A stretch of DNA of 44,062 nt, taken from the IMG/VR virus record IMGVR_UViG_3300027902_000014, positions 1 through 44,062 of that record; one strand, written 5' to 3'. The position numbers and the translations under genes are program-made. This document shows, in pieces, positions 1-44,062 of the stretch; positions within the stretch are counted from its first letter, which is position 1; each line of letters begins with the position of its first letter. The notes under the pieces were generated by a model. It had not been told where the DNA came from and made no database searches. It was given only the letters and a program-made list of their open reading frames with translations. Origin of the DNA: a virus.

Positions 1-7232: not shown

Positions 7233-7504
7233 TCTAACTCTTCCGCATGTCTTAAAATTGTACTCATTGGGTCACTTGGTAAAATTTCTTCTACCCCATC
7301 CTCATCTGCAATTCGTATGATATCTTTCAAACTTAACTCACACAATCCTCCTACACTTTGATCTCCATTTTCTTTTGTTAAAAGAAATCCTATAGTAAAA
7401 TCCTCTGCCATCGCAATAGTATACCCTTGTTTGATTTTCCAGACTTTACCCTTGGCAAGTTCTTTTATTATAGTTATTCCTAGTGCTACTTTTTTATCAA
7501 TCAT
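7226..7504 (-). CDS. Hypothetical protein, 92 aa
   Basis: Not recognised. A compact protein (MIDKKVALGITIIKELAKGK ...) rich in acidic residues near the end. The ATG at 7504 forms an ATGA overlap with the stop of the small zinc-ribbon gene upstream, which supports both reading frames; an in-frame codon at 7540 would enter that gene. Confidence 0.65.
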   Translation of the reverse strand: MIDKKVALGITIIKELAKGKVWKIKQGYTIAMAEDFTIGFLLTKENGDQSVGGLCELSLKDIIRIADEDGVEEILPSDPMSTILRHAEELDW

Positions 7505-7668
7505 GCTACTTTTCTCTTGATTGTATAACAATTTGCACAATATATTTTATCACCATCTTTAAAACAAGGTTGCATATAAATTACTCCCTTTTGATTTGTT
7601 TCCCAGCATAATCTTTTTTTACAAGTACAACATAAGCTGTTTCTTACTTTATGAAAAATATTACTCAA
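7501..7668 (-). CDS. Small zinc-ribbon protein, 55 aa
   Basis: A short gene in what looks like a gap. It begins with TTG inside the last codons of dCMP deaminase (GGTGAG 5 bases upstream) and ends in an ATGA overlap with the next gene. It encodes MSNIFHKVRNSLCCTCKKR followed by C-W-E, PCF and YCANCYT, that is CxxC ... CxxC, a zinc ribbon. A second possible start is the ATG at codon 32, which has its own RBS (GGGAG) but would lose the first cysteine pair. Function unknown. Confidence 0.6.
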   Translation of the reverse strand: MSNIFHKVRNSLCCTCKKRLCWETNQKGVIYMQPCFKDGDKIYCANCYTIKRKVA

Positions 7669-8203
7669 AAATTCTCACCAATAAACCACTTTCTTTCAAA
7701 ATATATTTAGAAACTTCATCATAATACTCCAGTTTTGTTACAACAATTTCTGAAATACCCGCATTGATAATTTCTACCAAACATTGGGAGCATGGAATTG
7801 GACAATTCATGTACATTATAGCACCTTTAACTGCTATACCGTGCCTCGCCGCATTAATAAGAGAATTACGTTCTGCATGTCCTGCTACACAAATATGTAA
7901 TCCTTCTCCTGATTTATAATTAAGAGTATATCTAGGACATTTATTTTTATCAATATTCAAACCATCATGAATGGCCTTTTTAAGAATTTCATCTTTTGAC
8001 CATCTTTCACTACATGAAGGAATACTACGAGGTGGGCCATTATATCCCGTAGAAATAATAGAATGATCAATAGAAACTACAGCACCTATTTTTCTTGAAA
8101 GACATTTAGAATTTGAAGATATTGTGTTACATAATAATAAAAAATATTCATCCCAAGTTTGCATTTTATTCCTTAGATCTACGTGTATAAGGTCTTTATT
8201 CAT
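7661..8203 (-). CDS. cd: Deoxycytidylate deaminase
   Basis: 180 residues, zinc-dependent. The catalytic motif is GHAERN (His109, Glu111) and the second zinc motif is CPIPCSQC (Cys138, Cys141). An additional loop with Cys and His residues (PPRSIPSCSERWS ... KCPRYTLNY) matches the phage/eukaryotic dCMP deaminase type with a second zinc site. It converts dCMP to dUMP, feeding thymidylate synthase. RBS AGGAGG. The equivalent T4 gene is cd. Confidence 0.92.
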   Translation of the reverse strand: MNKDLIHVDLRNKMQTWDEYFLLLCNTISSNSKCLSRKIGAVVSIDHSIISTGYNGPPRSIPSCSERWSKDEILKKAIHDGLNIDKNKCPRYTLNYKSGEGLHICVAGHAERNSLINAARHGIAVKGAIMYMNCPIPCSQCLVEIINAGISEIVVTKLEYYDEVSKYILKESGLLVRIFE

Positions 8204-8207
8204 TTTA

Positions 8208-8366
8208 TTATTTCCTCCTTATTCTAGTTCTAGAATAAATTATCTTTTTACAACTTTTGCATTCCCATACAGAATAGTAACCTTGTTCAAATATCTCTTT
8301 CCCTTTTGCTTTACGTAGATATTTTTTTCTGGGATGTTTACAAAATAATTGTTTAAAAAATAACAT
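8208..8366 (-). CDS. Small basic zinc-binding protein, 52 aa
   Basis: A short gene between dCMP deaminase and the deoxyribosyltransferase-like gene. It begins MLFFKQLFCKHPRKKYLRKA and has a second pair WECKSCKK, so a C-x-H ... C-x2-C zinc site is likely. It has AAAGG 8 bases before the ATG, and its last codons (AGG AGG AAA TAA) form the RBS for dCMP deaminase, a tight coupling that supports it. Function unknown. Confidence 0.6.
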   Translation of the reverse strand: MLFFKQLFCKHPRKKYLRKAKGKEIFEQGYYSVWECKSCKKIIYSRTRIRRK

Positions 8367-8379
8367 CTTTATTACCTTT

Positions 8380-8706
8380 CTATAGTAAAATTTTATCAGC
8401 TATAATTTGAATTTCCTTCGCACGTTTGAGTTCATCAAGAGTACCTTGGCTATCTTCCCATTCTGGCACTAGAATAATTTGGTCAGAGACCTCAAGCCAT
8501 TTCATGCTGGATGTTTTAATCATCTTAACAGTAATCTGCTCTTCATCACGGCATTGAAAAAAAAGGTTGAAATCAATGAATGGTGAAAATACTGCATATC
8601 CAGCTAAAATACATTCTGTTGATAACCGCATTCCTTTACGTAAATTGTCGAGGAATTTTACAGGATTGTTTGAAGTTATAGCACCTGCAATATAGACTTT
8701 CTTCAT
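8380..8706 (-). CDS. Nucleoside 2-deoxyribosyltransferase-like (DUF4406-type)
   Basis: A 108-residue Rossmann-like protein: KKVYIAGAITSN at the start, SPFIDFN in the middle, DQIILVPEWEDSQGTLDE near the end. SxGTxxE is the family signature around the catalytic Glu. Members cleave or transfer N-glycosidic bonds of (deoxy)nucleosides or bind nucleotides. The neighbourhood (dCMP deaminase) fits a nucleotide-salvage role; the actual substrate is unknown. Confidence 0.65.
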   Translation of the reverse strand: MKKVYIAGAITSNNPVKFLDNLRKGMRLSTECILAGYAVFSPFIDFNLFFQCRDEEQITVKMIKTSSMKWLEVSDQIILVPEWEDSQGTLDELKRAKEIQIIADKILL

Positions 8707-8720
8707 ACATAATTTCTCCT

Positions 8721-9464
8721 TTACTCAACCAATGGGCTAATAAAATATCTAACCAATTCATAATCTGAATTGATAGCAACTAATTGAATAATTCTTGGGT
8801 GAATACTAAGGTTGTATGAACAACCATCAAACAAAAATCCAAAATTATCACGTTTTTCATCATGAATACTCAAAAGAACTTCAAAATCAGATTCAATACC
8901 TTTACTAATAAGTTCCTCTGAATATCTATGTGAATGATTGTTTCTATCACCTACTGTATAAGAAAGTTTGCCATCTTTTGCAGTCAACCTAAGGATGTTA
9001 GCACCAATGCTGGTAGATATTGATTTTACTTTTTTGATAAAAGCATTATTGATTTCAACTGTAGTAACAAAACCAGGATCTTTTTTAAGATTCGCTGGGC
9101 CTTCTTTGATAAGAGTCAAATCTGTTAAAATATAAGTAAGAGATGAAGAATTATTGTACTTGATAATCAGTACATTATCTTTGACTTCTATTTCAATAGT
9201 CGTAGCTTCAATTAAACCTAAAGCTGTAAGAAACTGTCCTAAATCAAAAATACCTAACTTTTCAATAGTTTCTACACCACTTGTAATCTGAATAGTTTTA
9301 TTTGTAAATTTGATATTTGCCATCTGACTTCCGTCTGCAGTTGCCGCATCCACTTTAAAAGTATCATTAACTTTTGTTAAAATAATACTATTGATAGAAG
9401 AACTTAATGCCTTTAGCGGAGCTACAAATTTCTTAAAATCCTTTATTACAATTTGACCTTTCAT
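8721..9464 (-). CDS. 45: DNA polymerase sliding clamp gp45
   Basis: 247 residues with the two-domain beta-rich pattern of T4-type clamps; T4 gp45 is 228. Evidence is the overall pattern (IILTKVNDTFKVDAATADGS, LGIFDLGQFLTALGLIE, DNVLIIKYN) together with the position between primase and nucleotide genes and its own promoter. It encircles DNA, tethers gp43 and, in T4, activates late transcription with gp55 and gp33, both of which also seem present. RBS TGGAGG. Confidence 0.8.
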   Translation of the reverse strand: MKGQIVIKDFKKFVAPLKALSSSINSIILTKVNDTFKVDAATADGSQMANIKFTNKTIQITSGVETIEKLGIFDLGQFLTALGLIEATTIEIEVKDNVLIIKYNNSSSLTYILTDLTLIKEGPANLKKDPGFVTTVEINNAFIKKVKSISTSIGANILRLTAKDGKLSYTVGDRNNHSHRYSEELISKGIESDFEVLLSIHDEKRDNFGFLFDGCSYNLSIHPRIIQLVAINSDYELVRYFISPLVE

Positions 9465-9490
9465 TTTTCCTCCATTATTTTTGATTTCAT

Positions 9491-9518
9491 AATATATTAC
9501 TACATCTTAGAAATCAAA
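9491..9518 (-). promoter_or_regulatory. Putative middle promoter before gene 45
   Basis: Minus strand AAAAATTTGATTTCTAAGAT: TTTGAT (9513-9518), 16 bases, TATATT (9491-9496). TTTGATTTCTAAGAT is shared with the gene 46 promoter. The predicted transcript start near 9484 is 20 bases before the gp45 ATG. Confidence 0.65.
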
Positions 9519-9521
9519 TTT

Positions 9522-10547
9522 TTACATTATCTTTAATCTAGTTAGTGCAGATAAACTTGTATATAGATTCTCTTTTACTTTCTGAGCTATCATTTCTAAA
9601 GTTAAGTTTTTGCGTAAGAAAACTTCATTGATATCAACCTTTTCCTCTTTATTTTTCCATTCTTTAGGCCAACAAAAAACCAATTCCCCATTTTCAGCCC
9701 ATTCTATTGCTTTTAATATCCCTGTTTTATCATAATCAAACACCCAACCTCGTTTTGGAAATTTATCATATATCTCATGAAATTTATCTCCACCATAACT
9801 AATAGTACCAGAAGTAGATATCCCATTGTATAAAAACATACTATCTATTGGTCCTTCCGTTACTAAAACTATTTCTTCTGGATTAACATCATAATAGTTG
9901 TAAATCTTAGGATTAGTTCTATTCCAGGTTTTATATTTTGGAGTTTGCCCATCAAATAAAGATCTTCCTTGAAAAGCATACATCAAACCTGTTGTATCAT
10001 AGAACGGTATGATTAATCTTTTCTCAAAATTTTTGTTCGAATCATGATTGATTTGTTCATAACACACCAAGAAATCTACATAGTATTCTTTTGGAATTTT
10101 TCTTCTTAGTACTTCTTTTAATGCTCGATACTGTAACTGTTTTAATGCTATACTTTTGATATCTTTGTCAAATAGATGAAATGATACAGGAAGGATGTCA
10201 GAAGATACATCAACCAAATCACTTTGTTTGACCTCTTTTTCTTCTTCAACCAATTTAGCTTTGATATCAAGATTAGTTATTGCTTTATTGATATCCTTAT
10301 TCCTAAAATATTTACTCCATATTGAGGGAGCTAATTCTTTAACAAATCTTGAAAAAGATAATGAAGCAGTACAATTAAAACAATAATATGTAATTATATT
10401 TCCTTTGAAAAGAATCCAACCTCTTTTTTTAATTTTACTCTTTTTACTATCACCACATAAAACACATCTACCATTTAGATTTTTTCCTGTTTCTCGAAAA
10501 TCCAAATTCATCTCTTTTAATATTTGTTTTACTATTAATCTATCCAT
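9522..10547 (-). CDS. 61: DNA primase gp61
   Basis: 341 residues from the ATG at 10547 (T4 gp61 has 342). The N-terminal zinc ribbon reads RCVLCGDSKKSK ... YYCFNCTA. The Toprim core follows: LVTEGPIDSMFLYNG (catalytic Glu) and WVFDYDKTGI (the Asp pair). FYDTTGLMYAFQGRSL lies between. It makes RNA primers with the gp41 helicase. The start is uncertain: 10547 overlaps the end of the GIY-YIG gene by 8 bases, while 10589 would add 14 residues. The natural RBS may have been rebuilt by insertion of that endonuclease gene. Confidence 0.9.
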   Translation of the reverse strand: MDRLIVKQILKEMNLDFRETGKNLNGRCVLCGDSKKSKIKKRGWILFKGNIITYYCFNCTASLSFSRFVKELAPSIWSKYFRNKDINKAITNLDIKAKLVEEEKEVKQSDLVDVSSDILPVSFHLFDKDIKSIALKQLQYRALKEVLRRKIPKEYYVDFLVCYEQINHDSNKNFEKRLIIPFYDTTGLMYAFQGRSLFDGQTPKYKTWNRTNPKIYNYYDVNPEEIVLVTEGPIDSMFLYNGISTSGTISYGGDKFHEIYDKFPKRGWVFDYDKTGILKAIEWAENGELVFCWPKEWKNKEEKVDINEVFLRKNLTLEMIAQKVKENLYTSLSALTRLKIM

Positions 10548-11178
10548 TCTTCTTTTTGATAATAGGAACTCTTCCCCTATTCCATCCATTTTGTAAATAT
10601 TGATCTAAATATTCAACTTCAATAAATTTTCCTTGTTTTATTTTATTATTATAAATTGCTATTTTTCCTGTTTTACTTTTTCTCATTTTATCTATTAATT
10701 CTTTAGATACAGTATGTCCCATTCTTGATTTACTTATTTTATCACCCCAATTATGTGAACTTCCTCTTCTTTTATCATGTAATTTTCCTAAAATTTTATC
10801 TTTATTTGGATGATTACTTAAAGTATTACCACCAGTTCCACCATCAGTATGATTAAACAATGAGCCTATTCTTAAATCTTTTCTACCAATTGTTTTAATT
10901 AAAGTAATCTCATATTCTTTAGCTACTTCATCAGTTACATTATCTAAAACTTTAATAATATATTCTTTCAAATTATAGTTTAATTTTCTTATATTTTCTA
11001 GATATCCATAAAACTGTTTATTATCTCCCTTTTTTATTTTGTATTTAAGATGTACAAAACATCTGAAACCTTCACCTTTACCTACATATCTAGGTTTATA
11101 AAAGAAAGTAATTAAATTACCATAAGTATATCTTCCTGAATACCTAGGATCTAAATAAATATAAGTATAATATCTCAT
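10540..11178 (-). CDS. GIY-YIG homing endonuclease (intact)
   Basis: 212 residues. The catalytic domain starts RYYTYIYLDPRYSG and has RYVGKGEGFR in place of YIG plus Arg, then a conserved EITLIKTIGRKDL and LFNHTDGGTGG. The C-terminal part carries NUMOD3-like DNA-binding repeats (GDKISKSRMGHTVSKELIDK) and the NGWNRGR tail seen in other endonucleases of this phage. It is free-standing, not in an intron, and inserted directly upstream of primase with overlapping ends. Such genes cut the cognate site in related phages and spread by repair. Confidence 0.85.
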   Translation of the reverse strand: MRYYTYIYLDPRYSGRYTYGNLITFFYKPRYVGKGEGFRCFVHLKYKIKKGDNKQFYGYLENIRKLNYNLKEYIIKVLDNVTDEVAKEYEITLIKTIGRKDLRIGSLFNHTDGGTGGNTLSNHPNKDKILGKLHDKRRGSSHNWGDKISKSRMGHTVSKELIDKMRKSKTGKIAIYNNKIKQGKFIEVEYLDQYLQNGWNRGRVPIIKKKNG

Positions 11179-11190
11179 TTAACTTATCTA

Positions 11191-11547
11191 TCAATCATTT
11201 ATATCGATCACATCACCCAATATAATTAGACCTTTTTGTCTAAATAAATCTATTGTTTCATTATCCCTCTTATTTTCGGGTGGTGTTTCTTTGACACTAA
11301 GTATATCATAATCAGTAGAATCTATACCATTTTCATAATCAATTATTTCTTGCTTAGCATACATTGTTGCTATATCTCTAGCTTCTTCTTCATCTTCTGC
11401 TCTTATTTGGTAAGTAAATGATTCTTCTCCAGAAAATGCAACAATGATATCAATATCAAATAAAGGAAAATCTTTTCGTTCTAATTTATTTCTTGCATCT
11501 GCTACTTGTTTAATATGATCTGGATTTCCAAACTTTAGTTTGTTCAT
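11191..11547 (-). CDS. Hypothetical protein, 118 aa
   Basis: Not recognised. An acidic protein with a central helical region (AEDEEEARDIATMYAKQEI) preceded by strands (FDIDIIVAFSG ... FTYQIRA) and a hydrophobic end (GLIILGDVIDIND). The start overlaps the phosphoribosyltransferase stop (ATGA), RBS GAGGAG. Confidence 0.65.
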   Translation of the reverse strand: MNKLKFGNPDHIKQVADARNKLERKDFPLFDIDIIVAFSGEESFTYQIRAEDEEEARDIATMYAKQEIIDYENGIDSTDYDILSVKETPPENKRDNETIDLFRQKGLIILGDVIDIND

Positions 11548-12005
11548 AATCTCCTCTCCAAAGATTTCTTCAAATGTGCTTCTATCTCTACTGATGCATC
11601 CACTCTTGAATCTTCATATGGATAATAAGTCCAACAATCAGTTGGTATATTTTTTTGTTCAACTAGATAATAAGGCATAAACTTGGCATGTTCTTTTCTA
11701 TGTAAACAAGCTGTTCTAAAAATAATCCTTCTATCAAAATCATCTGCAAAATTGATAAAGGTTTGTCCAGTATCCACAATTTCATCCACAATAAGGTACC
11801 TATTCACTTTATCAACTATATATGGTTTGATTTCAGTCAAAAATTTGATATTCAATAATTTAGATAAAAAGAAAGCTATAGGAGTTCCTGCAGTTGGTAT
11901 TCCATACACAAATTCAAATTGATCTTCTGTATCATGAATATTTGCCGCTAATTCTAGAATACTATTGATATACTCATTCCAACTAATATATCGCTTACTT
12001 GGCAT
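11544..12005 (-). CDS. Type I phosphoribosyltransferase domain protein
   Basis: 153 residues with the PRPP-binding loop RYLIVDEIVDTGQTF (hydrophobics, two acids, then DTGQT) and an upstream GIPTAGTPIA loop typical of type I PRTases. These transfer phosphoribose to a base; stand-alone phage versions probably salvage purines or pyrimidines. It overlaps the gp59-like gene by 11 bases. The substrate cannot be told from the sequence. Confidence 0.78.
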   Translation of the reverse strand: MPSKRYISWNEYINSILELAANIHDTEDQFEFVYGIPTAGTPIAFFLSKLLNIKFLTEIKPYIVDKVNRYLIVDEIVDTGQTFINFADDFDRRIIFRTACLHRKEHAKFMPYYLVEQKNIPTDCWTYYPYEDSRVDASVEIEAHLKKSLERRL

Positions 12006-12609
12006 TATTTTTTAACTCCTTTACTATTTGTTCTAGTTCATATTTAAAGAATATAGTATTCTTATCTATAAAAATCAATTTTTTATCAAGATCCAGTAGT
12101 TCCATTCTTAAAATTACTTTCATACATTTCTTTTGCATTGGAGTTAATGTATCTAAAACTTTAAGATAAAGTATAAATTCAAAAGGAATTTCTTTTGTAG
12201 ATATATAATGTTCTAGAATTCTAGGATATCTGCTTGGAGTTCCTTCTATATATTCATTCCAAGTTTTCAGCTCTTTCTTTTTCATATAATCTCGAACCTT
12301 AAACCAAAAAGAGTTAAGTTCTATAGTACCTTCTTTCAAATAATCATCAATATATTTGTGTAAACAAAGTATAGAAACCTTATCATATTTTGAAAAACAC
12401 CAAGTTAGATATTTTCTAAATTCCTCCATAGAATCTTTTAATTTATGAAAATGAGTCTCAGAAAAGTTAATTAGATATTCTTCAATTCTCTTATTATCTA
12501 ATTCTTTCTTTCTAATGTGAGTATAAAAGTTATGAAAATATTTGTTGTAGATCTGAATATATGAGTTGTAAAATGTTAATGGGTCAAAGACTTGTTTACG
12601 ATATGTCAT
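11995..12609 (-). CDS. Probable helicase loader gp59-like, 204 aa
   Basis: An all-helical basic protein the size of T4 gp59 (217). Segments such as TFYNSYIQIYNKYF near the N-terminus and FEFILYLKVLDTLT further on resemble the T4 pattern weakly. Stronger support is context: it directly follows a gp33-like gene (ATGA overlap), the same 33-then-59 order as T4. gp59 loads the gp41 helicase onto gp32-covered DNA. In T4 gene 32 follows; here it lies 10 kb away. Sequence support alone is modest. Confidence 0.48.
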   Translation of the reverse strand: MTYRKQVFDPLTFYNSYIQIYNKYFHNFYTHIRKKELDNKRIEEYLINFSETHFHKLKDSMEEFRKYLTWCFSKYDKVSILCLHKYIDDYLKEGTIELNSFWFKVRDYMKKKELKTWNEYIEGTPSRYPRILEHYISTKEIPFEFILYLKVLDTLTPMQKKCMKVILRMELLDLDKKLIFIDKNTIFFKYELEQIVKELKNNAK

Positions 12610-12899
12610 ACAAAATATTCTTCCATTGAACTCATACCTTTTTTCTCGGCAGATACTTTTTCAAGAAGCTTAGTCTTTGTAAGTACTAATAATAAATCAA
12701 AATCAAAACTATTGCAAATTTCTACAATACTATCATATAAACTTCCAAAGTGTATACCTACTTTTACAAAGAATAGTTCAATCTCTTGTTCTTGAATTGG
12801 AGTCAAATCTGTAGAATCAGTCAAATCAATAATATACTGAATCTCCTCTAACGAAGTTATTTCCATCAATTTTTTCAAGAAAAGAATATCAGTTTTCAT
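12606..12899 (-). CDS. Probable late-transcription coactivator gp33-like, 97 aa
   Basis: A small helical acidic protein. The segment GSLYDSIVEICNSFDFD followed by LTKTKLLEKVSAEK parallels the T4 gp33 core (SYLEA ... E-N-S-I ... IIEKI-x-SEA) in spacing and hydrophobic pattern. The C-terminal MEEYFV could serve as the short acidic-hydrophobic clamp-binding tail found in gp33. In T4, gp33 bridges gp45 and host RNA polymerase with gp55. The ATG at 12899 has GAGG 6 bases upstream, inherited from the tail of an HNH relic. Identification is by pattern and synteny. Confidence 0.48.
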   Translation of the reverse strand: MKTDILFLKKLMEITSLEEIQYIIDLTDSTDLTPIQEQEIELFFVKVGIHFGSLYDSIVEICNSFDFDLLLVLTKTKLLEKVSAEKKGMSSMEEYFV

Positions 12900-13070
12900 A
12901 CTCTTCCTCTTTCCCAACCTTTATTTATCCAATTAATTAACTAAATTAATTTTATCATTACTACCACCTAGAGACCTAGGAATAATATGGTGTCTATCAG
13001 TTTCAAATTTTATTCTTGAATAAAATAGAAACTTATCAATTATTTGATTGTATACTTTATAATAATTCAC
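12896..13070 (-). pseudogene. HNH homing endonuclease relic
   Basis: A GTG at 13070 begins MNYYKVYNQIIDKF, the typical start of free-standing phage HNH endonucleases. It continues ETDRHHIIPRSLGGSNDK (the HNH first histidines and the N-side motif) and then hits TAA at 12933 after 45 residues, before the last catalytic His. Just after, in another frame, comes NWINKGWERGRV and a TGA, the same tail motif (GW..GR) that ends the two GIY-YIG genes here. So only the two ends of a once longer gene remain, with the middle deleted. Its TGA overlaps the ATG of the gp33-like gene. Confidence 0.65.
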
Positions 13071-13914
13071 AAATATATTCCACTATTTTTTCAATCTCAT
13101 CATCATTTTTTACTATAACCCCTCCTGCATGTTTGTGACCCCCGCCCCCAAATTTTTCTAATGCTACACTCAAATCTAATTTACTATCTTTTTTAGACCT
13201 AAAACTCAATGCGCTATTTTTAGAATTATATACTATTACTAATTCCATATTATGTAAATTAATTATGAAATCTGCAACCTCATCAATATCTCCGCTTGTA
13301 GCTATAAATGCCACTTCATCTGCAATCTTTTCATATTTCAAATTTTTCAATAATATATCAATTTCTTTTTGTTTTGCTACTAAAAACCTTCTTTCAGCTT
13401 CTAAAAGAGTTCCATCATACCCATGACTAAAACGAATGAAAAAATCTTTGAACCAATAGAAAAAGAATAGACGATTTAAATGTTTTGAAGTCTTATACTG
13501 ATGAGTCCAAGTATCATAATCTTCTCCTAACATTTTTAATTTCTCTAATGATCTTGAAAATTTATAACCTTTACTTTCCAAATAATTATAAACTAAAGTA
13601 CAAGCAGCTCCTTCATTAGTTTTTAGTATTTGTTTCTGTATTCTTGAAGGAAACTTTCTTTCATGATGATCTATAATAAAAATATTTTTCTTAGTTTCAA
13701 TACTTGGTATAATATTTTCATCCTGTATTGATATATCTGTGATAAAGAAAAAATCTTTATCATTATAATAACGTTTAAAAACATCATCTACGTTACGATA
13801 AGTTACTGGTAACTTTTGGAAACCACAACCTTTACTGATAGCAAAATTATATAATAAAATAGCACATATAACTCCATCAGTATCTTTATGTGTTATATTA
13901 ATTATATTTGTCAT
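13057..13914 (-). CDS. DHH-family phosphoesterase
   Basis: 285 residues with the DHH metal motifs: HKDTDG (His9, Asp11, Asp13), FITDIS (Asp60) and IIDHHE (Asp82, His83, His84), then a DHHA1 domain ending in the substrate-binding GGGGHKHAGG. Family members are nano-RNases, RecJ-type exonucleases or cyclic-dinucleotide phosphodiesterases. At 285 residues it is nearest to the NrnA type, so degradation of short oligonucleotides or of a cyclic-dinucleotide signal is possible. The latter would matter for anti-defence, but the sequence does not decide it. Confidence 0.82.
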   Translation of the reverse strand: MTNIINITHKDTDGVICAILLYNFAISKGCGFQKLPVTYRNVDDVFKRYYNDKDFFFITDISIQDENIIPSIETKKNIFIIDHHERKFPSRIQKQILKTNEGAACTLVYNYLESKGYKFSRSLEKLKMLGEDYDTWTHQYKTSKHLNRLFFFYWFKDFFIRFSHGYDGTLLEAERRFLVAKQKEIDILLKNLKYEKIADEVAFIATSGDIDEVADFIINLHNMELVIVYNSKNSALSFRSKKDSKLDLSVALEKFGGGGHKHAGGVIVKNDDEIEKIVEYICELL

Positions 13915-14571
13915 GTTTACTCATTTTATGTATATTTAAAATAATTTTAGATATCTTTCTTCCTTTAATCCATCCACTTTTTATATAGTTATCTAAATCT
14001 ATTACATTAATTAGTGTTTCTTTTTGTAAACTAAAGTTACTTATCCAACAAAGGTTATAATTTTTTGGTTTACTACTTGATTCACTCATTTTCTTTTTAG
14101 TTTCTTCTGTATGTTTTTTACCTTCGAAACCACCTTTTCTACCTTTTAATGAATTACTTCTTTTTTCTAAAAATTCATTTATATTTTTCCCTCCCCATCC
14201 TCCTACTTGAATATTATATATTTTATCTTTTTTATTTTTTATAAAATCTATTGATAATATTTCTTTTTCCATTTTAGATAACTCTTCTATATTTTTACAG
14301 AAAAATAAAATCCTTCTATCAAAATTCTCTATACCATACTTTTTAATAGATCTTTTTAAATAACTTCCTGATCCTAAATATCCATCATTTAAATTATTAG
14401 TTTGATGCATACCTATATATAACTTTTATTAGTAATCAAATTTTTTGTTTCATAGATAAAATAATATGGTTTATTCTTTGGTAAATCTAAATCTATAGAC
14501 ATCCATTCTCTATATAAATCATTAAAATCAATTATTTTATCATCTATCTCTTTTTGATAGTTATATGTCAT
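13898..14571 (-). pseudogene. GIY-YIG homing endonuclease split by a frameshift
   Basis: Frame one starts at ATG 14571 (TAATG overlap with the mazG stop) and encodes 52 residues ending YYFIYETKNLITNKSYI, the GIY strand and start of YIG, before TAG at 14413. The second frame continues G-MHQTNNLNDGYLGSG and runs 170 residues to 13898 with the Arg/Lys helix (SIKKYGIENF), the Glu helix and a C-terminal GWIKGR tail. Removing one TA from the TATATATA run at about 14414-14421 joins them into a complete family member of about 224 residues. As written, the catalytic Tyr strand is cut off and the enzyme should be inactive. Confidence 0.82.
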
Positions 14572-14960
14572 TATTCACTTATTCCATTTTTTGGATATGC
14601 TTTCCAGTCTCTCTTTTTAACTTCATCCCATGTTGCTTGAATAATTTCTTCTAAGTCATAACCTTGTGAATTACAGAAATCACTCATATAAATCACAATA
14701 TCACCAATTGCATCTCTTTGTTTAGCATCATAATCTTGTTTTCTTATTTTCTGAGATTTCTTTAAAAAAGCATGACTTAACTCTCCTAATTCTTCCATCA
14801 TACCTAATAACGGCATCCAAGCAGGACGATCGCCGAAATTATGGACAACCCAAGGTTTCTGTTCTTCTTGTAATCTTTTTATCATACTTTTATAATAATT
14901 GAAAGATCCAAAAGGACCTTTAATTTCTTCTTTTTGTATTTTACCTTCTGTTAACTTCAT
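14571..14960 (-). CDS. MazG-type nucleotide pyrophosphohydrolase
   Basis: About 129 residues. The metal-binding pattern is MMEELGELSHA (ExxE) followed by RDAIGDIVIYMSDF (D and D), characteristic of the all-alpha NTP pyrophosphatases. Phage MazG proteins hydrolyse (d)NTPs or alter the host alarmone state. The start MKLTEGK at 14960 was preferred over an in-frame ATG at 15002, which would add residues unlike the family, though neither RBS is strong. Ends in a TAATG overlap with the GIY-YIG gene. Confidence 0.8.
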   Translation of the reverse strand: MKLTEGKIQKEEIKGPFGSFNYYKSMIKRLQEEQKPWVVHNFGDRPAWMPLLGMMEELGELSHAFLKKSQKIRKQDYDAKQRDAIGDIVIYMSDFCNSQGYDLEEIIQATWDEVKKRDWKAYPKNGISE

Positions 14961-14991
14961 TCTAATAGTATTCCCCTTTAAAATCAAATTT

Positions 14992-15294
14992 TTACACAAC
15001 ATAAACCTTTTCTTTTTCTATCTCATCTAAATTTGGTTCAAGTATTATCTGTACGACGTTATCTCCTGATATATGAAATACACAAATATCATCCTTAAAA
15101 GCATGCCATATCCAATCTTTAGGAGTAATTTCTTTCTTATTTTTCAATAAGTTAGAATCTCTTAAAATAAGATCCCAATAACTTGCATATATCTTATTGT
15201 ATGATAACCCATTTGGCATTATCATGCTTTTAGTTAAAATAAGAATTCCTCTTGGATATATTTTATCTTCTTCTTCAAAATTTGCTTTGGCCAT
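14992..15294 (-). CDS. Hypothetical protein, 100 aa
   Basis: Not recognised. Contains PRGILILTKSMIMPNGLSYN, a Trp-rich segment (PKDWIWHAF) and ends with an acidic strand EKVYVV. RBS AAGGA before the ATG. Position between mazG and a small hypothetical gene says nothing specific. Confidence 0.65.
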   Translation of the reverse strand: MAKANFEEEDKIYPRGILILTKSMIMPNGLSYNKIYASYWDLILRDSNLLKNKKEITPKDWIWHAFKDDICVFHISGDNVVQIILEPNLDEIEKEKVYVV

Positions 15295-15301
15295 ATATTC
15301 C

Positions 15302-15658
15302 TTAATTGATATGCTTTAAGTTATCAGGAATTGCTCCTACAATATCAATGCCACTTTTCTTTGCTTTCACTCTTTGGAAAAAATCTAAAGATCCTTTACC
15401 AATTTCTTTTTCTCTATACAGATAAATGTTATCTTTTGTAATTGTTATTAGTTTATTTTTTCCTTCATCTGATAGTAAATTATCAACAAAAGCAGCAGGA
15501 AATGCAAAAGGTATGGGTGCCATAACTTGAGGAGCAGTTTGCATAAACCTAATCTCAGTATAATCTATTATCTTCAATTCTGTTTCTGTTTCTGATTCTA
15601 CTCTGGCCATTATTATTTGATCTGTACCTTTAAAAACGAATAAAATTGTTTCTTCCAT
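15302..15658 (-). CDS. Hypothetical protein, 118 aa (Sm-like N-terminal pattern)
   Basis: The first 60 residues alternate short strands (ETILFVFKGTDQIIMARVES, LKIIDYTEIRFMQ), a pattern loosely like Sm-fold phage proteins, followed by an Ala/Pro-rich turn APIPFAFPAAFV and a basic end. No firm family. RBS AAGGAG. Confidence 0.65.
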   Translation of the reverse strand: MEETILFVFKGTDQIIMARVESETETELKIIDYTEIRFMQTAPQVMAPIPFAFPAAFVDNLLSDEGKNKLITITKDNIYLYREKEIGKGSLDFFQRVKAKKSGIDIVGAIPDNLKHIN

Positions 15659-15674
15659 TCTTACTTCTCCTTTT

Positions 15675-15791
15675 CTATTTCATATTTTCTACTTCTGAAT
15701 ATCCGCATGTTTTATCTAAACATTCTTTCTTTTCAGAACCAGAATTGATTTTACTTAATGTGTATTCTCCGCATAATGGACATTTTTCCAT
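15675..15791 (-). CDS. Tiny zinc-ribbon protein, 38 aa
   Basis: A 38-codon gene in the gap between gp41 and the preceding gene: MEKCPLCGEYTLSK ... KECLDKTCGYSE, that is CPxC and C-x4-C. It has AGGAG 6 bases before the ATG, partly inside the gp41-proximal side, and its end is followed 2-7 bases on by the next RBS. Likely a zinc-binding accessory; function unknown. Confidence 0.6.
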   Translation of the reverse strand: MEKCPLCGEYTLSKINSGSEKKECLDKTCGYSEVENMK

Positions 15792-15800
15792 AATCATCTC

Positions 15801-17222
15801 CTAATGAAAGCCGCTGTATATATCAGGCTCTTTATCTAAACCTTTAACATAATTTCCATAACTTTCCACTACTTTTTCTGGTAACTCTTTATCCTTTTCT
15901 ATATCAGCTTGTTTATCTAGTTCCTTGCTACAATACTTTCTTCTTTCTCTAAAATCTTCCAATAGTTTTGTTTCTTCAGGGTTGAATATTTGTTCAAATT
16001 TCAATGTTTGGTCATTCTGTCTAACTCTTAATTCAACTCCCCTTCTACCTAAACGATTCTTAATAATTTTCCAAGTTTGATACAATTCTTCAGCTTCTTC
16101 CTGTGATTGAGTCATACCAATAACTAGATCTGCTGTATTTACAATTCCAATAGAATCTGAAATATGTGATAGTCCTAAATTTACATTATCATAACCAGAT
16201 CTTTGAACTTGGCTGAAAGTAATTACTGGTATATCTAATTCACAAGCAATTTCCCTCAACTCTTCAGCAATAGCTTTGTATTTATCGTGCGAATTCATAC
16301 CTGGTGTAGGATTATTCGGCTTCATAAGCTGAATGTAATCTACAACAAGATAAACTGGGCTCCACCCTTCTCTAATTTTTAATTCTTGAATATATGCCAT
16401 AATATTTAAGGCACATGCTTTGGATGGAGCATACTCTCTGATTTGACAATTACCTTTTACATTCTTTTCAATAAAATCTGCAACTTCTTTTTCTGATCTA
16501 GGGATATCATAATATGGTATTCCAGTATTGATAGAATCCATTCTTCTTGCAATTAATTCTTCTGCAAGTTCAAGTGTTAGATAGATTCCATTATATCCTC
16601 TTCTACTCAAAGAGGCTGTTAAATTAGTTCCTAGAAGTGTTTTACCTAAACCAGAAGAAGCCGCCGCAACTGTTAATGTTTTCTTTTGTAATCCTCCAAA
16701 GGTATGATAGTCTAATAAATCATATCCCGTAGATAATTTCTGCTCAATTCGGTTATAAAATTCAAATCTTTTCTTAATATCATTTCTATAACTCAAACCT
16801 AAATTTTTATCAAATGAAAATGCTATGGCTTCTTTTACCAAAGCTCCTATCAAGTGTTTATCTTTTTTCTCACTTAAAATATCAACTGACTTAATAAGAG
16901 CTTCTTTTAATAGTTGTTCTTGTGCCCATTTCTCAGTTTCTTTTACTAACATTGATAGATTTTCAAATGGAAAATCATTTTCGGATAAAACACTATTTAC
17001 TTTTTCTTGATTTTTTATCCTTAAAGAAAGCGTAGATTTATCTAATGTCTTAACCTTATCATTTAAAACAAGAATTTCTAATGCTTTAAAGAATTCCTCA
17101 TTTTCTTCTATATCAAAAAAGGAAGGTTTAAGGTATGAGATAACTTTTTCTCTAAATTGAATATTTTTAACTAGTTGGGAAAGAATTAAATTTTCCCTAA
17201 TTTCAGGAATGCTATTAGCCAT
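15801..17222 (-). CDS. 41: Replicative DNA helicase gp41 (DnaB family)
   Basis: 473 residues, T4 gp41 size (475). Walker A is ASSGLGKTLLG, Walker B lies in VYLVVDYIQLMKPN, and the RecA-type motif 3 is VITFSQVQRSGYDN. RRMDSINTGIPY and IKNRLGRRGVELR follow the DnaB family order. It unwinds the fork and stimulates the gp61 primase. The ATG at 17222 was chosen because the codon before it is TTG; the gene overlaps the stop of the small membrane protein upstream. Confidence 0.93.
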   Translation of the reverse strand: MANSIPEIRENLILSQLVKNIQFREKVISYLKPSFFDIEENEEFFKALEILVLNDKVKTLDKSTLSLRIKNQEKVNSVLSENDFPFENLSMLVKETEKWAQEQLLKEALIKSVDILSEKKDKHLIGALVKEAIAFSFDKNLGLSYRNDIKKRFEFYNRIEQKLSTGYDLLDYHTFGGLQKKTLTVAAASSGLGKTLLGTNLTASLSRRGYNGIYLTLELAEELIARRMDSINTGIPYYDIPRSEKEVADFIEKNVKGNCQIREYAPSKACALNIMAYIQELKIREGWSPVYLVVDYIQLMKPNNPTPGMNSHDKYKAIAEELREIACELDIPVITFSQVQRSGYDNVNLGLSHISDSIGIVNTADLVIGMTQSQEEAEELYQTWKIIKNRLGRRGVELRVRQNDQTLKFEQIFNPEETKLLEDFRERRKYCSKELDKQADIEKDKELPEKVVESYGNYVKGLDKEPDIYSGFH

Positions 17223-17449
17223 CAAGTTCCAATCTTTTTTATCTTCCAGTTAAAATATCCAAAAGTATTGATAAGTGTCAAACCTACAAATAACATTAAT
17301 AGATGTAGTTGTGTTGAATACCATGCCCCTATTATATTAAAAATATTTCCTAAGTTCAAAATTATAAAGGAATACTTTTTTCCACAGGTATTCAATAAAG
17401 CCCCGGAAAGAGTTGTTGTTGCTCCTAACCAGAATAAGATACTATCCAT
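17222..17449 (-). CDS. Small membrane protein, 75 aa
   Basis: Two to three hydrophobic segments (FWLGATTTLSGALLN, YSFIILNLGNIFNIIG, LHLLMLFVGLTLINTFGYF) ending in KIKKIGT. The layout resembles half of a PnuC-like or SemiSWEET-like transporter, but no diagnostic motif is seen. It is wedged between uvsX (TAATG overlap) and gene 41, a place where T4 relatives also carry a small gene. Confidence 0.7.
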   Translation of the reverse strand: MDSILFWLGATTTLSGALLNTCGKKYSFIILNLGNIFNIIGAWYSTQLHLLMLFVGLTLINTFGYFNWKIKKIGT

Positions 17450-18708
17450 TATTTCTCTTCTGGCACAGTTTCTTCTTTTTTCTTATGTTTTCTTTCTTTC
17501 TTTTCATCTTTCTCTAATTCTTCAGATAGTTTAACTTCTTCTTCTGTTGGTTCATTTTCTCCTAAAATTGCATCAGTAACTGAACTATATTGGTTATCTT
17601 TGGAGATAACAATATTCAACTGGTTTAAAATATCATCAGTCCAAATTTCTTTGGCTATTTCTATTTCTTCAAATTCAGGTTTAGAAAAATTCTTAGAAAG
17701 ATAAGGCACTGCTATTTTTGTTCCATATCCTTCAAAATTACCTTTCTTATCAAATTTCTTTACATACTCAAAAATATTATATTTTAAGGCTTCTTCAATA
17801 AGACCATGGTAAGGATTAATACCTGTTTTAAAATCAACTTTAATTCTTGCTTTCTTACCTTCTGGAATGAATCTATTCTTTCTAATTTCAGTACCTAAGA
17901 TGTTTCCAGTTTGCACTTTCTTAGCTTTACCATCATCCCCTTCTATATCTCCACCTTCAATTTCTTTTACTATATACTTTGTAATAAGTATTCTAATTGA
18001 AGAAAGATATATAACACCAAGGCCACCTGTTGGAACAAATTTAGAAGGAATGTTTGGATTAGGTTCTCTGCTCCATTGTCCATGATTAATAATAATAAGA
18101 GGTGTAAAAGTTCTTGCCAAGAAACCTGTTAATGTTCTTGTCATACTTTTAATAATCTTTGCCTTTAACCCCATATCTTGTGCATCTTTACCAGCAGCCA
18201 AATCAGCCATTTCCTTATTTGTGGAACAGTTGCCCAAAGAATCTAAAACAATTAACATCTTAATAGGAGCTTCTCCAGCCTTTATAGATTCTTTCTGCTT
18301 CTTTTCAAGCATCTCCAAAATCTTTCCAGATTGATTTCTGAATTCTTCTACTGTAACAATTGGAATATAAATACATTTAGAAATATCCACACCTAATCTC
18401 TGTAGAAAGAATTTATCTGTAGCATTTTCAGAATCAAACCAAATTACAATATATTTATCTTTTTGAGCTTCTGATGCAATTTTACCAGCAATAAATGTTT
18501 TACCAACACCTGGTTCACCTTCAAGCGATATCGCTCTTCCAGCTGGTATACCTTTAAAAATATTAGATGTTACACTGGCATTCAATAAATATGAACCAGT
18601 GGATATATAACTTTTGATCTCCCCATATTCACTTAGTTCTAAAAAATTTGCTTCTTTATTAATTTTTTTTACTTCATTCAAAAAACTTTCTGTTATTGAT
18701 GCACCCAT
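17449..18708 (-). CDS. uvsX: UvsX RecA-like recombinase
   Basis: 419 residues. Walker A is EGEPGVGKTF (about 63-72), Walker B is MLIVLDSLGN, and the region after it (KIIKSMTRTLTGFLARTFTPLIIINH) matches the RecA core. Promotes strand invasion for recombination-dependent replication together with gp32 and gp46/47. The C-terminus is long and highly charged (EELEKDEKKERKHKKKEE), longer than T4 UvsX by about 28 residues. RBS AAGGAG. Confidence 0.93.
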   Translation of the reverse strand: MGASITESFLNEVKKINKEANFLELSEYGEIKSYISTGSYLLNASVTSNIFKGIPAGRAISLEGEPGVGKTFIAGKIASEAQKDKYIVIWFDSENATDKFFLQRLGVDISKCIYIPIVTVEEFRNQSGKILEMLEKKQKESIKAGEAPIKMLIVLDSLGNCSTNKEMADLAAGKDAQDMGLKAKIIKSMTRTLTGFLARTFTPLIIINHGQWSREPNPNIPSKFVPTGGLGVIYLSSIRILITKYIVKEIEGGDIEGDDGKAKKVQTGNILGTEIRKNRFIPEGKKARIKVDFKTGINPYHGLIEEALKYNIFEYVKKFDKKGNFEGYGTKIAVPYLSKNFSKPEFEEIEIAKEIWTDDILNQLNIVISKDNQYSSVTDAILGENEPTEEEVKLSEELEKDEKKERKHKKKEETVPEEK

Positions 18709-18726
18709 GTATTCTTCTCCTTTTGT

Positions 18727-19035
18727 TTATACATTGAATGTAGTATGATCAGCTACATCTTCAACTACTTTCTTATCCATACTTCTATAAAGATCTCTAT
18801 TTCTATCTAATTCATTTTCAGTTACAACAATTTCACATTCCAAACATTTTAAATAATAAGGATAGTAACCATAATCTGGCCAATCATGCCAAATACCACC
18901 CCCAGATTTCTTTACTCTAGGATGTTTACATATTTTTTGTTTCTTTTTTACTACTAAGCTAAGTTCATCATCTATTTTATTCTTTTGTTTTGTTAATTTT
19001 TCTATTCTTTTTGTTAATAATTCTATTCTTGTCAT
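18727..19035 (-). CDS. Coiled-coil zinc protein, 102 aa
   Basis: Starts MTRIELLTKRIEKLTKQKNK, a likely coiled coil, and then holds a Cys/His cluster: ICKHPR and LKCLECEI, C-x-H ... C-x2-C, with a Trp/Tyr/Gly-rich loop between (GGGIWHDWPDYGYY). Not recognised. It overlaps the upstream membrane gene by 59 bases, more than its neighbours, so one of the two ends could be a frameshift product. Confidence 0.6.
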   Translation of the reverse strand: MTRIELLTKRIEKLTKQKNKIDDELSLVVKKKQKICKHPRVKKSGGGIWHDWPDYGYYPYYLKCLECEIVVTENELDRNRDLYRSMDKKVVEDVADHTTFNV

Positions 19036-19225
19036 TTTTCTCTTCTTTCTTAACAAATTCTGGCATCGGTTGAACTGCTATAATTTTAGATGCCATAAGT
19101 GTAGGATACATCAAACTACATAGAGGAAGAATAATACTACGTAATCTTTTCCTTGCCATTTCTCTTTCATATTTGAAATAAAATAGCATTATTATCAAAG
19201 AAAATAAAGCGATAAAATAGTACAT
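18977..19225 (-). CDS. Small membrane-anchored protein, 82 aa
   Basis: One N-terminal hydrophobic segment (YYFIALFSLIIMLFYF), a second weaker one around LPLCSLMYPTLM, and a Lys/Asn-rich tail. The start makes a TAATG overlap with the gene 43 stop, which supports translation. Unknown function. Confidence 0.6.
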   Translation of the reverse strand: MYYFIALFSLIIMLFYFKYEREMARKRLRSIILPLCSLMYPTLMASKIIAVQPMPEFVKKEEKNDKNRIINKKNRKINKTKE

Positions 19226-21768
19226 TAGAAAAATTCACTAATATTAGAAATATTAATGTCGATACGACCCCACTTCATTGCTTCTGTAATCTTATGCAAA
19301 GGACTCATAAAACTTTTTTCAAATTGAGTATCAAAATCAATATATTTATGAAGTCCAAATTCTTTTGGTAAGTTATCAATGAATCCAATAATATTTTCTG
19401 TATTAGTAGCATCTGTATTTAGATATATGAATTTCATTTTTGCTCCTGGTTTGATAAGTTCATAATCACGTTCTAATTTATATTTTTCAATTAACTTGTT
19501 ATAGTTTATTGCGGCTCTAACTTGAATTGGAGTACCTTTTACTAGTTGTCCATTTTCAATGTATTTAGCAACATCACTAACTCCACGTGGAAATGCTATA
19601 TTTTTCACATCTTCTGATTTAAATTTTTGATTAATATCTTTTAATAAATTATTTATCTGTTGTTTAGTAGAACCTTTAAATATTCCTTTTATTACATCTT
19701 TAATTCTTTCTCTACAAAATGAAGGAGTAGAACTCCTAACAATTTCAATACCTTTTACTTTTATCTTTGGTTCTTTATAAATGATTCCTTCCATATCAAT
19801 TACATTCAAAGCATAATGTTTCTTACCAGTAAAAATGGCACCATCCGTAATAGCTTCTCTTTTCAAATGTAACCAATTTATTTCATTATTTAAAAATTCA
19901 TTTGAAAACTTTCCTAATGTTTCTTGTAAGAATGGTTCATATATTTTCTTCCAAAATAAGTTTGCAGAAGCAATCACCTTGATATTATCATCAGGAATAT
20001 TGTATTTCTTAATAAAAGAATCTAAATTCATATAGATACTATCTGTATCTGCTGCAATTATTTGATCGCCTTCAGCTCCAAATTTTTCATGAAAAAGAAT
20101 ATTAGTTTGTTTAACTAAGTATTTTGTTAATTTTTGACCTGTTAAGGTAATAGCAGAAGCTAAATCTGGATCAAATAATCTAAAATTCTCATTCGCCAAA
20201 ATTCCATAAGCAGCGTTTGAAAGTATTTTTGTTGCATTTTGAAAAGCATCGTATTTCTTTGCTAAAATATCAAACGCCTTATCACCGGTTTCTTGAAACT
20301 TCTTCTCATTCTCCTTAGATAAGTTCTTAAATTCTTTTCTCTTAGCAAATATATTTTTTACTGCTTTTGGAATAAAACCTTCCGCTGATTTAAATAATAA
20401 ACCATTAGCTGAAAGAATTAACTTATTTTTCTTTATGAAAGCTTTAAGTTTTTCTCCAAGTACAGTCTTACCTAATAGTTCATACCAATCTTCATCAACC
20501 AAACTAGGAACATCTAAACAAGGATACATTAATCCATTATCTGCTAAATCCTTCTGCTTGTCTCCTGTCGTTAATCCTATTTTTCCTACAAAGGTTTCTG
20601 GTGAAAGATTAAGTGCGAACATCAAATGAGGATACAGCGATGTAAAATCTCCACTTATTAATCTACGGAAAAATCCTACTATTGTTTCTTTTACATAACC
20701 GCCAGGTATAGATTCTTTTTCTTTTCTAACAGCTGTAGGAAGAACAATATTTTCAGACTTCAATAAGGTCATTAGATAGTTTTCAAATTTTTTCATAGCA
20801 GAATCTACTCTATGAAAAGGAACTCTACTAAAATATGATTGAACTTGTGTTAAAGTTATGAAAGCAGATCTTTCATCAATTTCTTTTACAAGTCTTACAT
20901 CATGTACGTTATAATCAACAAATTTATTCCAATCATCTTTCCATAATTGACTCAAAGAGCCTTCATATTCTAATTTTCCATATCCTAGTATTGACTTTGC
21001 TACATAATCTAATTTATGAGACTCTCTCTCATTTTGAGTGTATTTACTATCAAGATCCATATAATCTAAAAGTGTAATACCACAGATAATGTAATCTTTG
21101 TAATCTTCAGATATTCTTTGTTCAACTTCATTAACTGGTGAATATTTTTTTAAAAAACCTTCACCAAAAAGCATAAAAGTTCTATCTAAAATATATGGAA
21201 TATCAAACCTATTAGAAAACCACCCAGTAATAATATCAGGATAATTACTTCTATGCCATTTGAAATACTGCTTTAGTAACTCTTTTTCATCATCACAATG
21301 ATGATATTCTATTTTTTCTTTACCAGTATAGTTTTTAGTTCCAAAGGTATGGTATATTTTTGTTTTAGAAGAATAAACTGTGATAAGAAGTATTTCATCT
21401 TTGATATTACCAGATTTAGGTTGCCCATCATCATGACTAACTTCTATATCAATAAAATGAATATTTAGTTCAGGAAGATTTGATAAAAGATCTTTGTCAT
21501 GATATTTATCAATCAAAAATCTACTATCGGGGGTAATATCACCTTCAAAAGATTCATAGTTTTTTGTATATTCTCTTTGTGCTCCATAATCAGAAAACTC
21601 TTTTCTTCTACAAGATTTACCGAACAGATCTTTAAATGATCCATTTTTATCTGGTATATAGCAGTAAGGAACATAAGGAACTTCTATTAATTGACGATTA
21701 CCTTCTTTATCATACTCCCATAAATAGATATGATTATTATGAAAGTTGTAGTAAATATTTGCAAACAA
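19225..21768 (-). CDS. 43: DNA polymerase gp43 (family B)
   Basis: 847 residues (T4: 898). Exonuclease motifs: IHFIDIEVSHDD (Exo I), NRFDIPYIL (Exo II), YNVHDVRLV (Exo III). Polymerase motifs: GDFTSLYPHLM (A), KILSNAAYGILAN (B), AADTDSIYMN (C) and KKHYALNV. The start is TTG at 21768 with AAAGGAG 9 bases upstream; the longer frame to 21828 would begin upstream of the predicted transcript start. Both proofreading and polymerase centres look intact. This enzyme would copy a template carrying 7-deazaguanine bases if the island at 24-32 kb is active. Confidence 0.96.
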   Translation of the reverse strand: MFANIYYNFHNNHIYLWEYDKEGNRQLIEVPYVPYCYIPDKNGSFKDLFGKSCRRKEFSDYGAQREYTKNYESFEGDITPDSRFLIDKYHDKDLLSNLPELNIHFIDIEVSHDDGQPKSGNIKDEILLITVYSSKTKIYHTFGTKNYTGKEKIEYHHCDDEKELLKQYFKWHRSNYPDIITGWFSNRFDIPYILDRTFMLFGEGFLKKYSPVNEVEQRISEDYKDYIICGITLLDYMDLDSKYTQNERESHKLDYVAKSILGYGKLEYEGSLSQLWKDDWNKFVDYNVHDVRLVKEIDERSAFITLTQVQSYFSRVPFHRVDSAMKKFENYLMTLLKSENIVLPTAVRKEKESIPGGYVKETIVGFFRRLISGDFTSLYPHLMFALNLSPETFVGKIGLTTGDKQKDLADNGLMYPCLDVPSLVDEDWYELLGKTVLGEKLKAFIKKNKLILSANGLLFKSAEGFIPKAVKNIFAKRKEFKNLSKENEKKFQETGDKAFDILAKKYDAFQNATKILSNAAYGILANENFRLFDPDLASAITLTGQKLTKYLVKQTNILFHEKFGAEGDQIIAADTDSIYMNLDSFIKKYNIPDDNIKVIASANLFWKKIYEPFLQETLGKFSNEFLNNEINWLHLKREAITDGAIFTGKKHYALNVIDMEGIIYKEPKIKVKGIEIVRSSTPSFCRERIKDVIKGIFKGSTKQQINNLLKDINQKFKSEDVKNIAFPRGVSDVAKYIENGQLVKGTPIQVRAAINYNKLIEKYKLERDYELIKPGAKMKFIYLNTDATNTENIIGFIDNLPKEFGLHKYIDFDTQFEKSFMSPLHKITEAMKWGRIDINISNISEFF

Positions 21769-21801
21769 TAAAAATTCTCCTTTTATTAATTTTATTGGGA
21801 T

Positions 21802-21829
21802 TATATAAGAAATAACTAGAAGAATCAAA
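21802..21829 (-). promoter_or_regulatory. Putative middle promoter before gene 43
   Basis: Minus strand TAAAAATTTGAT: TTTGAT (21824-21829), 16 bases, TATATA then AT (21802-21807). The upstream gene's TAA stop is the start of the A-run. Predicted start near 21795, about 27 bases before the TTG of gene 43. Confidence 0.65.
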
Positions 21830-21832
21830 TTT

Positions 21833-22060
21833 TTAGAAGTGAGAGATCATATGTCTTACTATAGCATCATTTTTAACCCAATCTTTAGCATTACCTTTAC
21901 GAAATAAACCTCTGCCATCTTTCCCCCATGGAGCCATATATAGAGCACTTTTACCAACTTCAGGAGAAAACTGAGTTTCAATCGCTTCTAATAAATCCTT
22001 TACTGTTGCAGGTCTAATAGTTCCATCTTTTTCTCTAACTTCAAAATCAGATATATCCAT
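21833..22060 (-). CDS. Hypothetical protein, 75 aa
   Basis: Not recognised. Begins MDISDFEVREKDGTIRPATV, a helix (VKDLLEAIETQF), then a Gly/Arg/Lys-rich end with GKDGRGLFRKGNAKDWVKND. RBS AAGGAGC before the ATG; its start overlaps the stop of the 36-residue gene upstream. Confidence 0.65.
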   Translation of the reverse strand: MDISDFEVREKDGTIRPATVKDLLEAIETQFSPEVGKSALYMAPWGKDGRGLFRKGNAKDWVKNDAIVRHMISHF

Positions 22061-22157
22061 ATATGCTCCTTGTACGAATTAAAATAACAGATATTCCATC
22101 CCAACTAGGCCAGAATTCAAATTCATCATCTAATTCTTCATTTGGATCGTTATTCAT
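22047..22157 (-). CDS. Tiny acidic protein, 36 aa
   Basis: A 36-codon gene directly after ClpP: MNNDPNEELDDEFEFWPSWD then a hydrophobic-basic end. It has AGGAG 4 bases before the ATG (inside the last codons of clpP) and overlaps the next gene by 14 bases. The chain of tight overlaps supports translation. Function unknown. Confidence 0.55.
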   Translation of the reverse strand: MNNDPNEELDDEFEFWPSWDGISVILIRTRSIYGYI

Positions 22158-22880
22158 TTATCTCCTTAATTGATCATCAGTATATTCTGTCAATTTAGAC
22201 CAATTATAATTAAATACTTCATCTGCAAAACCATAGTTAACAGCTTGTTCTGATGTTAAATAAACCTCTTCTTTTTTATCCATTTGCTTTCTAAGCCATT
22301 GATGAACATATTTTTTACTTTTTCCTTTCAACATTCCTTGTTTCTTCATTGATTCATAATAAATGTCCATCATTATTTCTCTTGCTTTTTTGTTAAAACT
22401 AACAAAAGATTCAACTGATTTAACAGTACCTGAAACTCCTAATTCACCATCATGAAACATAAAATAACTATGGTCCATCATAACTCTTTTGTTTGCAGCC
22501 TGTAATATTAAAGATGACATTGATCTGGCATGGGTATAGTTTAAAATAGTTACCGGGGAAGGGCAAGATTTAATAGCGTCATAAATCGCCATTCCTTCAC
22601 TCCAATCACCACCACAAGTTTTCATATGAATTAATATAGGAACTTCTGGATTAGCTCTCATACAAAGATTTATGTTTCTAATAAATCTATTTGAGATAAT
22701 ATACTCCACACCTGGTTCATTTCCTGTTTCTTCTAATGTTCCTGTTGCATATGTTTCTGAACCAAATAGATAAATATGATTAGAAGTAATATCTAAATCA
22801 TTATCATGAATTTGCAAAATCAAGTCAGAAGATTTGATTTTAAGTTTATGGTCTAAACGATATTTTATTTCTTCGATCAT
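22158..22880 (-). CDS. ClpP-like serine protease
   Basis: 240 residues. The ClpP/crotonase-fold blocks are present: HMKTCGGDWSEGMAIYDAI (oxyanion loop), ARSMSSLILQAA with nucleophile Ser120, and YFMFHDGELG with His143. The third triad acid is not at a clean Asp; an acidic stretch before VYLTSEQAVNYGFADEVF is the likely site. A 30-residue N-terminal extension exceeds the normal ClpP length. Phage ClpP-like enzymes are usually prohead proteases next to capsid genes; here it sits among replication and modification genes, so it might work with a host ATPase on host or phage regulators. Confidence 0.8.
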   Translation of the reverse strand: MIEEIKYRLDHKLKIKSSDLILQIHDNDLDITSNHIYLFGSETYATGTLEETGNEPGVEYIISNRFIRNINLCMRANPEVPILIHMKTCGGDWSEGMAIYDAIKSCPSPVTILNYTHARSMSSLILQAANKRVMMDHSYFMFHDGELGVSGTVKSVESFVSFNKKAREIMMDIYYESMKKQGMLKGKSKKYVHQWLRKQMDKKEEVYLTSEQAVNYGFADEVFNYNWSKLTEYTDDQLRR

Positions 22881-23191
22881 TTATATTTTATTAGAAATAG
22901 ACCAAATACAACTATTAACAATCCTAAGTAATTATGGATCTTCAATGTTTCAAAACTTTTTGTAAAGATAATTATAGCAATAGTATAAGTTACTACCATT
23001 AAAACATCAAATAATATTCCATCAAAAATTAAACTCTTTGAATAATTTGAAACAACAGGCCATAACGGTAAAAAAGCAACTGACCAACTTGCACAAAACC
23101 AAAAAGAAGAATGAGTTGAATTAACTTTTTCTGTAGTAAATGCAGCCCAAATATTTATTAAGATTACAGCTATTATCCACCAATAATTCAT
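22877..23191 (-). CDS. Polytopic membrane protein, 104 aa
   Basis: Four hydrophobic segments (WWIIAVILINIWAAF, FWFCASWSVAFLPLW, LFDVLMVVTYTIAIIIF, YLGLLIVVFGLFLI). The size and topology resemble small drug/metabolite transporters of the SMR type, but the conserved membrane Glu of that family is not evident. ATGA overlaps at both ends place it in one operon with the zinc protein and ClpP. Confidence 0.65.
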   Translation of the reverse strand: MNYWWIIAVILINIWAAFTTEKVNSTHSSFWFCASWSVAFLPLWPVVSNYSKSLIFDGILFDVLMVVTYTIAIIIFTKSFETLKIHNYLGLLIVVFGLFLIKYK

Positions 23192-23442
23192 AATTGATCA
23201 CAAACTTGAAATTTAGCAAACTTCTCCCTATCTCTAAATGCCCAATTTGGGGAGCCATGAACTCCAAAAGATTCACCTTTATGATTTTTACATCCTTGAT
23301 TTGAACAATACCACCAGTAATCATCATTTGGATGTAAATCTACCATTTCATCATTTACACAACAATCTATAATTGGCCATCCACAATCAATACAAAATAC
23401 ATCATCTACAATTTTGGCAGTATTTAATCTTTTAGCTATCAT
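23188..23442 (-). CDS. Cys-rich zinc-finger protein, 84 aa
   Basis: Cysteine-rich: FCIDCGWPIIDCC and WYCSNQGCKNHKGES, giving two probable zinc sites, followed by aromatic and charged residues (NWAFRDREKFAKFQ). Not recognised. Its ATG overlaps the stop of the membrane/HTH protein (ATGA). Confidence 0.65.
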   Translation of the reverse strand: MIAKRLNTAKIVDDVFCIDCGWPIIDCCVNDEMVDLHPNDDYWWYCSNQGCKNHKGESFGVHGSPNWAFRDREKFAKFQVCDQL

Positions 23443-24368
23443 ATAAATTCCTTAAAAGGGTCTATAATTTCTTCTTTTGGTTTTCTTCTCTTCTTTTTCT
23501 TTTTAATAACTATAAGTTCCTCTTCCTCTTTTGGTTTTTCTTTTAAACCTTTCAATTTTATTTTCTTAGAAATTCTACTGAGTTGACCATTTATAACTTG
23601 TTCACTTGTGCCAAGAAATTTTGCCATCTCTTCAACATCAGTTGTAACATTTTCTCTTGTCATCAATATTACTTTTTGTTTCAAAGACAAACTTGACATT
23701 CTCTTTATTTGATTAGAAACTGCAACAAATATTCCTGTTTTCTGAATCATCATTCCTGCAGAAAAGAATAAAAATGAAGGGGCAAATACAGCAGCTAAAG
23801 ATATGAAAATAGAAAATATTAGAATAGCTACTTTATCAGTAACATGAAGAATAGAACTGATTACTTCAATTATTGAATGTAATTCTAATGTGGTTGATTC
23901 AGTTCTTTTATCTGTTTTATCTTGTTGTTTTTGAAGCTGACCAATAATTTTTGAAATATTTTTTGATGAAACTTCATCTCTGTTACCTAACTTTTCTACT
24001 ACATTTGCTATAACTTCTTCTGACTTAGAACTTTTACTTGATAAATTTTTATTTATGGACTGTTGTTCCAAAACAACATAAGATCTTTTGGCATACATAG
24101 ATGTAACTGTAATGAGTGAAACTCCAAACAATATAACAAGGAACAAAAGTGTAATAACTCTATGTATCCTAGTTATTTTTACACCTAACAAAAATGAAGA
24201 AATAACAGCCAGAGGCTCTATTGTTAATGCTCCAAACTTAGATATCCCTAATTGATCTAAAAATTGTCCTTGAATACCTGTAACCCATACAACAATACAT
24301 GTTCCAAGTGTTAAACATATTATCATAATCAATATGTTCAAAAAGGTTTCTATTTTATTTTTATTCAA
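23439..24368 (-). CDS. Membrane protein with C-terminal HTH-like domain, 309 aa
   Basis: Three N-terminal hydrophobic segments within the first 90 residues (FLNILIMIICLTLGTCIVVW, LAVISSFLLGV, VITLLFLVILFGVSLI). A soluble Ser/Lys/Gln-rich coiled stretch (about 105-165) follows, then a further segment AILIFSIFISLAAVFAPSFLF. The C-terminal domain (LSLKQKVILMTRENVTTDVEEMAKFLGTSE ... described by position about 225-270) reads like a winged or sigma-4-type HTH, and a poly-Lys/Arg/Glu tail ends it. The start was set at TTG 24368 (GGAG 6 bases upstream) rather than the GTG at 24380 without RBS. Its RBS lies inside the 40-bp repeat at the end of dpdA. Function unknown; possibly a membrane-tethered regulator. 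Confidence 0.65.
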   Translation of the reverse strand: MNKNKIETFLNILIMIICLTLGTCIVVWVTGIQGQFLDQLGISKFGALTIEPLAVISSFLLGVKITRIHRVITLLFLVILFGVSLITVTSMYAKRSYVVLEQQSINKNLSSKSSKSEEVIANVVEKLGNRDEVSSKNISKIIGQLQKQQDKTDKRTESTTLELHSIIEVISSILHVTDKVAILIFSIFISLAAVFAPSFLFFSAGMMIQKTGIFVAVSNQIKRMSSLSLKQKVILMTRENVTTDVEEMAKFLGTSEQVINGQLSRISKKIKLKGLKEKPKEEEELIVIKKKKKRRKPKEEIIDPFKEFI

Positions 24369-25605
24369 AGAACTCTCCACTATTAGCTACTTTTGTATTA
24401 TCAGGAGTTTCTTCTATAATATGTTCCTCTGGAGTTCTACTATCATAATCAAAGAACTCTCCACTATTAGCTACTTTTGTATTATCAGAGAATCTTGTTC
24501 CTGAAATTTGAATTTGTTCAACTGGATTTTTAACATCAAATGCTTGTCTAATAACTTTTAAATTTTTAACAATACTATTTGGAAAAAGGTTATAAATTAG
24601 TTCATCATTATTTGTATCAATAATTCTTTTAACTATTTCAATATAGTTCTTAAAGAATAATATATTATGTAATGTAAGATGTGCATATGCTCTTGAATTC
24701 CAAACAAATATATCATTCGTAGTTAAATTTTTACATACATCACAAGTACATGGTAGTTTAGCTTTTATACTAAAATTTGGAGTCTCCCCCTCTTTAATTC
24801 TAAATTTATTGGTATAAGAAATACACTTAAAACTTTCAAAATCATGACTTATATAATACCCACCAAAGGCAGAGTTTTTAGAAGGAGAACTTGAATCTGA
24901 TGTTAATATAATTTTGATTCCTTTTAGCCTTTCCAATAAGCTACAAAAATAAACCAAATAAATGAACATATTTGGTTTTGATGTGCCAAATAAATGAAAT
25001 AATTTATTTGACTTCTTCCCCATTTCACCTTTCATATATAAAAAGAATAAAGCCTGCAGTGATAATGAAGGATCAGCCCCAATTGAACCAATTGCCCATC
25101 CATCAAATTCAAAACCTTTTACTTTATCATACCATTTATTCCAATTCCCTATATTTCTTCCATGAAGAACATTTAAATACTTTGTTTTACCTGAACGATA
25201 TTCATCAAAATATTTAAAATTATTATAACTTAATTGTAATGATTCATCAAATACTGAATCAGAAGATCCTTTCAGACTTGAAACGTATGGAGGTATATCA
25301 AGATTTGCCGAAATGTTTGTATTATTTTCTAAGAACTCAAATATCTTTCGCCTATTCTCTTCTGTATTTTCAAGTTTCTTTACTGCAATTTGAAATCCAC
25401 CAGAATCACCAAAATAAATTCCTTTAGAAAAATTGAATCCCATTTTTTGAGCAAAATCTGGAACATCCATAAGATGACCTGCAGAAAATAATATATATGG
25501 ATGATAAAAAGAAGATTCATCTTTATTATAAAATCTAAAATCCGTATTTTTTAATAAACTTAGAGCTGTTGCCCCCACAGATAAAGCCGGAATATAAATA
25601 ACCAT
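24361..25605 (-). CDS. dpdA: DpdA-type DNA guanine transglycosylase (TGT family)
   Basis: 414 residues of the tRNA-guanine-transglycosylase fold. Catalytic and binding residues are in place: GDSGGFQ (Asp67), NLDIPP (Asp103), VLHG (His149), WAIGSIG, and ILTSDSSSP with the probable nucleophile Asp237. The zinc site is CTCDVC plus HNILFF (Cys286, Cys288, Cys291, His313). TGT enzymes swap guanine for a 7-deazaguanine base; phage DpdA relatives do so in DNA. Clustering with QueC, QueE, QueD and FolE in a phage without any queuosine-tRNA need argues for DNA. The C-terminus carries a duplicated SDNTKVANSGEFF motif. TAATG overlap with the Gat-QueC stop. Confidence 0.85.
   Translation of the reverse strand: MVIYIPALSVGATALSLLKNTDFRFYNKDESSFYHPYILFSAGHLMDVPDFAQKMGFNFSKGIYFGDSGGFQIAVKKLENTEENRRKIFEFLENNTNISANLDIPPYVSSLKGSSDSVFDESLQLSYNNFKYFDEYRSGKTKYLNVLHGRNIGNWNKWYDKVKGFEFDGWAIGSIGADPSLSLQALFFLYMKGEMGKKSNKLFHLFGTSKPNMFIYLVYFCSLLERLKGIKIILTSDSSSPSKNSAFGGYYISHDFESFKCISYTNKFRIKEGETPNFSIKAKLPCTCDVCKNLTTNDIFVWNSRAYAHLTLHNILFFKNYIEIVKRIIDTNNDELIYNLFPNSIVKNLKVIRQAFDVKNPVEQIQISGTRFSDNTKVANSGEFFDYDSRTPEEHIIEETPDNTKVANSGEFFE
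24365..24488 (-). repeat. Two 40-bp perfect direct repeats at the dpdA 3' end
   Basis: Copies at 24365-24404 and 24449-24488, 84 bases apart, encode DNTKVANSGEFF twice, separated by an acidic spacer. The promoter-distal copy also contains the dpdA stop and the ribosome site of the next gene. The in-frame period (28 codons) suggests a recent duplication. Confidence 0.9.
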
Positions 25606-27077
25606 TAAATAATTTCTTCCTTTCTATATTTCACAAAAGTATCTTTTACTCCTATTTTCTGAAATGCAATTTTTCTCAAGTTACATGAACTACACTCTCC
25701 ACAATGTTCTTCATAATTATGATAACAAGACCACATTAGATGTAATGGAGCTCCTATACTAATAGCAATTTGAACAATTTCATGTTTCATATAATTCGCC
25801 AAAGTTTTTTCTAACTTTATTGATGTTCCATTCTGTGTGGCATAAGGTATTACACTTTCTAACTTATTCAAAAATTCTATGGTATTATCCGGATATGCTG
25901 AAGCTTCATCCAAATTAGCTCCCATATAAATTTTAGAATATTCAAACTTTTCAGCATAACCAATTGCAAGACTGGTAAGAATCAAATTTCTTGCTGGTAT
26001 CCATTCTAAAGCATATTCAATTCCTTGACTTCCTTTTGATATTTGATTATCATCTCCAGATGTCAAAGGTGATACCAAAATATCTTTGAAAATACTTAAT
26101 GGAATAAAAACATATTTACAATGGAAAAATTCAGCTATATCTTTTACTGCCTTCATTTCTTTTTCTTGTGACAAACCACCATATTGAAAATATAATAGAG
26201 TAATTTCTTCCATTTTTTGTGCAGCAATAGTTGTCACAACTGTAGAATCTAATCCACCAGAACAAAGTATGAGAGATTTATTATTCTTAGGTTTATTGAA
26301 TGATGTTATGTTTGTTATACCTTTTTTAATATCTTCCCATGACATATTCACATTTAGTACTAAATATGAATATGGAGTGAAATCAATAATATTATAATCT
26401 ATAATGTATTTATCTTCCACCAAACTCATTAAAGTTTCTTTTTCTGATGCAAACCAAAGTATTTCATTAGTATAATCAAGCATCAAATAAAGAGGCATAT
26501 AATTCTTAAAAAATACTATATCACCAGAATGTTTAAAATATTGTACACAAGCAAAACTACCAATAATTTTCTTTTCTTTTAATGCCTCTATTAAATCTTT
26601 AACAGTTTTAAAATTTAAAAAAATTGCACTATCAATTTTAATATCTGTTTCTTGATATATCCAGTTTGATACTGACCAATTTTTCTCACCTATTACCATA
26701 TTATTAAACGTTTTATTAAAATCTTTATCGTTTGATATGGTTCCGTTATGAATTATAGTAGAATCTTCACTAGAAAAAGGTTGGGTATCATTAGGAGTCT
26801 TATCTTTTATCCATTCAGAATTAGAGGTTGGTTCAGCCCTCATATTATTCATTAATAGAAATTCTATACCTGTATCAATATAAATATCTTGGAATATTTT
26901 TTCATCTACTTTATCAACAAACTTCGTTAATGTTTCAAAATTAGTAAGTAATTTTTTATAATAAAATCCAAAACTATCTCTACCTCTATTTCTGGCAGAG
27001 TTTAAGAATCTTTCTAACCTAATATGTTTTATTTTTTCTTGTTTACCTGTACAAATAAAACCATTTATACTGCACAT
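25605..27077 (-). CDS. Glutamine amidotransferase-QueC fusion (7-cyano-7-deazaguanine synthase)
   Basis: 490 residues in two parts. Residues 1-250 are a class II (Ntn) glutamine amidotransferase: Cys2 directly after Met, RGRDSFGF (31-38), MRAEPTSNSEW (79-89) and IIHNGTIS (108-115). Residues 265-490 are QueC: PP-loop LCSGGLDST (271-279), MGANLDEASAYPD, and the zinc site Cys451, Cys459, Cys462, Cys465 (CYHNYEEHCGECSSC). QueC turns 7-carboxy-7-deazaguanine into preQ0. The fused amidotransferase could supply ammonia, or use the nitrile or amide to give an amidated or amidino base. Such Gat-QueC fusions are known from phages with 7-deazaguanine DNA. Overlaps the methyltransferase gene by 13 bases. 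Confidence 0.88.
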   Translation of the reverse strand: MCSINGFICTGKQEKIKHIRLERFLNSARNRGRDSFGFYYKKLLTNFETLTKFVDKVDEKIFQDIYIDTGIEFLLMNNMRAEPTSNSEWIKDKTPNDTQPFSSEDSTIIHNGTISNDKDFNKTFNNMVIGEKNWSVSNWIYQETDIKIDSAIFLNFKTVKDLIEALKEKKIIGSFACVQYFKHSGDIVFFKNYMPLYLMLDYTNEILWFASEKETLMSLVEDKYIIDYNIIDFTPYSYLVLNVNMSWEDIKKGITNITSFNKPKNNKSLILCSGGLDSTVVTTIAAQKMEEITLLYFQYGGLSQEKEMKAVKDIAEFFHCKYVFIPLSIFKDILVSPLTSGDDNQISKGSQGIEYALEWIPARNLILTSLAIGYAEKFEYSKIYMGANLDEASAYPDNTIEFLNKLESVIPYATQNGTSIKLEKTLANYMKHEIVQIAISIGAPLHLMWSCYHNYEEHCGECSSCNLRKIAFQKIGVKDTFVKYRKEEII

Positions 27078-27802
27078 AAGTACTCCTCAATTTGTTTAAA
27101 TAGAAGAAAACTTCTATACTCGGTTATTCTAAAATACTTACTACCATCAACATCTAATCTGATTGCACATTCGATTTCATCATTTGTCAAAAAATTCATA
27201 GGAGATACAAAACGGTTACGTAACATTTCTTTGAAAACATCACTTCTGATATTTTTATTATAACTTAGGAAATATAAATCATCAAGTTTATAACCATGAT
27301 GTTTAAATATTGTTAACATTTGTTGATAAGATACTGTTTTCTCTGTTTCTAATAATTTTGGGAATAGTTTAATTATTGTTGTATTTTCCAAATTATCAAA
27401 ATCAGTTGTCATAATTAAAACATTTTTAGCAATAGTATTTAAATCATCAAGTACAGAATGTAAATTAACCCCACCATCTGAAATCAAATGTATAGAAGAA
27501 GAAAAAATTGCAAGATCATACTGTTCTGTGTTTATTTCTGCAAAATGAAAGAAATCTGTATTATAAAAAATACCAATTTTATGATCTATTTGATTGTACA
27601 TCTCTTTACTTTGCTCAACTCCAGACAAGTTACTATACCCCATGTCTTTTAATTTTTTTAATACTCCACCTGAACCACAACCAAAGTCAATTATTTTAAT
27701 ATTTTTTGGAAACTCACTTACCATATCACAGATAATATTATGACCATATCTAAAGTATTCGTTGTACTTTTGTGCTAATACTTGATTGTTAAATGACTTC
27801 AT
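27065..27802 (-). CDS. SAM-dependent methyltransferase (class I)
   Basis: 245 residues. Motif I is IIDFGCGSGGVLKKL, followed by a GVEQSKEMYN segment (acidic ribose-binding position) and LAIFSSSIHLI (motif IV region). This layout suits small-molecule or nucleoside methylation rather than the DPPY-type DNA amino-methyltransferases. It overlaps both neighbours inside the 7-deazaguanine operon (TAATG upstream, 13-base overlap downstream), so it is a good candidate for methylating a deazapurine precursor or the modified nucleotide. The substrate is inferred only from context. Confidence 0.75.
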   Translation of the reverse strand: MKSFNNQVLAQKYNEYFRYGHNIICDMVSEFPKNIKIIDFGCGSGGVLKKLKDMGYSNLSGVEQSKEMYNQIDHKIGIFYNTDFFHFAEINTEQYDLAIFSSSIHLISDGGVNLHSVLDDLNTIAKNVLIMTTDFDNLENTTIIKLFPKLLETEKTVSYQQMLTIFKHHGYKLDDLYFLSYNKNIRSDVFKEMLRNRFVSPMNFLTNDEIECAIRLDVDGSKYFRITEYRSFLLFKQIEEYLCAV

Positions 27803-28743
27803 TAAATGGTCTCCTTTATAATTTCACCCGTTTTCATATTCATATTTATACAATCTTCATCTTTTAAAGCCGTCATAATACCTTTTACACCAATAATACA
27901 AGGAATACCCATTTGCATAGCAACTATGGCGGCATGGCTTGTAACACCACCTTCCTCGCTGGCAAATGCGATAATTGATTTAGCAAAATACTCCACTAAT
28001 TCAGGTCTACAGTTGGGTACAATGATTATTTTACCATTTACATCTTTCTTTGAAAATTCACCAAGTAGTACTACTTTACCTAAAATGAATTCTTGATTTT
28101 TTGAGTTAATAGGTCTACCAATTAATTCAGTTTCTGTTGGCTGTTCAAAATTTCCAATAAAAGGAGAGTTTAATTCAATTTCTTTTATTATTACTTCTTT
28201 CTTTTTATTATTGTATAGTATACGAATACCACCTTCTGATGTCAAATTTTTCTTCTTATATTCTTTCTCCCACTTAAATCTTGTCAATAATCTTAAGAAA
28301 CCTATATAATCAATCAAAGAAATCTTCTTCAAATCTTTATTAACCAGGAATTTCTTTTTTGTTAAAAGTTTAATTTCAATATTCGAGAAAGCTTTCTTAA
28401 GTAAGTATTCCTTTTTCATTTTAAATTTATATGGTGCTACACAACCTTGGGTCAAAAAATATAATTCCAATATTTTGGTTATTTTATTTGATTTTCTAAA
28501 CTTCAAAAAATCAAATAATTTTTTATTATTATAAAGTTTCTTTCCTAACTTCCCAAGATTTTTTTCAGTTTGTTCAGAGTGATAAAAAGTGGTTACATTA
28601 TTTTTTGTTACAAATAGTATATCTAAATTGCATTCAACAAATTTATTTTCTTTGATCATAGAAATAGTATTTTCAATTTGAGTTTTATTCAATCCTTCTT
28701 GTTCCCATTGTTTAATCCAGTTTATCACATGATTCTTTTTCAT
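27802..28743 (-). CDS. PEP-utilizing-type phosphohistidine (swivel) domain protein
   Basis: 313 residues. The C-terminal 110 residues match the mobile phosphohistidine domain of PEP synthase and rifampicin phosphotransferase: FASEEGGVTSHAAIVAMQMG with the phosphorylatable His in TSHAA, then IPCIIGVKGI and MNMKTGEIIKE. The N-terminal 200 residues are Lys-rich and not recognised; an ATP-grasp domain, normally the partner, is not evident. The gene opens the segment methyltransferase, Gat-QueC, DpdA, all with overlapping ends. It may carry a phosphoryl group to a base or nucleotide during hypermodification, or serve as a separate regulatory phosphotransferase. Confidence 0.7.
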   Translation of the reverse strand: MKKNHVINWIKQWEQEGLNKTQIENTISMIKENKFVECNLDILFVTKNNVTTFYHSEQTEKNLGKLGKKLYNNKKLFDFLKFRKSNKITKILELYFLTQGCVAPYKFKMKKEYLLKKAFSNIEIKLLTKKKFLVNKDLKKISLIDYIGFLRLLTRFKWEKEYKKKNLTSEGGIRILYNNKKKEVIIKEIELNSPFIGNFEQPTETELIGRPINSKNQEFILGKVVLLGEFSKKDVNGKIIIVPNCRPELVEYFAKSIIAFASEEGGVTSHAAIVAMQMGIPCIIGVKGIMTALKDEDCINMNMKTGEIIKETI

Positions 28744-28759
28744 AACCCATCCTTTAAGT

Positions 28760-28796
28760 AAAAAATAAGGGGTGCGATATTGTTCGCACCCCTTTC
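28760..28796 (-). terminator. Strong rho-independent terminator after the 66-aa gene
   Basis: An 11-bp stem, AAGGGGTGCGA with TCGCACCCCTT (28767-28777 and 28784-28794) around a 6-base loop, followed on the minus strand by ATTTTTT. It is GC-rich for this genome. It would stop transcripts from the promoter at 29057-29085 and much of the read-through from folE. Confidence 0.88.
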
Positions 28797-28798
28797 CT

Positions 28799-28819
28799 CT
28801 TGGTTACCGTTAAACCAAG
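28799..28819 (-). other. Second hairpin at the 3' end of the 66-aa gene
   Basis: A 7-bp inverted repeat CTTGGTT/AACCAAG overlaps the stop codon, just upstream of the terminator. It could protect the short mRNA from 3' exonucleases or help termination. Confidence 0.55.
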
Positions 28820-29010
28820 GAATACTTATTTTCGTTCTTTGCAATCTTTGAACCAGCTACCATTGCCTTTAGTACTTTCTTTATTGCACGACCTCTGGTT
28901 TCAACCTTTCGATTGAACCGGTCATCCTTCTCTGCCATGGTAATTAACTCTTCTTCTGTCACTGCACCTGTTGCTAATTTTTCACTTACAAACTCCTGGT
29001 ACTTTTTCAT
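28810..29010 (-). CDS. Basic small protein in a one-gene cassette, 66 aa
   Basis: Begins MKKYQEFVSEKLATGAVTEE and continues with charged helices (AEKDDRFNRKVETRGRAIKK) and ends KNENKYSLV. No family recognised. The gene has features of high expression: a consensus-like sigma70 promoter, AGGAGGAGG ribosome site, higher GC than its neighbours, and its own terminator. It resembles an early host-takeover or DNA-associated protein in layout, inserted between folE and the swivel-domain gene. Its function is open. Confidence 0.75.
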   Translation of the reverse strand: MKKYQEFVSEKLATGAVTEEELITMAEKDDRFNRKVETRGRAIKKVLKAMVAGSKIAKNENKYSLV

Positions 29011-29056
29011 TCTTATCCTCCTCCTAGATTAAACTACATTAATAAAATTATGCCTT

Positions 29057-29085
29057 ATTATATGTTAAATTGTTATAAAGGTCAA
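29057..29085 (-). promoter_or_regulatory. Sigma70-like (early-type) promoter for the 66-aa gene
   Basis: Minus strand TTGACC (29080-29085), exactly 17 bases, TATAAT (29057-29062). The first 12 bases TTGACCTTTATA equal those of the promoter at 940-968. The leader to the ATG is about 40 bases. Confidence 0.8.
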
Positions 29086-29094
29086 GAATATAAC

Positions 29095-29144
29095 AAACAA
29101 TTACTTCTTTAATGAAATCAAACAATTACTTCTTTAATGAAATC
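29095..29144 (-). repeat. 25-bp perfect tandem duplication at the folE 3' end
   Basis: Two adjacent identical 25-bp units (29095-29119, 29120-29144). The inner unit encodes the folE C-terminus and stop; the outer one is untranslated. This may mark the joint where the promoter/66-aa gene cassette was inserted. Confidence 0.88.
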
Positions 29145-30013
29145 CAATTTATAAACTCAGTCTTTACCGAGATATCCTTAAAAATACCCCTCAACGCGCA
29201 AGTATCTGCATAAGTCTCGGTTTGTTCCACTCCTCTTACTGACATACAAAGGTGTTGTGCTGTTATATATACACCCAATCCTTTGGGTTGAAGTTTATTC
29301 TCTATGTAGTCCGCGATTTGCTCCGTTAGTTCTTCTTGAATTTGAGGCCGTCTCATATACCAATTTAATATCCTTGCAAATTTACTAAGTCCTACTAAAC
29401 TACCGGCAGGAATATAACCTATATACGCATGTCCAATAAAAGGAACTATATGATGACTACAAGTGGATTTTACATCAAGTGGGCCTACTACAACCATTTG
29501 ATTTACATTATTTACATTAGGGAAAGTTGTAATTTCTGGTTCTGCAGTATAACATCCTTTGAATAATTCTCTAACATACATCTTTGCAACTCTTTTAGGA
29601 GTATCTTGAATATTATGATTTTCCATATCAAAGTGCATAATTTCCAAGATTTCTCTATATTTTTCTTCAATTTTACTTTGCATATAACTAATTTCCATCT
29701 CTGAAAGCTGGTAATTTCCATTAGGTGGAATTTCTGCTTCTATCTCATTATCAAATCTAGAACTTTCTCTTTCAAAAGGTATCTTTTCAGTATTTAACAT
29801 TAGGAGTTTCCATTCATTAATTTGTTGAATCAAATCATATACAAACTTACCTGTTAAATTACTATCATGTGCTTGATTGATTTTTAATTCTATATCTTTA
29901 TAATATGTTATAGGTAATTTTTGATTATTGTAATAAAAATTACATAATTTACCATTATCTGCAAACTTTGCTGTAACTCCTGTAGCTTCTACAATCGTTG
30001 AAAGATCTATCAT
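29126..30013 (-). CDS. folE: GTP cyclohydrolase I (FolE) with N-terminal extension
   Basis: 295 residues. The FolE catalytic domain runs from about 108 to the end: zinc ligands Cys185 and His188 in STCSHHIVPF, Cys256 in AQHLCMSVRGV, plus GHAYIGYIP and LSKFARIL. It opens GTP to dihydroneopterin triphosphate, the first step to 7-deazaguanine. Usual length is near 200-220, so about 100 residues are added at the N-terminus; this part is not recognised (TIVEATGVTAKFADNGKL). The start at 30013 has GAGGAG 6 bases upstream and lies just within the queE stop region; an in-frame codon at 30055 is less likely. Confidence 0.93.
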   Translation of the reverse strand: MIDLSTIVEATGVTAKFADNGKLCNFYYNNQKLPITYYKDIELKINQAHDSNLTGKFVYDLIQQINEWKLLMLNTEKIPFERESSRFDNEIEAEIPPNGNYQLSEMEISYMQSKIEEKYREILEIMHFDMENHNIQDTPKRVAKMYVRELFKGCYTAEPEITTFPNVNNVNQMVVVGPLDVKSTCSHHIVPFIGHAYIGYIPAGSLVGLSKFARILNWYMRRPQIQEELTEQIADYIENKLQPKGLGVYITAQHLCMSVRGVEQTETYADTCALRGIFKDISVKTEFINWISLKK

Positions 30014-30014
30014 A

Positions 30015-30773
30015 CTAAACTCCTCTTTTCTTATCCCAAAGAAGTATGTGAACACGTGGACTAAAACTTAAATTGAATCTAATACAAAAATCCATGGTAC
30101 TTTGAAAATTAGCAACATGTTCTTCTCTCGTAATACATTCGGGCATTACGTAAAAATCTGCCCATCTTAATTCTGGATACTTCATAATTTCACAAGATTT
30201 CTTAATAAAATCTAATATCTCAACTCTAGTCTCTGAAAGTCTATCATCTACAAATTTAATTATATAGAAACAAGTTGAATTTTCCAACTTTTTAATATTA
30301 TCAAGAACAATATCATTATATTCATTAAACTGAAGTTTTGGTGAAATATTGTATTGAAATAAGCGGTCATAAGCAGACCATATGATAAATTCTTCTGTGA
30401 GTGGAATTGACCCATTTGTTTCCATTTCATAAGTATTTGCATTTGTTTCTGAATATGTTCTAATTCTGGCTGCTTCAATACATTCTACAATTTCTTTAAC
30501 TTGTTCTTGATAAAGTGTAGGTTCACCACCAGTAAATACTATATTTCTAGATTCATCATGTAAAAGAATAAGTCTATATTTCTCTACAAAATCTTTTGCT
30601 GAATTAAACTCTTCTCTAAGTTCTTTAGATCCTTCCCATGTAAATTTTGAATCACAAAAATTACAATGAAAATTGCACCCAGAGAATCTTATAAAAGTTG
30701 AAACCTTACCAACTGTACTTCCTTCCCCTTGAATCGAAATAAATGGGGGTTCTGCTAAAATAATTTTACTCAT
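30015..30773 (-). CDS. queE: 7-carboxy-7-deazaguanine synthase QueE (radical SAM)
   Basis: 252 residues. The iron-sulfur motif is Cys33, Cys37, Cys40 (SGCNFHCNFCDSKFTW), the CxxxCxxC of QueE. IQGEGSTVG (14-22) is its N-terminal signature and FTGGEPTLYQ binds SAM. It contracts 6-carboxytetrahydropterin to the deazapurine ring. Overlaps the zinc protein upstream (ATGAGTAA). Confidence 0.92.
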   Translation of the reverse strand: MSKIILAEPPFISIQGEGSTVGKVSTFIRFSGCNFHCNFCDSKFTWEGSKELREEFNSAKDFVEKYRLILLHDESRNIVFTGGEPTLYQEQVKEIVECIEAARIRTYSETNANTYEMETNGSIPLTEEFIIWSAYDRLFQYNISPKLQFNEYNDIVLDNIKKLENSTCFYIIKFVDDRLSETRVEILDFIKKSCEIMKYPELRWADFYVMPECITREEHVANFQSTMDFCIRFNLSFSPRVHILLWDKKRGV

Positions 30774-31185
30774 TATTATTTCCTTCTTTTAATTCTATTT
30801 CAGATACTTCCACTTTGGGAGATTCTTCCTTCTTTTCTTCTATCACTTTCTTTTCTTCTGCCATTTTCTTTTTGTATTTTGCTTTTATCGCACATTGACA
30901 AGCCACTGGTTGCCAATGATTTGCAATTCCTTTATATCCTCTTCCATAACATTTACTACATTTAGGGTTAGCTAACTCCTCTAATTCTTTTAAAAGTTTT
31001 TGTAGTTCTTCTTCTTTCTTCAGTTGTAGTTCTTCTTTTGCTAACTCATTTATCTTTTCTGGATCTAAATCTTTATCCGCAACTTCAACTGGTTCTTCAA
31101 TAGCTATTTGAACTTGTCCTACTGGTTCTTCTGCAATTATCTGAACTTGTCCTACATGACTTTCTATTTTTTCTTGAGTTGCCAT
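30766..31185 (-). CDS. DnaJ-type zinc-finger coiled protein, 139 aa
   Basis: A charged Glu/Lys-rich protein with a zinc motif in the middle, KCSKCYGRGYKG ... ACQCAIK, like the CxxCxGxG repeats of DnaJ. Two short repeats, EEPVGQVQI and IEEPVEV, lie near the start. Lies between queD and queE with coupled starts, so it may belong to the modification operon, but no enzyme motif is visible. RBS AGGAGG. Confidence 0.65.
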   Translation of the reverse strand: MATQEKIESHVGQVQIIAEEPVGQVQIAIEEPVEVADKDLDPEKINELAKEELQLKKEEELQKLLKELEELANPKCSKCYGRGYKGIANHWQPVACQCAIKAKYKKKMAEEKKVIEEKKEESPKVEVSEIELKEGNNNE

Positions 31186-31194
31186 TAACTCCTC

Positions 31195-31413
31195 CTATAA
31201 ATTATCAAACTCATCTAAAAGTTGTCCTCTTTTATCTTTAAACTCTTTCAAAATTTTTTCTTTAATTTCTTTTTTAGTTTCTTCTGAAATGTTCTCTTCA
31301 AAAATATGTGAAAAAACATTATTTTCTTTGACAGATAGAAGATGTATCTGTCTTTCTATGTTTGATAACAAATTTCTAATTTCATTTGCTCTAATAAAAT
31401 CTTGTGTTTTCAT
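31195..31413 (-). CDS. Helical hypothetical protein, 72 aa
   Basis: A small amphipathic-helix protein (MKTQDFIRANEIRNLLSNIE ...) with a Lys/Glu-rich end. The ATG at 31413 forms an ATGA overlap with the queD stop. Not recognised. Confidence 0.6.
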   Translation of the reverse strand: MKTQDFIRANEIRNLLSNIERQIHLLSVKENNVFSHIFEENISEETKKEIKEKILKEFKDKRGQLLDEFDNL

Positions 31414-31856
31414 TCTGTATATTCCGCCCAACCTGTTTCTGTCTCATGAAATCTTACAGTTAGATTAGCGTAATATGCATTCTTCCAATTTTTATCTATA
31501 GCTCTTCTAATTTGTTTACAAATGAATTTCGCCATATTTTCTGCTGTTGGATTGGAAGGGAAAAGCATTAACTTCTTATTATGCTTTTCTAATGCTTCAA
31601 AGTAATCATAATGTTTTTGTAACATTGATAGAGGCATAATCAAAGCATGATCAAATTGATCAATAATTTCAGTAACATAAGATTTGATTTCACCAAAATC
31701 AATTATCATACCATCACTATTCAATCTATTTGATTGAATCAAAAGTTCAATTACAGCAGAATGACCATGTATTGTTTCATAACAGGCAGAAGAAAAAGCG
31801 GTTTCTAATTGATGAGCATATTCTGCTTTGAATTTTTTTCTTATAGTGAAAGGCAT
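31410..31856 (-). CDS. queD: 6-carboxy-5,6,7,8-tetrahydropterin synthase QueD
   Basis: 148 residues of the PTPS/QueD fold. Zinc histidines are His15 (AEYAHQL), His30 and His32 (IHGHSA); Cys25 is the catalytic cysteine. GMIIDFGEIK, FDHALIM (catalytic Asp-His) and NPTAENMAKF complete the family pattern, with a final VRFHETETGWAEY. It converts the FolE product to 6-carboxytetrahydropterin. First recognised gene of the modification operon behind the promoter at 32092-32119. Confidence 0.93.
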   Translation of the reverse strand: MPFTIRKKFKAEYAHQLETAFSSACYETIHGHSAVIELLIQSNRLNSDGMIIDFGEIKSYVTEIIDQFDHALIMPLSMLQKHYDYFEALEKHNKKLMLFPSNPTAENMAKFICKQIRRAIDKNWKNAYYANLTVRFHETETGWAEYTE

Positions 31857-31862
31857 ATTTTA

Positions 31863-32060
31863 TTACTCCTGTTGTGCCCAGATATCTTCTGGTATCTCCA
31901 AATTTATATCTAGTTTTAAAGCGATATTGAGTGCAGCTCTTTTTGCATTCTTTTTAGTGGAATAGGCTTTACTATTACGAATTATTGCATTTTCATTTAA
32001 TGCTATTCGGTAGGACCACGTTCCAAAACTTTCACTTATAACACATTCATATCTTTCCAT
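31863..32060 (-). CDS. Small protein, YegP/DUF1508-like, 65 aa
   Basis: The pattern SESFGTWSYRIALNENAIIR, then SKAYSTKKNAKRAALNIA, resembles the short DUF1508 repeat (strand-strand-Y.S...A helix). No function is known. First gene after the promoter at 32092-32119; AGGAGG precedes the ATG. Confidence 0.6.
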   Translation of the reverse strand: MERYECVISESFGTWSYRIALNENAIIRNSKAYSTKKNAKRAALNIALKLDINLEIPEDIWAQQE

Positions 32061-32091
32061 TTCTTATATTCCTCCTTTAATTTTTAATCAG

Positions 32092-32119
32092 TATATAGAG
32101 TATTTAATCGGAAATCAAT
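32092..32119 (-). promoter_or_regulatory. Putative middle promoter before the queD operon
   Basis: Minus strand AAAATTGAT: ATTGAT (32114-32119), 16 bases, TATATA then CTG (32092-32097). One base off the TTTGAT of the other members. Predicted start near 32085, 25 bases before the first ATG. Confidence 0.55.
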
Positions 32120-32120
32120 T

Positions 32121-32489
32121 TTATATGACAAAGAATTGATACTTCTTTCTTTCAAATTCAACTTCAAAATTTTCAGAAAAATTGGTTGCATCAGAATTCT
32201 TTGTCAAAGAACCATTCAACACAATTCCAGCATTTCTTAAATGTAATCTAGCTTCTGCATTAGATCTAAATAGCCCGGCTTTAACTAATGCGCTTGGTAA
32301 ATAGCTATCTTTTAAAGCTATTTGAACTATTTCCATATCTTGGTAATAATCTGATACAATATTCTCTAAAGGTTGTTCGACCATTTCCTGCTCTGAAGTA
32401 ATTTCCACTTTATTTGCTTCTGTTACTTCCTTTTTTGGTTTCTTTTTTGTTATTTCTAATTCATTAACTACTTTCTCTAATTTATCCAT
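32121..32489 (-). CDS. S4-like RNA-binding-domain protein, 122 aa
   Basis: A Lys/Glu-rich N-terminal half and a C-terminal domain reading LPSALVKAGLFRSNAEARLH then LRNAGIVLNGSLTKN, the pattern of S4 domains (as in the C-terminus of tyrosyl-tRNA synthetase: S.sEArrli..ggv.vN). Suggests RNA binding, perhaps to tRNA or mRNA structure. Ends just upstream of the queD-operon promoter. The match is by pattern only. Confidence 0.55.
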   Translation of the reverse strand: MDKLEKVVNELEITKKKPKKEVTEANKVEITSEQEMVEQPLENIVSDYYQDMEIVQIALKDSYLPSALVKAGLFRSNAEARLHLRNAGIVLNGSLTKNSDATNFSENFEVEFERKKYQFFVI

Positions 32490-32826
32490 TATATATCTCC
32501 TGAAAAATTATTTCTTTAGGAACTCCATTCTCATTAAACTTAATTAGCCATTCTACATCTTTACCTTCTTGTTCTAAATAATGTATTGGTCCACCATCTT
32601 CTTTATCTATAATTTCTATAGATTTAATATTATCTTTTCTAACTTGTAAAATAGGTCCGCCATATGGTTCAATCATCTCAACTTTTCGAGTCATGATATC
32701 TATGATAGTTTTAGTATTGTAAGAAGAAATACTTTCTCCATACTTTAATATAAACTGATTGTCCTTTGCCGTTGGAATCAAGTAAATATTTATTCCTAAA
32801 CTATTTTTTAACCTAATTTGATCCAT
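32482..32826 (-). CDS. Hypothetical protein, 114 aa
   Basis: Starts MDQIRLKNSLGINIYLIPTA; mostly short strands, ending KFNENGVPKEIIFQEIYNG. Not recognised. The ATG at 32826 has AGGAG 10 bases upstream; the longer frame to 32907 would overlap the upstream gene heavily. Confidence 0.6.
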   Translation of the reverse strand: MDQIRLKNSLGINIYLIPTAKDNQFILKYGESISSYNTKTIIDIMTRKVEMIEPYGGPILQVRKDNIKSIEIIDKEDGGPIHYLEQEGKDVEWLIKFNENGVPKEIIFQEIYNG

Positions 32827-32831
32827 ATATT

Positions 32832-33290
32832 CTATTCTCCTAATATCTCTCCATCTGGTTCCCATGTAAATTCTATAAGCGGAAAATGTGTTCGGCATCC
32901 ACAACAAAAAGTTTCACTATAGAATTTTGGGTCACGAGCATAAGTTTCAGCCAAAGGAAGAGACATAGTTGTTATTGTACCACATTTGATATGCTTATAA
33001 CTTCTTCGCACAGGTCGTACAAATCCTTTTGCACGTTCCTCTGGACAAAGCACAACATAATCTTTTTGCATTCCAGTTAATGGGTCAATTACACGATGAT
33101 CCGGCGTAACAGGGGAACCATCTACTAAACATTCTTTAGGTTTATTCATATCTTCCCTTCTTTTCTTTCCAAAAATAGATTTATATTTCCTATAGATATA
33201 AACAAATGGCCTTTTATACCAAGGAAGAAAATAAATTGGTATATACGGAGCATAAACTATACCAGGATTGAATTTTGTTTTATATCTCAC
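32832..33290 (-). CDS. Conserved phage-type Cys protein, about 152 aa
   Basis: C-terminal part: KCGTITTMSLPLAETYARDP, FYSETFCCGCRTHFPLIEF, ending WEPDGEILGE. It looks like a small zinc-binding protein found in phages and plasmids, with Cys residues able to hold one metal. The N-terminal part (KTKFNPGIVYAPYIPIY) is unlike it. The start is not certain: GTG at 33290 (AGGA 4 bases upstream, inside the nrdJ end) or the ATG near codon 48. No activity known. Confidence 0.55.
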   Translation of the reverse strand: MRYKTKFNPGIVYAPYIPIYFLPWYKRPFVYIYRKYKSIFGKKRREDMNKPKECLVDGSPVTPDHRVIDPLTGMQKDYVVLCPEERAKGFVRPVRRSYKHIKCGTITTMSLPLAETYARDPKFYSETFCCGCRTHFPLIEFTWEPDGEILGE

Positions 33291-34989
33291 AGGTTCCTGA
33301 AGCACATTTCATATCTTTGGCTACGTCTTCTGCATCTTTAACGCTATTTTTATACTCTTCTATGCTTAATGGTTTCAATGGAGATTCACCTCTTGAACCA
33401 TCTCTATAGAAAGTTATACCCTTTAATCTTGAAATATACTTTAATACCAATGCTGATAATTGATCTACTGGATAATCCTTTGGAAGATTGATTGTCTTTG
33501 AAATTGAACTATCCAAATATGTTTGAGCAGCTTCCTGTATTTGAATATGAGCTTCTGGTGTTATATCATGTGAGCCTTCAAAATGACTAACATCCTTTTC
33601 TTCTTTTTTAAATTTTTCAAATAAGGAATCACAAACAATCTCTGTTTTAATTTCATCATCACTCCAATATCTTCTTTCATAAACTGGTGAAAAAATTGGT
33701 TCAATACCAGAAGAAACTTCAGCTAAAATAGAGGTAGTACCTGTAGGTGCTTGTGTATTTAAACAAACATTTCTAATTCCATCTTGTCTAATTTTCTCTC
33801 TAATTTTTGTAGGAAGTGTTCTAACAAAATTACTTTTTAAATACATTTCTGGAACAAACTTTTCAAAAGATCCTTTTTCTTTTGCTATCTCTGTGGAAGT
33901 CCAATAAGAATGGTTTCTAAGAATTTCATACTTCTCTTCTGTAAACGCTACCCCCTGTGGGGATGAATATTTAATCCCCATTTTTAACATAGCATAATGC
34001 AAACCCATTAAACCTAAACCAATTCTTCTATCTCCAGTAGAATTCTTTTTAATTTTTTCCAAAGAAAAATCATTAACAGAAATAATATTATCTAGAAATC
34101 TAACCCCTACTTCAATAGCATGTTTAAATCCTTTTTTATCAAATTTTCCATCATTACAAAAATTAGAAATATTAATACTGCCTAAACAACAAGCAGAATG
34201 AGCAGGCAGAGGTAATTCACCACACGGATTCGTTGTAACTATAGGATTAAAATATTCACTATTGCTCATTTCTTTCATTAGTCCTAAGTTCATAATTCCT
34301 GGTTCACCACATTGATGAGCATTTTGAATTAACTTATCCCATATCTCTCTTGCTTTAACAGTTTTGATTATTTTGCCTGACCAAATTAAATTCCAATCAG
34401 CATTATCTTTAACTGCTTGAATAAACTTATTATCAATTTCAACTGAAATATTTGCATTAGGAAGAGTTTTCAAATCTAACTTTTCATGTAAGAAATCTAT
34501 AATATCTGGATGATAAACTGACTGGGATATCATTAAGGCGGCTCGCCTACCACCACCGGTTTTAATAGTTCCAGCAACCTGATCAGCGCATTTCATGAAC
34601 GATATAGATCCTGAGGACACCCCTCCCACGGTTTTGATGGGTGCTCCTTTATATCTTACCTTTGAAAACGATACACCAACCCCACCACCTGTACCGGAGA
34701 TAACAAGAATATCCTTTAACATATCACCAATTGATTCTCTATTATCATCTACATCTGTAGTATTACAATTCATACAATACGGTCTAGATTTACCTAAACC
34801 TGTGATAATACGACCGCCAGGAATAAAGTTCATTTTGGATAATTCATCATAAAACAAAGTTTTCCAAATTTCATATTCTTTTTCTTCTTTTGCTACTATA
34901 GATGACATTACTTTGCAACGATGTTCCCAAGACAACTCACCTTGCTGAAGATACCTTTCCATTAATATTGTTTCTGATAATTTATTCAT
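33280..34989 (-). CDS. nrdJ: B12-dependent (class II) ribonucleotide reductase
   Basis: 569 residues. The radical-cysteine loop is NPCGELPLP (Asn254, Cys256, Glu258). Redox cysteines are near YCMNCN (72, 75) and ACCLGS (267-268), and the C-terminal swinging pair is CASGTC (562, 567). SGTGGGVGVSFSKVR and GGRRAALM are the class II NrdJ pattern, and no small R2-type subunit gene is seen. It needs adenosylcobalamin from the host and works with or without oxygen, unlike T4's NrdA/B. The ATG at 34989 has AAGGAG 4 bases upstream. Confidence 0.92.
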   Translation of the reverse strand: MNKLSETILMERYLQQGELSWEHRCKVMSSIVAKEEKEYEIWKTLFYDELSKMNFIPGGRIITGLGKSRPYCMNCNTTDVDDNRESIGDMLKDILVISGTGGGVGVSFSKVRYKGAPIKTVGGVSSGSISFMKCADQVAGTIKTGGGRRAALMISQSVYHPDIIDFLHEKLDLKTLPNANISVEIDNKFIQAVKDNADWNLIWSGKIIKTVKAREIWDKLIQNAHQCGEPGIMNLGLMKEMSNSEYFNPIVTTNPCGELPLPAHSACCLGSINISNFCNDGKFDKKGFKHAIEVGVRFLDNIISVNDFSLEKIKKNSTGDRRIGLGLMGLHYAMLKMGIKYSSPQGVAFTEEKYEILRNHSYWTSTEIAKEKGSFEKFVPEMYLKSNFVRTLPTKIREKIRQDGIRNVCLNTQAPTGTTSILAEVSSGIEPIFSPVYERRYWSDDEIKTEIVCDSLFEKFKKEEKDVSHFEGSHDITPEAHIQIQEAAQTYLDSSISKTINLPKDYPVDQLSALVLKYISRLKGITFYRDGSRGESPLKPLSIEEYKNSVKDAEDVAKDMKCASGTCEI

Positions 34990-35055
34990 TATTCTCCTTG
35001 ATTGCAAATTATACAATCTTCTAACGTACCCAAATGTTTATATCTATTATCATTT

Positions 35056-35085
35056 AATATATTTGTAGTTTTATAAATTATCAAA
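35056..35085 (-). promoter_or_regulatory. Weak promoter candidate before nrdJ
   Basis: Minus strand TTTGAT (35080-35085), 18 bases, TATATT (35056-35061). The upstream box fits the middle-type motif but the spacer is 2-3 bases longer than in the other members, so this is a weak call. Confidence 0.35.
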
Positions 35086-35089
35086 TTAT

Positions 35090-35242
35090 TTATGTTGAAT
35101 TCCTAATTGTGTAAACATGGGCATTAATTGTTGATGCCTTTGTATGTTTAGCATCTACTGGATGAAGTTTTCCAAAAATTTGTCCAAACCCATCCTTGTG
35201 TTGATGATATACAATCACTTTTGGTTCCTTTTTCTTTTTCAT
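35090..35242 (-). CDS. Small basic protein, 50 aa
   Basis: A 50-codon gene in the gap after 35266: MKKKKEPKVIVYHQHKDGFG then LHPVDAKHTKAS and a Thr/Asn end. GGAGG lies 4 bases before the ATG. Lys/His-rich and likely soluble. Not recognised. Confidence 0.55.
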   Translation of the reverse strand: MKKKKEPKVIVYHQHKDGFGQIFGKLHPVDAKHTKASTINAHVYTIRNST

Positions 35243-35265
35243 TATACCTCCATATTTCAGATAAA

Positions 35266-35607
35266 TCAAATTTTAAGAAATGATGTACTATTTTTAAAAA
35301 ATGGTGTATCTGGTTTTGTAGAAACATCTTCAGTACATCCAACTCGTCTTGCTAATCTTCCTATTGTAAGATCACTTACTTTAAAAGTATATTTCATTAA
35401 ATGAGCATTTTCAAATAATCCATCAATACACATCATAGCAAATAAAGCATGATCTTCAATTGTGTTAATATGCAACAATGAGTCCCAATTATTTTCTACC
35501 TGTAAAAGTCTAATAATATGGCACATAGCATTTTCGTATTCATATAATCCTAATGTTCCAACCAAATGTTCTGATAGATCCACATTTCTAGGTAAAAATT
35601 TACTCAT
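35266..35607 (-). CDS. Hypothetical protein, 113 aa
   Basis: Helical, with Cys and His scattered (ENAMCHIIRLLQVENN, HALFAMMCIDGLF) and a basic segment TIGRLARRVG. Not recognised. RBS AAGGAG. Confidence 0.6.
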   Translation of the reverse strand: MSKFLPRNVDLSEHLVGTLGLYEYENAMCHIIRLLQVENNWDSLLHINTIEDHALFAMMCIDGLFENAHLMKYTFKVSDLTIGRLARRVGCTEDVSTKPDTPFFKNSTSFLKI

Positions 35608-35660
35608 ATTATCTCCTTTATTATTTAATCAACTTTGAAAATTCTTTGATTATATCCAAT

Positions 35661-35906
35661 CTATCCCTCATGGATACAAAATTCATTTTCACAATTTTTA
35701 CATTTCAATCCGGTAAAGTAGAGACTTTTTCCAACAGTAAAATCTTTACTACCACAGATACATACAACTGTTTCTGGATCACCTTCATCTATATGAAATA
35801 ACTTTTCATCCAAAACAGTATACATTTCTGTAGAGTAAGATATATTATTCTCAATCTCTTTCTCAGTCAATTCTTCCCATTCAGGTAACCAATAAGACAA
35901 ATACAT
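35661..35906 (-). CDS. Zinc-ribbon protein, 81 aa
   Basis: Acidic first half, then TVVCICGSKDF and LKCKNCENEF, CxC ... CxxC, a zinc ribbon. It starts 1 base after the thymidylate-synthase-family stop (RBS CAGGGG). Function unknown. Confidence 0.6.
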   Translation of the reverse strand: MYLSYWLPEWEELTEKEIENNISYSTEMYTVLDEKLFHIDEGDPETVVCICGSKDFTVGKSLYFTGLKCKNCENEFCIHEG

Positions 35907-36683
35907 TTAATAATCCCCTGATTTCAATTTTGTTCTCATCTCTGCTAATTCTTTTTGAAAACGATATAAATGCAGTCCTGATGAATAGGCATACATCTTT
36001 CCTACTGGAACACCAATATACTCTGATACTGTTTCTTGCAATCTTGACATTCCATAAAGATTTGCAGGCATACCACCATACAAATCCCAACTACGAAAAT
36101 ATACATGCATATCAAGTTTTGAAAGTACTTTATCTAAATGAGTTTCAATATATTTTCCATTAACATAATTTTCAATATACATTGGAATAACTTTAAAATC
36201 TACAAGTCTAGCACAAGGTGGATCAAGTTTTCCATCATTACCAATACATTTGAATGTATCTTCTGGTTGTGCAATTTCAATTACTGCCTGGTTGGTGATT
36301 GGAGTTTTAAGTAGCATATCCATCACATATTGCAATGAAACATTCAATCTAGAACCATATGTGTATGTTTCATTTTCTTTCAATTCAGTACCAAAAATAT
36401 AATGTTGAAAGTATTCTTCTGCTTCTTCAATTCCTACAGGTGCAGGAACATTTGATCCTTCTGGAATTGTAACAATACGATCAAATAAAGGATATTCAAT
36501 ACAAACATTATAAGATGGGAACTGAAGCCTGGATTGTTCATTCATAAAACTACCTTGTTGAATCATCCCTGTTGGATAAGCATAAATGAACTTACCATTT
36601 TCATCTACATCCAAAATATGATACAAGGTTTGAAACCAAGCATCATCAATTGTTTTAGCATTCAAGGAAAATTGATTATTCAA
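35907..36683 (-). CDS. Thymidylate-synthase-family enzyme
   Basis: 258 residues, ThyA size. PPCARLVDFKV holds the catalytic cysteine (Cys157), but the His that normally follows (PCH) is Ala. VYFRSWDLYGGMPANLYGM matches the RS.D..G.P.N block (Arg197, Asn208) and GLHLY the ending HxY (His238, Tyr240). Asn208 at the position that reads the pyrimidine favours dUMP over dCMP, so dTMP synthesis is likelier than dCMP hydroxymethylation. The missing His and divergent N-terminus leave a specialised pyrimidine activity possible. The start is TTG with GGAG 7 bases upstream. Confidence 0.75.
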   Translation of the reverse strand: MNNQFSLNAKTIDDAWFQTLYHILDVDENGKFIYAYPTGMIQQGSFMNEQSRLQFPSYNVCIEYPLFDRIVTIPEGSNVPAPVGIEEAEEYFQHYIFGTELKENETYTYGSRLNVSLQYVMDMLLKTPITNQAVIEIAQPEDTFKCIGNDGKLDPPCARLVDFKVIPMYIENYVNGKYIETHLDKVLSKLDMHVYFRSWDLYGGMPANLYGMSRLQETVSEYIGVPVGKMYAYSSGLHLYRFQKELAEMRTKLKSGDY

Positions 36684-36694
36684 TTCTAATCTCC

Positions 36695-37324
36695 TTAACT
36701 ACTACTTTTAATTGAAGTTTCTACTTCTGCATCTGTATCTAATTTTCCAGTATTGCGTAGAGTTGATACACAATTACTTACATGGCCATATGTTTCATTA
36801 TAACCTTTTGTGCCACCAACATTCTGGAAAGAACGGTAAATACCATAATTTAATGCTGTAGCTCTTGCATTAATATTTTCAGCAAGGAAAAGAAATTTCC
36901 AACTATACTTTTCTTCTTGGTGTGTAATCATTTCCTTAAGTTGTTCTTGAGAAAATTCTCTACTTGAATTTTCTTCACCATCTGTTAGAATAGCAAAAAT
37001 AACTTTGCTAGGCCTATTCTTTTCTTTCGTCTTATTCAATCTACGACCAACACTATTGATTGTTTTTCCAACAGCATCTCTAAGAGCCGTCGATCCTCTT
37101 GGACAATATTCATCAGTAATTGGTTCCACATTTTTCAAATTTACTGCATCATAGATAACACGATACCTGTCATCAAAGAAAACCAAAGTAAAGGTTGCCT
37201 CTCCTGGTTCTTCTTGTTGTTCCTTTACAAATTGATTAATATGACCAATTGTATCACTTGTCATCATACTCATTGAACCTGATTCATCAACGATTAATAC
37301 TACTTCTGTTAGATCATTTCGCAT
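36695..37324 (-). CDS. von Willebrand factor A domain protein
   Basis: 209 residues. The MIDAS metal site is DESGS (Asp13, Ser15, Ser17), with the Thr in PRGSTALRDAV and the Asp in FAILTDGEENSS. VWA proteins bind protein partners through Mg2+ and often work with AAA+ ATPases (for example TerY- or YfbK-like). No partner ATPase other than the replication proteins lies nearby. RBS AAGGAG. A link to host interference or chaperone-like assembly is a guess. Confidence 0.82.
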   Translation of the reverse strand: MRNDLTEVVLIVDESGSMSMMTSDTIGHINQFVKEQQEEPGEATFTLVFFDDRYRVIYDAVNLKNVEPITDEYCPRGSTALRDAVGKTINSVGRRLNKTKEKNRPSKVIFAILTDGEENSSREFSQEQLKEMITHQEEKYSWKFLFLAENINARATALNYGIYRSFQNVGGTKGYNETYGHVSNCVSTLRNTGKLDTDAEVETSIKSSS

Positions 37325-37343
37325 ATATTCTTCTCCTTTTTAT

Positions 37344-37622
37344 TTAGTTATCAAAAACTTTGAAACCTTTTTTCATCTCAACATTGACATCTTTTCTTCC
37401 TTCTTCTCTTTCAGTTTCTGTTACTATTACATTTTCGTCTTCAGTTGTTTTTGTTTTAGTAAGTTCTGGATTTCCAGATATCTTAAATCCAAAACCTCCA
37501 CTAATTTTCTTAATTAATTCACCTCCGCATTCACATTCAGTATTTATTTTTTCAGATATAGAAAAAGTAATAATTTCTTTAGGTTTTTCACACTTATTAC
37601 AAATGTATTCATAAATTGGCAT
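37344..37622 (-). CDS. FmdB-type zinc-ribbon protein (copy 1), 92 aa
   Basis: Starts MPIYEYICNKCEK and continues TECECGGELIKKI, the CxxC ... CxC zinc ribbon of FmdB-like putative regulators. The rest is low-complexity Thr/Glu/Lys. A tandem paralogue lies upstream. Function not established for the family. Confidence 0.72.
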   Translation of the reverse strand: MPIYEYICNKCEKPKEIITFSISEKINTECECGGELIKKISGGFGFKISGNPELTKTKTTEDENVIVTETEREEGRKDVNVEMKKGFKVFDN

Positions 37623-37625
37623 GAA

Positions 37626-37916
37626 CTAATCTTCCATTCTTATAGCTTTCAGTTTTTTATCTATACCTTTTCTACCATGAACACAGCGAGCATTTTCATT
37701 TGAAGCAGCTTTACAATCGGTATAGGTATATTTATAACCGTCACTTGACCAACATTCTCCTAATAACTTAAATCTAAAACTACCATTTATTCCTTCAAGT
37801 GTTTTATTTAATTTTCCTCCACAATCACATACAGAAGGTAATTCGTCTTTGAAACTCAAAGTCATTACTTCAGCAATCTTTTGACATTTATCACACTTCA
37901 TGTTATAGATTGGCAT
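37626..37916 (-). CDS. FmdB-type zinc-ribbon protein (copy 2), 96 aa
   Basis: MPIYNMKCDKCQK then SVCDCGGKLNKT, clearly paralogous with the gene 3 bases downstream. The C-terminus differs (Cys residues in SSDGYKYTYTDCKA, ARCVHG). TAATG overlap with the upstream gene. Confidence 0.7.
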   Translation of the reverse strand: MPIYNMKCDKCQKIAEVMTLSFKDELPSVCDCGGKLNKTLEGINGSFRFKLLGECWSSDGYKYTYTDCKAASNENARCVHGRKGIDKKLKAIRMED

Positions 37917-38314
37917 TATTCCACCTCATCTTCATTTTCATCTTTATAAGGATCTGTTCGTCCTACTATTTTAGGTTCTGTTTTCTCATACTCTACAGGA
38001 AGTATAGGAACAACACCTATTTTTTTGTTCCATATGTCATGTGCCTTAGTAAGTCTGATATGAAATACATCTTGTTTGAGTAAAATGATATCTTTAAGTT
38101 CTTGAATTTCATCAATAACCATTCCGCATGAAGGTTCTATACAAACTTTCCTATCAACATACTTTTGAAATTTATACCCATCTTTAGGTATTATTGACAC
38201 AAACTCTTTTGTTAGTTGTCTAGTTTCCAACATTTCTTTAAATACATTGGAACTTAATCTTCTTTCTAGAATTATCCAATCGTGAAAACCTAATTTGCAA
38301 GATAATTTGCTCAT
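37916..38314 (-). CDS. Hypothetical Cys protein, 132 aa
   Basis: MSKLSCKLGFHDWIILERRL with a later RKVCIEPSCGM; the Cys, His and Cys pair may bind zinc. The C-terminal third is acidic. Not recognised. ATGA overlap with the gene 46 stop. Confidence 0.6.
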   Translation of the reverse strand: MSKLSCKLGFHDWIILERRLSSNVFKEMLETRQLTKEFVSIIPKDGYKFQKYVDRKVCIEPSCGMVIDEIQELKDIILLKQDVFHIRLTKAHDIWNKKIGVVPILPVEYEKTEPKIVGRTDPYKDENEDEVE

Positions 38315-40488
38315 GCTGCCTCCAATACTTTTGAGAATCCACCTTCATTAATTATCTCTATTTTTTCTGCTTCATCTAACTGCAAGTTTTTATTGTGTGA
38401 GATTATGAATACATTTCTGATTTCACCTGTTTCAATTTTCTTCTTCAAAATATCAATAAGTAATTTTCTACCCTCATGATCAAGAGATGAATCTAATGCT
38501 TCATCAAAGATCAACATGCTACAGTTAATTGAATTCTTTTTTCTTGTTAGTGCTAGAAATGATAGTAAGATAGATAAATCTGTCCTTTTCTTTTCACCTT
38601 CAGAAAGGCTCTGATAACTCAAGTTTCTTTTATTGAAGCTATTCAATGAAATCTCAAACTCCTCATTAAACTCTATCCCAAATGTTTTTCCTAATTGGCT
38701 CAAATAATCATTAATTGATTGATTCAAAAAAGGAATATCTTTCTTGATAATATTTGCCTTTACTCCAGCATCAGAAAGTACATCCTTTTGGTAAGCTAGG
38801 TACCTAATATTTATATCTTGAACTTCCTTTTCTTGTAAGAGTGAATCATATTTCAATTGATATTCTTTTATCTTTTCAATATCAATCAAATTATCAACAT
38901 GTTTATCAATGGAATCTGTTTCATAGACGATTATTTGTTCCTTAGAATATTCAATAACTCGTTTTGCATGATCAATTCCAGACTGAAGTGAGGATATTTG
39001 ATCTAATTTTTTCTGTCTTTCTTTAACTTTAGTATCATATTCATTCAACAATTCTTCATTTTCTTTCTCAATTTTATCTACTTTTTTCTGATATGCTTCT
39101 AGAAACTTAGCTTTCTTATGTTTGAAGTATTCAAGATCTTTTTCTAATTTATCTAGTTTTTCTTTCTTCACTTTTTTCACTAATTCAAAAGATTTATCAT
39201 ATTCTGTTTTTAAAACAATTTTTTCTGCTTTTGTATTCGCTATGATATTAAGAATTTCTTCAGTAAGTGATTTCACTTTATTATCATTATTAACAATAAT
39301 TTTTTGATTGAATTCTATCAAAATATCATTATCATGCTGTTGTTTCGTTAACTTACTTATTTCTGCTTCTCTATGTTCTTCGTTCAAAGTTGAATTACAA
39401 ATAGGACAAAAATCTGTAACTTTGAAATATTCAATCCTTTTTTCTAAATCTGATGTACTTTTCTTTAATTTCAATATGTCATTTTCAACATTATCTTTCT
39501 TAGAAACCAATAGTCGTTGTTCTGTATTCAAACGTAAGATTTCTTTTTCATGTGTATTAGTTAAAGAAACTATCATTCTATCATACTTTTCTTTTTCTCT
39601 AGTTACTGAATCATCTACTGCTAAGAAAGTATTGATTTTTTCTTGTTGTGTTTCAATTTCCTTATCAAATCTTTCTGTATCGACAGGTTCAATCTTTTTT
39701 GTTTCTGGACGGAAGATTTCATCTCCAGGAATTATTGTTTCCATTTCTGTTTTAAATAAACCAATTTCCTTAGATTTAGATATAATCGTTTCAGTAACTG
39801 ATTTTATCTTCTCTTGTCTTTCTTTTTCAAAATTTGCCTTGAATATTTCTGAACGTCTCAGTTTCTCATTATAGTCCTCTACAAGACCTTTGTATAGAAT
39901 AATATCCTTTTTGCTGATTTCCAACATATCTTTACTAGCTTTTAATTTTTTCTTGACTTCTTCCAACATAGCAGAAAATATCTGAATACCCATGATATTT
40001 TCTACAACATTTCTAGTTTCTTCTGCTGTTAAATCTACAAAAGATTTTGTATTATTGATTGATAGAACACATATATTTTTCAAGGTAACTTGATCAAAAC
40101 CAAGTATTTTATCAATTTCTTGTTGAATCAATTTTTTGGAACTTCTACTATCTTCTGGTTTTGTTCCAGCAGTCAAGTTAGTTACAGATATATAATCAGG
40201 AGCAATACCTCTTTCAATCAAATACTCTGTTTTATCATTATAAACAAACTTTACTGTAACTTGACAATCTCTTTTGTTAATGTTATTACAGATTTCCTTC
40301 TTAGTAATTCTGCGTAAAGTTTTACCAAACAAAACAAAATGAATAGCTTCTACAACTATAGAAGACTTTCCTACACCATTCTCTCCTGTAATGATAACGA
40401 AAGGGTATTTATCTAATCTAAATGTTGTGACAGCATTCCCAAAAGAAAGAAAATTCCTTACTGTTACTTCTTTGAAGTCTATTTTCAA
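38311..40488 (-). CDS. 46: Recombination nuclease subunit gp46 (Rad50/SbcC-like)
   Basis: 725 residues (T4: 560). Walker A is ITGENGVGKSS (residues 33-43). Two long coiled-coil arms flank a zinc hook FCPICNSTL. The signature is LSEGEKKRTDLS (from 628) and Walker B MLIFDEALDSS (from 658), with the switch His in IISHNKN. It forms the end-resecting complex with gp47. The coiled coils are clearly longer than in T4. The start is TTG at 40488, overlapping the stop of a short leader frame (TTGA). Confidence 0.94.
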   Translation of the reverse strand: MKIDFKEVTVRNFLSFGNAVTTFRLDKYPFVIITGENGVGKSSIVVEAIHFVLFGKTLRRITKKEICNNINKRDCQVTVKFVYNDKTEYLIERGIAPDYISVTNLTAGTKPEDSRSSKKLIQQEIDKILGFDQVTLKNICVLSINNTKSFVDLTAEETRNVVENIMGIQIFSAMLEEVKKKLKASKDMLEISKKDIILYKGLVEDYNEKLRRSEIFKANFEKERQEKIKSVTETIISKSKEIGLFKTEMETIIPGDEIFRPETKKIEPVDTERFDKEIETQQEKINTFLAVDDSVTREKEKYDRMIVSLTNTHEKEILRLNTEQRLLVSKKDNVENDILKLKKSTSDLEKRIEYFKVTDFCPICNSTLNEEHREAEISKLTKQQHDNDILIEFNQKIIVNNDNKVKSLTEEILNIIANTKAEKIVLKTEYDKSFELVKKVKKEKLDKLEKDLEYFKHKKAKFLEAYQKKVDKIEKENEELLNEYDTKVKERQKKLDQISSLQSGIDHAKRVIEYSKEQIIVYETDSIDKHVDNLIDIEKIKEYQLKYDSLLQEKEVQDINIRYLAYQKDVLSDAGVKANIIKKDIPFLNQSINDYLSQLGKTFGIEFNEEFEISLNSFNKRNLSYQSLSEGEKKRTDLSILLSFLALTRKKNSINCSMLIFDEALDSSLDHEGRKLLIDILKKKIETGEIRNVFIISHNKNLQLDEAEKIEIINEGGFSKVLEAA

Positions 40489-40568
40489 TTACCTTCAATC
40501 TCCTTATATTCCCAATTCCAACCATTTTCACTCCAACTACTCCAACGTTCTTTTGTAATATATTTCAT
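40485..40568 (-). CDS. Possible 27-residue leader peptide before gene 46
   Basis: ATG at 40568 (overlapping the stop of the DNA-binding insert gene) opens a frame of 27 codons, MKYITKERWSSWSENGWNWE and seven more, that ends in TTGA overlap with gene 46. AAGGAG lies inside it as the possible RBS of gene 46. Four tryptophans are striking. It would not be on transcripts from the promoter at 40557-40583, so it may be translated only on read-through. Weak call. Confidence 0.3.
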   Translation of the reverse strand: MKYITKERWSSWSENGWNWEYKEIEGN

Positions 40569-40606
40569 ATCTTAGAAATCAAATCCAACTTAGAAATCAA
40601 ATCCAA
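40557..40606 (-). promoter_or_regulatory. Putative middle promoter before gene 46 with duplicated upstream box
   Basis: TTTGAT (40578-40583), 15 bases, TATATT (40557-40562) on the minus strand. The 18-bp unit holding the box is duplicated in tandem (40571-40588 and 40589-40606); only the inner copy has the right spacing. Predicted start near 40550, about 60 bases before the gene 46 TTG. Confidence 0.6.
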
Positions 40607-41068
40607 TCTATAAATTTTACTTATAACAGCTTTAGGTGTTCTGTCTAACATTTTAGATAAGTCCTTCATCTTTAATCTTTTGTAACCTTGTACTAGAAAA
40701 AATACTTCTGCAGCATTCCATTTTCTTAGTTTGATAGATAATAATTTTCTTCTATGACAAGTTGTATTGATATTATTTCTTTCAGATAAACTCAATCCAT
40801 ATGCTTTTGTTTGAATAGCTGTTTTATTTCTATCTAATTTTATAGCTAATTCTCCAACAGGTAACTTATTGTAGTTATCAATTAAAAATTTTACTTCTTT
40901 TGAGTTCCACCGTTTTAATTTTAAATTACTATCTATATTGAACCTTTTCAACCAATGATATATGCCACTATAACAAGTTCCACATTCTTGAGCTATATCA
41001 CATATCGTTCTTCCTTTAACCTTATACTCATTGAGCAACCATTCTTTATTTCTATAATTTCTATTCAT
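40565..41068 (-). CDS. Helix-turn-helix DNA-binding protein, possibly a mobile-gene derivative
   Basis: 167 residues with an N-terminal HTH (GRTICDIAQECGTCYSGIYH) and two SANT-like repeats: KRWNSKEVKFLIDNYNKLPV ... LDRNKTAIQTKAYGL and RKWNAAEVFFLVQGYKRL ... LDRTPKAVISKIYRL. Such DNA-recognition parts occur in phage homing endonucleases, but no catalytic motif is present. It separates genes 47 and 46. Its C-terminus LDLISKLDLISKI comes from the duplicated promoter box. Confidence 0.65.
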   Translation of the reverse strand: MNRNYRNKEWLLNEYKVKGRTICDIAQECGTCYSGIYHWLKRFNIDSNLKLKRWNSKEVKFLIDNYNKLPVGELAIKLDRNKTAIQTKAYGLSLSERNNINTTCHRRKLLSIKLRKWNAAEVFFLVQGYKRLKMKDLSKMLDRTPKAVISKIYRLDLISKLDLISKI

Positions 41069-41098
41069 TATAATATTCCTCCAACATAAAACAAGTTT

Positions 41099-42145
41099 TT
41101 ATGCCTGACAGTCGTTGTAAACTTCATACGTTCTTTTTATTAATTCGTCTCTATCTATTTCTTCTGGTAGTTTTAGTTCTTTTTCGTAGGCAATCAAATA
41201 TTCAATCGGGTTTGTAACAGCCTCTTGAATTTCTTCTACATTCAAGTTCGTTTTTCGATCATCACCTTCTACCGTAAAAGAAAGTGGTTGTTTTGAACGA
41301 ATAACCTCAATCACTTTTTCAAGAATCTTGTCAGTGAATCCTGAATCTAATACAAGCTGAATAAATTGTCCTCTTAGAGAATTGTAATCAATTTTCTTCT
41401 CTTTCAGTTGACTCAAATAAATTTTTCTATACAAAGGTGAAATTGTGTTAGGAATAAATTTAGTTTGTAGCGTATTTGTATCTAAAATATAGATGCCTTT
41501 TTCATTACCATAATCTCCCCACTGCATCTGGAACGGATTTCCTACATAAGTGATACCATCTTGTTCATCTCTTAAATGAAAATGCCCCGAAAATGTTCTT
41601 AGAAAGTTTTCTGCAAAAAAGGTCCTATTCCAGCCGCTTTTTTCTGGCACTCCCCGAACCATTTGAAACCCATTGATATCAAAATGGCCAAATAATATAT
41701 CGGCTTTACCATATTGCTCAACAAAATCTTTTAACTCATCTTTCTTAATCAACCAAGGACAATAAATGATAATTCTATTTTCCACTTTTCTTCTAACTAT
41801 TGAATCAATAACTTCTAATCTCTCATATTTCTTAAATTTTTTCAATGAGTTAACTTCTAATGTATTTTTGAAATAAATATCATGGTTTCCAACTAACAAT
41901 TTTATCTGAATATTTTTACAGTTATCTAGAATTATATCAAAGCTATCTGTTCCTAAGTTATCAGTTTTAACATTAATCTCAGAACGATCTTCATAAAGAT
42001 CCGCGAGTATAGCTAATTCATCTATATTATTTTCTTGAATCTGTGGAATAAGAAACTTATCGCGCCATTCTGTAAATATTTGATGATATAAAGATGAATT
42101 ATTTCTGACCCCTAAGTGCCAGTCGGAAGTAATTAAAACTTTCAT
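41099..42145 (-). CDS. 47: Recombination nuclease subunit gp47 (Mre11/SbcD-like)
   Basis: 348 residues (T4: 339). All metallophosphoesterase motifs are visible: TSDWHLG (residues 7-13), LADLYEDRS, LVGNHDIYF, FGHFDINGF and FSGHFHLRD. Endonuclease and 3'-5' exonuclease partner of gp46. TAATG overlap with the gene upstream. Confidence 0.94.
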   Translation of the reverse strand: MKVLITSDWHLGVRNNSSLYHQIFTEWRDKFLIPQIQENNIDELAILADLYEDRSEINVKTDNLGTDSFDIILDNCKNIQIKLLVGNHDIYFKNTLEVNSLKKFKKYERLEVIDSIVRRKVENRIIIYCPWLIKKDELKDFVEQYGKADILFGHFDINGFQMVRGVPEKSGWNRTFFAENFLRTFSGHFHLRDEQDGITYVGNPFQMQWGDYGNEKGIYILDTNTLQTKFIPNTISPLYRKIYLSQLKEKKIDYNSLRGQFIQLVLDSGFTDKILEKVIEVIRSKQPLSFTVEGDDRKTNLNVEEIQEAVTNPIEYLIAYEKELKLPEEIDRDELIKRTYEVYNDCQA

Positions 42146-42345
42146 TAAGCAACTTTTCTTTCATTCTCCAGAAAGTGATTTTCCATCATTCTTTCAATTT
42201 CAAAACCAATATTTTCAATCAAATGATCCCTTACGGCTCTCATAATTGATTTATCTGGCATACTTCCTTTTCGTAAATCATCTATGATTATTTCATCTAG
42301 TTCAATTTTAATAGAACCTAGTTCAGTTGTGTACTCACTTTTCAT
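42145..42345 (-). CDS. Small helical protein, 66 aa
   Basis: MKSEYTTELGSIKIELDEII ... ENIGFEIERMMENHFLENER. Not recognised. The ATG at 42345 has GGAGG 6 bases upstream, inside the end of the upstream gene, and couples to gp47. Confidence 0.6.
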   Translation of the reverse strand: MKSEYTTELGSIKIELDEIIIDDLRKGSMPDKSIMRAVRDHLIENIGFEIERMMENHFLENERKVA

Positions 42346-42625
42346 TTTCTTCCTCCATTTGCTTTTTAATCTCTTTCTCAAATGCTTCTATTAAAATTTT
42401 AGATAACTTGCTTTCTATTTCTGAATCAGCAAAAGATAGAACTACTTCTTTAATTTCCTTCTCTGAAACTTCTTCCTTCTCTAAAATTAAAGGAGTTTCT
42501 TTTTCTACTTCCTTCTCTAAATTTAAAGGAGTTTTACATTTACTACATTTTCTTCTTTTTATAGAGTTTGATTTACCACAACTACAAACTATTCTATCTT
42601 TTATTATTATATCATCTTTTTTCAT
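42335..42625 (-). CDS. Zinc-ribbon protein, 96 aa
   Basis: Near the start RIVCSCGKSNSIKRRKCSKC, a CxC ... CxxC zinc ribbon, followed by a Glu-rich segment with two short repeats (TPLNLEKEVEKE / TPLILEKEEVSEKE). Function unknown. Overlaps the 56-residue membrane gene. Confidence 0.6.
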   Translation of the reverse strand: MKKDDIIIKDRIVCSCGKSNSIKRRKCSKCKTPLNLEKEVEKETPLILEKEEVSEKEIKEVVLSFADSEIESKLSKILIEAFEKEIKKQMEEENEK

Positions 42626-42782
42626 TTTTCAACCAATCACCAAGCCCAAATACTAAAAGAGCAACTGCAAATCCATAAGGATCTTTGGTGAATCCAGCAT
42701 AGTATGAAATTACAAGCGAAATAGCAATAATACCATAACCAGATAATTTGAAATAAAGCTTATCAGACCATCTTCTTTTCAT
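42612..42782 (-). CDS. Small two-span membrane protein, 56 aa
   Basis: MKRRWSDKLYFKLSG then two hydrophobic segments (IIAISLVISYYAGF and GFAVALLVFGLGDWL), ending KNEKR. AGGAG lies upstream of the ATG, 2 bases after the gp55 stop. Its end overlaps the next ATG by 14 bases. Function unknown. Confidence 0.65.
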   Translation of the reverse strand: MKRRWSDKLYFKLSGYGIIAISLVISYYAGFTKDPYGFAVALLVFGLGDWLKNEKR

Positions 42783-42784
42783 TT

Positions 42785-43249
42785 TTAAATCTCCTCTTTG
42801 TTGTCTATTCTTTCTAAATATTCACAATCTTCTGTTTTCTCAATACTTATTCCAGAATTTAAACGGTAGTCTTGAAGAAATTCATTATATACTTCTCCTC
42901 TTATCAAGTCATCTTTTACATTCTTAAATTTCTCCATTTTAATTCTCATGATAAAAGCGTTTCTTATAACTCCAGTAAAATAAGCAAAAGGATTATCTCC
43001 TTTTGCTGGATTAAATGTCTTTACATATCTACAACAGTTATAAAGTGCATCTGAAATCATTTCCGATTTCCATGAATCAGAATAGTTTATAAATTGTTTA
43101 GAAAAAGCTACATTCTTAGCTATTAGCATGAATACTTTTCCTAATTCTTCAGATATATTATACTTAGATTCACAATTCTTCAATAATTGAAGAAAAGTTT
43201 CATTATCTACATAATTTTTAACTAGCTTTTTTTCATTAAATTCTTCCAA
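42785..43249 (-). CDS. 55: Late-transcription sigma factor gp55
   Basis: 154 residues (T4: 185). The sigma region 2-like core is recognisable: MISDALYNCCRYVKTFNPAK, NPFAYFTGVIRNAFIMRIK, matching T4 gp55's FNPEKSSNAFAYFT block closely. It directs host RNA polymerase to late promoters, together with gp33 and the gp45 clamp. The C-terminal hydrophobic clamp-binding tail of T4 is not obvious. The start is TTG at 43249 with AGAGGA upstream, behind the promoter at 43276-43303. Confidence 0.9.
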   Translation of the reverse strand: MEEFNEKKLVKNYVDNETFLQLLKNCESKYNISEELGKVFMLIAKNVAFSKQFINYSDSWKSEMISDALYNCCRYVKTFNPAKGDNPFAYFTGVIRNAFIMRIKMEKFKNVKDDLIRGEVYNEFLQDYRLNSGISIEKTEDCEYLERIDNKEEI

Positions 43250-43275
43250 AACTTTCCTCTTTTATCCAGATTGAT

Positions 43276-43303
43276 TGTATAATAAACTTAAAAGATAATC
43301 AAA
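43276..43303 (-). promoter_or_regulatory. Putative middle promoter before gene 55
   Basis: Minus strand AAAAATTTGATTATC: TTTGAT (43298-43303), 16 bases, TATACA then AT (43276-43281). Predicted start near 43269, 20 bases before the TTG. The A-run begins at the stop of the upstream gene. Confidence 0.65.
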
Positions 43304-43306
43304 TTT

Positions 43307-44062
43307 TTAATTCTTGACTGACAAGGTTTGAATAATTTTATCAATAGCAGTAATTGAAGAAGTATCTTTAATAGAATCTTTGGTATCTGGATTAATTAGA
43401 ACTTCCTTTGCAAATTTGACTACCTTGATTTTACAAATATATCTAAGGTTCTTCAAAACAGCATCTGCATATCTTTCTGGAATGATTACATCAATACTTT
43501 TATATGGAATATTTCTATAACCATTACATCTTCCAAGATATTGATTGATGGCATCTGATAAAAGAAGTATTGTAGCTTGTTCATCATCCAATTCTAAATT
43601 CTTCATGAATGGAGCTATTTCTTGAGGTGAAGATTGACTTATGATAATTAATATTTTAGTATCTGGTTTTATATCATCATGCATATTTCTACCATTAACA
43701 CTAACATGATTGATCGTACTTGAAATACCATTACCCCATACAGCGTAGCCATTTTGTCTAGCAGTGTTAGCTAATAAATCTTTATTTCCACCTTTCTTTT
43801 TTGTAACATTATTATTTACAACATGTATCAATACTTTAGGAGCGAAAAAATAATCAGTTTCTTTGACTACATTACAATCTTCATGATTACTTAAAAATAA
43901 CTCCAATTTATTTTCTGTTGATAAAATGATATCATTACCTTTTGTACCTTCTCTCCAATTTTCTTCTTGTAGTTGTGGTACATTAAATTGAGGACCCCAA
44001 GTGTATTGAGGAGTGATTTTATTTTTAAGTTTAACAGTATTTTGTTCTAACTCAGAAGCATT
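43307..44062 (-). CDS. C-terminal part of a helicase-like protein (open to window edge)
   Basis: The frame is open from the window edge (44062) to the stop at 43307, 251 residues, so the TTG near 43906 is internal and not a start. Features: YTWGPQFNVPQ near the cut, then KVLIHVVNNNV, TKILIIISQSSPQE, and DAINQYLGRCNGYR, which resembles helicase motif VI (Q..GR..GxR), followed by SIDVIIPERYADAVLKNLRY. This suggests the second domain of an SF2-type helicase, but motifs I-III lie outside the window. Low certainty on the function, high on the gene. Confidence 0.45.
   Translation of the reverse strand, partial: NASELEQNTVKLKNKITPQYTWGPQFNVPQLQEENWREGTKGNDIILSTENKLELFLSNHEDCNVVKETDYFFAPKVLIHVVNNNVTKKKGGNKDLLANTARQNGYAVWGNGISSTINHVSVNGRNMHDDIKPDTKILIIISQSSPQEIAPFMKNLELDDEQATILLLSDAINQYLGRCNGYRNIPYKSIDVIIPERYADAVLKNLRYICKIKVVKFAKEVLINPDTKDSIKDTSSITAIDKIIQTLSVKN

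Follow-up and report, generated by a model that had tools for sequence, protein, structure and literature searches.

A 7-deazaguanine pathway in a T4-like phage fragment and a candidate clamp-tethering tail on its DpdA-type transglycosylase

A fragment of a T4-like phage encodes the enzymes for building a 7-deazaguanine base from GTP along with a predicted DpdA-type DNA guanine transglycosylase, which carries at its C-terminus a tail resembling the one on the DNA polymerase of the phage itself. The fragment, referred to here as the window, spans 44,062 bases and is an IMG/VR virus record in its entirety; homologues of gp43, gp44, gp62, gp45, gp46 and gp55 are found in it, and nearly all of its genes are carried on the minus strand. 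The explanation favoured here, which as a whole is considered rather probable, combines synthesis of the base, its exchange into DNA and tethering of the exchanging enzyme. FolE, QueD, QueE and Gat-QueC would build the 7-deazaguanine base from GTP, the DpdA-type transglycosylase would swap it for guanine in the phage's own DNA, and the C-terminal peptide of DpdA would tether the enzyme to the gp45-type sliding clamp, where it would act on newly made duplex DNA behind the fork. Those genes that adjoin dpdA would then constitute a variable slot, occupied by glycosyltransferase-like genes in most relatives and by a methyltransferase and a swivel protein here. The TGT family works on tRNA, and in the literature searched there is no explanation of how a TGT-type enzyme reaches guanines genome-wide. 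Bearing a clamp motif of the polymerase type, the DpdA family described here represents a new form, and the presence of such a motif makes that reach, and the mechanism proposed for it, directly and cheaply testable.

Synthesis of the 7-deazaguanine base

The original prediction was that a GTP-to-DNA 7-deazaguanine pathway lies in one strand-uniform block, and all the genes that it named are indeed found on the minus strand at 23439-32060. In order of transcription, the block comprises a 65-aa ORF, QueD, a 78-aa ORF, a 139-aa zinc-finger-like protein, QueE, FolE, a 66-aa ORF, a swivel protein, a methyltransferase, Gat-QueC, the DpdA-type protein and a membrane/HTH protein. Those assigned to synthesis of the base, together with the zinc-finger-like protein, are the following.

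31410..31856, minus strand: QueD (6-carboxytetrahydropterin synthase); PF01242 E 5.5e-25, TIGR03367 E 3.9e-21
30766..31185, minus strand: 139-aa protein with a CxxC...CxC zinc-finger-like motif (CSKCYGRG)
30015..30773, minus strand: QueE (7-carboxy-7-deazaguanine synthase, radical SAM); phrog_2076 E 2.5e-39, TIGR03963 E 3e-23
29126..30055, minus strand: FolE (GTP cyclohydrolase I); PF01227 E 8.8e-55 over residues 129-305
25605..27077, minus strand: Gat-QueC (glutamine amidotransferase fused to preQ0 synthase); phrog_10428 E 6.5e-92 over the whole length

Sequence comparison places these enzymes in their families, and the catalytic residues said to be visible in each are present in Gat-QueC, QueE, FolE, QueD and DpdA, as is the motif of the swivel protein. 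QueD carries the motifs YAHQ, SSACYE, HGHS, DHAL and HETE with its H/H/H/C catalytic set, the CX3CX2C of QueE is located at residue 33, FolE has its CSHH/C residues, and Gat-QueC keeps the Ntn Gat Cys2, the P-loop SGGLDS and the Zn cysteines. The latter protein, with the GATase at its N-terminus and a QueC part matched by PF06508 (E 6e-52), is 33% identical over its full length to the Gat-QueC of phage 9g. With FolE, QueD, QueE and Gat-QueC all encoded in the window, and with family matches, catalytic residues and the likeness to 9g in agreement, the predicted pathway is well supported: judged from its sequences, it is real and of a kind already known. Apart from these assignments, FolE bears an N-terminal extension of ~120 aa without a family match, and the 139-aa zinc-finger-like protein has no convincing match among Pfam and PHROGs families. 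We also considered, and rejected, a defence function for the membrane/HTH and QueC proteins, the KwaA and QatC matches being far below the NCBIfam cut-offs.

The dG+ pathway of 9g (Enterobacteria phage, Queuovirinae) is likewise composed of FolE, QueD, QueE, a Gat-QueC fusion and a TGT-family DNA transglycosylase; unlike 9g, the window has a non-9g-type DpdA, a T4-type replisome and extra swivel and methyltransferase genes. The DNA of 9g carries dG+, and its Gat-QueC and DpdA together insert dG+ into plasmid DNA (PMC6884629). Since the Gat-QueC of the window resembles that of 9g, the likeliest product here, by analogy, is predicted to be the archaeosine base (dG+), or else the amide/nitrile precursors of it. 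QueF did not turn up in the 44-kb record, which is a fragment, and QueF or further genes may lie beyond it. A pathway that serves to boost queuosine precursors for host tRNA, instead of modifying DNA, is very improbable: Hutinet et al. propose such a role for phages without DpdA, whereas the window does encode a DpdA family protein, one that is syntenic with the replisome in its relatives and bears a polymerase-type clamp motif, and 9g Gat-QueC fails to complement Q synthesis. We infer that the 7-deazaguanine chemistry takes place in DNA.

The DpdA-type transglycosylase and its polymerase-like tail

The features on which the proposed base exchange and tethering depend are listed below.

24361..25605, minus strand: DpdA-type DNA guanine transglycosylase (predicted), with a low-confidence (disordered) C-terminal tail; TgtA TIGR00432 E 6e-9
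24449..24487, minus strand: first copy of the DpdA tail motif, ...DNTKVANSGEFF-D, from sequence inspection
24365..24403, minus strand: second copy of the DpdA tail motif, ...DNTKVANSGEFF-E, clamp-interacting-peptide-like and matching the polymerase C-terminus
19225..21828, minus strand: T4-type DNA polymerase (gp43-like), C-terminus SNISEFF; phrog_262 E 6e-221
8721..9464, minus strand: T4-type sliding clamp (gp45-like), the presumed tether partner; phrog_223 (DNA polymerase processivity factor) E 8e-16

Detection of the transglycosylase by sequence is marginal (TGT PF01702 E 4e-5, below the Pfam cut-off), and the family has no clear PHROGs match. Its AF2 model (pTM 0.80) has the TGT fold on structure comparison, matching Zymomonas TGT (Foldseek E 1e-9, prob 1.0) as well as the DpdA2 of Vibrio phage nt-1 (E 3e-9). 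In an alignment of nine family members, Asp67 and Asp237 are invariant, and the zinc site CxCxxC...H is kept in the window protein and lost in several relatives. Similarity to the 9g enzyme, of the DpdA1 type, is not evident (hhalign probability 4.7%), whereas nt-1 DpdA2 is recovered at an hhalign probability of 93% (E 4e-7), with E 0.03 in the genome profile search and ~21% identity. The phage nt-1 is comparable to the window in being T4-like and in having preQ0 genes around a TGT-fold enzyme; it differs in that the QueC gene beside dpdA2 is short (717 nt) and lacks the Gat fusion, and in that the DpdA2 tail is without the FF motif. On these comparisons, the window family is apparently a separate branch, remotely related to DpdA2; it has no characterised member, and its activity on DNA is predicted. 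As for DpdA3, which we take to be the Campylobacter phage type, Campylobacter phage CP220 gave no match in a search with the A2 and A4 profiles.

Relatives of the window DpdA amount to 326 matches in IMG/VR, from aquatic T4-like phages, found with a three-member alignment as query; the best 80 of the 326, which are 30-36% identical, were studied. In these loci dpdA sits within the replisome block, accompanied by the clamp in 78 of 80 (median gap 13 nt), the clamp loader in 76 of 80 and the polymerase in 50 of 80, while FolE and QueE occur within 10 kb in 28 of 80 and 24 of 80, respectively.

The window DpdA tail contains SGEFF twice and ends in VANSGEFFE, and the window polymerase carries ISEFF (end SNISEFF). 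The two copies in DpdA are the 39-nt core of a perfect 40-nt direct repeat with a period of 84 (window 24365-24487). In the alignment of nine, the sole invariant residue far downstream of the Asp237 region is Phe385, where the low-confidence tail begins, and its surroundings are the poorly conserved C-terminal part of the protein. The C-terminal peptide of DpdA is short and hydrophobic/acidic, resembles that of the cognate polymerase and follows a divergent linker. Most relatives, and likewise the polymerases adjoining them, end in ..FFxF. Within the related loci, which are redundant and come from related phages, and the tail counts of which overstate independence, FF is found in the last 10 residues of 66 of the 80 DpdA proteins as against 22 of 1260 other ORFs, and in the last 12 residues of 50 of the 52 polymerases. 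When the DpdA proteins are clustered, 6 of 7 clusters at 60% identity and 14 of 16 at 90% retain an [FLY]F pair. The exceptions are one of the seven clusters (9 loci), which is without the tail, and the relative with the closest polymerase (L093), the DpdA of which has EELF in place of FF. The shared tail was also recovered by a motif-free test, in which the last 12 residues of DpdA were compared with those of all plus-strand proteins encoded at that locus: the polymerase tail resembles that of DpdA most closely in 36 of 50 contigs, where 3.3 are expected, and in the window it ranks first of 61 proteins, with a score of 25 vs 16.

In T4, the polymerase C-terminal peptide SLDFLF occupies the sliding clamp pocket (PMC12746103). 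The epitopes by which gp43, gp55 and gp33 bind the clamp lie at their C-termini and can be exchanged for one another, and in gp55 a divergent linker precedes the epitope (PMC2988020). Among the enzymes that modify T4 DNA, the alpha-glucosyltransferase is recovered together with gp45 on purification (PMC13216743) and thereby offers a likeness for the window DpdA, for which clamp binding is predicted; it differs in acting on 5-hydroxymethylcytosine and in being a sugar transferase, not a base exchanger. Because the DpdA tail is polymerase-like, T4 C-termini bind the clamp and the glucosyltransferase accompanies gp45, tethering of DpdA to the clamp is the most economical reading of the sequences and of the T4 analogy. 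Base swapping would probably proceed at or behind the replication fork, since DpdA ends in the polymerase's clamp-holding tag. In the literature search, which covered titles, abstracts and word counts, no paper visibly linked DpdA to the sliding clamp.

A different ending is seen in the 9g-type DpdA1 proteins (L013-L092), of which 38 of 51 full-length cases terminate in [QR]xLF, an ending present in 39 of 1881 ORFs in DpdA1 loci, the DpdA1 proteins themselves included. In 9g, the DpdA1 gene precedes the phage clamp gene. The [QR]xLF end resembles bacterial clamp binders; it departs from a perfect QLxLF, and is not shared by the polymerase of 9g. It is possible, from these sequences, that clamp tethering arose separately in DpdA1 proteins.

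The dpdA-adjacent slot and the extra genes of the window

In 70 of the 80 DpdA-family loci (L093-L172), dpdA is adjoined, at a median gap of 7 nt, by a gene called glycosyltransferase-like on a weak PF00534 (Glycos_transf_1) match at or below cut-off, and in some relatives the slot holds radical SAM, aminotransferase or sugar-type dehydrogenase genes. Since the slot in relatives holds other modification-type genes, a variable tailoring slot beside dpdA is plausible on gene content. The pairing of DpdA with a glycosyltransferase-like gene suggests possible sugar-bearing 7-deazaguanines in phage DNA, of which no report was found in the literature searched. A cytidylyltransferase, found in 17 of the 80 loci, and sugar-type dehydrogenases, found in L122, hint at such a base as well; in L094, L096, L097, L099 and L100, a class-V aminotransferase-like gene lies beside stand-alone QueC and DpdA. 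The window carries the following genes in and around this slot.

27802..28743, minus strand: phosphohistidine-swivel protein (PEP-utiliser mobile domain, residues 236-306); PF00391 E 1.1e-17
27065..27802, minus strand: class I SAM-dependent methyltransferase (DFGCGSGG motif I); PF13489 (Methyltransf_23) E 2.1e-7
23439..24380, minus strand: membrane protein with a weak C-terminal HTH and tail ...IIDPFKEFI; sub-threshold sigma-70 region 4 and KwaA matches only

The membrane/HTH gene is present in the block as foreseen, although the name given to its product derives from sub-threshold matches (sigma70 region 4, Pfam E 0.075). The listed GTG start of this gene falls inside the second copy of the dpdA tail repeat. 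The swivel protein (313 aa) has a TSHAA phospho-histidine motif with His270, preceded by a 220-aa N-terminal region without a recognised fold; its swivel domain matches the C-domains of PEP synthase and pyruvate kinase in the PDB, and the single-sequence AF2 model has a pLDDT of 32. Family searches gave no match to an ATP-binding (PPDK_N / ATP-grasp) domain in the 313 residues, and the protein accordingly shows the swivel domain and phospho-His of the PPDK family without its ATP-binding domain. With a single-sequence query, no relatives of the swivel protein were found in viral or genome contigs, and a DNA pattern search for the swivel motif returned one ordinary PPDK-like protein and otherwise chance matches. 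AgnD1, of agrocin 84 biosynthesis (pAgK84), is similarly small (292 aa) and likewise carries its PEP-utiliser swivel domain at the C-terminus; the similarity is limited to that domain (28% over 81 residues), the N-terminal region being not alignable. The product of the agrocin 84 cluster is an N-phosphoramidate nucleotide (PMC6429109). A profile containing AgnD1 yielded swivel-domain matches only, mostly in proteins of ~750-860 aa, as expected for PEP synthases. An unusual array was seen in a Candidatus Aminicenantes locus (L190), where at least four proteins, each 441-500 aa long and encoded in a cluster, bear a C-terminal swivel domain, none of them similar to the N-terminal part of the phage swivel protein.

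The swivel, methyltransferase and membrane/HTH proteins had been put forward as tailoring the base, which is a possible role. Homologues of the three were found in none of the 80 Gat-QueC loci and none of the 80 DpdA-family loci, those of the methyltransferase in no phages or IMG/VR viral contigs, and PF00391 did not rise above cut-off in 50 whole records. By the refuting condition set out with the original prediction, related phages keeping dpdA/queC and always lacking the extra genes, this absence disfavours an integral role for them. The same absence fits an ordinary 9g-like dG+ phage, with the known pathway, an untethered post-replicative DpdA and the extra genes as unrelated cargo in a dense region, and T4-like phages do bear much lineage-specific cargo; this is conceivable, if somewhat doubtful, as it leaves the polymerase-like DpdA tail unaccounted for. 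Gene overlap speaks on both sides of the question. Overlaps of 1-13 nt join the swivel, methyltransferase, gat-queC and dpdA genes in series, which runs counter to unrelated cargo and upholds locally the claim of an operon fused by overlapping stops and starts. That claim does not extend over the block, where gaps of 66 and 115 nt separate the swivel gene, the 66-aa ORF and folE. Moreover, overlap is weak evidence for common function because 25 of the 61 neighbouring pairs in the window (41%) overlap, and the operon argument from overlaps was rejected on this ground.

A tailored base, for which the methyltransferase and/or the swivel protein would modify the 7-deazaguanine before or after insertion to give a methylated or further substituted derivative, is compatible with clamp tethering and was judged apart from it. 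It is rather unlikely. The direct overlaps with gat-queC and the modification-type genes in the slot of relatives point towards it, and methylated 7-deazaguanines are known in phages, mdPreQ1 reportedly having been described by Cui et al. in 2023. However, neither enzyme has a homologue in the ~160 related loci, the swivel protein is without a recognisable ATP-binding domain, and the mdPreQ1 route needs both preQ1, with QueF not seen in the record, and DpdM, the methyltransferase fold of which is unrelated to that of the window enzyme. A particular form of tailoring, in which the swivel phospho-His would pass a phosphoryl group to the amide/amidine N of 7-deazaguanine and the methyltransferase would cap it, is highly improbable; glutamine kinase, which transfers a phosphoryl group to the glutamine amide, serves as its model, and if true it would imply a phage DNA base of the phosphoramidate type.

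Several other genes of the window are recorded here in their own right. Two proteins lie among the replication genes, at 13898-14410 and 10540-11178; the first is a homing endonuclease (phrog_314 E 2e-25), and the second is of the GIY-YIG type by eye, with PHROG matches of unknown function only. A ClpP-like protease (22158-22880; PF00574 E 2e-20) is encoded between the polymerase and the 7-deazaguanine block, and a divergent thymidylate synthase-like protein of 258 aa (35907-36683; PF00303 E 1.8e-7) is possibly a pyrimidine-modifying relative.

Follow-up and report, generated by a model that had tools for sequence, protein, structure and literature searches.

What is a phosphohistidine swivel protein doing inside a gene set for 7-deazaguanine DNA modification? 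We asked this of IMG/VR virus record IMGVR_UViG_3300027902_000014, a stretch of 44,062 bases that is analysed here over its full length and called the window. The first-pass annotation of this DNA had placed a stand-alone phosphohistidine domain protein at 27802-28743. These coordinates were exact, and the strand, left unstated there, is minus. The gene and its parts are as follows.

27802..28743, minus strand: swivel protein, 313 aa, made up of a basic N-terminus (residues 1-205) and a phosphohistidine swivel (residues ~205-313) with His270
27805..28131, minus strand: swivel (PEP-utilisers mobile) domain, residues 205-313, supported by PF00391, the structure model and Foldseek/VIA-align
27934..27936, minus strand: His270 codon; this residue of SEEGGVTSH (motif at 262-270) is the presumed phosphoryl acceptor
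28129..28743, minus strand: N-terminal region, residues 1-205, net charge +21, no known family (Pfam, PDB, tblastn, codon usage)

The C-terminal swivel with its TSHAA histidine, as originally described, was confirmed. PF00391 matched residues 236-306 with an E-value of 1.1e-17 (63.8 bits against a curated cut-off of 23.1; E 4.1e-20 in the whole-record search), which rules out a chance similarity to the swivel. The pattern [ST]xxGGxxxH occurs once in the protein, as SEEGGVTSH at 262-270 followed by AAIVA, and this sequence fits the swivel consensus T/SxxGGxxxH given in excerpts of PMC12167813; the protein has no RSS motif. Consistent with the earlier statement that neither an ATP-grasp nor a PEP-binding domain is present, PF00391 was the sole Pfam domain of the protein, which ends with the swivel and has no PEP/pyruvate-binding domain after it. 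A swivel taken whole from a PEP synthase or PPDK was ruled out, since both the ATP-grasp and the PEP barrel are missing. Codon-usage scores in frame 1 were +0.28 for the N-terminus and +0.47 for the swivel, with the remaining five frames negative. Both halves of the ORF are genuinely coding, and a spurious N-terminal frame is ruled out by the codon usage. PADLOC reported nothing for the gene.

An AlphaFold2 model built with 51 swivel homologues reached pLDDT values above 90 across most of residues 221-310, compared with a pLDDT of 32 for a single-sequence model of the protein. The top structural matches in Foldseek/VIA-align were the swivels of rifampin phosphotransferase (VIA-align Z 17.8, rmsd 2.7 A over 114 residues), pyruvate kinase, EI and PPDK. 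The PDB matches listed include the pyruvate kinases of S. aureus and B. stearothermophilus, and the structural matches in BFVD include phage G Gp139. This Bacillus phage G protein (gp139; L309 in our locus numbering, 11881-12978) combines PPDK_N and a swivel in 365 aa, and is labelled a pyruvate phosphate dikinase, yet no PEP-binding domain was found in it.

The N-terminal 200 residues had been called unrecognised, and our searches agree. Residues 1-205 gave no match below E 0.17 in Pfam, none below E 0.35 among PDB sequences and none at E <= 10 in tblastn of phage records. Across 398 Bacillota genomes the region had two matches, at E 0.0065 and at E 0.0076; both are interrupted by a stop codon, and we attribute them to chance. 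When a profile of the swivel protein was compared by hhalign with eight stand-alone PRK08296-like proteins (of 29 loci listed), five PRK05849-like proteins, 12 other Bacillota swivel ORFs (a group assembled as RPH/PEP-synthase-like) and the protein of L005, only the swivel aligned confidently. In the structure prediction and search that had been suggested for this region, the N-terminus resolved to no unrelated system, but the model itself was poor, with pLDDT values of 81-86 for residues 1-30 and mostly below 60 between residue 30 and the swivel. In VIA-align, some rifampin-phosphotransferase rows start at residue 170 of this poor N-terminal model, just ahead of the swivel.

The N-terminus carries a net charge of +21 over 205 aa. 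Its net charge per residue is exceeded in only two of 41 window genes, and these have HTH and GIY-YIG family matches. Such an unusually basic region would fit a contact with nucleic acid. An AT-rich genome favours lysine, and the charge is partly explained by base composition.

The DNA-modification context claimed for the gene was upheld. FolE, QueE, QueD, GAT-QueC and a TGT/DpdA-like protein are all encoded nearby, and, as far as the predicted products tell, the 7-deazaguanine DNA-modification setting is real. The surrounding features are listed below.

24361..25605, minus strand: TGT-like/DpdA-like transglycosylase, 414 aa, with DSGGF and CxCxxC (PF01702 E 4e-5, TIGR00432 E 6.1e-9)
25605..27077, minus strand: GAT-QueC (class II glutamine amidotransferase plus QueC), Cys2 kept (PF06508 E 5.9e-52, GATase_7 E 5.8e-7)
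27065..27802, minus strand: class I SAM methyltransferase, 245 aa, motif I DFGCGSG (PF13489 E 2.1e-7)
28767..28794, minus strand: intrinsic-terminator-like hairpin, 11 pairs and a T-run, immediately 5' of the swivel start codon
29126..30055, minus strand: FolE, GTP cyclohydrolase I (PF01227 E 8.8e-55 at 129-305)
30015..30773, minus strand: QueE, 7-carboxy-7-deazaguanine synthase, radical SAM (PF04055 E 6.4e-12, TIGR03963 E 3.2e-23)
31410..31856, minus strand: QueD, 6-carboxytetrahydropterin synthase (PF01242 E 5.5e-25, TIGR03367 E 3.9e-21)

The genes run in the order swivel, methyltransferase, GAT-QueC and DpdA with successive overlaps of 1, 13 and 1 bases, which suggests that the four are translationally coupled. 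Upstream of the swivel gene lie folE, queE and queD, and since the terminator-like hairpin falls between the swivel gene and folE, the swivel gene probably stands at the head of its own transcription unit; in the scanned stretch, 10 such hairpins were found against 2.4 expected. The DpdA-like protein scored 23.3 bits against PF01702, below the cut-off of 26.3, with DSGGF and CxCxxC kept. The methyltransferase had no phage tblastn match at 1e-5. FolE has ~120 extra residues N-terminal to its GTP cyclohydrolase domain. At the other end of the run, an ORF at 23439-24380 shares 20 bases with the end of the DpdA-like gene, and its product looks membrane-anchored N-terminally and, towards its C-terminus, weakly resembles sigma-70 region 4.

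A 2023 paper reportedly describes four further 7-deazaguanines. The dG+ operon of phage 9g has the same five enzyme kinds (FolE, QueD, QueE, GAT-QueC and DpdA), and its GAT-QueC and the window GAT-QueC align over their entire lengths (33% identity, 100% query coverage). In phage 9g, GAT-QueC and DpdA put dG+ into DNA (excerpts of PMC6884629). In contrast to the window, the phage 9g record has no swivel by PF00391 search.

With its ORFs read by eye, the window gene set resembles that of a T4-like phage in character. The nearest cyanophage polymerases share only 34% identity with its DNA polymerase, which points to a distant lineage. GIY-YIG / NUMOD3 homing-type ORFs are present at 10540-11178 and 13898-14410.

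We examined how often swivels and deazaguanine genes occur together. Swivel genes linked to deazaguanine phages, which the first-pass annotation had proposed to seek, did not appear: our swivel profile found none within 10 kb of GAT-QueC at the 80 viral GAT-QueC loci listed, and PF00391 found none in 29 whole deazaguanine-phage records, 26 of them hand-picked from those 80 loci (the control, L008, gave one, making 30 records). Nor did the profile detect a swivel in the best 80 loci listed with relatives of the window DNA polymerase; this profile recovered L008, a virus outside its training set. The same annotation had held that homologues lying mostly away from que/dpd genes would speak against its reading, and this is where the viral swivel genes were found. 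A viral scan for swivels gave at least 80 loci, all those listed having a swivel ORF, and a que-like gene lay near the swivel at one of the 80 listed (L270, a lone queE-like hit); applied to the 80 listed GAT-QueC loci, the same que profiles detected folE, queE and queD in 71-73. QueC was absent from 11 swivel-phage records, with both controls positive (13 records in all). The original interpretation therefore holds for the domain, the motif and the closely packed operon shared with GAT-QueC and DpdA, but not for the distribution, as viral swivels lie away from que/dpd and deazaguanine phages lack the swivel.

No full-length relative of the swivel protein was found in phages, plasmids, viral scans or 398 Bacillota genomes (E <= 1e-10); in the Bacillota search at that threshold nine matched, through the swivel only. 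Among 74 plasmid records no match spanned 80% of the protein, and single-protein viral scans with window proteins returned no relative. In phage tblastn the swivel protein had 16 hits, none spanning 80% of the query, and on this coverage they were rejected as whole-protein relatives. The six that we examined read as bacterial-type enzymes (a PPDK_N-swivel-GATase protein, a rifampin-phosphotransferase-like protein, a pyruvate kinase, a 520-aa swivel protein, a PPDK-like and an EI-like protein), probably representing host DNA in unverified records. The Listeria phage LM 4-11-1 / LM 4-14-1 and Enterococcus phage records are unverified and hold genes that read as such bacterial enzymes (rifampin-phosphotransferase-like, pyruvate kinase). 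The 520-aa protein (L005 1747-3306) has a C-terminal swivel as its sole Pfam match, and its first 410 residues had no match in 299 Bacillota genomes in a search run without a positive control. The available portions of the open-licence literature on deazaguanine, phage and related enzymes gave no sign of a swivel-deazaguanine link, and for DpdM/DpdN/DpdL only unrelated work was among the best matches listed. Among the records searched, from collections that may omit close kin, the pairing has thus far been seen once.

A phosphohistidine swivel is usually joined to an ATP-grasp. In the 44-kb record, which is possibly a fragment, no PPDK_N/ATP-grasp domain (PF01326) was found up to E 10, in a search that was positive in 13 of 14 control genomes. 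Separation of the two has viral precedents. Six of the 80 viral swivel ORFs listed are short and stand-alone (109-158 aa stop-to-stop, 105-146 aa from the first start), and at five of these loci (L267, L279, L280, L299 and L302) the same stretch also encodes a separate PPDK_N protein of 238-284 aa (PF01326 E 2e-46 to 1.4e-29). These split phage modules are like the window in having a stand-alone viral swivel, with the PPDK_N gene close by in the modules. They differ in that their 105-146 aa swivels lack the basic N-terminus and that their records have no QueC. The short swivel clusters of these five IMG/VR loci and of L238 share a conserved ORF that is SprT-like by eye. A separate PPDK_N was not seen at L238, where a DSPc-like phosphatase, below the Pfam cut-off, lies close by. 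In Rhodobacter phage RcZahn and Rhizobium phage RHph_TM16 (L312, L313), PPDK-like kinase genes lie near annotated tyrosine phosphatases, an arrangement suggestive of a kinase-phosphatase module.

The bacterial HpeHI, CreHI and PpsAB systems, known as two-component dikinases, place the His swivel on one protein and the ATP-grasp on another, and the activity of HpeH is abolished once its catalytic His is changed (excerpts of PMC12167813). As in the window protein, the His swivel in these systems has no ATP-grasp of its own and contains T/SxxGGxxxH, but HpeH is a 71 kDa protein with an RPH-type substrate domain, compared with 313 aa here (same excerpts). Further differences are that the window N-terminus is unmatched to PRK08296-type proteins, that the record has no HpeI-like partner and that two-component dikinases have no known link to DNA modification.

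The active site and ancestry of the swivel bear on whether it is catalytic. Based on an alignment of 114 swivels, left after 22 of 136 aligned rows with fewer than 85 filled columns were dropped, the His270 column is H in 112 and the position six residues further on is Arg in 95. The window protein has Met276 at this position. The 18 other swivels without the Arg comprise nine pyruvate-kinase-type C-domains, a label assigned by length and two motifs (both in five of the nine, at least one in all nine), and nine PRK05849-type proteins; two of the nine pyruvate-kinase-type domains lack the His as well. Since the Arg is absent, as in the pyruvate-kinase-type domains (two without the His) and the PRK05849-type proteins, the site may not be catalytic. 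At L186 and L189, the active His of pyruvate-kinase-type C-terminal swivels is replaced by Ala.

The window swivel is 38% identical over 92 residues to that of L002 and 33-35% identical to the pyruvate-kinase-type C-domains, which rank among its closest pairwise hits within the local set. In free trees, it groups with PRK05849 on long branches (supports 98/93 and 95/89); a tree constraining it with pyruvate kinases had a slightly higher likelihood and was not rejected (p-AU 0.60). The PRK05849 model NF004508 matched the window protein over residues 220-288 only, scoring 29.1 bits where the cut-off is 501. Two PRK05849-type proteins, L002 and L175, matched this model with E-values of 1.5e-223 or better and the gamma-glutamyl-CDP-amidate hydrolase model (NF045546) weakly, and their sequences suggest that they are relatives, in fused form, of the glutamine-kinase pathway of Cj1417-Cj1420. 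Proteins of this PRK05849/L-glutamine-kinase-like kind (PPDK_N plus swivel, here fused to GATase) share the absence of the His+6 Arg with the window protein, but the window protein has no PPDK_N. Cj1418 is a PEP-synthase-like L-glutamine kinase that phosphorylates an amide nitrogen (excerpts of PMC10971088).

We tentatively propose, with a probability of roughly 0.35, that the swivel protein forms the phosphoryl-carrying half of a PEP-synthase/rifampin-phosphotransferase-like dikinase split over two proteins, and that it has been recruited to modify a 7-deazaguanine side chain. This proposal draws on the swivel and its motif, the fold, the gene run with GAT-QueC and DpdA, the split-carrier precedents and the basic N-terminus; against it stand the lack of recurrence, the absence of an ATP-grasp from the record, the Met at His+6 and the hairpin that separates folE. 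Phosphotransfer by the protein is plausible on its predicted features. A separate ATP-grasp partner, from another part of the phage genome or from the host, would (pyro)phosphorylate His270, and the swivel would move the phosphoryl to a site, within the basic N-terminus or close to it, that holds DNA or the free base. The phosphoryl would then pass to the amide/amidine side chain from GAT-QueC, where it could stay as a permanent mark or serve as a leaving group in a further substitution, and the coupled methyltransferase would modify the same side chain. Phosphorylation of a base in phage DNA has a precedent in the 5hmdU DNA kinase (excerpts of PMC7653180), which differs in acting on a 5-hydroxymethyl group. 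It is highly improbable that the 7-deazaguanine is P-N phosphorylated in phage DNA by a split-glutamine-kinase-like action of the swivel, with the methyltransferase capping the product to an O-methyl phosphoramidate. The O-methyl phosphoramidate idea would connect with the Campylobacter methyl phosphoramidate pathway (excerpts of PMC3907429, PMC6429109).

Possible too, if rather doubtful, is a working phosphohistidine component of a small-molecule kinase that simply shares the deazaguanine operon and serves nucleotide or host metabolism. Known two-component dikinases use free small molecules (excerpts of PMC12167813), the other viral swivel genes are located away from que/dpd (80 loci listed, 11 records), and phage PPDK-like genes lie near phosphatase-annotated and thymidylate-synthase-annotated genes. 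The overlap of the swivel gene with the methyltransferase gene, and the run continuing unbroken into GAT-QueC and DpdA, speak against this reading. The same phosphohistidine chemistry is dispensed with if the domain is a non-catalytic swivel for binding or regulation, as the C-terminal domain is in some pyruvate kinases. We consider this unlikely: the entire SEEGGVTSHAAIVA core is intact, as is His270, though two pyruvate-kinase-type domains have lost the His. It nevertheless agrees with the pyruvate-kinase-type C-domains among the best pairwise matches, the His+6 Arg being gone in both, with a pyruvate-kinase-constrained tree as likely as the free tree and with pyruvate kinases among the PDB matches.

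Where the phosphoryl group would come from raises a further alternative, in which the carrier would receive it from the host PTS (EI/HPr) or from a host PEP-synthase-type ATP-grasp and not from a phage partner. EI has the same swivel fold (2wqd, Z 15.2, rmsd 2.2, 106 residues), and the absence of an ATP-grasp from the record would agree with a host source. On the other hand, Pfam recognised no HPr-binding helical domain in the N-terminus, and in a record that is possibly a fragment a phage partner may exist beyond its ends. We regard a host-fed carrier as very unlikely.

Even if our preferred split-dikinase carrier acting on the base proves wrong, the window holds a swivel split from its usual ATP-grasp in a type of operon that has no swivel elsewhere among the records searched. 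A swivel protein inside a base-modification gene set may mean base phosphorylation. If the swivel does act on the base, phosphohistidine chemistry would enter the toolkit of hypermodified DNA, with a testable path to a phosphorylated 7-deazaguanine, and a P-N bonded DNA base, if it exists, would be a new means of shielding DNA from restriction.
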